Shown here piece after piece: positions 1-64,000 of a DNA stretch of 64,000 nt. Origin of the DNA: Panorpa germanica. Lineage: Eukaryota; Arthropoda; Insecta; Mecoptera; Panorpidae. Under the pieces are notes generated by a model that was not told where the DNA came from, searched no databases, and saw only the letters and a program-made list of their open reading frames with translations. Made by a program: the position numbers and the translations under genes. Position 1 is the stretch's first letter; every line of letters begins with the position of its first letter. The DNA lies in the NCBI GenBank assembly GCA_963678705.1, contig OY783216.1, positions 1,550,001-1,614,000 on the forward strand, read 5' to 3'.

Positions 1-3000
1 GAGAAGCTAATTCATTTTGAAGGATGCGAATGTCATTTCTGAAAAGCAACATTTTTATAGAAACTAGAATTCTTAAGGACTTTCTTGAACAATAAAATAA
101 TTACGTAATATTCGTTTGTGTATCAATGGCATTCTTGGCTGCATCATAAGCATCCGTAGAAATATTTAACCCTTTCTTTGCTAATTTTTCAATTTCATCA
201 GCTTCTTCTTGCAGCCTGTCAGCTATTTCTCGAGCGGCACTGGAGATATCGGTCATAGCTGACGATTGTTGACCAAAAGTTTCGCTGCGTTCTGTTGCTC
301 GTTCTAGTGCTGATGCGCCTTCAGTATTTAGATATTCAAAAGCTTCCTTTAAAAGTTAAAATGTATTAAAACAAAATATTAATACGTTTTATAATAGCTT
401 GTAATAAAATAGTATTGTAATTCTCACATCTAACTCGGCATCAGCTCCGTCAATGTTTTCATCGGCTCTGCTGACATTCACCTGACTCTGATCAGCCAAA
501 TCTTTGCTTTGAAGCGTTAATTTATCCACGGTTTCCAAATATTCGTTCACGGAATCTAATCTATAATAATGAATGAAATTTTATCTAGATTACAGTACAG
601 TGGTATTCACTGCAGCTTAAATTATGTGGATAAGGTTTTACATGTTCCACATATATTTAAATTTGTTAATTTTACGCACTTGTTTCGTAATTCCCCTAGT
701 CGTTCGACCAACGTTTTATCTCCTCCTCCAGCACCAACTCTAGCTTGTTTCAATAGCTCAGTTACGTTTCCTTGTACATAAGCCATCGTTTTGTTAAAAT
801 CTTCATCGGTGATCACAGTTGGGTTGCTGGTAATATTTGCTAAGGTCTATAAATAAATTTCTTAAAGTTAATAATGGAACTGGTTAATGAATTGCAGGTT
901 TGAAATCAGCATACATTTTTACGATAAGAACCGTTATAAATTTTACAAGACAGAAATTTCAATTATTATAAAATGAACAAGTGTATAGCCTTCAAACTTA
1001 AAAGTATTTATACAGCAGTACATCGGCGTACCCCGCATTATGAAATTTCCGTACATGTAACATTTATGGTACATATAACATTATAAATTTATATTACATA
1101 TAATATATAAATAATTGTTTACGTAACATTTTTACATAAGATATTTTATGGAAATTATAGTATTCAATATTTAGTAACCTGTTCAAGATCTTGTAGTTTT
1201 CTGCGATGAGCTTGTGCCGCATCCTGAACTAGATTGTAACAATGTGGGCAATCTACACATCCGCTTTTCCTGTCGTATTTGTTTTCTTTGCATCGGTCAC
1301 ATTGACGTCCTTCCACATTATCATTGCAAGGACATTGTCCTGAAGCATCACACTGAAGCTGACGAGATCCGATCGGATCACAATCACATTCTCGACATCC
1401 GCTGGTTGAGAATCCGTATTGGTAAGTAGCACACATGTCGCAATGTTTGCTGAAATTAAACACAGATATATTTTAAAATAAGTTAATCTTATTTGACAGT
1501 ATTAAATACAAAGTAAACTACATACCCTACTACTCCAGGACGGCACCTACATTGACCGGTAAATTTGTCACACGTATGATCAACACTTCCAACAGGATTA
1601 CAATTGCAACTTTCGCATCCGTCTCCGCTGACCAGATTGAAATAGCCCGGTTCACACTCATCACAATTACGTCCTATGACATGCGAGCGGCATATGCATT
1701 GTCCAGTGATTTGATCACATTTTGGGGGTCCTTCGAAAGTTTCCAACGTTCCATAAGGATTACATTCGCAACGGATACAATCGCCCTTATGAAGGGCTAA
1801 AGCGTCACCATAGAATCCTAAAAATAATGAACGCCATTTTGTGAATTCTTCATAAAACGATTTAAACATAAAAAACATGGTTTTTTTGATAATGTTTAAC
1901 CAGCTGTATAATATCGCCATCAATATTTCGCGAGAAAAAATGGCCAAGTATCGTTTCACCTTAATTTGATTTACCTGGCAAACATTGATCACAATGATCT
2001 CCTGCTGTATTGTAAACACATTTTAAGCAATGCCCCGTCGTTCGATTACAATTGCCGACAGCGTTAGGATCCACATTGGTGTTACAATCACATTGTTTAC
2101 AAAGTTGAATCGATGGACCAAATATTCCATCAGGATCACCAAAGTAACCATCAGAACAAAGATCGCAGCGCGGTCCAGAGTAACCAGTTGGACATTCCAA
2201 GCAAACTACAGTCTCATCAGGAAGTTGCATACAAGCGCCGTTGTTAGGGCATGGACAAAGTTTGCAGTCATATGGAGAGCCTCCTAGAGCATTACCATAA
2301 TAACCTCGAGCACAAAGCTCGCAGTTGTCTCCAGCGGTGTTGTGCTTGCAAATGCAACGACCTAAAATATAATTGACAATGAAAATTACGTTATATTCAA
2401 ATTGAATATATCAAGATAAAAATATTTACCGGTTTCTGGGTCACATATGTCTGTATGGCTGTTGCATTCACAAGGAACGCAGCGGGTGAAGGGTCCTCCT
2501 CGAGCAGGGGTGTGACGATACCCTGGTGCACAGGATTCACAATGCTGACCAATGTAAGCTTCAGGACACTTGCAGTTTTCAACCCAGCGCGCGGGATATC
2601 CTAAAAACATAATAGAAATTCAAAAGAAACTATATAGAATACCAGAGATGTGCGTTTTTCAAATACATATACCCAAAATGCAAATACAAAATATTCTATT
2701 TTGTATTTAAATATCTTTTAAGAGTATAAATTTTTTTATTTTATTTGAAAACTTTTACAAACCTATTTCCTATTTGGAAAATACAAAATACTTTTTTCAT
2801 TTTTGTTACTTCATAGTGTTAATCAATAAACATTATTTTTTGAATATAAACTTAAAACCCCACCAACATTAGCACTATCTATGATCTATCTGCACAATTG
2901 TTTTAATAATTCTAATTTAAACTGTTACAAATTTAGGTAAACGAAAATCAGATGTCTTATGGTGGGAACATCTGATTTTCGTTTACCTAAATTTGTTTAT

Positions 3001-6000
3001 TATATTTTCTCGTTCATTATTTGTTTTACTACAAGACAATCACTCCACTACATTCCTTACTGACATAAATATATATTATTTTACCTACTACCCTGTCCAC
3101 TTTAATCCCTAAACTATCACAACTACATATCAATATTTTATCCTTCTACAAAATAAAAAAAATTCCGTCGACGAAAAATGAAAGATAAATTATTTGAACA
3201 AATAGTGATATTAAAATCCATATCATATATATATACATATACATTTTATGTGAACTCTCATAATTATTAAAAAAAATAACATTTATATTAGTAACATAAA
3301 GAGTATTCTATTTTCTCAAAAGCATTTTTAAAATACGTATTTTGTATTTAAATACCAACATGAAATTTATTTTTTATTTTGTATTTGAAATAGGAAAATA
3401 ACGAGGTATTTGCATTTTGTATTTAAATGCTTTTGGAAAGCATTTGTGCACATCTCTGTAGAATACAATATTGTACTTTGTTTATATTGAAATAAAATTT
3501 AAGAACGAACCGTGTCCACGATATGCAGTTTCAAGGCGAACATCATCTATGAAACCTAGACCTCCAGGAGTGTAGACTCCACGAATTTTAATAGCTGTTA
3601 AATTAGCGAGGATGGACATAAATGCTCGTGCAGAGAGTCGTGGTTGCCAAGCATAATCCTGATGCTCGTGTAGGATAAATGTGTATTCTTGAGTCTGTAA
3701 TGAGATTCAGTAAATAAAAACACTTTTAAATTTAGATGCTAGTAGGTAGTACGAAACATGCTATTCTCGAGAAAATTCTACCTGCTAGCATATGTATACA
3801 TTACGTGCTATTTATACGGGCTGTGTATTTTTCTAATATCTATTTATTATGAGAAATATATAAGAAACAAATAACATTTTTCTTTAAGACTTCAAGATAA
3901 AAGCATTGGTGTGTTTCTTGGGTAATTATTTCTATGATATATTATCACTATTATCTGTAAATAAAACTATCAAGAAAAGTAAAAAATTTAACTTACTTTA
4001 ATTGATGGAACTTGATTGTGTTGTGCAAAAATAGGAATAGCAACACTACTACCACCACCTTCCAAAATAACATCCTGTGGACTTGGGGAAGGTCCATTTT
4101 CTCCAATTCGTAAAGTGAAAGACAATTTGTGATTATAAGATGCTCTTTGATCCCCCAGGAAACGATCTGGTGCGGAGAAGAAGATTGTGTCGTAGGTGGA
4201 TTCTGGTGTAGTACTGATGCCAATACTTTGTGTGATACCATTGTACTGCAGAGGGATGTTGCGGTTGTATTGGTCAACGCCTTTCCATTTTTCATTATTA
4301 CGGGAAAACATTGATTCCATGGTCAACTAATAACAATAGGATGAATTACATTATGTAAAAATTAGGCGTTAATATTGCAGGAGTTATAATTTGTCATACC
4401 TTGGTGTAACCCAAGGCTTCAGAACACTCTGACGAATGCCCGTAACAGAAACAAGGGGTGCAGCCGAATCTATTTTCCAAATCCAAGTTGAAATATCCTG
4501 GTTTACATCTGAAATACAAACATACTGTGTAGTTAAACAATTTCAAACTGCACCTGACTAAAATGTTGCCAGAGGTTGCAATTGTCAATAACTTTTATTA
4601 TGTAAATTATTGGAAATCATACATCTCGTTACAATATCGTCAACTTAAACTGAAACGATACTTGGCCATTTTTGACTCGCGAAATATAGATGGTGATACT
4701 ATACAGCAGGTTAAATATTATCAAAAAAATCATGTTTAAATCGTTTTATGTAAGTAACTATAAACACGAATCAAAATCTAAAGCTGCAATTAGTTAGATG
4801 AATAACGTATCTACATTTTAAGCTTTTTTCCACTGACTTTTAATGAGTTGAACCGCTAAAATAAGTTTTGAAAATGAATATTGCTATATTTTCTAGTTAA
4901 ATTCCAATTTTTATATGACTGGTAACATTTCTAAGGGTTTGTCATAATTTTAAAACGTTTATTATGTTTCTCAAACTTACGCTTAAGACTTAAAAATATA
5001 TAGAGTATTCGATAATATCCCAGTTATATAAAAATTGGAATTGATTCGCGTTTATAGTTACTTACATAAAACGATTTAAACATAAAAAAACATGGTTTTT
5101 TTAAATAATATTTAACTTGCTGTATAGTACCGCCATCTATATTTCGCTAGTCAAAAATGGCCAAGTATCGTTTCACCTTAATGTTTATCATTAAAATAAT
5201 TAGTGAATTTGGGCAAAACCTTTGAAAATATCCTTTTAGTTATTTACTTTTCTTAAAATGAATATAACAATGCAATATCCATTTCAATACTAAACCAACT
5301 ACTACTTACTCTCGACAACGTTGACCCTCAACATGTTCTTTGCAGTTACAGACTCCTGAGATGGGATTACAGGAAGGGAAGTTACTATCAGATCCTGCGG
5401 GACTACAATCACAGGATTTGCATCCTTGAGATGAAAAATCATAGTAATTAGCATCACAGCGATTGCATTTGTCGCCAGCAACTCCTGGTTTGCATTGACA
5501 TTTTCCTTCAATGTTGCACTGCAAAGATCTGGATCCTGGAAATGTTAAAATCATTTTAATTTGCACATACTACATGAATGTGATTAGTAGTTGGTGAAAA
5601 TAGTTTACCTATAGGATCACATTCACAGGGACCGCAATATTCTTCATCAACTTGATAGAAATTTTCTTTACAGCGTTCGCAATTAGCGCCGTCTCTGTTG
5701 GCGCGACAATCCGTGCAATGGCCGCCATGTTCTGTAAGTTCGTACAGATTCTTGTCGAAGTAACATCTCTCGGAGAAACCGTTGCAGTTGCAAGCTGAAA
5801 CACAGAACAATAAAATTGATAATGGGTGGTGACCTAAGTTTCAAGTAAACCAGTAAATGAAGATGCAGAATGGGAAACAGATACCTGTATTGGGAAGAAA
5901 GCAAAGGAAATGCTTGAACATATGAAAAGGAAATGATAGAAGAAGGTAGAGAATTTGTCAAGGTATAATCAAGGAGGCATAGTGTTATTGGGTAATAATG

Positions 6001-9000
6001 GAGGTAAACAAAAAACAATCACTTTTTATATCTATTTAGTTTGGTTAGAACGTGTTTTTATAATTAGCCTAGCTTAATTTAATTATCTTAAGATCGAGAT
6101 AAATTAATGATATCTTAAATTCTAATACGTTTAACAATTAGATAGATAAAATTTACAATGCTGCAACAAATGGAACATATGTACTGCTCACAACAAATTG
6201 ATATTCCACCGAAATTTCCACAAATTCTAAAGGAGTATGCTAAAGGTAATGGACACTATGACAAAAGGGCGCAGTTTTATAATAATCAGCTCGTATTAAA
6301 TATCGCTTCTCGGCCTCTTGGATAAGATCAAAGTTAGCTCGTATTAAATAAAAACTTATAACCAATTGATTATCAATTAATAATCGTACATATTTCCAAA
6401 TCAAAAAAGATGCCATCCGTACCCAACCAGCAGACCTGCTGCTGTGGTCAGCTTGCTATTTCCGGTGCCTAGCCAATGGAATTCCTGTACCGGCAAAGAA
6501 GCGGATAGAGGTACCACCTACTGTATCACGTACTGGACTGACTCCAGGGTTTATAGCAGTCCTTATAAAACAGGTGCTTCCATATTCTTTCAATATTAAA
6601 TCACGTAATTACATCTCATTACCAAATTACTCTTAAAACTATTCTAACATTTCGTAACTCAAGAAAACATTGTCTGATTTTTTTATACTAATGTTTCTTT
6701 CACTTTACTCTTTTTCCTTGCATGTACCTCCGCCGTTCACCTCTTGCCCCCCAGTAAACATTTGGTGAAATAGAATGGCTAGGTAAAGTTCTAGTCACTC
6801 GTACATTTCAATTCTAACGTTTTACAAGTTGGAGCAATTTTAGTTCAAATTGATTCCCTACCTGTCACAGGAGTCGCTTTTATTCAACAGTGAGCAGTCG
6901 TTGCGCCGTCTGTAGCTCATAAAAGAGACATTCCCTCCCAGTAAACAATTTGGTGAAGTGTCCTATTTGGTGAAGTTCGAGTCACTCGTACAATTCTATT
7001 CTAACGCTTTACAAGTTCTCTACCTGTCACAGATTTTGTGTTAGTTTTTCATAATAATATTCTTTCTTTTTCCAACATCATTCATTAAGTATTTCTGTTT
7101 CTTTCCCACATGGGTATATTTTTATTATCCGGTCATAAATCATAAACCTACTCCGCTTTTAATTCAGCAGTGAACCGTCGTTGCAATGTCTGTAGCTCAT
7201 AAAAAGGACCTTTCCTTTGAACGACTGAATAGAAAACGAACACGTTCCAGACAAAAAATTCATGATACGTAATAGAAATTAAGTAGAATTTACTCCAAAA
7301 TGTTTACTGGGCTATGAACGACTGAATAGAAAACAAACGCGTTCATGACAAAAAACTCATGAAAAGTAATAGAATTTACTCCAAAATGTTTCCTGGGCCT
7401 CCTTATTTCTTCTCCGCAAATTCTTTATTTTCTTTTTTCAATCCATCCTAAAATAGCAGTTTCCTTTCATATGTTCCAACGTCTCTTTTTCTTGCTTCCA
7501 CTTTCTGCCAATCCTCCCATTTCTTCTTATTATTTTATTAAAACAACGAATTCCTACCAAGTACCACGTTTCATCCCACTTGTTGTTATTTTTCCTTGCT
7601 TGCAATGTCATTCATTCATTTTAATTCCTTCTCCTTTCCTTACAAGGTTTCTATCAGGTTTACTTCGCTTTCCACCTACTCTTAATATTCTGTAATGTGT
7701 TCTCTTCAGAGACGGCCTTAGGGGGTGGCAAGCAGGGCAACCGCCGGGGCCTCGCATTCTCGCGCAACAACCCAAGTAGAAAAATTCATTACTATATATG
7801 TATTTGAATCTCGCGCCTCGCACTTTAGAAATCCCACTAGAATCATTGCGTATATCTTTTAAAGCATTCATGTACCTTAGTTTATCATCATTAATATTTG
7901 TCATCTTTGTGCTTGTAAAACTTCCAATATAAAATTTTATTTCTCGTCAATTATCATCAAAAATACTTACTTACAATTTACATAAATTATACAAAGAACA
8001 AGTGCCTCGCACAAATCTGCCGCTTCGAGGCCTCGCAAAGTTCTGTCGCCCGGGGCCTCACTAAATAGGTTGTCTTCCATGCCAATAATCCTGTATCGTT
8101 ATCCTTCCAGGTTACTACTCCCCAGTACCTACTGCTCCTCCCTTTATTGCCAAGTCTAAATCTCAATCACTTGATTTCCAGTTTGGACATATTTCAAAAA
8201 TTGATAGAGATGTACTTTGGAAAAGATGGATTGGGGTATGCCTTTGTGATGAAGAGTTAAAGAAAATGTTGATTTTGGGTAAAATGTTGAAAACACCTAA
8301 AATTCCTTGGATTAAATTTGTGGCTCTAATGATTGGACATCTATGTAATGTAAGTCTTTGTCCACTAGGAAATAGCGTGTAGAATTAAAGGTCATTCTCT
8401 CTTATCGAGTTTTAGTTTTACATTCATAATTTAACTAAAACAGTAGGTGTGAATGCTGCTTCATTCAAGGATTAATTCTCAATCAAATTTCAGTCCTTAA
8501 CGGAGACCATGATAATGTTTTGCGAAATAATGACAAATGAGCCAGACGGCGGAAGCGCAATGGTTCCTTTCTCCGAATTTAAGGAAGCGTACATATTCCT
8601 AGCTCAACTAGATTGCGGGTCCACTCAAAAGTTCAAGGAGGGTCGCAAAGTTGTCGATAAAACAAGATCTAGTGAAAAACGAGTAGAGTACAAAAGCGAA
8701 TCTGACACGAGTACTGTGTCTACGCATAAAGAGGCAGTTGGACAAAGTGGTAGCAAACAGTTTTACCTAGGAACACATATTGTCTCAGATGTAATATCAA
8801 AGGATGCACTGGCTGGCAAACATGGTGATATTATAATTGATGCAGTTATTGACAATTTGGTGGGAGAAGAAGCTACAGAAGAATTCGATCTAGATAAGTT
8901 AGATCTTAATCACAAGAAAGTTGCTAGTGTTTCTATGATTAGCGAACAGGCTTCGAGTGTTGATATCTTCCCGATCCACGCTGATGCAATAAAGTCTCAA

Positions 9001-12000
9001 GTTGTTTATGAAGATGACGTGAACGAAGTATGTACCGTTAAACTAGTTCCGACATTTTGTTTCTAGCCTCCATTTTGAAAAAATGGCGGTTAAAACCGGT
9101 TTCATGGAAGTTAATAAACATACTATTTAACTTATAGGATGAAGAAGATATTGAAGGTTATGAACAATGTGAAATTGAGCAGCTGCCAGAAGAGAAAGGT
9201 GACTATGATGCAGGGATGTTAGATTTTGATGACGGTATCAGCGTGCACACCTTCACCCAGGTCTTTGATGTAGATAAATCCACCACCGTGACACGCACAA
9301 GTAATAAATATTATTTTTATCAAAATATGAAAAGTTTTTGAAAGTTAATTAATTGTTCCACGTACGAGATTATGAACAAAGATTCGGAGATTAAAAGTGT
9401 GTCCAAAATGTGTGCGAGAGAGAAAGGTATATGTTCGTATTTGTTCTCTATTCGCATGCGTCGAAAGTGACAGCTGTCTAGATATAATAAATATTAAATA
9501 TGTAAAGAACTTATATTTCTTTAGTTGGTACAAAGCTCGTCTGTCGGTAAAACAGTGACCGTTCAGTGAAAACATATACTCATAAACACAGTTGATTTTT
9601 GGAGTGCACAGAACTCACGAATTTAGTTATATTTATATATAGTTTATTTATATTTATACATATCTACATTATTCTACATCAATATAATGCCATATTTAAC
9701 AACTGTCACGTATTATATCTAGATAGCTGTGACTTGACAACTGTCACTTTCGACGCATGCGCATAGGTAAGATATACCTTTCTCTCTCGCACACATTTTC
9801 GACACACTTTCAGGTTCAGCATCCACTCTCCGTTTCAACACTCATGATAAAGTGTGCTTCTAAGAAACAACTGCAACATACCATACTGCCTTAGATTTAA
9901 TGATCTAACAATAGTAATACATTTATTTTGCAGCATTGAATTCAAATGTGCCATCACGTGTTGCAAGTAATTCATCCACGGTTGACACCATAAGCCTGAG
10001 TGAATCTGAAGAAGAAGCCATTGTCTCGTACGCAGAACCTGCTGTATATTGGGACAAGAAAGAAGAGAAACCACCTTGTGGATTGAAGCCTGACAATATG
10101 GACCTTAAGAAAGATGGAGTGATTTATATTGAATCAATAAAAGGCATCGGTCCTGTTGTGCCAATCCTTATCGTTAAGACGTTTATGGAATACATGGAAT
10201 GTTGTGCCAATAATCAGCACAATATGGTCATGCCACGGAACATGCGCCATTATACCTGCCCAAATCTAGAGCCCAACCCCTCGCAATTCGAATCGGAAAT
10301 GGTGAACATCGACATTATTTACTAAATTCATTGTTCGTCTTTCTCCTCAAGTTTAAAATCGAAATTATTTTGTTATATCATTTATATTTTTTATATATTT
10401 TTGAATTATTTACTTTCTTTTATATATTTTTATATATATATTTTAACAACTTGGTCATTGGTTTCATTATATTATTTATAAGAAAAAAATAATTAGAAAA
10501 AAAATTATAAATTTAATTATACTTTTCAAGATTATTTTAAAAATTTACCCTTGCCAATATTCTGAATATTATTTTTTTTTTATATTTATTTATTTATTTG
10601 CCTTGACTTTTATTTGGCATAACCACTATAAAACATTTTTTATATATGTTTAACATAACATTTATAAATCTATTTTACAAATTTCTAAATATTTAAATAA
10701 TTCACTAATTAATTTTGAATCACTTAACAAAAATTTTGTAATAAAAGGAAAAGTTTTAATCACATTTATTATTTCACTATTGAATTTTGATCTTTGTAGA
10801 CTATAAAATGAATAGTTATCTATTCGGTGTTATCTATTAAAATATTAAATTAAATATTATCTGAATATTACTTAAGTATTCCTACTCACTGCTTTAATTT
10901 AATTTTGTATTTTGTATTTAATTTAAACTGTTTAGCATATAGCAATACGCAGTCATTCACAGTACCATTTTTAATTAAATTTATTTTTTAAGTTTTCTTA
11001 GTTTATTTTTTAGAACCTTACAAGGTCCAATGTTTTAAATTAAAAATATTAAATTAAGAAAATCTATATTATATTAAAACCTCCAAAATGTGACAACCTG
11101 TCAAAATGCAGTAGAATTTATTTTTAAAAGAAGTGTAATGTCAGTTTGTCAAAAATAAAGAAATAAAAACAATTTCTGTTACTAATTGTTATTAAAAATA
11201 GCAGTTTTAATTATTTCACATACAATTTTGTTGAAGTGTCAAAATTTATATTACTAACGATGCACACGTACGAACTAAATTAACTAAACTTAAATTAAAA
11301 CACAAATGTGAAAAGGAATGCTTAAACGAAAACCTGAAATCTAGATTACAATATTAAATAAAAACAGTAAATTAAATATCTAAACAGTGAGTGGAAATGA
11401 GGCTTTATACAATGTCTTTTCTTTTCTCTTGCGTTTATCTCAGAAACTACTTTTCTTGAACTGTTCGCCACGATACCTCAAGAATGCCTCATCCGTTATT
11501 AATGAAAATTACACCACATATTTTTTACAACATCTATCGAGCAGGTTACGATTTTTGCGATTGAATTCCTTCTTTATTCTTTATTCAAGCTTACACAATA
11601 AAAAATAAAGAAAAGGGCTCATGTCTCAAGTTTCAAATACACGTTTATTCTATTGATATTTAAAAAAAATATTTGAATATTATCATTATTATCCATAAAA
11701 GGAAAGACAGGTCGCTGACGATGAACAAAGCAAACTCGTTGACGTCGCAGTCTTAAGAAAAATAATAAATATAAAATTCATAAGGTCTGTAAGTTCTTTT
11801 ATTAAAACTTACTGCTTTCATCTGATATATTTTAATGTATTTTCTGAAGTATAGACATTCACTATTTACAAAACCATTTAATTTTTAAATAGTTCAATAA
11901 TATGTGTTAAAACTTCAAAACATTCCGACTATTAGTTTTCGAAATACAGTCGTTTTAGTGACGCTACTTTTATAATTTTCAAAACAATGAAAAAATCTGA

Positions 12001-15000
12001 AATTCATGTGTTTGTTATTAATATTAAAATAATATAATATATCTATAATATCATAATAATATAAAAGAAATCGATTTAAGTCATTGTATATTCTGCACAC
12101 CAGTCGATATTTTGTGCTGTCTAAAATTAATTAATGTCTAATGCCAGAGATATCTACCTATAAATAACGTTTACTTTAACCCGAGCGCGTAAGTTTTAGT
12201 AGGGTTCTACATTTCCTGGCTCATTTTAATTATATTTGCAACTGTTATAGAGGTTGCGGAATTTCAGGCGCTTAAATGTAAATAATTTACATATTTTAAG
12301 TAAAGATGCTATTAAAGATAGAATTATACATAAAAATACATATTTATTAATACAAATAAATTCACAGAAAGATAACCCATGGAAAAATAAGTGTATTTTA
12401 AATAAAAGAAAATGTTTTTAAACACTTACACTATCCTACTTGTTACTTTAAAATGGATCTACGTTTAACAGAAGGAATAATAATATTATAAAACTTTTAA
12501 CTAATTGATTATTAATCGAAGATTCAAACCAATGTCTGTCTCTCCGTTATAAAATTAAAATTACTGCGAAAATATCCCAACTTGTCTAGATTTAAATGAA
12601 TGAACCTTATGCATATACTTACACGGCTTCCTGTACCAAGGCGACACAGCATTCCACTTATAATAAGTGTAGTAATTTTGGCACGAAACAATTGTTATTA
12701 TAATTTGTACAGCAAAAACAAACAACGTTAATAAACGCATAATTCCGCTTAATTATAAATTAGATCTTAAAAGTAGATGAACATTTTCTAAATAATCCGA
12801 CACGCAGGGACACAAATCGACAAATGAACTATACCTTGAACCTCTTGTAAATTCACGAAACAGGTTCTCGACATATAATTCCAAAAAGGGAAACAAACCC
12901 GATTGAAATAAAAGAGAGGAAACAGGAATAAAATTCCTGTGCAATACATAATGTAGTTATGTGAAAAAATATAAGTAATTTTACCTTTGCATTCATGCAC
13001 ATCACTTGAAGAAGCTCTTCCCCATGGTGCATCGTTGTAGAATGGAAGACATTCTCCACAGTCTGGACCAGCCGTGTTGTGCTCGCATCTGCATACTCGG
13101 GATCGCTGACCATCTGGACCTGGAGAATGAAATTAGGCAATATTTGTTTAATCACAACTTTTAAATGATCTCTATCAAATTTTTCGGCACCACTGTAAAG
13201 ATACTTGCGACAAGAATGCTTTAAGATAGAACTGCTAGCATTATGTCTATATTTATTTACACCCTAGGACTTTAGGTTCCAACTTAAGGGAAGGGTAGGG
13301 TAAAAACAGTAAAAAAAAAGCATGTTTTCGATAATGTTTTTTGACGACACAGTTAATATATAATTATTTCTATAATTACTACATGATAAAATAACGCTTG
13401 AAGAATACTTTGTGAAATTTTCATAAATAAATATCAAAAAAAGTAACATTGCGTGCCACTCATAACTCATCACTGGATTATCTGAAATCGAAAACCCAAA
13501 ATAATTTCATTAGTTGATAAGTTTCTGCAGGTAACGCTGTCGAGTTTTTATTTATTTATTAATTTTTCAATTTTTTACAGCACTTAAAATTCAAAATACC
13601 GATTTTTCATGGAAAAGGTCAGAAACTTTGATATTTTAAAATACGTTAAAATTAAAAAAATGAAAAAAAACTCGACACCGTTACCTCGGCATTTATGTAA
13701 AGAAAGAGAGAGTGTGCAAAATTTCAAAAGAATCGGTCCAGTAGATTTTGAGCTAGAGAGGGCACCGACCCTGAAACTAGACCAGAGAGGTGAAGACTTA
13801 AAACTGTATATCTCCGACTTCAAATTTTCACACAATAAACTTAATATGTTCTACATTAATATAAAGTAGTAGTTACAAACCTGTGGATGGGACACATTGA
13901 GAAGCGTGTCCATTACATTTGCACCTAGCTCCAACGGCAACATCAGCAATAGCATAAAAGTACGACCGCAGAACCTGAGGGTCGCCGAACACTTCGTCAC
14001 CGAATGTGTTAAGTCTATCCAGGGTAATTCGAATATCCGTGGCTGTGACCCATTCCTTGAAAATGAAATATAATCGCGATTATTTTCTTTCAAGTTAAAT
14101 ATTTTTATACCGGCTTCATATATCATTCATGATAAGTACCCACGTGTGAGTGGAATACGATTTACCTGTAATTCTGGACTGGAATCAAAGTTGTAAGCAC
14201 TAGGACGCCCTTCCAGTGAAGAGAAGGCAACATTTCCGCCTCTTAGAGGAGATATATCGCTGTACTCGCTGGTACAAAGCGCTCGGGTTTCTGCTTCTCC
14301 TCTGATGGCATAGTTTTTGTCAGGGAGATTATAAGTGTCACGGCAAGTTGCGCTGCAGAAACGAATGAGTCATTAGAAACCATTAAAATCATTAATTTTT
14401 TCGTGAAACGTGATTTTATGCGCCCCCCTGTACCTGTAGTAGTGGTATGGTATCCATGGTCCTCCTTCTCGCGTTCTCTTGTAAATGGCAAAACTTTCTG
14501 GACGTGGTGAATAAAACCAAAGTCGCACGTATGTAATATCAAACGCTTTGCCTAGAAATTCACATTGTATAAAGTTTGGATGCTAACAGAACCGTATTAA
14601 GTTTTCGGTAAGGGTACTTATCCTTAATCCGGTCTAGAACACGTGTTTTTTAAGGTTACAATTTCAATCTAACCTACAAATACTTACGAAGTTTCAACGT
14701 CAAGTTAACTTGCGACGGGTACTGAATATTTTCATACATTGTCTCAGATTGCCACCATGTTTGATTATCCTGGTGGGATAAATCAGTCAGATAGTAAGCA
14801 GGATGGTCACCCTCTCGACATGTATCGCAAGACTTTCTAGCTGATGAACCTGTTTGCACACAAAAGTCAATGGGACCAAACTCTCCACACGTGTTTGTGG
14901 CTTCCATTTGTACTTCGTACGCGGCGTTTACAAACTCGGGAATACATCTCTGAAATATTAGAAATTCACTATGTAATATTCAATGAAAATAAAATAGTAA

Positions 15001-18000
15001 AATCCAATTTGGTTTTAAAAGTGCGTTTAACCAAGAATCGAACCAAAGCCAACCTGTGTTTATTCATTATTAAATTAAAAAATCGACATCTAGGAAATCA
15101 GTTTATAACCCAATCTTAACGAACTGCAAATAGTACAGAACTTATTTCTAAGAAAGGAAGTACTCTTCTAACGAAAGCAAACCTACATAAAAGAACAAAA
15201 GAATAATACAAGCACGATCCTTCCATTGATTGAAAATAGCGCACACGCCAAAAGCAACCGCTGCAGCTCATGCACAGGCTCACGCTTTGCCAGAGCATCT
15301 AATGACATAATTACAGAGTCGATGACATAAGATTGACATTTTATGGTTAGATAATAACAATAACATTGATACAATTATTTATATTTGTTATTTAAATAAA
15401 AACATGTTCAAAAGTTATTTTAATATATGTAACAGCGGCGTACGGTGGGGGGAATTGTTAACAATATAGTTTTATTAATGAACTAGACATTTCAATTCTG
15501 GCAATTGGCAATTCTGGCTGCCATCTTGAAAATAAGATAAACATTTCTTTGTTTATCTTAAAAAGTATAATTCTTAGAAAGATTTTGTAAAGAGCTTTAT
15601 TGTAGATAACTATATTATCTACAACTTTTATTAATAACTTTTTGTTGTAACTTTTATAATAAAAAAGTTATACGCAAAAATAAATCTTAAATTCTGTGGT
15701 TTAATAAACAGACTGTACTATTGTAGTACTGCAATAGTGAGCTTGTGATTCTCTTTTACTGAAATGAAAGAGATTTGTTAAGACTATAGAACCCTATGTT
15801 TAGAAGAAGTGGGGTGTACGTGAAGTGTATGCTTCGCTGTAAGTGCAGATGAAGTGCTACTTGAAGCAGCTACAGCAGCGTCAGCAAATACCAACGGAAT
15901 CATTTTTCATAAAAAAATCTTTGCAATTCTATAAAAGCTGAAATAAACTGTTGATGCATGTTCTGAACAACGTGTACCTTTAATTAAGTTGAATGAATAA
16001 ATACTCGTACAGCCGTATAAAATCTTATGATTTATGACGGTGTTCTCTTTATTTTTAAACGTGATCTTAGGAAGTTATGCTTATTGCTTTGAAGTAAAGT
16101 TAGGTTATGTAGCACTCTGGCAGCTTCAATTTTAAAGTAACCATTCACACGTAATGCATATATAATTCCGTAAACTATTCCATGTCATACAGAATTGCGA
16201 GATTCTTTTCGCAGTGCCTCAGAAAGAATCGATGGCAAAAAATGCCCCACAAATTTTTGCTTTCTTTAGATCTGAACATCTTTCTTCATGCATATAAATA
16301 AGTTTACTTCATTTACCTATACTAAAGCAAATTGTTTTATATTAAATCTATTATTCTGTTACTCATAGCTTGGCTTAAACATATAACACACATTCGGTGC
16401 AACGATCGGACCAATTCGATAGCTGTGAGCACTCAGTCTTAAGCTACATGAGAATTTTAATTTAGAAGAACGGTTCGTTGCACTGTACAGATCATAAAGT
16501 TTATACATAACCTTCAATTCTTTATTATCTTTCAATGAATACGAGTAAAAATAGTTGAGTAGCGACAGGACTGGCTTTAAAAATATTGCTTGCGAGAATA
16601 AAAAGGACAGAAACTTATATGTAATAAATATTACTTTAGATTTTCTATTTTAGTGTTACGTAAAGGTATTTATTTTTAAAGACTCATTGCGCAAGGGTGT
16701 TACAAGATACCCTTGAAAATATCAGTCATATTAGATGCTCAGCTATTGTGTTATCAGTCATTTGTGTCAGTTGATGTTAAGGGCGTCCGCAGACGGGGCG
16801 ACTGGTTACAAACCTTAGCCCCGAATCTGCCTGAACCGAATGTGATTACAACTGTGTTGTTAGTAAAAGAAAGAACGTGTTTACGAATGAGATAAAACAC
16901 ACGGCAAGAACGTAACTATACTGATTTGAAACTGGTTTTGAGTATATATTCAGCGACTAGATTTCTCGATCGCAGGGGATTGTTGGTTTCATCAACAGAG
17001 ATGTTTACAAATACTATTGAAAAGTATTTAAATACATACATACAATCAAATATAACACAAAAGAATCCCCTGTTTTGCTATTGTTAAACATTCTATAGTC
17101 AGGATATTAGGTTCGACATGACACGTGCTCGTTTTCGTTGAAAACTTCGTTTCTCGTTTAGTTTGCAATCAGCCGACACGTGTGCCTTTCCTCGTGTTTT
17201 ATCTCAATCGCATACACGTTCGATCTCTTACTGAAAACATAGTTGTAATCACATTCGCTTCGGGCACATTCGGGGTATAGTTTGCAACCAGTCGCGTCGT
17301 GTGCGGACGCCCTAACAGTCATTTGTGTCAGTTGATATTAAGTGTTTCTGTAACGGCAAAAATTTTGCATTTGATAGGCAAGTTGATAAGACAAATTCTC
17401 TTTGAGAGAGCATGATTATCATTGAATGAGGAGGCTTGCACATTCGTAAACAACTATTTTGCAAAAGAAGATGTATTCTACTCAAATGAAATAATTTCTT
17501 GTTTAGATGTAACAATAATATGCATTACTTGCTATGGAATTGAAAACAATTAATAACAAAACGAAACCATATACAATACTGGTATATATGTACATAAGAA
17601 CAGAGGTCGTTACATACACATTAATCCAGCACTTGAACAAGACGTGCGAGGATATTCATTTCATTAAAGATAACAGTTTTTGTGACTATAAATTAATTGA
17701 TGTGTTAGAACTATTCATAACTGTCATAGCCGTCCGCAAAACATTTTACAAGAGGAACAAAATTTGGAAACAAATAATCGTCGCATTAAACGTTTCACAA
17801 TTTGTATTAAATGAAAATATCCTTATCAGTTGTTTTTTTAATTAAAAAACAATCTACGTATCTTTTTTACAAAAGTAACCCAATTACACATTGTAGAATA
17901 TTTTCCGTAATTCATTGAGTTCCTCTCTGAGACGCCCATGATGGTTCTGAGTACACAAGATAACCAGATAGTTTGTTTTCATTAATTGAAGAATATAGAA

Positions 18001-19598
18001 CATTATTCTATACAAGTGAATTTGTGTGTATTTGGTCAAAAAATTAACGTCATGTTTCTAATCTCAAGTGATAAAACTAACGCTAGATAAGAAGAGCACA
18101 ATAGAAAGTATTTATTTTATAAAATGTTATAATTACAACACTTTATAACTAAAAATATAATATAATTTGTAACTTATGGTCAGTAAACGCTGTTATGTAG
18201 CTTTTACGTATAATTTATGTCTAAATGCTTATGCGGTTTCGTGAATTTGAAATATGAGTATAAATATATTGAGTAATACTAAATATATATTTATGGTAAC
18301 AGCATATTGACCTAGAATGTTGAACCGTTGACACCATCTCGATGTTTTTAGGTTCGATTTCAGGAGCTACAGTATTGAATTTAGCCTCACCCTATCAGGT
18401 CAGGTGCGGCAGAAGTTTGCGAGGCTCTTGTTCTTTGTATAATTTATGTAAATTGTAAGTAAGTATTTTTGATGATAATTGACGAGAAATAAAATTTTAT
18501 ATTGTAAGTTTTATAAAAGTTAACAAGCACAAAGACGACAAATATTAATGATGATAAAGTAAGGTACATGAATGCTTTAAAATATATACGTATGATAAAA
18601 GATATGCAGTGATTCTAGTGGGATTTCTAAAGAGAGAGGCGCCAGATTCAAATACATATATAGTAATGAATTTTTGTACTTGGGTTGTTGCGCGAGAAAG
18701 CGAGGCCCCAGGCGGTTGCCCAGCTTGCCACCTGCAAAGGCCGCCTCTGCCTATGGTTATATATCGATTATTAGATTCTAAGATGTTCAAGTGAAGGCGT
18801 TGTGCAAAATTTCAAATACCATTCTATCTGGTAACAATTTGTTAAACGATTGAATTGTGGGATAATTGCAACTCAACCTATTTCTACTTCTGTCTTACCT
18901 AGAATTTACCGAAAATAATAATTTATCAAGTAGAAAATCTAAAATGATAATGTCGCATGTTATAAAATCGAACACCCCAGTAAACAATTTGGTGAAGTGC
19001 CCTATTTAGTGACGTTTCTATCACTTCAATTATAGTTCGCATCAACTTTATCTTCATTTGTATTCCGACAGGTGGAGTAATTTCGCCATTTGCAGCCGAT
19101 AAAGTAGACATTTTATATGAAAAAATGTGAGAAACTGAACTATAAATGAACTCTTTCGTGACAAAAAAAACATGAAGCATCTTCAATATGATGTCAAAGT
19201 GACTCCAAAATGTTTACTGGGACATGATAATTTTTCAATATTTAGATTGATATTTATTGATCAAAGTGTAACTAAATAGGATGACACAAATAATTTTCTA
19301 ATAAAGGAAATAATCTGCGTTCTTCGCCGAGTTTAAATCTTCATTATTGTTACTGGATTGGAACTCTGTATCTCTGACACTATATTAAAGTTGTAACATA
19401 AGTTGGAGTGTCACCAGAAATGTTAAAAATAGGTGAATACATTTTAAACTGTACCTGTGGCCTATTAAAATCATCGGTACATTTAGTGTATCCGCTTTTA
19501 ATCCCCAACGAAGGCGTTTGTGGTAAATCATGTTGGGCATTTATTAAAACACTAATTAAACACAGAACAAATATTACACGAAACTCACAAAACTTCAT
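1..19598 (-). CDS. LanB2: Laminin subunit gamma-1 (LanB2), 5' part, 19 exons, cut by left edge
   Basis: Basement-membrane laminin gamma chain. Coding exons (minus, 5' to 3'): 19598-19455, 14949-14688, 14551-14434, 14352-14166, 14055-13881, 13119-12985, 5794-5609, 5535-5310, 4508-4400, 4326-3997, 3694-3511, 2600-2430, 2361-1975, 1817-1526, 1449-1179, 846-680, 560-428, 346-105, 38-1. All phases join, giving about 1252 codons; the family is about 1600 aa, so roughly 350 lie off the window. Seen: signal peptide ([17 protein letters not shown]), LN domain about 40-287 ([42 protein letters not shown]), Cys-rich LE repeats, laminin IV-A about 520-690, more LE repeats to about 1040, then heptad-rich coiled coil. 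Motifs match gamma-1, not beta-1. A second ATG lies 10 codons upstream (19628); the inner one was chosen because it opens the signal peptide directly. Confidence 0.95.
1850..1964. repeat. Solo arm of family H inside LanB2 intron 13
   Basis: One end of the family seen at 4645-5182. It makes up about 115 of the 157 bp of the intron between exons 1975-2361 and 1526-1817, ending 10 bp from the donor of the upstream exon. Confidence 0.75.
2643..3458. mobile_element. hAT-type nonautonomous element, copy 1
   Basis: Ends CAGAGATGTGCG / GCACATCTCTG, flanked by the perfect 8-bp duplication TAGAATAC (2635-2642, 3459-3466). Lies in LanB2 intron 11. Interior is AT-rich with repeated CAAATACAAAATA-like runs in both orientations and no ORF. 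Confidence 0.92.
4645..5182. mobile_element. TTAAGGTGAAAC family H, long-armed inverted-repeat element
   Basis: In LanB2 intron 8. Arms of about 130-140 bp (TGAAACGATACTTGGCCATT..AATCGTTTTATGTAAG) facing each other, ends TTAA. Possibly a TTAA-target element. Confidence 0.78.
6158..10325 (+). CDS. ROPN1L: Ropporin-1-like (ROPN1L/RSP11-type) protein with long C-terminal tail, nested in LanB2 intron 6
   Basis: Exons 6158-6245, 6410-6573, 8182-8349, 8494-9027, 9138-9300, 9934-10325; phases join to 502 aa. The N-terminus carries an RIIa dimerisation/docking fold ([20 protein letters not shown], residues about 16-35) followed by [16 protein letters not shown]. Exons 3-4 continue the family core ([50 protein letters not shown]). 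Vertebrate ROPN1L is about 230 aa and ends just after this; here some 270 further residues follow, acidic and Ser-rich ([20 protein letters not shown]), of no fold I recognise. Family role: radial-spoke/fibrous-sheath protein binding AKAPs in cilia and sperm tails, so testis expression is inferred. Exon 2 uses a weak donor (gtgctt). Intron 1 holds a U2 snRNA fragment, intron 2 two nested transposons, intron 5 a long-armed inverted repeat. Confidence 0.88.
6302..6334 (+). pseudogene. U2 snRNA 5' fragment, retroposed
   Basis: Reads ATCGCTTCTCGGCCTCTTGG then ATAAGATCAAAG, the 5' end of U2 snRNA with about three changes. It is truncated after about 33 nt and flanked by the 14-bp direct repeat AGCTCGTATTAAAT (6288-6301 and 6336-6349). 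This is the mark of LINE-mediated insertion. It lies in ROPN1L intron 1 and is not a working snRNA. Confidence 0.85.
6750..7397. mobile_element. CCCAGTAAAC family, outer copy (interrupted)
   Basis: Ends CCCAGTAAACATTTGG and CCAAAATGTTTCCTGGG, flanked by CC dinucleotides. Interrupted by a second copy of its own family at 6937-7311. In ROPN1L intron 2 / LanB2 intron 6. Confidence 0.8.
6937..7311. mobile_element. CCCAGTAAAC family, inner copy
   Basis: 375 bp, inverted ends CCCAGTAAACAATTTGG / CCAAAATGTTTACTGGG, 2-bp duplication CT. Closely related to the longer copy at 62119-62968. Confidence 0.85.
7706..8083 (-). repeat. Dispersed repeat family A, copy 1
   Basis: GGCCTTAGGGGGTGGCAAGC..; reverse of 18388-18752. 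GC-rich edges, AT-rich middle. Class unknown. Confidence 0.7.
9394..9810. mobile_element. Long-armed inverted-repeat element in ROPN1L intron 5
   Basis: Left arm 9394-about 9480 (AAAGTGTGTCCAAAATGTGT, GCATGCGTCGAAAGTGACAG) is repeated inverted at about 9724-9810, with a 240-bp AT-rich middle. No ORF. Confidence 0.75.
10575..10810 (-). mobile_element. 3' fragment of the same LINE family
   Basis: Reverse complement matches the last 230 bp of the LINE at 35474-36105, including CAAGGCAAATAAATAAAT. It lies just beyond the ROPN1L stop, so it may supply 3' UTR sequence. Confidence 0.8.
11915..12010 (+). repeat. Short dispersed repeat R
   Basis: ACATTCCGACTATTAGTTTT.. is shared with 54990-55165; a related stretch (CCAACCTTCAAACGATATGT) occurs at about 47785 and 55019. 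Confidence 0.6.
12245..12740 (-). CDS. Candidate tiny secreted-peptide gene (2 exons, 47 aa)
   Basis: Tentative. ATG at 12740 opens a classic signal peptide ([20 protein letters not shown]) and continues [19 protein letters not shown]. It stops at a strong donor (gtaagt, exon 12740-12623, phase 1). The nearest acceptor that joins in frame (atttaag, exon from 12270) adds SPEIPQPL and a stop at 12245. The mature peptide would be about 27 aa, rich in aromatics and Pro. It lies inside LanB2 intron 6 on the same strand as LanB2. The signal peptide and donor are seen; the second exon is a guess with a weak polypyrimidine tract, and other downstream exons are possible. Not recognised as a known peptide. 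Confidence 0.25.
13293..13865 (+). repeat. Dispersed repeat family G, copy 1
   Basis: Shares long stretches (TTCGATAATGTTTTTTGACG, ACCTCGGCATTTATGTAAAG) with 53150-53825. It fills LanB2 intron 5. Unclassified. Confidence 0.7.
15525..15690. repeat. Short dispersed repeat Q, copy 1
   Basis: Inverse match to 28515-28660 (CAAAAAGTTATTAATAAAAG, TTGTAGATAAT). Class unknown. Confidence 0.55.
16781..17312. mobile_element. PIF/Harbinger-type nonautonomous element, family D, copy 1
   Basis: Ends GGGCGTCCGCAGACGGGGCG and a matching inverted end (GCGACTGGTTG-like arms over 60 bp), duplication TAA on both sides. In LanB2 intron 1. The TAA duplication points to PIF/Harbinger; no transposase seen. Confidence 0.8.
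18388..18752 (+). repeat. Dispersed repeat family A, copy 2
   Basis: In LanB2 intron 1, ends GGTTGCCCAGCTTGCCACCT..AAGGCCGCC. About 85% like copy 1 by eye. Confidence 0.7.
18976..19221. mobile_element. CCCAGTAAAC family, short subfamily
   Basis: 246 bp with the same ends, 2-bp duplication AC. In LanB2 intron 1, about 230 bp from the signal-peptide exon. Confidence 0.85.
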
Positions 19599-22500
19599 TT
19601 TAAAAACTGTACTTAAATTTAAACACATAACATTAAATTATAAAAGAAAACACTCAATAAAACACTAGATCTGATACGAAATAATCTTCATTTTAATAAT
19701 ATTTGAGTCATTATTTAAGTAAATTATAATTGTTTGTTAGAGTATTTGTAAACAAACACCCAACACCAGTCGGAGGAGCTTAGGAACTGAAATTAGAATT
19801 CCTGAAAACATAAAGCATACTGGCTTCAATGGTTTGGCTGTGTGTTGGTGTCGGCTGATCATGTCGTGGAAGGTTTGGTACATCGTGCTCGCAATGCTTG
19901 CCTGTGCTATGCATTGGAGCTGGAGCAACAGCATGAATCTGAAATTAAAAGCAACAAAAAACTCAGTACTGAGTGAGCTGAAGAACGACTACAGATGGCG
20001 TTAGCGACTGTGGGTGTGTGCCAGTTGTCTTGTGGAAGAGCGAGCGAAGGCTTGTACCTACATCTAAAATATAAAGGGTTCTTTTCAATCAAGATTTAGC
20101 ATATAAACCTAAATACATTAGTTAATAGACTAGTATACAAACTATTAGACTACATAGAAACAGTTGATACTTTTAAAAAATGTTTCATTCAAAAAGGTAG
20201 TTATTAGAATTATAAATAACGTACAAATATTATTTTGCTGAGCTGAGCTAGCATTCAACGCCAAACTATGCCTGCGTTTGCAGATTCGGACAAGCTATCT
20301 ACTGACTTGTGCAAGCAGTATTATCACTCTGTCCTTTTCTTACGCACTGGCGGCAGTTTCAGAGATTTGTTTGTTTTCATTATCAGTATACAACATTGTG
20401 CGTGCGTTATTAATCAACAAGTTAATTATACACTTCTATTATACGCAACAGGAATAAAACGTTTATGATCGTACTTATTTTCTTAAAACTAAAATATGTT
20501 ATATTTATTACAGATCTTTTCACAGATTCAGATCAGATTCAGATCGATACAGATTTATCACAAACAGGTTTCGATCGTCGAGAACTTTTAAGATAACGGC
20601 GAAAGCAATATTCGAGTTTCAAGTATTCGACAAGCCGTATTCGAGAGTTTTGTTGGATTATTGTTTTGTTTTATTGCATTTATAAGTTATTTACGAGCAC
20701 CTGCATATGTCTCTGTATTAACTTAATGGACAAGAGTAATATACACAAACTTATTCTCCTATTGTCTTTTGTACGTGACGTGACAACTATTTTAAATTTG
20801 AAATATGTTAGTCTCTGTCCTTAGGTTTAATTAAAAAACAAGTTAGAACCAATGGACGAATATATACTCGTGTTTCAGTAAAGATTTTTTGAGGTTAAAT
20901 GAACGAAAATTAGTTTTTGTTTTAAAATCAAAAATATGTTCGCTAAATCTACTAACGCACATTTAGTGTTAAGTACTTCTACGTTAAACTCTCTTGACTT
21001 TAAGAATTTCTTTCGTCCTCTTTCTTTTTCTCAATTGTAATCATTCTCTGTTTCTTTCTATCTTTCAGAATAATGTTTGAAAGATCGCCCACAGGGTTCA
21101 CAGATGTTTAAAAACAAAGAAACTTTAAGATGAGTTACGATTCATAGAAAATAAAACCATTTCTAGGCATTACACATTTATGAAATAAAGTTGCTCCGTT
21201 TAAAGTAGATGCTATTCATAAATATGCTAATTATTCGATATAGCTACACCTTTTGTTTTGAATCTTATAAAAAAACTATTGCACTTTCGTATATTTGATG
21301 CTCCTTTTATTATAGTGAAAACATGTACAAATCACACGTAATATGCCTTATACAATTGTTTATTAAAAAATAGACAGAATTTATGCTTAAAGTTGACCAA
21401 TAAATGTGAAATATGACGCCATTTTTACTTATATATGGAATATTGTCATTTTATTTCTAACCTCAAATTTGAAAATTTAACTTTAACCATTAATGTTGTC
21501 TATTTCTAAATAAAAAATTGTATAATGTATATATTGAGTAAGATTTGTACATGCTTTGAGCATACAACACACACCATAAAACATACAAAAATGCAGTAGT
21601 TTTTAAATAAGATTCAAAACAAGAAGTGTAGCTATATCAAATAATTACTAGAAATATTTTACGTTTTAAAATATCTATTTAATAATCTTCAAAGTTCAAA
21701 GGCTTTAATTCTGTTATCTGAAGGATATTTGTTTAAAATCGTGATTTGAAACTCAAAGGTTTTTAGATTATCATGTAGTTATAAATAGTTAATGATTACA
21801 TAGAGAAAGAGATGGCTTCTAAGACTGCTCTAAGACAAAGTTGCTAGCTTTGTTTCTGTTTAAAATAACGGTAAGTCACTCTGTCGATCTTGTAGCAGAA
21901 AATGAATCAGCCAAACGATTTAAATAATTTAATATAGGTTACAACGCAGGCTGCCATTAGTGTCCAGAACTCAAGAGCAGTCTCGAATTAGACATTTCGA
22001 ATTCATTCAAGTAGCAACCATTTTAAATCAAATATTACAAAAGAGTAAAATATTTGCTGATATATTTACTTGTATCTCCCCGTCCCCTTTCCCGCAGACA
22101 TCGCTGATCTGTGGGTGAATTATATATGATATCATCTCCAGTTTGACTTCCGGTTTGTTCGGGTCATACAATTCTCTGCGATAACTGATAAACCTCCGCT
22201 GATGATAACTACCACTCGGTCACGAAACTATTGTAACGAATAACGAAGCATCAGTGTAACTTTGCAGATAGCACACTTGAAGAACAATTATTTCAAACAA
22301 GAAATGAAATGCTGTTTATTTTCATGAATTTGTTCAGCTCTTTGTGCTAAGGCTGTCCAAATTAGAAGTCAATAACTATTTTAAATAAATAATCAATTCT
22401 CTTAGGATTAACATGACTTAAAATTAAGAAAAGAAACGCAATCAAATTTTAAATAGAAAAGCAGATAGGCATGTATTAGCAAAATCCTGTTCTATTTACT

Positions 22501-22899
22501 ACAGTGTATTGACATTTTATATTTGCAAAAGCTAGAGGAGTGACCGCAGGGACAATTCTATATTTGTCAAAGTTTATGAAACATAATTCCGAAATACATA
22601 TTTGTAAGGTTAGAAAGAATGTGACCTATGATAAGAGTATCTTTCATGAAAAAAAGTACAACGTCTATTGACCCCTGGGCCCTGCTTGCTAAGATATAAC
22701 GTGTGACATTAAATATATCAGATATTCAGATTTACAAAGCCTTAAAGAAAAAAACAATAATTAGATCTTAAATAATTTTAGTTTTATTTCATTTTAAAAT
22801 AGAGGCACTCTCTTTGGCAGCCCCATAATTACAACATAATTTTAATAGCGATAAGAGAAGATAAAACTACATGAATAAATTGTAAGCATCATGGTTTTT
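19599..22899. other. Upstream flank of LanB2 and downstream flank of mini-PARP 1
   Basis: Holds a relatively GC-rich block at about 19740-20060 that may be the LanB2 leader exon and promoter (acceptor-like and donor-like signals on minus, short ORFs only), one family F element, and otherwise AT-rich DNA with no gene seen. Confidence 0.4.
21228..21647. mobile_element. TAATTATTCG family F, copy 1
   Basis: 420 bp with inverted ends of about 45 bp (TAATTATTCGATATAGCTAC, CACCTTTTGTTTTGAATCTT). No ORF. Ends in TA, compatible with a Tc1/mariner-type MITE. Confidence 0.8.
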
Positions 22900-23586
22900 T
22901 TAAAGAACCACCACCTCGACCGCGCCCTTATCGTTCTCGTTCTCGAACTTAACCACGTAAGTAGGATAATAAGTTGCATCTGATTTTTGTTCCACACTGC
23001 AACTTATTTTCTTCACTACTATTACCAGGTCTCCTTTATTTGCAGTAATGTGTTCTACCAAAACTGGTTCTTCATTTTGCCATCCGATATTAGTTCTTCT
23101 TGGATCGAGGTTGTAGTCCAATGCAACATGAAGTTTATCGGATGTGATTTTATAGAAAGCGTCGGTCTAAAAAAATAAAATCAAATTATTATTCAAGTTT
23201 GCTTTTTATTTAAAAATGTCATGATAGATGGCAGTGTACATACAAAGCAGACATTTCCGTTTCTATGCCGTTTTATCTGTTGCGTCAAGAATAAGCATCT
23301 GCCATACGCGTAAGGATGCTGCACTCTCTCAATTGTTTCGATGTCTTCTGCGTTGAAGAATCCCTGTGCTACAGCCTAAAATATAAAAAAGAAAATAGTA
23401 TATATTTAAATTTATAAAAAATATATATAAATATATTTAATGATTATAATTTTATTTGAATAATCTTACATTATATTCACTGCAACCCTTTTCAATGGTA
23501 AACTTCTTGTACCGCACGTTGCCATAATTGTCCTCTACGTCTACCCATTCTTCAGGCTTATTCTGCAGGACTAATTGCAACATCAT
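22900..23586 (-). CDS. Mini-PARP 1: PARP-catalytic-domain-derived small protein, His lost
   Basis: Exons 23586-23470 (39 codons), 23375-23244 (44), 23166-22900 (88 plus stop): 171 aa, all introns phase 0. It follows the TIPARP/PARP12 catalytic domain at both ends: linker NKPEEWVDVEDN..KGCSEYN, helix IETIERVQHPYAYGRC, the first core strand AFYKITSDKLHVALDYNLDPRR, then LVIVVKK and the closing strand DATYYPTYVVKFE. The usual segment between them (about 70 aa with the GxGSYFA NAD loop and second catalytic Tyr) is absent within one unbroken exon. The NAD-binding His of the family (LFHGT) aligns with Lys (FYKIT). Activity as a transferase is therefore unlikely; a pseudoenzyme, scaffold or inhibitor is inferred. 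It has an acidic C-terminal tail not seen in its two neighbours. A 5' UTR acceptor (tatatag) lies just upstream of the double ATG. Confidence 0.8.
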
Positions 23587-23911
23587 GCGTCCCTATATAT
23601 GGATTTATATTTAAATCGAATGAATAATTCAGATAATACGCAATTGATAACAATGTAACAAAAAAGCACACGATTTTTTTAATCTTCAATTCTTTTTATC
23701 TAATTAAGTTTACTTACAAATGAAAAGTGTTTTCTTAATAATTAATAAAATTATTATCTTATTTGAAATATTTTTTCACTGAAAACCTAACTACTTATGG
23801 AGAAAATTGATGCAAACAGAAGTGTCTAGTTTCGCTGTATATCTACAATGCAGTTACATATATGAGTTCATACACATCTACATACTCAATTTGATTCGCA
23901 TTTAAAATAAT

Positions 23912-23920
23912 GGGAATCCC
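23912..23920. promoter_or_regulatory. Rel/NF-kappaB-type palindrome upstream of mini-PARP 1
   Basis: GGGAATCCC, a perfect match to the GGGRNNYYCC kappaB consensus, about 195 bp upstream of the leader-exon donor (gtaagt; exon ends near 23717). The following bases (CTTTTTACCAGGGCGTGT) are nearly the same as those after the site of mini-PARP 3, so this promoter block was duplicated with the gene. Confidence 0.6.
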
Positions 23921-24007
23921 TTTTTACCAGGGCGTGTACTATTGTCAACGTTTTACCAGAGATGATACGTTTTACTAAATGACAAACAGTAAAAACAAAG
24001 ATGGCGG

Positions 24008-24240
24008 CAGATATTTCCGAGGCACTTGTTCTGTATGTAATTTAAGTAAATTGAAAGTAAGTATTTTTATATTATAAGATTTATAAAAGTTAACAAACAC
24101 AAAGACGACAACTATTAATAATGATTAAGGTACATGAGTGTCTTAAAAGATATACGTAGTGATTCAAGTGGGTTTTCGAAAGCACGAGGCGGGAGATTCA
24201 AATTCAAAATGATTTTCTTGTACTGTAAATTTTGCTCGTA
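24008..24240 (+). repeat. Dispersed repeat family A, left part of copy 3
   Basis: Collinear with the start of family A; its counterpart lies beyond the 2-kb palindrome at 26353-26434, with about 20 bp of overlap between the two parts. Confidence 0.6.
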
Positions 24241-24287
24241 AGTAATGTTGCCGCTCTGTCAGGCGCAATGATGTCTTAAGTTTTATT

Positions 24288-26297
24288 AAATTCATGGACT
24301 TTTTTTCTAAAATATTTTTTGGATTTCTCGAAATTTTTTGATGCAGTTATGTTCGCTAGGCTTTAAATTAAAGAACTGCTTCATTACATTTTAAATATCT
24401 ACTCGATTCTGGCTTTTATGCGACCTTTTTTAAATTCATGGACTTTTTTTTCTAAAATTTTTTTTGAATTTCTCGAAATTTTTTGATGCAGTTATGTTCG
24501 CTAGGCTTTAAATTAAAGAACTGCTTCATTACATTTTAAATATCTACTCGATTCTGGCTTTTATGCGACCTTTTTTAAATTCATGGACTTTTTTTTTCTA
24601 AAATTTTTTTTGGATTTCTCGAAATTTTTTGATGCAGTTATGTTCGCTAGGCTTTAAATTAAAGAACTGCTTCATTACATTTTAAATATCTACTCGATTC
24701 TGGCTTTTATGCGACCTTTTTTAAATTCATGGACTTTTTTTTTCTAAAATTTTTTTTGGATTCCTCGAAATTTTTTGATGCAGTTATGTTCGCTAGGCTT
24801 TAAATTAAAGAACTGCTTCATTACATTTTAAATATCTACTCGATTCTGGCTTTTATGCGACCTTTTTTAAATTCATGGACTTTTTTTTTCTAAAATTTTT
24901 TTTGGATTTCTCGAAATTTTTTGATGCAGTTATGTTCGCTAGGCTTTAAAATGAAGAACTGCTTCATTACATTTTAATTATCTACGCAGATACTCAAAAA
25001 ATTGCATTGCTCTTAAAATCATAAAAGTGAACCTTTTCATCATTTTTAACAAGATTATAGTCTTCTTTCTATATAGAGATTTAATATCTTGATATATCGT
25101 AAACTAAAATACTTATTTAAAAATGAATTATAAATATGAAATCAGCATTTAAAATTAAGTTAAAATCTGTTATAAAATAACAAATTTATTTTCTTCAATT
25201 TTTATGAAAAGTAACAAGAGTATAACCTTCTTACTTTTCATAAAAATTGAAGAAAATATATTTGTCATTTTGTAAGGGATTTTAACTTAATTTTGAATGC
25301 TGATTTCAAATTTATAAATCAATTTTAAATAAGTATTTTAGTTTATGATATATCAATATATTAAAATATATGAAAGAAGACTATAATCTTGTTAAAAATG
25401 ATGAAAAGGTTCACTTTTATGATTTTAAGAGCAATGCAATTTTTTGAGTTTCCGGCTAGATATTTAAAATCTAATGAAGCAGTTCCTTAATTTAAAGCCT
25501 AACGAACATAACTGCATCAAAAAATTTCAAGAAATCCAAAAAAAAATTTAGAAAAAAAGAGTCCATAAATTTAAAAAAGATCGCGTAAAAGTGAGAATCG
25601 CGTAGATATTTAAAATGTAATGAAGCAGTTCTTTAATTTAAAGCCTAGCGAACATAACTGCATCAAAAAAAATTAAGAAATAAAAAAAAAAATTAAGAAA
25701 AAAAAGTCCATGAACATAGAAAAGGTCGCGTAAAAATCAGAATCGCGAAGATATTTAAAATGTAATAAAGCAGTTATTTAAGTTATAGCCTAGCGAACAT
25801 AATTGCATCAAAAAATTTCAAGAAATCCAAAAAAAAGTTTTAGTAAAAAAAGTCCATGAATTTAAAAAAAATCGCGTAAAAGCCAGAATCGCGTAGATAT
25901 TTAAAATGTAATGAAGCAGTTCCTTAATTTAAAGCCTAACGAACATAACTGCATCAAAAAATTTCAAGAAATCCAAAAAAAAATTTAGAAAAAAAAAGTC
26001 CATAAATTTAAAAAAGATCGCGTAAAAGTGAGAATCGCGTAGATATTTAAAATGTAATGAAGCAGTTCTTTAATTTAAAGCCTAGCGAACATAATTGCAT
26101 CAAAAAATTTCAAGAAATCCAAAAAAAAGTTTTAGAAAAGAAAGTCCATGAATTTAAAAAAGGTCTCATAAAAGTCAGAATCGCGAAGATATTTAAAATA
26201 TAATGAAGCAGTTCTTTATTTTAGAGCATAGCGAACATAACCACATCAAATTATTCCAAAGAATAAAAAAAAAATTTAGAAAAATAATGTCCATGCG
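24288..26297. repeat. 2-kb palindrome made of about 145-bp tandem units
   Basis: Left arm: five direct copies of a 144-146 bp unit (starts near 24291, 24435, 24580, 24726, 24872; TTCATGGACTTTTTTT.. GATGCAGTTATGTTCGCTAG). Then about 200 bp unique to each arm's inner part, a 16-nt loop at 25215-25230, and the inverted arm with six copies (to about 26297). No ORF. Between mini-PARP 1 and 2. Confidence 0.92.
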
Positions 26298-26352
26298 AAC
26301 ATTTGAAATATTAAATATTAAAAAAAAAACTCGTTGTCTTGCGACGGGCTGA
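26298..26352 (+). mobile_element. Helitron-like 3' end next to the palindrome
   Basis: GCGACGGGCTGAACAGCTAG followed by T, the CTAG|T junction used by Helitrons. It joins at once to repeat family A (TAGTAATAAATT). Suggests the palindrome is carried by a nonautonomous Helitron-like unit. Confidence 0.5.
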
Positions 26353-26434
26353 ACAGCTAGTAGTAATAAATTATTCTACTTGGGTCGTTCTTCGAAGGTG
26401 CGATCTGCTTGCCACCCCCTAAGGCCGCCTATGA
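26353..26434 (+). repeat. Dispersed repeat family A, right part of copy 3
   Basis: TAGTAATAAATTATTCTACT..GCCACCCCCTAAGGCCGCC, the end of family A. Confidence 0.6.
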
Positions 26435-27575
26435 CGACAAGGACGCAGTAGTATATCGGACAACATGTCAATAATTAATTTAAAATATACATTGATAATA
26501 AATCTTAAAACGCCTAAAATATATGTGACATATTAAACGTCCCGATAAGAAATGTATCTATGCAGTTTATACACCGTCATAACACAGTCTAGCTATTCCA
26601 CATACCATATGAGAATATCGACCGCCATAATTTCCATTCGTTGCATTTATAAGTTATCTGCATATTGAATCAGATAGAGAATACAATTTTACATATAAAT
26701 GCGTACGCATAATTGATAAGACTTCTTGAAACAAGTTTTTTAGCGTTAGCTCTGTTTCTTTTATAAGCTCATATGGTGTTGTTTCATCGTTTTTACTTGA
26801 AAGATAACATTTTCTAAACGCAGTCGTATGTAGATCATTTTATGAGATATCTACGATACAATGAAAAGCATTGTCTGATTCATTTTACTACAATGTATAC
26901 AGAAGCGAAAAAGATATAAAATTTAAAGAGTCATCTTTATTCTTTTATAAATTGAATTACATCACTCCTTATTGCTGCATTGTGTCTGCCAATTTGCCAA
27001 TTTACAATTTCCATTCAATATTCATAAGACCTGGTAATTTACATAACATTAACTAAAATGAGAAAAAGAAATAGAATCAGTTTAATAATATATTTATTAA
27101 AATATAACTTTTGTAAATACACAAAATTAAAATAGAAATAGAAAAACCATTTCTCCTTAAATAAAAGAATGATATTTAGAAATTACAATACATAAAAAAA
27201 CACAAAGAACGGCATGCAGTTAATAAAATGAATTTGAATATAAAACTAGATTTTCTCTCGTGCTCGTAACTCAAGTAGAACTCAACCTGAAAACAAGAAA
27301 AATCTGTTAGTATAATCCAGAACCAACTTTTAAAAATATTTTTGAACGTACTTTTTCCCGCTGATTACAAATCTGAAAACCATTTTAAAATATTTCCAAT
27401 ATTTAACCGTTGAAACGCTAATATCTCGAAAACCGGAAGTGCCATCAAAAAATAAATAGCAGATTTGAAATCAGCATAAATTTTTACGTTAAGAACTATT
27501 ATAAATTTTACAATCGGAGACCATCAATTTCTTATCAAATTTTAATTGTCCTACTTGTAAACGTCCACGTCAACG

Positions 27576-27600
27576 TAAGGTAAGGTAAGGTAAGGTAAGG
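27576..27600 (+). repeat. (TAAGG)5 microsatellite
   Basis: Five pentamer units beside the mini-PARP 2 stop. Not the insect telomere repeat (TTAGG). Confidence 0.85.
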
Positions 27601-27641
27601 CAATTTAATTTATATTAAAATGAAAATTACCTTGCTTTGAC

Positions 27642-28261
27642 TCAGTCAAACTGAACCACATACAACGGATAATAACTGGCATCCGTGTCTTGTTTGACAT
27701 TAAGCAGCTTCTTTATAACAATTAGCACCTGCCCATTAGCAACAGTTGGAGGATCATTTAAAAATGAAGGTTCGCGACTACCAGAGGTCATCCTATATCG
27801 CCGAGGATCACAGTTATATTCCAGAGCCACTGCCAAATCTTCTTGATTCACGACATGGTACACTACTTTCTATAAATAAACGATTAAAGATTAGTCATTC
27901 ATCATCATCATCATCATCATCATTAGTTCAATGGATTATATTGTATTTACCTCTCTTATGGCTTCATGGGCTACTAGCATCTGTTCTTTTAAGAGCAAGT
28001 ATCTTCCAAAAGCATAAGGATGTTGTACTCTCTCTACACTTCTAATATCTTCATCGTAAGCTCGAAAATCTTTGATCACGGACTGCAATATATGAAACTT
28101 AATAAATTCTATCCTAAAGAACAAAACATTCTTTGCATTGTCTATGATCTTACATTATATTCCAGAGAATTTCTGGACACTATACATCTTACATAGCGCA
28201 CATTGGAATAGTTTGCTTCGTTCCAGTTCTGCGGTTTGGCGGCCAACACAATGGACAGCAT
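27642..28261 (-). CDS. Mini-PARP 2: PARP-catalytic-domain-derived small protein
   Basis: Exons 28261-28154 (36 codons), 28082-27951 (44), 27869-27642 (75 plus stop): 155 aa, introns phase 0, same plan as its neighbours. Seen: MLSIVLAAKPQNW linker, RNSLEYN boundary, IRSVERVQHPYAFGRYLLLK helix, VVYHVVNQEDLAVALEYNCD (equivalent to LFHGTS..ICKxNFD of TIPARP, so His kept), then VLIVIKK and ASYYPLYVVQFD (equivalent to the closing SYPxxIIQY strand). The middle of the ADP-ribosyltransferase fold, including the GSYFA loop, is missing. A leader intron precedes the ATG: acceptor before 28293, donor after 28794, with TATATAAA at 28910-28917 and a Rel-type site at 28957-28965. Induction by NF-kappaB-type factors is inferred. 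Of the three this copy has the clearest promoter. Confidence 0.82.
27900..27923 (+). repeat. (ATC)n microsatellite in mini-PARP 2 intron
   Basis: Eight units of CAT/ATC between exons 27642-27869 and 27951-28082. Confidence 0.9.
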
Positions 28262-28514
28262 GGTGATGTGCGATTAAAACAGAAGAGCAGTATCTGAAAT
28301 ATATAGGTGAATAAAACAAATATAAAAATTAGAATTCAAACTTGGAAAATGATAAACAAAATCAAAATGATTTCAGCTTGGTATATGGTAAGCACTACCA
28401 TGTTGGATTTAGTATCGTTTAGCAGATTTACACACTATAGACTGGCTATGATAAAAGAACTACGTGGATATTATCGTAAATATGTTAAGTGGTAGTTGCC
28501 AGTGAATTAGAGAT

Positions 28515-28660
28515 TTATTTTTGCGTGTAACTTTTTTATTATAAAATTTACATCAAAAAGTTATTAATAAAAGTTGTAGATAATATTATTATCTAGAAAA
28601 AATCTCTTTACAACATTTTTTTGGGACTTATAGTTTTTAAGATAAACAAGAAAATAGTAA
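28515..28660. repeat. Short dispersed repeat Q, copy 2
   Basis: Inverse match to 15525-15690; lies in the leader intron of mini-PARP 2. Confidence 0.55.
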
Positions 28661-28793
28661 CTGCGGTAATTGGAATGTTTACTTTAATCTATTACTCACT
28701 CAACCAAACACTAAGAAATATAATCTCAAAGCAAAACCATTGTTTTCTTTCTACTATTAATTTAATATAAATATAAATTAGTTTAATACTTAC

Positions 28794-28885
28794 ATTTAAT
28801 ATGTTCCTACTCTTATGGTCAATTAAGTGTTTTTTACAAATGTAAAGACGTCTGCAATGTATGACAGCTAACTAACACACAAAAT
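28794..28885 (-). other. Noncoding leader exon of mini-PARP 2 (inferred)
   Basis: Ends at a consensus donor (gtaagt) and lies just below the TATA box. It would splice to an acceptor (tatttcag) 32 bp before the ATG. Mini-PARP 3 (donor after 31254) and mini-PARP 1 (donor after 23717) have equivalents. Confidence 0.45.
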
Positions 28886-28909
28886 ACTACGACGCAAACT
28901 GCAGTGAAA

Positions 28910-28917
28910 TTTATATA
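28910..28917 (-). promoter_or_regulatory. TATA box of mini-PARP 2
   Basis: TATATAAA on the minus strand, placed between the Rel-type site and the inferred noncoding leader exon. The start of transcription is expected about 30 bp further on, near 28880-28885. Confidence 0.5.
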
Positions 28918-28956
28918 ACATTGACAAGCCAATCTGAGACCAAACACAATAAAGCG

Positions 28957-28965
28957 GGGAATCCC
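28957..28965. promoter_or_regulatory. Rel/NF-kappaB-type palindrome upstream of mini-PARP 2
   Basis: GGGAATCCC about 40 bp upstream of the TATA box (28910-28917, minus) and about 163 bp upstream of the leader donor at 28794. Spacing from the leader donor is alike in all three genes (163-207 bp). Confidence 0.65.
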
Positions 28966-29531
28966 TTGTTTCTTTGTTAGCTGACAGTCAAACCTATCGC
29001 CAAGCAAATTGATTATTCTTATCTCATAATCAGTAAATGAGGATTACTTAAAAAGAAATATTCGATTACATTATAAAGAATTATATTCACTTGGATGTAG
29101 GTAATTTTGTAAAAATATAAAAATTGCGAGATAGAAATAGTTTTGCTATTCGACAACAGATGTGTTGCTGTGCGGGAAATTTAAGGTATCTTCTATAGAC
29201 TAGTTTGAAACTTTACTAAAAATTGTATACACGTAAATATAATAATTTAATATGTTTACAGCCTGTAGTTGACATGCCGTTTAAGTTATCGCAAACAACA
29301 GGCAACAGCGGGAGTCCGCTATGTTTCTGACACATAATTAATCCTTTACGTAAGAGTTTAAAGTAGGGGAAAACAATGACCACCTAGGGGATGGTATTTG
29401 CGCAATTGCGCAGTGCGTAATGTGATGTACATAATAAGAAATTATCATTATTATACACGACGACTGGTCAGAATTACGTCCACATGACTAACCAGACTAA
29501 CGTTCTTTTTTTTTATAGCTTCTATACGGAA

Positions 29532-30149
29532 AATGGGCTTTTGTCCTATGTCTTAATTTCTATAAAAGTGTACTATATATTGATAAAGTGGCTTACTAGA
29601 ACCTCAAATATCCAATTGTTTTTTAATAACTCGTTATATGTTATGAGATTTTAACAATTAAAAAAGTCATTTTGTCTCTTCAATTATTAAATGGATTCAA
29701 CGTTGTACACATTCCAAATGCATGTGACATCACAACCGCTGCCAACCTTACAGCTCATAAATCTCTGCTATATGTATTTATATATCAAATATTGTTTACA
29801 GCTATTTCAAGCAACAATAAAATTCCAATATTATGTCTGCCTTAGCAGGGTTAAATAACATAAAAACTTATTATCTTACTACTCTTTCACTTGCTTGTTT
29901 GACTACCAACAGCTACAGAACATTACCACAGCACTGACCTACTCAACAAATAACTGACGTTAAAATGCATTTCACGTCATACAAATATGGCCGACTATCT
30001 CTAGCGCTAAAACTACAATTCAAATTTTTAATTGCTATATCTCCGTCAACATTTAGATATTTAATAAAATAGACATCAATTATTAACATCAATTTCAATT
30101 AACAATTGAAAAATCGACAACTAAAAAATGAGGACAAATGAAGCCCCTT
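29532..30149. mobile_element. 0.6-kb inverted-end family B, copy 1
   Basis: Starts AATGGGCTTTTGTCCTATGT and ends with the inverted counterpart, here diverged. Between mini-PARP 2 and mini-PARP 3. Confidence 0.75.
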
Positions 30150-30417
30150 AATTATGTCTAGTCACAGTTGCCTTCCCGCATATCTAAAATTACTTTTTTT
30201 GGCTCTTTGCGAATTGTACGTAGTCAGTTTTAAGGAAGAAACATAGATGACATATATGCCAAATAAACGTCTATTACTTTCTTTATTAAATTTATATTTT
30301 AGTAACTTTCCTTTATAAATTTACTGGCATAATTTTTACAAGAATTGAAGATGATGATTTGTTACTATTAGATATTAAACAGTGTACTTGAAGCTACACT
30401 TCAAATACAAAAGTATG

Positions 30418-31024
30418 CTAATGAACGTGAACGACATAAGCTGGGTAGTAACAGGCTTCTGATTTTTGATTTTCTTCTTGAAGTTCCCTCAAAATAATGA
30501 CGACTTCTTCTTTGGACACGAATGGTGGACTTGGATGAAATCTGGGAGTAATGTGACCATTGGGATTCGTTTCATATCGTCGGGTATCGCAATTATATTG
30601 TAACGCAACTGTCAGATCCTTTGCATTAACAACATGATACACCAATTTCTAAAAATAAATAAAAATGATTTAACAATTAGCTTGAACCGCAAAGATATAA
30701 GTAACATACGAACCTCACTGATTGGTTGATTAGATAAGACAAGTTTCTCCTTTTGCAGCAAAAATCTGCCGAATGAATAGATGTGTTGAACTCTCTCTAT
30801 GGTTTTAATATATTGCGACAATTGCCCGAATTGCTGTGCGACGGACTGGAATAAAGATACACCTAATTATTAATAGAATCATCAGTGAATGATATATTGC
30901 ATTGTAAAGTTAGTACGTTAAATTCTAATCCAGATTTGGGTACTAGAAATGTTTCAAACAAGACATCCTTGTAATCAGCTTCCTCCCAATTTGATGGCCT
31001 CTTGGATAATATGATAGATAACAT
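30418..31024 (-). CDS. Mini-PARP 3: PARP-catalytic-domain-derived small protein
   Basis: Exons 31024-30917 (36 codons), 30845-30714 (44), 30648-30418 (76 plus stop): 156 aa. The exon-2 length is identical in all three copies and all introns are phase 0, so the array arose by duplication. Seen: MLSIILSKRPSNWEEADY linker, SGLEFN boundary, IKTIERVQHIYSFGRFLLQK helix, LVYHVVNAKDLTVALQYNCD (His kept), EEVVIILRELQEEN and the closing ACYYPAYVVHVH strand. It lacks the central NAD-loop block as in the others. The first donor is gtacta and the second gttcgt, both weaker than in copy 2. A leader exon ends at 31254 (gtaagt donor) with its acceptor before 31031. A Rel-type palindrome sits at 31461-31469. 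Function unknown; homology to PARP-family domains is by remembered motif alignment. Confidence 0.82.
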
Positions 31025-31460
31025 TTCTTAGCTGAAATAAAACAACAGTTTGTTTTACAAAGTTTGCTGCACTATTATAACCTCAAATATTTATGGTGAT
31101 ATCTATAAGTGTTATCAAGAATGTTTTTAAATATGATTCATATATGATGGTGTTATTAATTCTTTTTAAATATTCACTATGCTCATTGTATGTTTAACAA
31201 AGTATTAAAAAGCGTAGGAACATACATTATACATAACATAGAAAAAGACTTACTTGGAATTATCTAAAATTGAGCGTAACAAATACTCCAGAGCTACGAT
31301 AATGTTTACACAATTGACAGTAACTGATAACACACAATTATAACAACACCACATACATAGATGTAATTACTTATCAGGTATAATATGAAATCACAATATG
31401 AAATACCAAAACGATGACTATAGCAACCACATCAAAATAAAAAACAATGGAGATCATTTA

Positions 31461-31469
31461 GGGAATCCC
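31461..31469. promoter_or_regulatory. Rel/NF-kappaB-type palindrome upstream of mini-PARP 3
   Basis: GGGAATCCC about 207 bp upstream of the leader-exon donor at 31254. The flank (CTTTTTTTACAAGGCGTGTC) is shared with mini-PARP 1. Confidence 0.6.
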
Positions 31470-33026
31470 TTTTTTTACAAGGCGTGTCATTCGTGCCATG
31501 TTACAAACCATTTGATTTGTTAACTTTATAATAAACACAGACTCCTTGTGCGAGCAAATAATTAGGTAAATAAATTGTAATAATTACTAAACAAAATAAA
31601 GATAAAATTTGTTAAAAGTATATGCATATATATTCTGCAATCAACAACTCGAATTAGTAACGCTACTTCATGAAAGATGGCGTGATGTTTCAGGCGGTAA
31701 GTTCAAATTGTTTACTGGATTTTAAACAATATAAAAAATATTTAAATTAAGTTCTAACATATTATTCTGCATTTTTAACTAAGATACTATTACAGTGTTG
31801 CTTTCAATATAACATATTAATAATAATAATATTATCTATATCTAATAATAATATTAGCTATAATTAAAATATGCTTACGATAAATATGCATATAAAATTA
31901 CAGTTATGCATTGGACAGTGTCCTTGAAAACATAATGCATTTGCAATACGCTTTGTAGGTATATCACACAGATTCATAAACTGTTTTATGTAGGTTGATC
32001 TTAATTCAGAGCAAAAAAGATTTTGAAGATTTTTCGAATAAGCAAATCAGATTTTGTTTAGAGAAAGTTGCGTTATAATAACTGTGTGGGCTTTGGTAAA
32101 AATTACATTCTAATTAACACGTATCATCGATAGCTATATGTACTTACTAATTTTTGCCTGCCCTCCTACTGACCTATTTTATTCTCATACCAACCCTATA
32201 CACATTTTAAATGACTCTTCAAAGTGATTAATTTGCGATGAATAACTTCTGAGATGAATTACAATGCGATGAACTGGTCTTCAACCAAAATTTTGATGCG
32301 TAGTTATCAGTAATGGTATATTTATTGTTTAAATATTTCATCTATATTTGAGAGCCTTTAAGTTACGCAACCTGTTCAACACAACTGTTATATAAAAATA
32401 TGAACTTACACGGTACAATAAGCCAGTGGTTTGTAGTTAAAACCGCTGTACAATTATTATACATCATTAGTTTCATTCTATTCGAATAATTAATCATTGT
32501 TTGGAAGTTATACAAGCTCAAACTAATGGGATATACATGAGTATGTATTTATATGGCTTTGAGGTTAGGTTATCTTTACTGAAACTCAACGCAAAATCAA
32601 TAACACATCCATTACTTACGTCTCAGTGATACCTGCGAACTTCTGTTATTATGTTCAACAGATTCAGTTGTAAAGGTGACCACCTACACGATAAGCACAA
32701 GGATATTGGAGGCTTCCGTTTTTAATTCATTTATATTTGATATGTACATCATTTAATTTTTTAACCTTACTTTCATTTTATATACTTTTTGTTTGTTTTG
32801 TTTCAACAAGTGTTTTTGGTAATTCAAATATATCAGTTATTTTGTAACGTAGATATAAATAAACAGTTGACAGAAGTGTACACGTATGAAGGAAGTCTTA
32901 TTCGATGTAAATAAATACATTAAATGTGCGATAAGAAGTGCATGAGACTAACGTAGTGCAGTTATTTAATCATAATAATTATCTTATCAGTATTATATAT
33001 TTAAAAAAAAGTGTTATCGAGATATA
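31470..33026. other. Intergenic, mini-PARP 3 / cry1 divergent promoters
   Basis: No gene or known repeat recognised. The cry1 leader and promoter should lie in the last several hundred bases; no clear TATA box or CACGTG E-box was found there. Confidence 0.4.
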
Positions 33027-36000
33027 ATGGTGTCCATTTTGTGGTTCCGGCATGGATTACGACTCCATGATAACCCAGCGTTATTGAGTGCCATTTCTGA
33101 CAAATCGAAGAAATTTTATCCGGTATTTATTTTTGATGGAGAAAGTGCAGGTATACACTCTTTAAAATTTTGGTAATGTTTATAATAAACGGCATATTTT
33201 TAATTTGGTTTAGAATTGTTTGTTTTGCTAATAGAAATTGTCTTGCAGTCATGCAATTTCACACTTGCTAGCTAATTAAAGTGTTACATTTTCCACCTGG
33301 GTAGGTTAAAATAATTTTTTGCGCAATCGCATTTTTTATGGAGATTCAATTCTAATTCTACTCTAACAAGAGTCTCTCTCTTAATTTTACCGTGTTCTAT
33401 TCTAAAAAATATTGATCTGCATGTACGAAACCTGCCAAATACAGTGATGTATATTTTATAAAAACGAAATTACAGTCTGTATAAGGCCCTCTGCACACGA
33501 TGCGACTGGTTGCAAACCTTTGCCCGAAACGAATGTGATTACAATTATGTTGTTAGTAAGAGATTGAACGTGTATGCGAGTGAGATAAAACACGAGGAAA
33601 GGCATACGAGTCGACTAATTGCAAACTAAACGAGAAACGAAGTTTTCAATGAAAACGAGCACGAGCCATGTCGAGCCGTGTATCGTGACTCTATAGAATT
33701 TTTAACAATAGCATATTGTGTTATATTTGATTGTATGTATGTATTTAAATATTTTTCAATAGTATTCGTAAACATCTCTGTTGATGAAACCAGCAATGCC
33801 CTGCGACCGAGAAATCTAGTCGCTGAATATATGCTCAAAACCAGTTTAGTTACGTTCGTGCCGTGTGTTTTATCTCACTCGTGAACACGTTTGTTCTTTT
33901 ACTAACAACACAGTTGTAATGACCCAGTAAACATTTTGGAGTCACTTTGACATCATATTGAAGATGCGTCATGATTTTTTTGTCACGAAAGAGTTCATTT
34001 ATAGTTCAGTTTCTCACATTTTTTCATATAAAATGTCTACTTTATCGGCTATAGATGACGGAACCACTCCACCTGTCGGAATACAAATGAAGATAAAGTT
34101 GATGCGAACTATAATTGAAGTCAAATAGTGATAGAAACGTCACTAAATAGGGCACTTCACCAAATTGTTTACTGGGGACATTCGGTTCGGGCAGATTCGG
34201 GGCTAAGGTTTGCTACCAGTCGCCCCTCTGCGGACGCCCTAAAAGTTTTTTTGTAAAATATAAGAGGTTACCCATGAATTACATCTCATACAATTTATGT
34301 TTTCTTAACTTACCAGTTCCCATTGTCACGTCTTGTCACTCTTAGGGATCCTCTTCCACTGTTTGCTGTGACGTAATTTATAAATGGCGCCTAATTTTGT
34401 CAAATTGTCATTAACAAATTGACAGCAGGATTCCATTTTAAAATTAAATTATCTTCACTAATAACAAACTGTATAAACAATTGAAATTAAACAAATTCAC
34501 TTGCCTAAGTATAATATAAGTTGTAAATAAATACATACACCTCCACTAGGTGGAAAAATGTTTAACAAAAACTGTTAAATGATAATATTTATTAAATAAA
34601 TAATGTGAACCAGTGCCGCAGCAACTTGTCTGTGGGCTTTGTGAGCCCCTTGAATGACATTTTCCTTTTTAGTCTCACGGCAAATTGTATTCAAGTCAGC
34701 GTTGTATAACGGCTGGGGATTCAATAAATGCGTGAGTCATGAGCGCACGTCCATTATGCCCATTACATGATCCGCCTCTGATCTAGACTGAACCGAGAAT
34801 AGAAAATGCTACATATATAATGTTCAGATTGTAGGTTGCATGTTGGTGGAACACTATAGCGATGTTTATTATTTCAGGAACTAAAATTGTAGGTTATAAT
34901 CGAATGAGGTACCTTCTCGAATCTTTGCAAGATCTGAACAAACAATTCGAGGAACTTGGAGGACGCTTATTCGTCTTTGTTGGAAACCCTAGAGTGATCT
35001 TCCATACTATCTGGAAGGAAATAGGTAGGGTACATAAATAAAACAAATTAAAAATATCTTTCTTTTTAAATCTAATACAATATTTCTTTTTAAGGCTTAT
35101 CTACATTATGCTTCGAACAAGATTGCGAACCAATATGGCGGGAGCGAGATTACTCCGTCAAGGAATTCTGCGACAACGAAAATATACAATGTCTGGAATT
35201 TGTGTCTCACACCCTTTGGAATCCCCACAAAGTTATTAAGACTAACGGTGGGGTGGCACCACTGACTTATCAAATGTTTTTGGTAAGGTTACGCAAACTG
35301 AATGTTAAGATAAATTAATATTTAGTTTCTATACAAGTTTTGTTCAATTTCCAGCATACTGTGTCCACCATTGGTGTTCCTCCAAGACCTGTGGAAGATC
35401 CTGATTGGACAGGTGTTGAATTTGGGAAACTACCTGATATTCTAGTTGCTGAACTTCACATGTTTTATAAGGTATATTTTATGTTCTTTAAATTCCTCTG
35501 GTAATACCATAAAATTTATGTGGATACCAGGACATTGTAGAATAAGAGGAAACGAAATTGCGGATAAATTGGCAAAGGAATCAATAAATTTGGAAATTGA
35601 GATGAAAGTGAAATTACGTTCATATGAAATTTTTAATTTAATCAAAAAATTAAACTTCAATTTGAGAAACCAAGATTTCATTAACAAAAGTCAGTTAAAA
35701 GGAAGAGATCATTATATGTTACATCCAAATTTAAGTAAAAAAAGATGGTTTAGTAATGAGTCCCGCAAAACTATATCAACTATAATCAGAATCAAAAGTA
35801 ATCATTGTAAAACTCCAGCTCACCTGTACAAAATTAATATTAAATCTGACTCATATTATTTTTGAATGCATAAATTATAGTTTAGAAAGATCAAAATTCA
35901 ATAGTGAAATATTAGATGTGATTAAAACTTTTCCTGTTAATGCTAAATTTTTGTTAAGTGATTCAAAATTAATTAGTGAATTATTTAAATATTTAGAAAT

Positions 36001-38083
36001 TTGTAAAATTGAATTATAAATTATAAAAGATGTATAAAAAATGTTTGATGGTGGCTATGACGAATAAAAGTCAAGGCAAATAAATAAATAAATATAAAAA
36101 AAAGTCGCTCTGGCTTACCTTCTCTTCCACATTTAATTTAATAAAGCCAATGCGAACAGTGCGGCCCATGGACGATTACCCTAAACAGATATATGTAATT
36201 TTAAATAAGGATAAACAGAATTAATTTTTTTAAATATTTTATTTGCAGGTTCCAGTCCCTGAAGACTTTGGCATTTTCCCTGAATATTTGGGACGCCCTA
36301 CAATACATTGGAAAGGAGGGGAAAGGCAAGCATTGAGAAATTTACGGGAGAGGCTACAGGTAAGATAAAGGTATATGGAAAAATGTTTCATGAACTAATA
36401 TATACACTCTAGCTTAATTTCTCTTACTTCAGGTGGAAGAATCTGCTTTCAAAAAAGGTTTTTATTTGCCTAACCAGGCCCAGCCAGATATTCTGCAGCC
36501 CCCTACTTCACAGAGTGCAGCACTGCGTTTTGGGTGTTTGTCAGTGAGAAAGTTAGTACCGATTTATTGGACATATTGTGAACTTGTGATCTTCAAATAT
36601 TTTGGAAAATTCTGTTTAATATTTTTCCTTTTAATAAAGTTATTGTATTTCAGGTTCTATTGGAGCGTCCATGATCTGTATGTCAAGGTTCAAGGAATAA
36701 CCGATCTTTCCGAACATCAGGTTTGTTATATTAATTAATACCTAAGTATAATTTGGCTAAAAAGAATGAGGCTTAAGTCTGTCGTGCTTTTCAGGTTCAT
36801 ACCACTCATGTCACTGGACAATTGATTTGGAGAGAATATTTCTACACCATGTCTGTCAACAACACATACTATGGAGAAATGAAACGCAACCCTATCTGTC
36901 TGGATATTAGCTGGAGGGAGGATGAAGTTATGCTTAAAAAGTTTGTAAAAAAAATCCCTAAAAAGGGCGCTTCAATAGTAACAATTTTAATACAGCTCTA
37001 GTTCTTTTTAGATGGATGCAAGGACAAACTGGATATCCTTTGATTGATGCTGCAATGAGACAATTGAAATTAGAAGTAAGTTCTTCTTCTATAAATCAGC
37101 AACATCTTAAATGTTATAATCCATGTAATAACATTTTAAAATTGTTCATAAGGGCTGGTTGCATCACATTTTAAGAAACACTGTCGCAACGTTTCTGACG
37201 CGTGGAGATTTGTGGATCAGTTGGGAGCATGGATTACACTTCTTTTTGAAGTATTTGTTAGATGCAGATTGGCAAGTTATTTAATATATTTTAAATAAAT
37301 TGGGGTTCTTCTGGTAGCCAAATGATAGCATGGTTCACAACCCAATTCTCTGTTAACTGGCACTGAAGTACTGTTCGTTCTAACTGGACTTTTTCAGATC
37401 TGTACTTCGGTTTCGTGAATGCATTTGGTTTACTGGAGTACTCTACGATTAACGAGAATTCTGTTGATTTCATATTTTGTCAGGGTGTAATTTATTTTTA
37501 CATATCAAGGTCTGTCTGCGCTGGAAATTGGATGTGGGTTTCCAGTTCAGCTTTTGAGCAACTATTGGATTGTTCCAAGTGTTCCTGCCCCGTATCGCTC
37601 AGCAAACGACTAGATCCCAATGGGGAGTACGTGCGACGATACATTCCAGAACTTGCAAAATTCCCAACAGAGTATATGTGAGGACCTGTAGATCTACCAT
37701 ATCTTTAAATCTTTGACAAATGAACAACATTTAATAAGAAAATTTATGTTTGTAGCTTTGAGCCATGGCGTGCGCCTTTAATGGTCCAGGAAAGTGCAGG
37801 TTGCATCATTGGCAAAGATTATCCACAAAGAATTGTTGACCATAATGTGGTGGCACAAGCTAATAGTCAGGTAAATTACTCAACACACTTAGGCGCAGAT
37901 CCCCCTTTAAATGTTTGGAAATCAGATAGGAAGAACAATTGTTTATTCCAGGTGATGATGAACATCAGAACAGTGCTTATGTCTGCTTCTCCAGTCAACG
38001 TGCCGCAGCACTGTCGTCCTTCCAGCGAAGACGAGGTGCGCCAATTCTTATGGCTGCCTGATGAATGTAATCTCCATCCTTAA
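33027..38083 (+). CDS. cry1: Cryptochrome-1, type 1 (Drosophila-like blue-light photoreceptor), complete
   Basis: Exons 33027-33150, 34878-35024, 35095-35282, 35355-35471, 36249-36359, 36433-36551, 36654-36720, 36795-36940, 37012-37075, 37153-37271, 37510-37677, 37756-37870, 37952-38083; 538 aa against 542 in Drosophila. Starts [20 protein letters not shown] (photolyase-homology domain). FAD-domain motifs are present: [82 protein letters not shown]. Tryptophans matching the electron-transfer chain appear in KKWMQG, LDADW and GNWMW, and the Cys of SVCAGN is kept. The short tail [19 protein letters not shown] matches the Drosophila CRY tail. Role: light input that drives TIMELESS turnover in the clock. 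Intron 10 is GC-AG (gcaagt) and splits the Trp codon of LDADW. Intron 4 holds a LINE fragment. Confidence 0.97.
33485..34239. mobile_element. PIF/Harbinger-type nonautonomous element, family D, copy 2, interrupted
   Basis: Same family as 16781-17312, TAA duplications at both ends, interrupted by the 254-bp element 33923-34176. In cry1 intron 1. Confidence 0.8.
33923..34176. mobile_element. CCCAGTAAAC family, short subfamily, nested
   Basis: 254 bp, 2-bp duplication GA, near-identical in reverse to 18976-19221. Inserted in the Harbinger-type element 33485-34239, so it is the younger of the two. Confidence 0.88.
35474..36105 (+). mobile_element. 5'-truncated LINE with RNase H end, in cry1 intron 4
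   Basis: Reads through the end of an RNase H domain ([20 protein letters not shown]) and the C-terminal region of an I/Jockey-type ORF2 ([27 protein letters not shown]), then a 3' tail GTCAAGGCAAATAAATAAAT. Same strand as cry1; the frame is broken near the end (35865). Confidence 0.85.
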
Positions 38084-40347
38084 AAATCCGCTGAAATTAC
38101 CAAAACATATTCATTGTGATCCTATTTATTGCCAAAGATATTACCTGTTAAAACACGTACTGTTAATTTTATATACTTGTATTCCAATTTAGAAATGTTT
38201 TTGTAATAGTTATTTTATACACGCATTTAATGATCTTTAAGTTTTCTGATTGTCAAACCTAAATAAGGACTTCTTGATACTCGCGCGCTCTTATGTTGAC
38301 ACTCTTCTTCCAGGATTTTTTTTGCTCCGTATCTGTTTAATGTATTACAACAAGATTAGTTTTTGATTAACTTTTTCTTAGAAACATTACCATGCACTAC
38401 ATGCATGTAATGTGATTACAGTATCATTTTGTATAAATGGTTCTTCTTGTGCCATACAAATTATTCCGCATCGTAAACAATTAATTTCTGCAAACTGAAA
38501 CAACAAAGTTTGAAATTGTCTGGTTAGACACAGTACCTCTGTACCTCAAGTACAGATACATCTGGAGATTAATACATTCCATATATAATAAAGTGTTTAA
38601 ATACTTAACGTATCTAGATATACTAATTACGTATATTCAATACCTATTGACAGAATTAAAACTAACTTATTTATATATACTTGCTTATAAATATATTTGT
38701 TTGTTGTTATATTTATTGCTTGCATGTTTTTGTGTTATTCGTACAATTGAAATAAGTTCACCCGAATCATGTGAAGATTTATATGTAATTACCTGTTGGG
38801 ACAAATAAAGTTATTAACATTAATAATAGGACACTGTCTTATTACCAGAGATGTATATACTTTGTATTTTAGTAATAGTTTGAAATGAAGAAAAGCTGAA
38901 TTAGCTATATTTCGTTTTATTATCAATTAGTATATAAAATATTAAATGAGTAAATCAGTCAAAATTATATTTTATAGCTACGATTAAAAATACAATACAA
39001 TACATTTATTATAAAAGTATAAAAACTACAAACTACGAAACTGGTATAAATACTGAATGTCTTGCTGGATATTATTCTTTTCTTATGTATAATTTATGAA
39101 AAACCACTATAGAAGTTATTGACTTACAAATAAATTAAAGTGGAAAAATATGGCCTTGATAATACGTATTATACACTATATTGTATATCTATAAATAATC
39201 GTATGTCAACTAAACTCATTTTAATAATACAATAAAACGATGAGTTGAACTGGTTTACGTTGATTCGTAAAGTGCAAAGACTACTTTAACATTTGTTTGA
39301 TTAATTTCCTAAATACGAGGGCTATTCGCAAAGTAACTATTGTTGAACTGGGTTCATCTTTCTTGTATCAGCGCAAAAGTAGAAGCATTGTAGTGTCAGG
39401 CTTTTGTTCATAATATTAGAGAAGGTTGCGCGTCAGTAAATGTGGTTGTGTAAAGTTGGAACCATCTACTACAGTCAGTGATAATCTCACCAAGAAAAGT
39501 GATAAAAAAGCTTGTGAGAACTATCAATTGATAATATCTTAGCTTTCTTAACAACTGCCACACATTTCTCGGATTGTTTTATATGAGAGCATCAACGAAA
39601 AATTAATCGGAACAAGGCGGCCGAGTGTTATACAAATGGTTTTGCAAATTAGTGCTTGAACTTAAATCGCGAATATGTAAAAATTTATAAATATTCGTTT
39701 TAATAAATGTTATGGATTACTTATATGATATTAAACAAAATATTATCTAGTAGAATTGAAATAAGAAGTTGTACGACATTCAAATATTAATAAATATCAT
39801 TTGAATTATCGAATTTGTTATGCACAAATATTAAACAGCATTTGAAAATTATGCTACTTATATTAAAATACTTTTAAAACTAATCAGCAATGCTTCAACT
39901 TTATTATAGTTATGTAATTTATTAAAACTACGTTCAAATTTGATCGTATATATTATCCTAAAGAGTCGTTTCCACCTACTGTTTTAGTTTTAATTTAATT
40001 TTTTAGTTAGCTTCAATCTGTCTCGACTTGATAAACGTAAAGGATATATATTATAAAAAGTTATAATAATTTATAATAAATAAAGATAATAATCAATATT
40101 AAGTAAAGCACGACCCGTGCGCTCTAAGTGTTTTTAAAATTAAAACACTGCAAGAAACTCATACTTTGTTCTGTGACTTAAGCATACAAGGTAAGGCTAA
40201 AACTTACAATTTAAGTTTAAAATATAAAATTAAAATAGTAGGGGGCAAAGGCTCTTATTTCTAATTGAAATATAAGAAAAAAAAAATTAAATTTCTATCA
40301 AATAAACAAACCAATCACGTGTGTATTCAATACACAAACCTGTTTCA
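38084..40347. other. Convergent 3' flanks of cry1 and NOS1AP
   Basis: Possible cry1 poly(A) signals: AATAAA at about 38586 and 38804. Contains the mariner remnant. No gene seen. Confidence 0.45.
39314..39670 (+). mobile_element. Degraded mariner-like 5' end
   Basis: TACGAGGGCTATTCGCAAAG resembles the terminal repeat of mariner elements. A decayed stretch follows, including GGAACAAGGCGGCCGAGTG; no right end seen. Confidence 0.5.
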
Positions 40348-40593
40348 TCAAAATGTTGTGACTTTTCCCAGATTTAAACCTAAAAGTTTTCGTTGTTTTT
40401 TCACACTTAATTTACTAAGGAGATGCGTGGTTCCTTCTATGATGGCGCGTTCGTCTTCATCATATAAAGCTGCTTGTGAATCTCCTGGACCTCCTTGAGA
40501 ATCACCAGATACGAAACCACTTTCAGGACGGGATAAAGAAGCTGCAGAAGGTAATAGAGAGAACCATCGAGCTACTTTCGCACTGGAACTTAA
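40348..40593 (-). CDS. Probable alternative last exon of NOS1AP
   Basis: 81 codons plus stop after a good acceptor (tctcaacag), read in phase 0 as LSSSAKVARWFSLLPSAASL, then RPESGFVSGDSQGG, an acidic stretch, and LSKLSVKKQRKLLGLNLGKVTTF. Composition and reading frame look real. The C-terminal TTF fits a class I PDZ ligand, as expected of a CAPON tail. It lies 1.9 kb beyond the stop of the upstream exon, so it needs a splice from inside that exon; gtaaat after 42690 is one phase-0 donor. It could instead be the last exon of another gene. Confidence 0.5.
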   Translation of the reverse strand, partial: LSSSAKVARWFSLLPSAASLSRPESGFVSGDSQGGPGDSQAALYDEDERAIIEGTTHLLSKLSVKKQRKLLGLNLGKVTTF

Positions 40594-41924
40594 CTGTTGA
40601 GAAAAAAATAGAAAAAACAATTAATAAACCAAGTTAAAAATTATAAAGAGAATGAAAAAATAAAAACAATTCATACAGTTCATTTTTATCAATAAAAATA
40701 TTTATTTACATTATATGTATTTTAAATTTGGCATATTATGTTTTAATAATTTCTTATGAAGTACCTATTTGTCATTTATACAAATTTAATTTAAAAATAA
40801 CTAACAATAAGTAAATTTAACAACCGTCTAACAAATGAACTCAATACACTTTTATACTAATATTAAATTAATTTTAATTATTCTAATTTAGGCTAGTAAT
40901 TTGAATAATCTTTTTAATACGAGTACCATACATATAAATTCTTTTTAAAAATGATTTATACATTTTCTAAAAACCGACGAGTTTTAAAATAATACGATTT
41001 ATATATTATTTACGAGTTTCTATTAATAAATTAACATATATTATTAATTATATTAATTTATATAATTAATGTATTTTGTTTTACAATGGCTAAATTTACT
41101 AGAACATTGTTCAATTCATTTAATAACATATTAGACATGATTCAAAACTATTGCAGATTAAAACAGAACCGGTATTATAATGTACAATAATGGACAGTTT
41201 CATAAATTATGAGAGAAATAAATTGGTGAAATAATACTTAACATTTAATAATAATTAACTTGAAAAAATTAGATATTCTTTTAAACAAAACATACAATAA
41301 ATTAGAAAATGATTCTGAAAGAATAAGTATGAATTAAATGGACCAATGCAACTCAAATATTTAAATGAGCTACTAAAACAATTTTAAATTATGTGTTTAA
41401 TTAATGTATTTTATAATATGATTTACGGTAAATATAAATTAGTTTAGCGCTAAAGATATCAGTGGAAAATTAAGCACTAATTATTAATCTTAAACAACCT
41501 AATTAATATATGTATTGTAGAAGATATTTTGTTTGTATTTTGTGACCCGATCGATAGATCGATACATCAGTACAATTTTACATAGTTTTTTATTTATTTA
41601 TTTTGGCACTAGCATTTAAATAGTAATATTTCATTAAGTTTATGTATATATAATATATTTATATCTAATATTAAAATTTGGCGGGATATTTAAAAGCTAA
41701 TAAATTGACTAATACTTATTAATATAATTTTCTTTCGAAGTAAAAAAAGTACATTGAAAATGATAATATTTTGATATGTGTCGTAAATTTAAATTGAATA
41801 TAATACATACATCGAAGAACTTTAAATATTAGTTCATTGATACTCGTACTTAACATGGTGTTTCTTAAAACCATATTTCTTTTTGAGCCAATTACATATA
41901 GCCCAGTCATTATAGTAAGTTCAC

Positions 41925-42040
41925 CTCGGAATTCGAGATACCCAGCTGTAAGTCTGTAAATACTTGTATATTGACACCCTAAAGTTGTCTCAAAACCTAC
42001 ATATGGTACAGACTTACAGCTGGGTATCTCGAATTCCGAG
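41925..42040. repeat. Perfect 34-bp inverted repeat with 48-bp loop
   Basis: CTCGGAATTCGAGATACCCA and 14 more bases at 41925-41958 are repeated exactly inverted at 42007-42040. Probably a very small, young MITE or a foldback; no other copy in the window. Confidence 0.8.
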
Positions 42041-42464
42041 ATTCTTACCTAATTTAAGCTTAAATGACTGGACCAATATACATGTTATCCTCCTAGATTA
42101 TTTCTTGAAAAAATAAACTTTTGTGTAATAGAGACTTCATTTTTAAGTAATATTATTTTTGCTTTGTGTAAACTAATTCATTAAAAATCTGTATCTTCTG
42201 GAAAAGCATCAGTTCATATTAGATATGATTTCCTGGGCTCCTCAATTCTTTTTAAGAATAACATAGATATACTTAAGACACCATGTACAGAGCTTAGATA
42301 AAAGTACAATTAAGATATGATAAGCAGAGATTGCCATGGTTTTATGGAAGCACCACTCAAATATTGGAGATATCTGTTGTTGTAATGGGCTACTATTTTG
42401 AATCTTACAACTAGAAAAACGTTTCAACAGAACGAGAACTAGAAAAGAACTAAAGGAACGCGTG

Positions 42465-45400
42465 TCATTTGGTGGTATGTCTCGCCCAAGCGTTCCGTTG
42501 GATGGATTCTGCGCTGCGGTTCTTGTGGACTGATTTATCACTAGTTGGCCGTGTTATAAACGTATTAGTCTTTGTAATATTATTCCCTCCTTCATCAGTT
42601 ATCCTCAGCGTCACCATTGACGGCAGACCTCCGGAGGACCCCAACTTCTTGTCTTTGTTTCCACTATTTCCTCGTGCGTCTTCATTTACAGGAACTATAA
42701 CCCGGACACGACCGTCACTGTCCATCGTGGTCAGCGTCCCAACTTGTGACAACGGTCTGATGAAGGCAGGCTCATCCGAACCGAGGTCGGACTCTTCCGG
42801 ATCGCTCCGTGATAGAATTGGACTATTGGAATAGGAAGACTGTTGTGATAATCGGTTGAATCCGATTGGAGATGGCGCTAATTGGCCAGGACTGGGATGC
42901 TGCAGCAAGTTGTTGTAGTTGTTGACAAGGTTTTGGTTAGTGAATACGTTGTAGGGGTAAAGATCATGTTGCTGGTGGAATTGGTGGTACGGATTTGGAT
43001 GGATTTGGAGTCTGGAGTAGATTTGTTCTGTTGTTGGGAAGTTGAAAGAGAACATGGAGTTATTTGGGGAGTTTCCTGAAGTTGTTCCTTGATTTCCTTG
43101 TAAATTGTTTCCTGGATTTCCTACTGATGGTGATGCCAAGTTATTGTTGTTGTTGTTGTTTTGTTGTTGATGGAAAGTTTTACGATTTGGTGAACTTGGT
43201 GGTGCTCCTAGTCCCATTAAATTATCTGATGCGTCTATAGGCGTCCCGGTTTCCGGCGCGTGATGGTATTGCTGCATGGAAACCTAAAAAATTGAAAGAT
43301 GGAGCATTAGAAATTATTTGGAACCATGTGTAATTCAACTTAATATTATTGTGTCACTAAGCTATTGCTTTTAGAAATCGTGCATATATATTATTACTAG
43401 AACTGGGCATTTGTTTTAATAAATCCATGCAGCGATGCAATAGCAACTAGCCCAATGGCAAGTAGGTGAAATATATGAATGGAAAAAATAGTATTTGAGA
43501 TGGGGGATTTAGAAAAAAGAAAAAAATCAGTATTGAATTGAATGGACAAACCTAAAGTCTGCTAGATGGAGATGAAGATAAAAATATATGAGTATCTATT
43601 TGATACTAACCGGAATAACATTTCTCTTTTATATAAATTTTAATCAATTAAGTTCGAATCCGTAGTAAGAGACTTCAAATCAATGCACTTTGGACTTCCG
43701 GCTCGTTAAAGCTGCGGGGCATGAAATAACTGCCAAGAAGTTTAATATTGGTTTTTACTACAATCCAGTATTTCACTTACAATTACCAATACGAGTAAAC
43801 GTGAATTATTACCATGGAAAACTATAGAATGAGTTTTCACTCAATATTGAATAAATCAATTAATATTCAATTGACTAACTTTAAGGTGTTGTTTAATTGA
43901 GACCAATAAGTCCAGAAAGAAATAAAATAAGTTTAATAAAATTGTCATTATAAGACTCCAATGATTGGAACAAGTAGAAAGAATGGTCCGCCACAGAACG
44001 GTGAATAAACTTTTGGAAAAAACGCAGCAGAAGCAATAGTGCATTTAATAATTACCTAAAATAAATATTTATATATATAATGAATTAAAATGCGACAAAA
44101 TTTTAACTATATTAAATTTAAATAAAAATAAATAAAAAATAATACTTACCAAAACATGCAAAAAGCGAATGCAATTACAGGATTAAAAGAAATAATAATA
44201 AAAGAAACACAACACTCAAAAGCACTAGAATAAGATGATATAAAACACACACTCCTCTTAAAGAGAGAGAGATAAACAAAAAGTGTTAAACAAAATAAAA
44301 AAAAACATCATTAAAACAGCAGCGCGCTACTTTCAAGACGATATAATTAAAAGTAATAATGTAAATTGTTACACAAATAGTGAATACATGCTGTAAACTG
44401 TAAATTAGTGAAACGGTCGTCGGTGCCACGACTGGCACCACGTCGAGAAGCGTAAAAATAATATCAAAAACGAACAACGGCTTCATTATAAGACAAGTAG
44501 ATACAATAAAAATGTAGTTAAATCGCAATACGTCATGATTTTTAGGTTTACTTCTTTTTATTTGAATTTAAATTTATTATTTGAGTGTAATATCTTTATT
44601 TCTTCCATTACTTTACAGATAGTGTATATGTTGACATAACGATGCGAGTTTTATCATCTCTAAACTTTGAATTCAACAAATTACAAAAATATAGAAAAAG
44701 CACGTTCTTCAATTTCTAGTTTTAAGTTTAGTGTGAAGAGAATTTATAAATCAGAAGTAGTGTTTAAAAAATAACACATATTTTAAGGTTTAGTGATTTG
44801 TTCGTTTAAATTTGCTGTTTAATTTGACCAATTCACTTGTATTAGTGCAATTTTAATATTTTGGAAACTAGAAAAGTCTATAGATGATAAATTTGACGAG
44901 TATAATAAAAATGCAAGTTAAATGTGTTGCATTGAATTATTTGCAGGAGCATTGTCATGATACTGTATTCGTTAGATAAGTGTAAAATAATGTCTGTTAG
45001 AAACATTGTTGATGGAAACTGGTTTAAGAATTCATTATCTTTGCTTTTTTTGTACAGAATTTCAGAAAAGTGACCAGTAAACCCTTAGATCATTCTTTTT
45101 AACCTTTAGAAATTTAAGTTTACTTATTTTACAAATAAATGTATTTAAGAATTTCTTTTAAAAAGAAATTACTACATTTACAAATTACAAAATTTGATAT
45201 CAAAGACGTTTCTAATGATATATATTTAAATAAACAGAACTTAAATGTAAATTTTAATCCTTAAAAACACATCTCATGCTGAAAAACATTTTCATTTCCT
45301 AATGAATTATTATTAATGAAATATAACAGCTCAATATGCAAAAACAACTTGTAATTATGCAAATCACTTACTTGTGGGACCATTGTTACTGATGGCATAC

Positions 45401-48400
45401 CCGTTCCAGTGCGTTCTGAGTCCTGCAGATGCGCCACCAGGGCTGCTATATGGTCCAGGAGTTCGCGATTGTGCACCAGAAGCTGCTGCGTCCGCGTCTA
45501 ATACATTAATGTTTTATATAAATACGACATTATTAATTGCAACTAGAAAGAATAAATTAAACATAAAAATAAGCAGAGGTGTGCGTTTTTCAAATACATA
45601 TACTCAAAATGCAAATACAAAATAGTAAATACCTTTTAAATATCTTTTAAGAGTATAGAATTTTATATTTTATTTTAAAACTATTCCTATTTTCTATTTG
45701 GAAAATACAAAATACTTTTTTCATTTTTGTTACTTCATAGTAAATATTATTTTTTGAATATAAACTTAAAACCCCACCAACATTAGCACCATCTATGATC
45801 TAAAAGTATCTGCACAATTGTCTTAATAATTCTAATTTAAAATAGTAGATGTGCCTATTATTTTATTATCCTTCCTGTTATCCCCACCATAAGACATCTA
45901 ATTTATTGATTTGATCCTAAATTTGTTTATCATATTTTCTCGTTCATTATTTGTTTTACTACAAGACAATCACTCCACTACATTCCTTACTGAAATATAT
46001 ATACATAAATATATATTACATAAACAAAAATGTTCTCATAATTAAAAAGAAAAAAAAAAGAATTCTCATAATTATTAAGAAAATAACATTTATATTAGTA
46101 ACATAAAGAGTATTCTATTTTCTCAAAAGTATTTTTAAAATACGTATTTTGTATTTAAATACTAACATGAAATTTATTTTTTATTTTGTATTTGAAATAG
46201 GAAAATAACGAGGCATTTGCATTTTGTATTTAAATGGTTTTGAAAAGCATTTGTGCACATCTCTGGAAATAAGAATGTATGGATCTAGATTCGGAGCAGC
46301 TCTTAACTGAATAAAACAACTAAATATACAATTTAACGATGTGCTTCGAAGATAAATTCGTCAATGAAGATGAAGCACATAAAATAATCAATAAAGAATG
46401 ATTCTACAAGTATCGCTTGGGGGCACTTAAGTCAAATTAAGACGTAAGCATAACTCATCTCAAAGTGTGCCCACCTGTGCCTCTACGCGGGCAGCTGTTT
46501 CCGCCGCCAGTTGATCTCGTAACATAATAAGTTGGGCCGAAGCGTGTCTGGTCTGTTGCGCCTGTTGTTCTAGTTTTTCTCTAAGCAGCTGTAGTTCATG
46601 GTGTGCCGCTAGAGGCACTGTAGTCGTCGACGTGTCTACTAGTGGACTGGAATCATTTTTCTGTTGATCGGGAAAAATTGAATTCAGTAAAAAATAATTT
46701 GGAGGAAATATGTTTTGTATGTTGGTACTTACAGCTGGTGATCTTCGCGATGAACTAGGAGGTGGTGGTAGGAGATCTAACCGTTTTGGTCTTTCTGCGG
46801 GGGTTGATACTGTTGTTTTGGAATCATCTGGTGTAGCTAATATATCTGAAAATAAAATATAGTTAAAATTACGAGAGTTCGGCGGCGACTCATACTTAAA
46901 ACAAGTTGGGGTATAACTACCGATATAACTAAAAAGCACTAACTCACTTATTTTCTATAATGTTATATTATAGTAAATTATTATTTTCTGTAATATTATT
47001 TTCTCTTTTAAGTATAAGTCGTCGCCGAACTATCGTGATTTGGACTGCATCTGACACAATTAAATATAAGTAGACTTAATAAAGGAACAGGCTAATGATT
47101 TTCAAACAATAGTGTGATCATATAAAGGAAACTCTAAAGAAGAACACAACATCGAGCTAGCTAAGAATTCAAATCAAATTAAGTTACCTGATTAAAGAAT
47201 CACGCGTGTATTTAACAAACCATATGAACAGATTTTAAATAGAATTTTTATGCGTATCCATTGTTTAGAAATAGAAAATATAAATAAACAAAAATGATTA
47301 TATAATTCAAACAAAAAACCTTTTTTAAAAGAAATCAAATACGAGTTTAAAATCATAAAAATAGTTTAGACAAAACAAAGATGTTTTCAAGGTTAGGTTA
47401 GGCTGTGTAAGACAAGACAAGACAGGCGTTATTCTAACCATGGTCTATGGAAATATTTTATTATTTACGAGTATGTGAAACATCTTTCAAAATGTTGTAA
47501 TAAAATTTGTTGTGTGATTGAAAACGTGTTATACTTTTGATTTAAGACTGCCTGTTGAACTTTAACTCTTTGCTTAATGTATGGAATGTATAAGACAATA
47601 CAGATTCTTATATACAACTTACACCAACTAATAATCCTGTGGTTTCATCATTATAAAACTCTTTTATATCATATTTTAACTATTATATCTTATTCATATT
47701 TTAACACAATGTTAAAAATACAATAAGCTTGTCATATAGATGACAGCCACTGCAGACAACCCCATATGATTTTTACATAGTACCAACCTTCAAACGATAT
47801 GTGTAAAAACTTTTGACATTAGTAACACTAATTTGTTACACTGACGAAACTTTTGTAATTTAATTGGATAAAACCGAATCCAAATAACACTTGTTAAGCC
47901 ATTGCTTTGCTTGAACGGTTTTCATATTTCTTTTATAGCCATCTTAACTTCAAAAATGTTCCACAGTTGCAAAGAATTGTACAGTCGTAATGTTTCTTAA
48001 GATATATTTCAAATAAACCGCTGTTTCAAGATGGAGGACTGAATTAAGTACACTCAAATTACAACACGAATGTAGAATAATAACTTGACAAATTGTAGAA
48101 TAGATACAAAGCCTTGTTGAAAATTAAAAGACTTAGAACAAATCGTTGTACGGCCACGTTTAATAATACTGTTTTATGTATACAAGTAAAGTTTTATTAT
48201 TAACAAGTAAGCGGGTATTTTTAACCCGTTAGACGTGTCTATTAGCATTGTCTGTTAAATTTACGCGTCTTTCAATTATACACACCTATACATATAAACT
48301 AAATACACATACACAAGCACACGCACCTGTGGAAGGATTTATTTTAATTTAATAGCAAAATTATATTTACAAATGTTCCCGCCATCAGCTATAACACTAA

Positions 48401-50285
48401 TACAACGTTACTAAAGACATGTGACGTCACACTTTGCCTTCAAACGTAGTGTGTTACCTTGACTATTGTAAGTTAGTCGTTTAATTTTATAATTATAGAA
48501 AACTTATTAAAATATAGGTCATACGTCTTTATAATTTATAACCTGGGAGATTTATTTGTTTTTTTATTTTCGGGCAAGTTAAGTTAATGGTTTAGACAAT
48601 TTTGTCACACAGTTATTAACTTGAATGCAGCAAATTTATTTTATTCAATCATTTTTCTGGATTTTAAAATTATACTCAGAACTCTTCAATTCCCATTTCT
48701 TAATTAAAGACATTAATTAAAATTTAATTACAACAGCTTCCCATCGTCGTAAAGCAAACAACATTTATTGATTTCATTATTGTAAAAGCTTGAAATTACA
48801 CAAAAAAAAAACTTCTAACGCTCAGAACTGATTAAAAATATAATCACAAATAGTTGTAATCAAAAGACTTAAACTACTAAGAATATAAAATCAGTTAATG
48901 ATATTACCTTCTCTGTCTCTGTCTCTTTCTCTTTCCTTTTCTTTTTCCCTAATAATTTCTCTATCTCTATCTCTTTCTCGAATCATGTCTTTTGTTTCTT
49001 TCTCTCCCTTGTCGCGGATGTCCGCTGGTTCTGGCGTGCCATATGGTTCCTGCTCTGAAGACGAATCCTCTGCATCAGATAAGGGTTCAGGCGTCGGCTC
49101 ATTTACCGACAACTTGTGGCACACTTCGAAGGCTTGTCCCACCGTCCGCACTATTCGCATAGCTTGACTCTGGAAATAAAGAAAATGTCAGTTTTTGTGT
49201 TATATTATTCCAAACATACAGACGCCCTTATTTATAAGAAGGCAACTTTATGGCCAGTACCACTTCCTTGACAATAAGACAAAACGTAATCCAATGGCGT
49301 AGGTGAGTTGGGATGATGGGACTAATTTTAACACGAAGATACAAAGTTGAAATTTCGTATATACGTAGGAAAAGAAGGAAAAGAAACGAACCTAAATTTA
49401 GAGCAGAATGATAAACAATTACTAATAGAGTAAATTAAGAGTTTTGTTTTTAGTTTCTGTTCTTTTGTCGTACCGTAGCAGTATTTATGAAGCAATTATA
49501 ATGATTTAAGGATCTCGGAAATCGATTGCTAATTAATCATTAAATATGATTTACAAGCTAAAATTTTGATGTAAAATAAATATCTTAAATTTACTGTTAT
49601 TTCAACAATTTGTTATTCTGCCGGAGCAGAAATGAACACACACCACAATTAGTATTCTAACCTCCAATTCAATGTCTAAATAATCCAAGCTATTGCAACG
49701 TCCTCTACGGCCACTTTTTGAACCATCACTATTTTTATATTTTCCTACAACTCGTCTTGGTAAAGTCTCATGCTTAACTCGCGCACAACCTACAATTTCC
49801 GGTTCACGAAACGAAAGTTTTTTCCTGGGACGGTCCAGTATAGGCGTTTCCGGTGCATCATGGTCGAACACTTTAACCTTGGCGAAAGGACCGTCCAAAT
49901 CACACTTTTCTGGTAAACTAGAAAACTGTGGACCAGACGAATATTGTCTTTGTAATGCACCGCCATTTTTAATTGTAATTGGTCTACTTTTGATCGCCAT
50001 ATCGTCGTTTGATATCACTCGTGGTTTAATCTCTTGATTCTTCTGCGTATTCTGTATTGTCTCAGCCTGCTTCTGTTTTTCTTCTAATGTTTTTTTGGGT
50101 TTTAGAAAATAGTCTAATGTGGTTTGATGGATTGTTTTTGTTTTTGGTGCGGAATTTTGTTTATCTGGATTAGGTCTAGATTTTAAAGCATCACTCAAAT
50201 TAGTTAGGGTCGATTTTGCACGGAAGTATACATCAGCTGGTAGTTGTTTTAGAGGAATACTTTTTTCTTTGTCTTGCTTTAGCAT
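42465..50285 (-). CDS. NOS1AP: NOS1AP/CAPON adaptor, PTB-less isoform from an alternative first exon
   Basis: Exons 50285-49662, 49169-48908, 46845-46733, 46660-46475, 45497-45372, 43283-42465 join in phase to 709 aa. Exon 2 begins SQAMRIVRTVGQAFEVCHKL, the last strand and helix of the CAPON PTB domain. Exons 4-5 give the CAPON coiled coil (HHELQLLREKLEQQAQQTRH, IMLRDQLAAETAARVEAQ, TQQLLVHNRELLDHIAALV). The last exon is Gln/Asn-rich and ends AESIQRNAWARHTTK. Exon 2 also holds an Arg/Glu/Asp run (REIIREKEKERERDRDRE). The rest of the PTB domain is not found up to 64 kb, so the full isoform must start further right; here a 208-codon exon beginning MLKQDKEKSIPLKQ replaces it. Family role: adaptor linking neuronal NO synthase and Scribble/Dlg-type scaffolds. 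Human also makes a PTB-less short form. Confidence 0.85.
45574..46265. mobile_element. hAT-type nonautonomous element, copy 2
   Basis: Same family as 2643-3458, shorter inside. Flanks AAAATAAG / GAAATAAG match at 7 of 8 positions, so the insertion is older. Lies in the NOS1AP intron between exons 45372-45497 and 46475-46660. Confidence 0.88.
46868..47033. mobile_element. GTTCGGCGG family J, copy 1
   Basis: Inverted ends ATTACGAGAGTTCGGCGGCG / matching end, about 165 bp. It ends some 22 bp from the acceptor of the NOS1AP exon 46733-46845. Confidence 0.75.
49662..50285 (-). CDS. NOS1AP: Alternative first coding exon of NOS1AP with PIP-box-like motif
   Basis: Unbroken 208-codon exon, ATG at 50285, donor gttaga, phase 0 into the SQAMRIVR exon. 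No fold recognised. It is Lys/Pro/Ser-rich and disordered in look, with HQTTLDYFLKPKK at residues 53-65 (PCNA-box-like) and RPRKKLSFREPE further on. I infer an internal promoter in the 50.29-50.45 kb region. Confidence 0.75.
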
Positions 50286-51665
50286 CTTTATATTTTTTAC
50301 TTCAGTTCATTTAGTTTTTCACTTGTGCGTTCACATTATTTAAAGTTTTATTTCACTATTTTGAGAGTTTTTTTATTTAGATTGTTTTTAAATATTTGAA
50401 CCTTAGAACTAAAAGTCATTGCCACTGCTGCCGCTATCGTCATCTTCTTAAACTAAAACATTGTTTAGAAATTGTGGAATAGTTTAGATCCAAATTAGGC
50501 TGTTTAGTGCTAGTTATAAACTATTTTATTGCCAAAAGAAGGTATAAAGTGTAACGCTTGAATTAGGTTATAGTAAGCTAGCAAGCGTGAAACTCTACCT
50601 ATTTCTGAGCTGATCTTATTCATAAAATAGGAAGCAGGAACAGATGCAAAAAAAAAAAAACCGGAAGAATAAAGTTATTTCCTATGCGTGTAAGTTCTAA
50701 AAATAAATGTAAAAAAATAACCTAAAAATGAAATAAAGCATACAAATTGTTAGTTCTTATTTTCTCAAGGCGCAAGCGCAGATGGTGTGAAACACAGATA
50801 TTTTTTGTCGACAGATTTACTGAAATTCTTACTTAATTTTAACGAACTTTATATAATATTATTTGATGGAAATCCAATAACAAATGATAACTTAAAAATA
50901 AATAATAAAATGAACCCATTGTACGAGACGACGCTGGGCATCGCGACGCGGCGGTCTCAGAATCTGACAATATCAAAAGCAGAGCGAACTAATTATGCGG
51001 TCAAATGCAACAAACTACAAAACATGTTATAATGCTATGATTTTTGGCGGTGAAATCTCATAAAAATAAATGATACGAACAAAAATAATATATAAAAGCA
51101 AATGACGTCATGGAAATGGTTATAAATCATGTATAAAACGAAACGACAGGTACCGAAAATAATCGAACTTATACGAATTGTTTTATTTATTTTAAAACAC
51201 GTCACTTAAAATAAATAAACTTGGAAAAAGATGGTGAAGTAATTGTTGTGACGTCAGCAGTGCTACTATGAACAACGAATTATTTTTGAAACTGTATACA
51301 ACTCAGGTTTATTCTGTTGCTATTGTATGAGTATATTTGTATACGATTGTGTATTGTCCAGAGAGGAACTGGTATAATAAATTGGCCAGGATATTAACAT
51401 AAATAGTAAAGTAAAGAATTTGAAAGCCCCGTTGCCAAGCTGAATTGGTTGTGAACTTAGCTGTAGTAGCTAGCAACAAAGATGAAGATATCTGTATTTT
51501 GACAGCCGCTGCAGTATTAAGTTATAAGTTAATTTGATATAAGTTCAATATGTATAATAGTATAAGAATAATAAATACATTAAATAATATAACGCATTTG
51601 ATTAAAACATTGTTGTTCTAGAAAAATGACTTTGTTGACAGTTTTGGTGAATTTATTTTTAGGTT
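50286..51665. other. Putative internal promoter of NOS1AP and unexplained DNA
   Basis: Directly upstream of the alternative first exon. Includes a poly(A) run at about 50648 and AT-rich DNA; no further exon recognised. Confidence 0.35.
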
Positions 51666-52272
51666 AATGGGCTTGTGTCCTATGTCTTAATTTCTATAAA
51701 AGTGTACTATATATTGATAAAGTGGGTTACTAGAACCTCAAATGTCCAATTACTTTTTAATAACTCCTTAAATGTTAAGAGATATTAAGAAATTAAAAAA
51801 GTCATTTTGTCTCTTTAATTATTAAAGGGATTCAAGGTAGTACACATTCCAAATGCATGTGACATCTCAACCGCTGCCAACCTTACAGCTCATAAATCTC
51901 TGCTATATGTATTTATATATCAAAATATGAAATATTATTTACAGCTATTTCAAGGAACAATCAAATTTCAATATTATGTCTGCCTTAGCAGGGTTAAATT
52001 GACTTGACTAGATTATTTGACTACCAACAGCTACAAAACATTACCACAGCATTGTCCTACTCAACAAATAACTGACGTTAAAATGCATTCACGTCATACA
52101 AATATGGCCGACCATTTCTAGCGCTAAAACTACAATTCAAATTTTTAATTGCTATATCTCCATCAACATTTAGATATTTAATAAAATAGACACGCCAATA
52201 CACATTTATTAACATCAATTTCAATGAAAAATTGAAAAATCGACCACTAAAAAATGAGGACACTAGCCCATT
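51666..52272. mobile_element. 0.6-kb inverted-end family B, copy 2
   Basis: Starts AATGGGCTTGTGTCCT, ends AGGACACTAGCCCATT. Same interior (GACGTTAAAATGCATT, TAGCGCTAAAACTAC) as the other copies. Confidence 0.8.
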
Positions 52273-53149
52273 TTAACTTCACGTCTTGTCTAATTCATTA
52301 CAAAGTAAGGCTTTTAGTTTAGATCCCTCGAAAAGATCAATTTCATCTAATAAAACCGTCTGCGCTTTTTGACATGCGTGTCTAAAAGTAAGAATATAAT
52401 AACCATATTCTCCCCCTCTCAATCTTCCCATCGAAAGCAACCGGGTCCATTGACGTAGACGACCCTCACGTGATGTTATTAACGCTGACAGTTGCGAATC
52501 ACGAAGGAATTAATTATCACCGACCGTGGAATTTTTTGGCGCGCTTAGACATTTTGTTTTGAACAAATCTCAAAATTTTGTACGTATCTGCATCATCATC
52601 ATAATCATGCGCGAGGTGAGGTGGTCTATTTATTGTTCAAGTCCTTGTGTCTCCGAAGTAAAACAGCAAATTTTCTATTATAACAATAACGCGACACATT
52701 TGATAGCTTGGCAACTGCTGCTGTTTAAATATTTTCTATTTTAATTAAGCCATAGTACCTTGGCGCTTACTGTAACCAAATCATTGTCTCTTGGAAATGC
52801 TCGTATATTAGTGCGAGCTACAGCTAGCGGTAGCCTGTAGCCTGTAGCCAACGAACTATTTATAGAATCATCTATCTTCACAGATTTGTTCTAAGAGTTT
52901 CTTTGTTAAATAATTAAATAATATTCTGTCATCTGGATTGAAAAATTTTATTATGTTTCTTTGAATGTCGACATTTTATATGAAGGCTCATTAAATATTA
53001 AGATCACACAACGAACAAAGACATCTAAAACATCTTTATTAACATTTAAACAATAATTATATTTTAAGAAAAAAGGTTTTTAATCGATTATTTTGTAAAT
53101 GTAAGTAAGATTTGTGTAGCAGTGCAAATTGAGAAGCAATATAGTTGTT
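52273..53149. other. Gene-free, mixed composition
   Basis: A less AT-rich patch at 52420-52560 (CACGTG, GGCGCGC) could be regulatory or an untranslated exon. No ORF supported. Confidence 0.3.
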
Positions 53150-53825
53150 GGGGGGTAAGGTCAAAACTATAAAAAAGAAGCATATTTTCGATAATGTTTT
53201 TTGACGACACAGTAAATATATAATTAGTTCTATAATTACTACATGATAAAATGATATTTGAAGAATACTTTGTGAAATTTTCATAAATAAATATCAAGAA
53301 ATGAGGCATTGACAGCGAATCTCCGCAGACGTCACAAAAAAAAGTAACATTGCGGTGCCACTCATAACTCATCACTCGATTTTCTGAAATCGAAAAACCA
53401 AAATGATTTCATTAGTTGATAAGTTTCTGCAGGTAATGCTATCGAGTTTTTCTTTTTTAATTGATTTTTCAACTTTTTATAGCACTTAAAATTCATAATA
53501 TCGATTTTTCATGAAGAAAATCAGAAACTTTGTTATTTTAAAATACGTTAAAATTAAAAAATTAAAAAAAACTCGACAGCGTTACCTCGGCATTTATGTA
53601 AAGAAAAAGTGTGCAAAATTTCAAAAGAATCGATCAAGTAGATTTTGAGCTAGAGAAGGCACTGACTCGCAAAAAACAATGTTTGAGAAACTGCAAAGTT
53701 TCAAAGTAACACGAAAGCAGATCAGAGAGGTGAAGACTTAAAACTCTATATCTCCGACAGTTTTACTCCAATCGACTTCAAATTTTCACACAATAAACTT
53801 AATATGTTGTACAATAATATAAATA
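53150..53825 (+). repeat. Dispersed repeat family G, copy 2
   Basis: Longer than the copy at 13293-13865, which lacks about 100 bp of it. No coding sense seen. Confidence 0.7.
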
Positions 53826-54199
53826 AATAAAAGAAAATGAAAAAAAAAGTTGAAACCTAATCACCAAACTTCCCCCCCCTTAACAAAGATACATCGAATT
53901 AGTTTGGATATCAAAATATAATTGAATTTAAAAGAAATATATTAAGTAAGGCCCTAATTCGGACAGCTGTGTCGCTTGCAGTGTGCGAGGTTTATTATAT
54001 TTACATCGGCTAAATACAGTTTGGACAGGCCTTACAGTTTATTTCCATTTAACTAACTATTGCGATAATTATGACCACACCAACCGGTCCTTATGGTAAG
54101 GATTATAGTCATAATAAATGTACAAGATTAAGAATTCGCCTTTTTAATAAATCTTGACGTTAGAACTTTATTGCATGTAGTAATCTTAAGCCACAGTGA

Positions 54200-54520
54200 T
54201 TGTTAGTAATTATTAACGATCCTGTCATCAACAATCGTTACACAGGATGTTCTACAAACGTAACGGCCCGTTAACCGTTGCATCCATCCGTTATAACCAT
54301 TAGCAACTATTCGTTATGACCACCAGCCTCCAGTGAATCGTCATAAATGCGTTAATAACGATAACGATCCACCAAGCGAATGCAACATAGTAACTTAAAA
54401 TTGTTCTAAAATGTCATAAACTTAACTTGCATAAACCGCTCGCTATACGCAATAAATATAACGGTTTCGTTAAGCATTTTGGTCAAGCACCGTTGCCTAT
54501 GAAGTAGTTTTAACGAGTGC
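54200..54520. promoter_or_regulatory. Cluster of AACGG/CCGTT motifs
   Basis: At least six CCGTT or AACGG words in about 300 bp (AACGGCCCGTTAACCGTTGC, CCGTTATAACC, AACGGTTTCGTT, CACCGTTGCC), plus several CGTTATRACC words. Myb-type sites read YAACKG. Purpose unknown. Confidence 0.3.
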
Positions 54521-54984
54521 AGCAAATGCAACATCTTATATACGTACGTATGAGAGCTACGACGATTTATTATTTTGTTTTGTGTAGTCTAAAACAGAAA
54601 TTACTTTAGACATTGTTTAGTGAATTTGTTTGTTTTATTATTTTGTAGTTTTGACGTTTTTGCAATTAATATTTTTATGATTATGTATTATTTTATGCAG
54701 AAGGGAAATGACGCAAATGCTGTCTCATATAATAATTACTTTCTTACAATTAGTCATAACGTTTTATTGATATTAGTCATTTTATTTATAATACATAGGC
54801 TAACTCTTTGTAGTGTTTAACAGTATTTAAGATTCTGCAAATATATAGCACTAAAAAGCAAAACTATCTTGACGGGAGTGCAGTGTACATGTAAATTAAT
54901 TAAACACCATAAAAAAGTTTTAAACAAAAATAAAGTTAAACACCTGTAGTTCAATAAGTTCGCAAACTGACATAGAGATGGCGC

Positions 54985-55165
54985 TACTATTGACAAATCC
55001 ATATGATTTTCAGAGAGTACCAACCTTCAAACGATATGTGTCAAAATTTCATGACATTCCGATCATTAGTTTACGAATTACAGTGGTTTTAGTGACGCTA
55101 CTTTTCAAAACATTGGAAAATCCTGAATTTCGTGTGTTCATAAAGCATTGCTTTTTAATGGGAAA
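54985..55165 (+). repeat. Short dispersed repeat R, fullest copy
   Basis: Contains both blocks seen singly at 11915-12010 and about 47755-47850. A 70-codon ORF here is judged fortuitous. Confidence 0.6.
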
Positions 55166-55301
55166 AATTACCGTTTCAGCAATGGCTTGATAAGTTGCTA
55201 TTTATAAAGTAATATACTCGTATAAGATGAAAATACATCACTAAATTTTAATGTAACCTTCAGGTGTTTTTGTTCCGAGTATTTAAAATTTAAATTGTTG
55301 G

Positions 55302-55724
55302 TAATTATTCGATAAAGCTACACCTTTTGTTTTGAATCTTATAAAAAAACTACTGCACTTTCGTATATTTTCTGGCGCTTTTATTATAGTGAAAACATGT
55401 ACAAATCACACGTAATATACCTTATACAATTTTATTTATTATAAAATAGACAGAATTTATGCTTAAAGTTGACCAATAAATGTGAAATATGACGCCATTT
55501 TTACTTATACATATATGGAACATTGTCATAATCTCTAACCTCAAATTTGAAAATTTAACTTTAACAATTAATGTTGTCTATTTCTAAATAAAAAATGATA
55601 TAATGTATATTACGTAGTAATTTGTGTATATTTTGAGTATACAATAAACGCCATGAAACATACAAAACTGCAGTAGTTTTTAAATAAGATTCAAAACAAA
55701 AGGTGTAGCTATACAGAATAATTA
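55302..55724. mobile_element. TAATTATTCG family F, copy 2
   Basis: 423 bp, collinear with 21228-21647, inverted ends about 45 bp. Confidence 0.8.
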
Positions 55725-56481
55725 CCAAATTGTTTAACGAAAGAATCTTTACTTCTTCTTATTATTTTACCGCAGTTACTAGACACAAGAATGTTTTTAC
55801 CGCAGCACCACAATATATTTTCTAATTACAATTTGGCTCGGTTTGTCACACCGCGTCGGTGTCATGCGACGACGGCGACGGCAGCGTCCACGCAGATGTT
55901 GTGTTTGTCAACTCCAACCAACGAGGAGTGGGGGGGACTCTAATAACCTCCAAAGACCCCTTCTCACTCCCAGAAGTTCACAATGCTAGGACCTACTGTC
56001 ACACTGCACCTTGTTGTGCGTTTCTCATATTTTATTTATAAACAGTAGAACACAAAAAAGAAAAATTTCACAAAATCTATGCTGATCTTTCTTTAATGCT
56101 CTCACAAGTTGAAGATGGCACTCAGCCATCTCTGAATTGCAAAATAATGTATTTAAAGTATAGTTGTGTTAAATGTAAATGACGTCATTGTATAATTTAC
56201 GTCACAAAGTAACTAATAATTGTGTTTCTTTTTGACATATATTTAAGAAACTGTTTCACAATATTGTACTAAATTAATATGAGTATTTGTGTAGAGTATT
56301 ATACGTCGTCCAAACCTGTGGTACTTCAACATACGTTGAAAGAGGTTGTGCAACACGTTACTTAACATATCGGCATCCTTTCTTGGTACTACGTGTTCAC
56401 GCAAGCGGTTTTATATATTTATAAAAGAAAGTTATAAATTAAATAATAAAACTCTACAGCAGAGACCTCATATATATAGTT

Positions 56482-56638
56482 CAAAATACGATAGTTCGGC
56501 GGAGACTTATATAATTTTATCTTATTCGTTTCTATATACATTATAGAAAAATAAGTGAGTCAGTGCTTTTTAGTTATATCGGCAGTTTATACCCCACAAC
56601 TTGTTTTAAGTATGAGTCTCCGCCGAACTCTCGTAATT
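56482..56638. mobile_element. GTTCGGCGG family J, copy 2
   Basis: About 157 bp, same inverted ends, interior in the opposite orientation to 46868-47033. Confidence 0.75.
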
Positions 56639-57212
56639 TAAACTATACCACGTACGATAATGCAAACGCAAATAATGTTTTCCTTCTAATGCAGACTAGA
56701 ATAAAAATACTTTTCGTGTAGTTTTAAAGATTGTATATACTATGTGAATGTCGCATTGGTTTGGACCATAGGTGATCAACAAATGTAGTACGCACAGCTT
56801 TGGACGATGCATTACAGTTGTGAAGTTTTATAATAAACATACATAGTCGTTTAATGTTTTTATTTCATATATAAAATCTTGTCTAAAAGCACTTTAATTT
56901 TACAAAAAAATAGTGTCACCGTTGGAAACAAATAGTTTGCTTTTAGGGACGCGTTACGAGTTTTTGGATTTTTGTTTGATGTGATGTGCAAAGGTAAACG
57001 AACCTACGTTTTATGGCCGATGATGTACGATGTATTTCACGCAGAATATATTAAACTTTAACGATAGCATATGGTGGAAACGTTACAGCAATCAGGAGGC
57101 AGTGCTTAGTTGATACATTTTATGTTTAACAGACGCAATTATTGAAAATCTGTTCAGAAATTTATATAGCCTAAGGAACGTAGAAAATTGACTTATTTGA
57201 TAAAATGGTTAA

Positions 57213-57892
57213 GGCCTGTCTCAGTATGGCACCGTATTTAAGCGAATTTCTGCCGGACGTATACGGGCTACTACGCTTTACCTATCCGAACCCTGTAAAT
57301 ATAATGAGATCGCTCTGGAGCTCTCAGACTGCAAGCTACAAAGCAGTCCGAATACGGGCGGCACTACCTCGCACATTAGAACCGTATAAAGGCGAATTTT
57401 ATCCAAGCATTACCACTACTACAACGATATCCTATCCGAACCTTTGTAAATGCAAGCAGCCGCCTCAGACTGGAGGGGATACCTAAGATTGCTTGTTGTT
57501 ACGCAGCAGTACGGTTCAAATGAGATCTATCGGCGACATCGCTTGTGACGAGTATGTTCTGCATGCAGTTTATGTTTGTATTTCAGTGAATCATGGACAC
57601 CGATACCGATACTGATACGATAGAACTAAATTTAAATTCACGCCCACCAGAACTCAGATGTATAATAAATGCTAAAGTCCCTTTAATACCAGTAGTGTAT
57701 CGATAAAAATTAAAGTTAAAGTTTGCTCTCATGATAAATTATATAAGTGCTAAAGAACTCCAATACACCCCCTAATACACGACTACAGACATCTGTGACA
57801 CACATAGGCGGTTTGCTTTGTAGCTCATCCAACCCGCCGATTTACGTCCGAATACGCCGTGGCTTAAATACGGTCCCATACTGAGACAGGCC
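57213..57892. mobile_element. PIF/Harbinger-type nonautonomous element, 680 bp
   Basis: Inverted ends GGCCTGTCTCAGTATGGCAC / matching GGGACCATACTGAGACAGGCC-type end, continuing inward for about 30 bp, with TAA on both sides. A 93-codon ORF inside (57205-57486) starts outside the element and looks fortuitous. A short frame beginning MDTDTDTDTIELNLN (from about 57593) could be a transposon ORF remnant. Confidence 0.82.
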
Positions 57893-59879
57893 TAACTTCT
57901 GTCTTGGACAATAAAGTGGACATCAAGAGGCTAAGGATCAGTAGCAAAACAATTGGCCTATAATTGTGAGGAATGTAATATAATCCTTACAATATTTCAG
58001 AAGAAATCTATGTAATTAAAGACGATAGAAAAGATACTACGATTTCAATTTCACAATAGAAAATGCTAGCAAATAAAATGAACAAGGTTATACACATTTA
58101 TCAGTAGTGCAAAGTGAGGTACAGCTTAGTACAGGCCACTGCAGCTTGCAGCATATTAATTTCGTTCGTGAATTCCATAAAGTGCATTGCTCGAGAAAAC
58201 GCAAGAAAAGTAAAAACTTGGAAGATTGATGCATTTAGAAAACAACTGTACAGATTGACGGTGAGAGTGACAGGGGCTTAATGCTGTGTTCTATTTTCAG
58301 AGAAACAAAAGAAAACAAAATACTTTCAACGATGTAAATATATCCATAATTTGAAAACAATATTTTGTGTTTTTTATGTACTTGGAACATTTAAACTAAT
58401 GCCAAAAATTAATAAAAGAAATTGTTGAGAAACTGTTGGATTATTTATTGATTTTGGATGAGAAGGCAATAGTGAAGACAGTCCTCATCCTTGTATGTAG
58501 ACAAGTACAACTGTCAAGTAGTACTGATTTTCGATTCTACCAAAAATTATATTTAGTTAAAAACATTTTTCAACAAAGTCATCTACAACCGTAAAGCATA
58601 TTTTTACTAATTAGAAAATGGTAATAAATTGTTTAATTAAAATAATACACCCCGCTAATGAAGGGCTCTGTCAAATTTTCTGTGGATTCCCATAATTTCA
58701 AACATGATTAGGAAAAAAACTAATTTCAAAAGTTGTGCAAAGAAACAAGAATATTTAAAAGATGTGGCACAAATTTAGAAATGTGTTAAACGCCAATAAA
58801 TCAACCGAGAAGACAGATCTGTCTGAATTGTTATCATTGATGGTTCATTGTTCTCGATTCAATAATTGGCAACTTTAATTCTATGTTTTAAATTTGTTCA
58901 AAATGCTATACCGTATATCAGGGTATCATAATATCGAATATTAGGAAAGCAGAACTGATTCACATCACTATTAACACTTATTACATTTTAATTAAATAAC
59001 TGTTTTATTTTCACATACACCATTGCTGTAGATTTTATTATTTTTAATCACTTCTTACGTGTAAACACTTGTATTAGAAACACTTTGAAGTTTATAAAAG
59101 AAAAAACGATGTTATATTTATAATTATAATCAATAACAAGAATTACTTAATTATTTTTTTAAATTAATTACAAATGTTTAAACTTTCTTCGATTATAAAT
59201 ATTTAACCTTATAAATTTTCTTTCATTCAGTTCATTTGAAATGTTTCAAAAAACCGGTGGCACAATAGTGAACGTTCGCAGACAACTGAATACATGTTGT
59301 GTTAGTTTTAATAACAACCGCTATGAATACAGCGCCACTGACTAAAAATATCACCACTAAAATTATTCAAATACGACTGTACGAGTACCATAGAGCACCG
59401 TACATCCAAGGAGAGGTGTACAAGGGGAGGGGGAAGGCTCTCGGACCTGAGAGACTAGTCACTAGTAAGATGGGGAACGGTGATTAAAAAAATACTTAGC
59501 GCACAGGAGTGTTGTGTACATTCAGAAGAAAAATAATCGTTAAAAAAACAATAGATAAAGTAAAAAAAAGGTCCACTCTGCACGGTATTTAAGAGGTTAT
59601 AAAATAAATAAAATAATATGGATTAGTTTGTTTCGCATCTGTTTTTATGCTCTGTTAAATGTGTTTTGTGAGTGCAATATTGAGTTGATAACATTCTGCG
59701 TTTACCGCCAAATATATTTATTGAAATTGATTGATTTTTTAACTTAGTGATATTTGTTACGATAAAGTTTTTAGGTTAGAAATATATAAAAGCATAGCGA
59801 TCTTTTTTTGTAAGTGTGTTACATTATAATGTGATAAATAAAGTTTTATTTGGTGTATTAAATTTGCTAATAGATATTA

Positions 59880-60212
59880 TCTTAATATATATAAATTACG
59901 TGTCACTGTGTTATCCGCGATGGACTCCTAAACTACTTAACCGATTTTAATCAAATTTGTACACCGTGTCCAGTTTGATCCAACTTGAAAGATAGGATAC
60001 CTTACATCTCAATTTATTTATCTTATTGCTAATTATTTGTCTATTAATTATCTGTATATGACATATGACATCGGGCGACGATGATGGCGACATCTGTTGA
60101 CTAGATTGAGTAAATATTCTGTTGAGTAAATCGAAATCTGTTGACTAGATTGAGTAAATATTCAATAGATGGCGCTACGTTAGGCACAGCAACGCGTGGC
60201 CGGGACAGCTAG
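59880..60212 (+). mobile_element. Short nonautonomous Helitron
   Basis: Begins TCTTAATATATATAAATTAC after an A and ends CCGGGACAGCTAG before a T, so 5'-TC...CTAG-3' inserted between A and T. Interior has the familiar CTCCTAAACTACTTAACCGA tract. Confidence 0.72.
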
Positions 60213-61061
60213 TTGTTTTATAAATATTTAATCTGTTTTTATATCTGTATATTTACAAATTTAGAAACATAATTCTCAACATTATAATATGTTGTTTGTT
60301 CTTTTTAGTTGATATTACTTTGAAAATGAACCTCTGCGATAGAAATCTTTCTGAACAAAGTTTGGGTAACAAAGTTTCTGCTTTGGCTTCTTGTCTCACT
60401 GAGTAGGACAGGGCTATGGGTGGTTTAGGGTGGTTAGCCATTAAAAGTTAATGTAAACTTGTAAACAACAACAATTATCATGGCAATTATACTGAGTAAA
60501 CACTAAATTATAGCAACGAGACTTTTCAGCCACCCTTTGAATAATATTTGCATAAATTAACTGCCTGTATAGCTCATATTTTATTAATATTAAATTTTTG
60601 TTAACTTTGCATTTAAGAATGAATATATTAAATACATAAATCAAATCATTGTTCAGTCAAATGTAAAATATTCACGAATAAGTGCTTTTGATCAATCGGA
60701 GATTAAGAGAAGCACCCTTAAGCGTAAAAGCGTGCCGTTCTCTTGAGAAAATGCTTATTGTCTTAAGTGGCAATTAACCAGTTGATTGATTCTTTTTCTT
60801 TTCACTTTGTTTAAAATTATTTAACAGAAGGACCACAGCATTCCAACGAATGTTTTACAAGCAGAGAAATCGGTAAAAACCTGGAACAGTTAAATAAAAA
60901 TAATATTTGAATGGCACTCATATTTGAAAGTTAGGTAACTAGGCATTCTTCTAGCGAGTGAGAATTTTGTTATCGCGATAGTTTCACTTTAGTGCATCAG
61001 AGTTCGTTGGCAATCTTTTGCTACTCAAGACACCAGTAACTGAAAGATACAATGCGTATGC

Positions 61062-61675
61062 AATGGGCTTGTGTCCTATGTCTTAATTTCTGTAAAAGTG
61101 TACTATATATTGATAAAATGAGTTACTAGAACCTCAGATGTTTAATTTTTTTTAATAACTCCTTATATGTTAAGAGATAGTAACAATTAAAAAAGTCATT
61201 TTGTCTCTTAATTATTAAAGGGATTCAACGTTGTATACATTCCAAGTGCATGTGATATCACAATCCTTGTGTAAGGTTACCAACCTTACAGCTCATAAAT
61301 ATCTGCTATATGTATTTATATATCAAAATATCAAAAATTATTTACTGCTATTTCAAGGAACAATAAAATTTCAATATTATGTCTGCCTTAGCAGGGTTAA
61401 ATAAAATGAAAACTTATTATTCTTTGATTTGACTATAGAAATTTACCACAGCACTGACCTACTCAACAAATAACTGACGTTAAAATGCATTTCACGTCAT
61501 ACAAATATGGCTGACCATTTCTAGCGCTAAAACTACAATTCAAATTTTTAATGGCTATATCTCCGTCAATATTTAGGTATTTATTAAAATAGACACGTCA
61601 ATACACATTTATTAACATCAATTTCAATCAACAATTGAAAAATCGACCACTAAAAAATGAGGACACAAGCCCATT
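61062..61675. mobile_element. 0.6-kb inverted-end family B, copy 3
   Basis: Perfect 16-bp inverted ends AATGGGCTTGTGTCCT / AGGACACAAGCCCATT; the best preserved copy. No clear target duplication seen, so the superfamily is open. Confidence 0.82.
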
Positions 61676-62118
61676 CGAAAGATTTTAAACAAAACATCGC
61701 AACACAATACCCTTTAATTCCTCCTTGCTACATTCACGTTTTTAATTTGTTTTTCATGTTGGTTGTTTATGTATAATGACAGGAATAATAATATTATTTA
61801 TTCATATAACATATTTTCGTTGTTTTTCTTTTCAACGAATTTTAATTGAAAAATATGTATGATAACAAAAAAACAGCTTTGTAAATATAAACATTTACTT
61901 TTGATATATTTTTACAAAGGGATTCAATTGTTTGTTGGCTTCTCTTTTAGGCTGAAGGAATTTCTTGCCAATGTTTTTTTAGCGGAACATTTGAATATCT
62001 TGTTGGTTTTAGTAGATGTATAAGACTCAAATATTGCGACTCATTTTCTATCCTAAATGTGTGTAGAATTTTAACAGCGAAAAAGAAAAAGAAGTGACTC
62101 CATTAAACATAATGACTT

Positions 62119-62968
62119 CCCAGTAAACATTTTGGAGTAAATTCTACTTAATTTCTATTACATATCATGAGTTTTTTGTCTGGAACGTGTTCGTTTTCTA
62201 TTCAGTCGTTCATAGGAAAGGCCCTTTTTATGAGCTACAGACATTGCAACGACGGTTTACTGCTGAATTAAAAGCGGAGTCGGTTTATGATTTATGACCG
62301 GAGTTATAAACTTGAAACTAGCTGGGGTATAAAACTTAATGGAATTCTACTTTTTAGACTCTGCAAAATATAAATATTTAAATGAAGAAATAAATAGATG
62401 TAATCTTTAGTACGGATCGTGATTTTTTTAATGAATATTATTCATCTTCAACAATACTCGTTATATTAGTTTTTTACATTGTTTTGGTGATTCAAAAATC
62501 CACGATCGGCAGGTCTGCGTTAGGTTTAAAACCTCTGTCTTAGCATCGCTAAATACTATCTTCGTTTATCTACATTCTATTCGGGGATTGAGGGAGATAG
62601 CGTCTGTCTATTACCGTTAAAGAAATATTTGTTGAAAAAGGATAGCATATACTTTAAATATCTGTACTGAACGAAATATTATACAAGTATACAAGTGTAA
62701 CGGTGAAAAATATATTTTACTTGTCTAACGCATCTCGTTTCTCTCTCACTTTGGAATAAATGGTATACTCTCACTTTGGAAAAAAATATATCCATGTGGG
62801 AAAGAAACAGAAATACTTAATGAATGATGTTGGAAAAAGAAAGAATACTAGAAAGAATAACTAACACAAAATCTGTGACAGGTAGAGAACTTGTAAAGCG
62901 TTAGAATAGAATTGTACGAGTGACTCGAACTTCACCAAATAGGACACTTCACCAAATTGTTTACTGGG
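62119..62968. mobile_element. CCCAGTAAAC family, long copy
   Basis: 850 bp, 2-bp duplication TT. Matches the 375-bp inner copy (6937-7311) at both ends, with about 470 bp extra in the middle (about 62307-62785). The extra may be ancestral interior or an insertion. Confidence 0.85.
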
Positions 62969-64000
62969 TTTATTGAATAAATTGTGGCAGAGGAGCGAAT
63001 TGGGAAGGGAGGTGGTTTTTTGTTTACCATAATTTTGTTATAACTAATTTAAACGATTAATATGTGGTATTAATTACACTACCATTTAAACATTTAACTT
63101 CTTTTAACTCTGAATTAACTTCTACCAAATTTAACTGCCCATCAGAAAATGCGGTATCAATCTGCATGGTCGCTCGAATCGAATCGATCCCTTAATTTTA
63201 TTCGAACCTTTTGTACATTATTGAGCATACTTTTGACTATGTTGTATAATTTTATCATGCATCAATATTGAAGCATAAGACGGTAACAAAGCTTTTTCCA
63301 GAAGGTCTTGGGAAAAAGACAATTTGCGGTGTTCACTATAACTCGGCCGGAAATTATTTGAAAATGAAAAACCATTAAAATTTAATTAAATTATAATCAA
63401 ATCTTCCCCCCAACGGCCTCTGATAATTCTTTTTTTCATTTAAAATTTTTTGGCGGCCATCTAAAGTGTAAACTGTTATTTTGCACGAAAAATTCCGGCA
63501 TTTTGTGGGTGGGAAACACCCTTAATGTAAAATTTCTTTTTTATCTAAACGTTGCGGGGAGGTATTTTATATGTAGAAAATGTGTACGAAGTTTGAAATG
63601 AATCGGTCAATTAGTTTTTAAATGGCTGTGAACACGGACTTTGAAAAAGTAGTTTTGAGAAAAACGCGTCAGGACTATAGCAATGAATAAACTGTATACC
63701 TGGTTAACATATAATACGATATAATATACCGGATTAATAAGACAATAACTTCAAGAATATTGCTTAGATCGATTCTACACAATACATTACTTAGAAATAC
63801 AGAAGTTGTAAATAAAAAACATAAATCAAATTTTTAAAGAAAAAAAAAAAGTTTTATTAAATGAAATGAAATCCATTCGTTATTACAGTTCCACCCCGTT
63901 CATAATTCAATAACTCACCCCTCCACAGCGCGGCAGTGTGGTTCAACCCCCATTTACCAGTTGCAGAGTCTACCAGTTCTTCCCTCGAACTAATGCGGCT

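Follow-up and report, generated by a model that had tools for sequence, protein, structure and literature searches.

Three tandem genes of Panorpa germanica probably encode shortened, selected stand-alone pseudo-PARPs

Can a PARP domain that has lost a sizeable part of its length stand alone as a whole protein and still be maintained by selection? The question arises from three short neighbouring genes in a 64,000-nucleotide stretch of the Panorpa germanica genome (contig OY783216.1; hereafter the window), described in an initial annotation as mini-PARP genes without the NAD-loop core. We consider it probable that they are tandem duplicates from a family of mini pseudo-PARPs that stand alone as proteins, are kept by selection, descend from clade-3 PARPs and have lost ~45 residues.

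Gene structure and neighbourhood

The three genes lie head to tail on the minus strand (A, 31024-30418; B, 28261-27642; C, 23586-22900) and encode proteins of 155-171 aa. Their coding exons, with joins rebuilt from the sequence and sense codons counted, and the hexamers downstream of them are listed here.

30917..31024, minus strand: gene A exon 1, 36 codons, with the ATG at 31024-31022 and a TAA in frame 6 nt before it
30714..30845, minus strand: gene A exon 2, 44 codons, encoding the IERVQHIYSFGR strand and helix alpha2
30418..30648, minus strand: gene A exon 3, 76 codons and stop; YHVV, NCDTRR and closing YYPAYVV
30282..30287, minus strand: AATAAA after gene A (hexamer match only)
28154..28261, minus strand: gene B exon 1, 36 codons, with a TAA in frame 15 nt before the ATG
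27951..28082, minus strand: gene B exon 2, 44 codons
27642..27869, minus strand: gene B exon 3, 75 codons and stop
beginning at 27098 and 27086, minus strand: AATAAA-like hexamers after gene B (hexamer match only)
23470..23586, minus strand: gene C exon 1, 39 codons, with a TAG in frame 9 nt before the ATG
23244..23375, minus strand: gene C exon 2, 44 codons
22900..23166, minus strand: gene C exon 3, 88 codons and stop; Y in place of the histidine, tail extended by 13 residues
beginning at 22846, minus strand: AATAAA-like hexamer after gene C (hexamer match only)

The shared three-exon plan noted in the initial annotation, all in phase 0 and on the minus strand, is borne out by the rebuilt joins: exon 2 has 44 codons in every gene, and all six coding introns (65-94 bp) are GT..AG and phase 0. 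Because in-frame stops stand so close before the three start codons (6, 15 and 9 nt in A, B and C), no upstream domain is read in, barring further splicing. Also, a Pfam search of the three proteins found neither a CCCH zinc finger nor a WWE domain before the ART domain, and they do not qualify as PARP13/ZAP orthologues. The linker of gene C carries a 2-residue insertion.

Between genes B and C lies a palindrome of ~2 kb (24282-26295), composed of two arrays of a 146-bp unit in opposite orientation (~4.8 and ~5.8 copies) that flank a further 139-nt inverted repeat. Elsewhere in the window, a laminin chain gene (~1200-15000, minus strand) was recognised by matches to EGF_laminin, Laminin_B and Laminin_N, and on the other strand (8476-9066, plus) a 196-codon open frame had no Pfam match at E 0.1. 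Cryptochrome/photolyase exons are found at 37367-38080 on the plus strand (FAD_binding_7, E 3.6e-12, with a second match at 8e-6 just under the cut-off). The end of an RNase H domain (E 5e-6) is encoded in a frame at 35446-35862 on the plus strand, which may be left over from a retroelement; at 48894-49187 on the minus strand, the last part of a PTB/PID domain is matched weakly (E 0.004, below the cut-off).

PARP descent, relatives and selection

The resemblance to the start of the PARP domain noted in the initial annotation is real. A profile of the three window proteins finds PARP15 at E 9e-5, and with relatives added (A3, searched against the PDB) the value falls to 9.8e-10. Further, hhalign relates the family to PARPs with a probability of 97.8% and a score of 81.7, compared with 20.3 for the best of 200 column shuffles. 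The part encoded by exon 3 scores near chance against the full PARP (9 of 200 shuffles reach its score), and the proposed match at the closing strand stands only in part: YYPxYVV resembles 'YPEYLI' of PARPs, but by sequence alone it is recovered only as a negative-scoring second stretch. Pfam does not list PF00644 for any of the three window proteins at E<=10, and among the relatives it is listed for one of eight (P0003), at 17.6 bits and under the cut-off of 26.7. Single-sequence searches of NCBIfam gave no PARP match. Other matches were taken as chance, namely NdhO (E 0.0065) and DUF6475 (E 0.094) of Pfam with protein C, both under their cut-offs, one PHROGs family (E 0.029), and ribosomal L44/L42 chains (E 0.005 and up) in the search of the PDB with A3. 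A PDB search with protein B returned three unrelated chains (E 0.65-1.3) and no PARP.

Structure prediction also finds the PARP fold: the predicted model of a relative, 32-38% identical to the window proteins, has the ART fold, and the fold evidence is that of this relative, compared with which the window copies are shorter in alpha4. In both models, the chain is predicted to close with a helix followed by two strands. The best match in sequence and fold is to the ART domains of PARP15 and PARP14 (clade 3C), and a P-x-x-W stretch before the domain is common to PARP15 and the mini-PARPs. PARP12, of clade 3E (PARP7/11/12/13), has N-x-D-x-R after helix alpha3, as do the mini-PARPs. As part of the same explanation, the proteins are probably a stand-alone ART domain of clade-3 PARP descent, in which no other domain was recognised.

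Relatives were reached by profile search, with five proteins found from the three-sequence alignment and six, three of them new, from an eight-sequence alignment; a single-sequence search of the protein collection with protein B found none. Five relatives are full length (165-178 residues), and P0003-P0005 stop at about the end of exon 2. Against putative extra central exons, which the initial annotation named as a refuting outcome, stands the equal shortness of these relatives. Two come from Anabrus simplex, the Mormon cricket: one is 'uncharacterized', and NCBI names the other 'protein mono-ADP-ribosyltransferase PARP14'. The claim that no family like this has been described holds for the literature searched (open PMC); even so, one Anabrus member already bears the PARP14 name, and pseudo-PARPs are already described as a kind. 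In viral and prokaryote contigs, a pattern search followed by tblastn left no confirmed stretch out of 60 and none out of 15, a count from which introns could hide relatives.

The three window proteins are paralogues (BLASTP E 2e-52, 4e-36 and 7e-23) with pairwise identities of 46% (A-B), 41% (B-C) and 34% (A-C), and tblastn up to E 10 revealed no fourth copy in the 64-kb window, the next matches having E of at least 0.42. In the tree they form one group, supported at 94/94 with PARPs and 95/94 without PARPs, within which B has the shortest branch and C the longest, the placement of C being unsure. The tree does not resolve the two Anabrus copies. The window copies stand apart from Anabrus and the other relatives, a pattern such as local duplication would give.

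Divergence among the copies is highest at third codon positions, with differences at positions 1/2/3 of 0.43/0.26/0.61 for A-B, 0.54/0.37/0.71 for A-C and 0.41/0.37/0.66 for B-C. Synonymous divergence is saturated, such that the Nei-Gojobori method yields no value; maximum likelihood gives dN 0.43 and dS 2.6 for A-B, and dS of ~16 for the other two pairs. Under neutral simulation with the observed third-position rates and intron composition, ~12 stops are expected per gene, and under each of the three settings all 20,000 runs contained at least one stop, in a test that compares the three paralogues within the window. Frames left intact at near-saturated third positions, relatives that are equally short, the PARP fold in the model of a relative and the loss of catalytic motifs (see below) together support the view of the initial annotation that these are selected pseudoenzymes and not decaying genes. 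A shortened domain with degenerate motifs is also what pseudogenes derived from PARP fragments would show. However, with frame, splice sites and codon pattern all kept, and equally short relatives elsewhere, we give decay scarcely any credence.

Extent of the loss and state of the active site

The size of the loss was measured in a MAFFT register; three settings agree by eye, and the residue table rests on one register. The three stretches that lie between the NFD-type motif and the final YP add up to 45-46 residues for the window copies, compared with 93 in PARP15, 89 in PARP12 and 82 in PARP13. In this register, 43-48 residues are thus missing relative to PARP15 and PARP12 and 36-37 relative to PARP13, well short of the ~70 aa first claimed. 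The donor-loop stretch, running from the N of this motif to the F of YFA, is 15-16 residues long versus 17 in all three PARPs; alpha4 measures 16-17 versus 24-27, and the stretch from beta5 to the final YP 13-14 versus 41-49. The corresponding ranges in the five full-length relatives are 17-28, 16-24 and 10-21.

Where the residues were lost was approached with deletion templates. The local score of 81.7 for the full PARP rises to 94.2 with beta6-beta7 removed, 90.6 with beta6-beta8 removed and 88.6 with the donor loop to beta5 removed; templates cut as the initial annotation described score lowest (78.9 and 78.8) and also remove the most residues. Because the templates differ in length, deletions of fixed length were slid along the PARPs. 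A 34-residue deletion scores best after beta5 (91.7-93.7 for starts at PARP15 623-635, versus at most 88.7 centrally), and a 42-residue deletion scores 91.1 after beta5 versus 90.0 for a central loss from PARP15 587, at YGKG. The reported alignment reaches the closing strand only when the loss lies after beta5 (query 12-157, versus 12-110 or less).

Together with the helix and two closing strands of the models, the fixed-length scan and the alignment reach make loss of beta6-beta8 the better reading, and the missing piece most likely comprises strands beta6-beta7 with beta8. A beta8 remnant is possible in P0002, P0006 and P0007. The same family, with the same lack of activity, would result from a central loss of ~40 residues that took the YGKG-YFA strand, alpha4 and beta5 and kept beta6-beta9, a smaller version of what the initial annotation proposed; such deletions do score above the full PARP (88.6 and 90.0), but they fall below loss after beta5 at both lengths, leave the closing strand unaligned, and sit poorly with the helix predicted before the last two strands and with a D-loop stretch that keeps its length in the MAFFT alignment. 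We therefore judge a central loss unlikely, though of the rival readings it deserves the most weight. The place named in the initial annotation, the 'NAD-loop core', is doubtful: the donor-loop stretch keeps its length while beta5-to-YP is much shortened, and beta6-beta8 is more likely than the NAD loop to be what went, if only by a narrow margin for 42 residues (91.1 versus 90.0).

Across the eight full-length sequences (three window copies and five relatives), the histidine of HG is kept in seven, and the HG glycine, the triad tyrosine and S599 in none. The third triad position, which the lost beta8 would carry, is gapped in five, including all three window copies, and is V in the other three, where the alignment is unsure. 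Neither the H-Y-E/I/L triad nor the HG motif is therefore complete, and YGKGxYFA and the serine after it are lost; under the rival alignment these two residues, Y and S, would count as deleted rather than replaced, and they are gone either way. The one exception at the histidine is gene C, whose Y there is shared by the PARP13 chain. With these motifs and ~45 residues lost, NAD+ binding or ADP-ribosyl transfer by the mini-PARPs appears very unlikely from the alignment. The combination seen here, lost NAD-binding residues and an ART fold predicted for a relative, is what defines a pseudo-PARP; by the available text of PMC7532188, at least two of the NAD-binding residues are missing from PARP13 and from RCD1, neither of which is active, and TASOR has lost more. 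A purely structural role leaves the histidine kept in 7/8 unexplained, and a minimal ART still relying on this histidine, its site possibly completed by a partner, would account for it. However, glycine, tyrosine and serine are absent from all eight sequences and the third position is gapped in the window copies, which makes residual enzymatic activity highly improbable.

Possible mode of action and significance

As pseudoenzymes, the mini-PARPs would act by binding, not catalysis. Segment identity is highest in beta2 (0.78), beta9 (0.69) and alpha2 (0.67), followed by the donor loop (0.55) and alpha4 (0.49), and is lowest in beta1 (0.40), such that the best-kept parts are the closing strand and the beta2-alpha2 unit, I-x-x-[VI]-E-R-[VL]-Q-[HN]-[PI]-Y-[AS]-x-G. 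PARP15 dimerises through an interface made up of helix alpha2, R576 and D665, and an inactive H559Y protomer, on pairing with a wild-type one, increases the activity of the latter (PMC12572374, available text). Helix order suggests that alpha2 of the mini-PARPs (P0001 58-75) corresponds to this dimer helix. Because alpha2 is the PARP15 interface and beta2-alpha2 is among the best-kept parts, homo- or heterodimer formation through alpha2 would be our best guess at the mode of action; active PARPs resemble the mini-PARPs in alpha2 as well, and conservation of this helix therefore argues only weakly for dimerisation.

Two special cases of the favoured explanation give this binding a definite target, and we regard both as rather doubtful. 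In one, the mini-PARPs are regulatory protomers that pair via alpha2 with a putative active clade-3 PARP of the same animal and act as an on/off switch. The PARP15 H559Y heterodimer (PMC12572374) offers a precedent, and beta2-alpha2 conservation, the helix glycine in 11 of 11 sequences and an acidic residue in the PARP15 D665 column in 8/8 (five D, three E) are consistent with it, but R576 is kept in 0/8, an invariant R lying one column further on. The other casts them as nucleic-acid-binding restriction factors, like ZAP/PARP13 or the TASOR pseudo-PARP with its weak ssRNA binding. ZAP binds RNA through its zinc fingers, and these are absent here, which speaks against it.

Related PARP domains share some features with the mini-PARPs and differ in others. 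Like them, PARP13 has a degenerate HG motif, lacking both H and G in the alignment, and it is inactive (PMC7532188, available text); the PARP13 chain keeps YGKGxYFA, the serine and beta6-beta8, which the mini-PARPs do not in the favoured register. PARP15 retains HG, YFA, S and L at the third triad position, and the mini-PARPs have lost HG, YFA and S. Macrodomains, described for the PARP14/15 clade in the available text of PMC2964712, were not recognised here. The same text describes PARP9 and RCD1 as having inactive PARP-like domains, with macrodomains in PARP9 and WWE in the RCD1 clade, and reports no such deletion (PMC2964712). The likeness to TASOR lies in a degenerate ART fold, which in TASOR is needed for a non-catalytic function; its pseudo-PARP has beta8 and an extended beta8-beta9 loop (PMC7532188, available text). 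It is one domain of a larger protein, whereas the mini-PARP domain is the whole protein. In Tribolium, insect proteins of the clade 3E branch with only the PARP domain are noted in the available text of PMC4245714. The open PMC literature searched held no description of a stand-alone ART domain shortened like the mini-PARPs. To our knowledge, the pseudo-PARP domains of PARP13, PARP9, RCD1 and TASOR are all parts of larger proteins.

The mini-PARP ART domain is thus a whole protein that lacks about a quarter of the domain length, yet it has been kept and duplicated. Pfam-based counts of PARP-related genes miss this family, and its members offer a compact system in which to ask what the PARP fold can do without NAD+. 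More speculatively, and with less confidence than for either special case above, they may represent a widespread insect family of minimal, single-domain pseudo-ARTs serving as exchangeable dimerisation partners, in which loss of the catalytic strands freed the domain for a partner role and tandem dead protomers tune active PARPs or block foreign ADP-ribosyl signalling. If true, such a family would be the PARP counterpart of regulatory pseudokinases.
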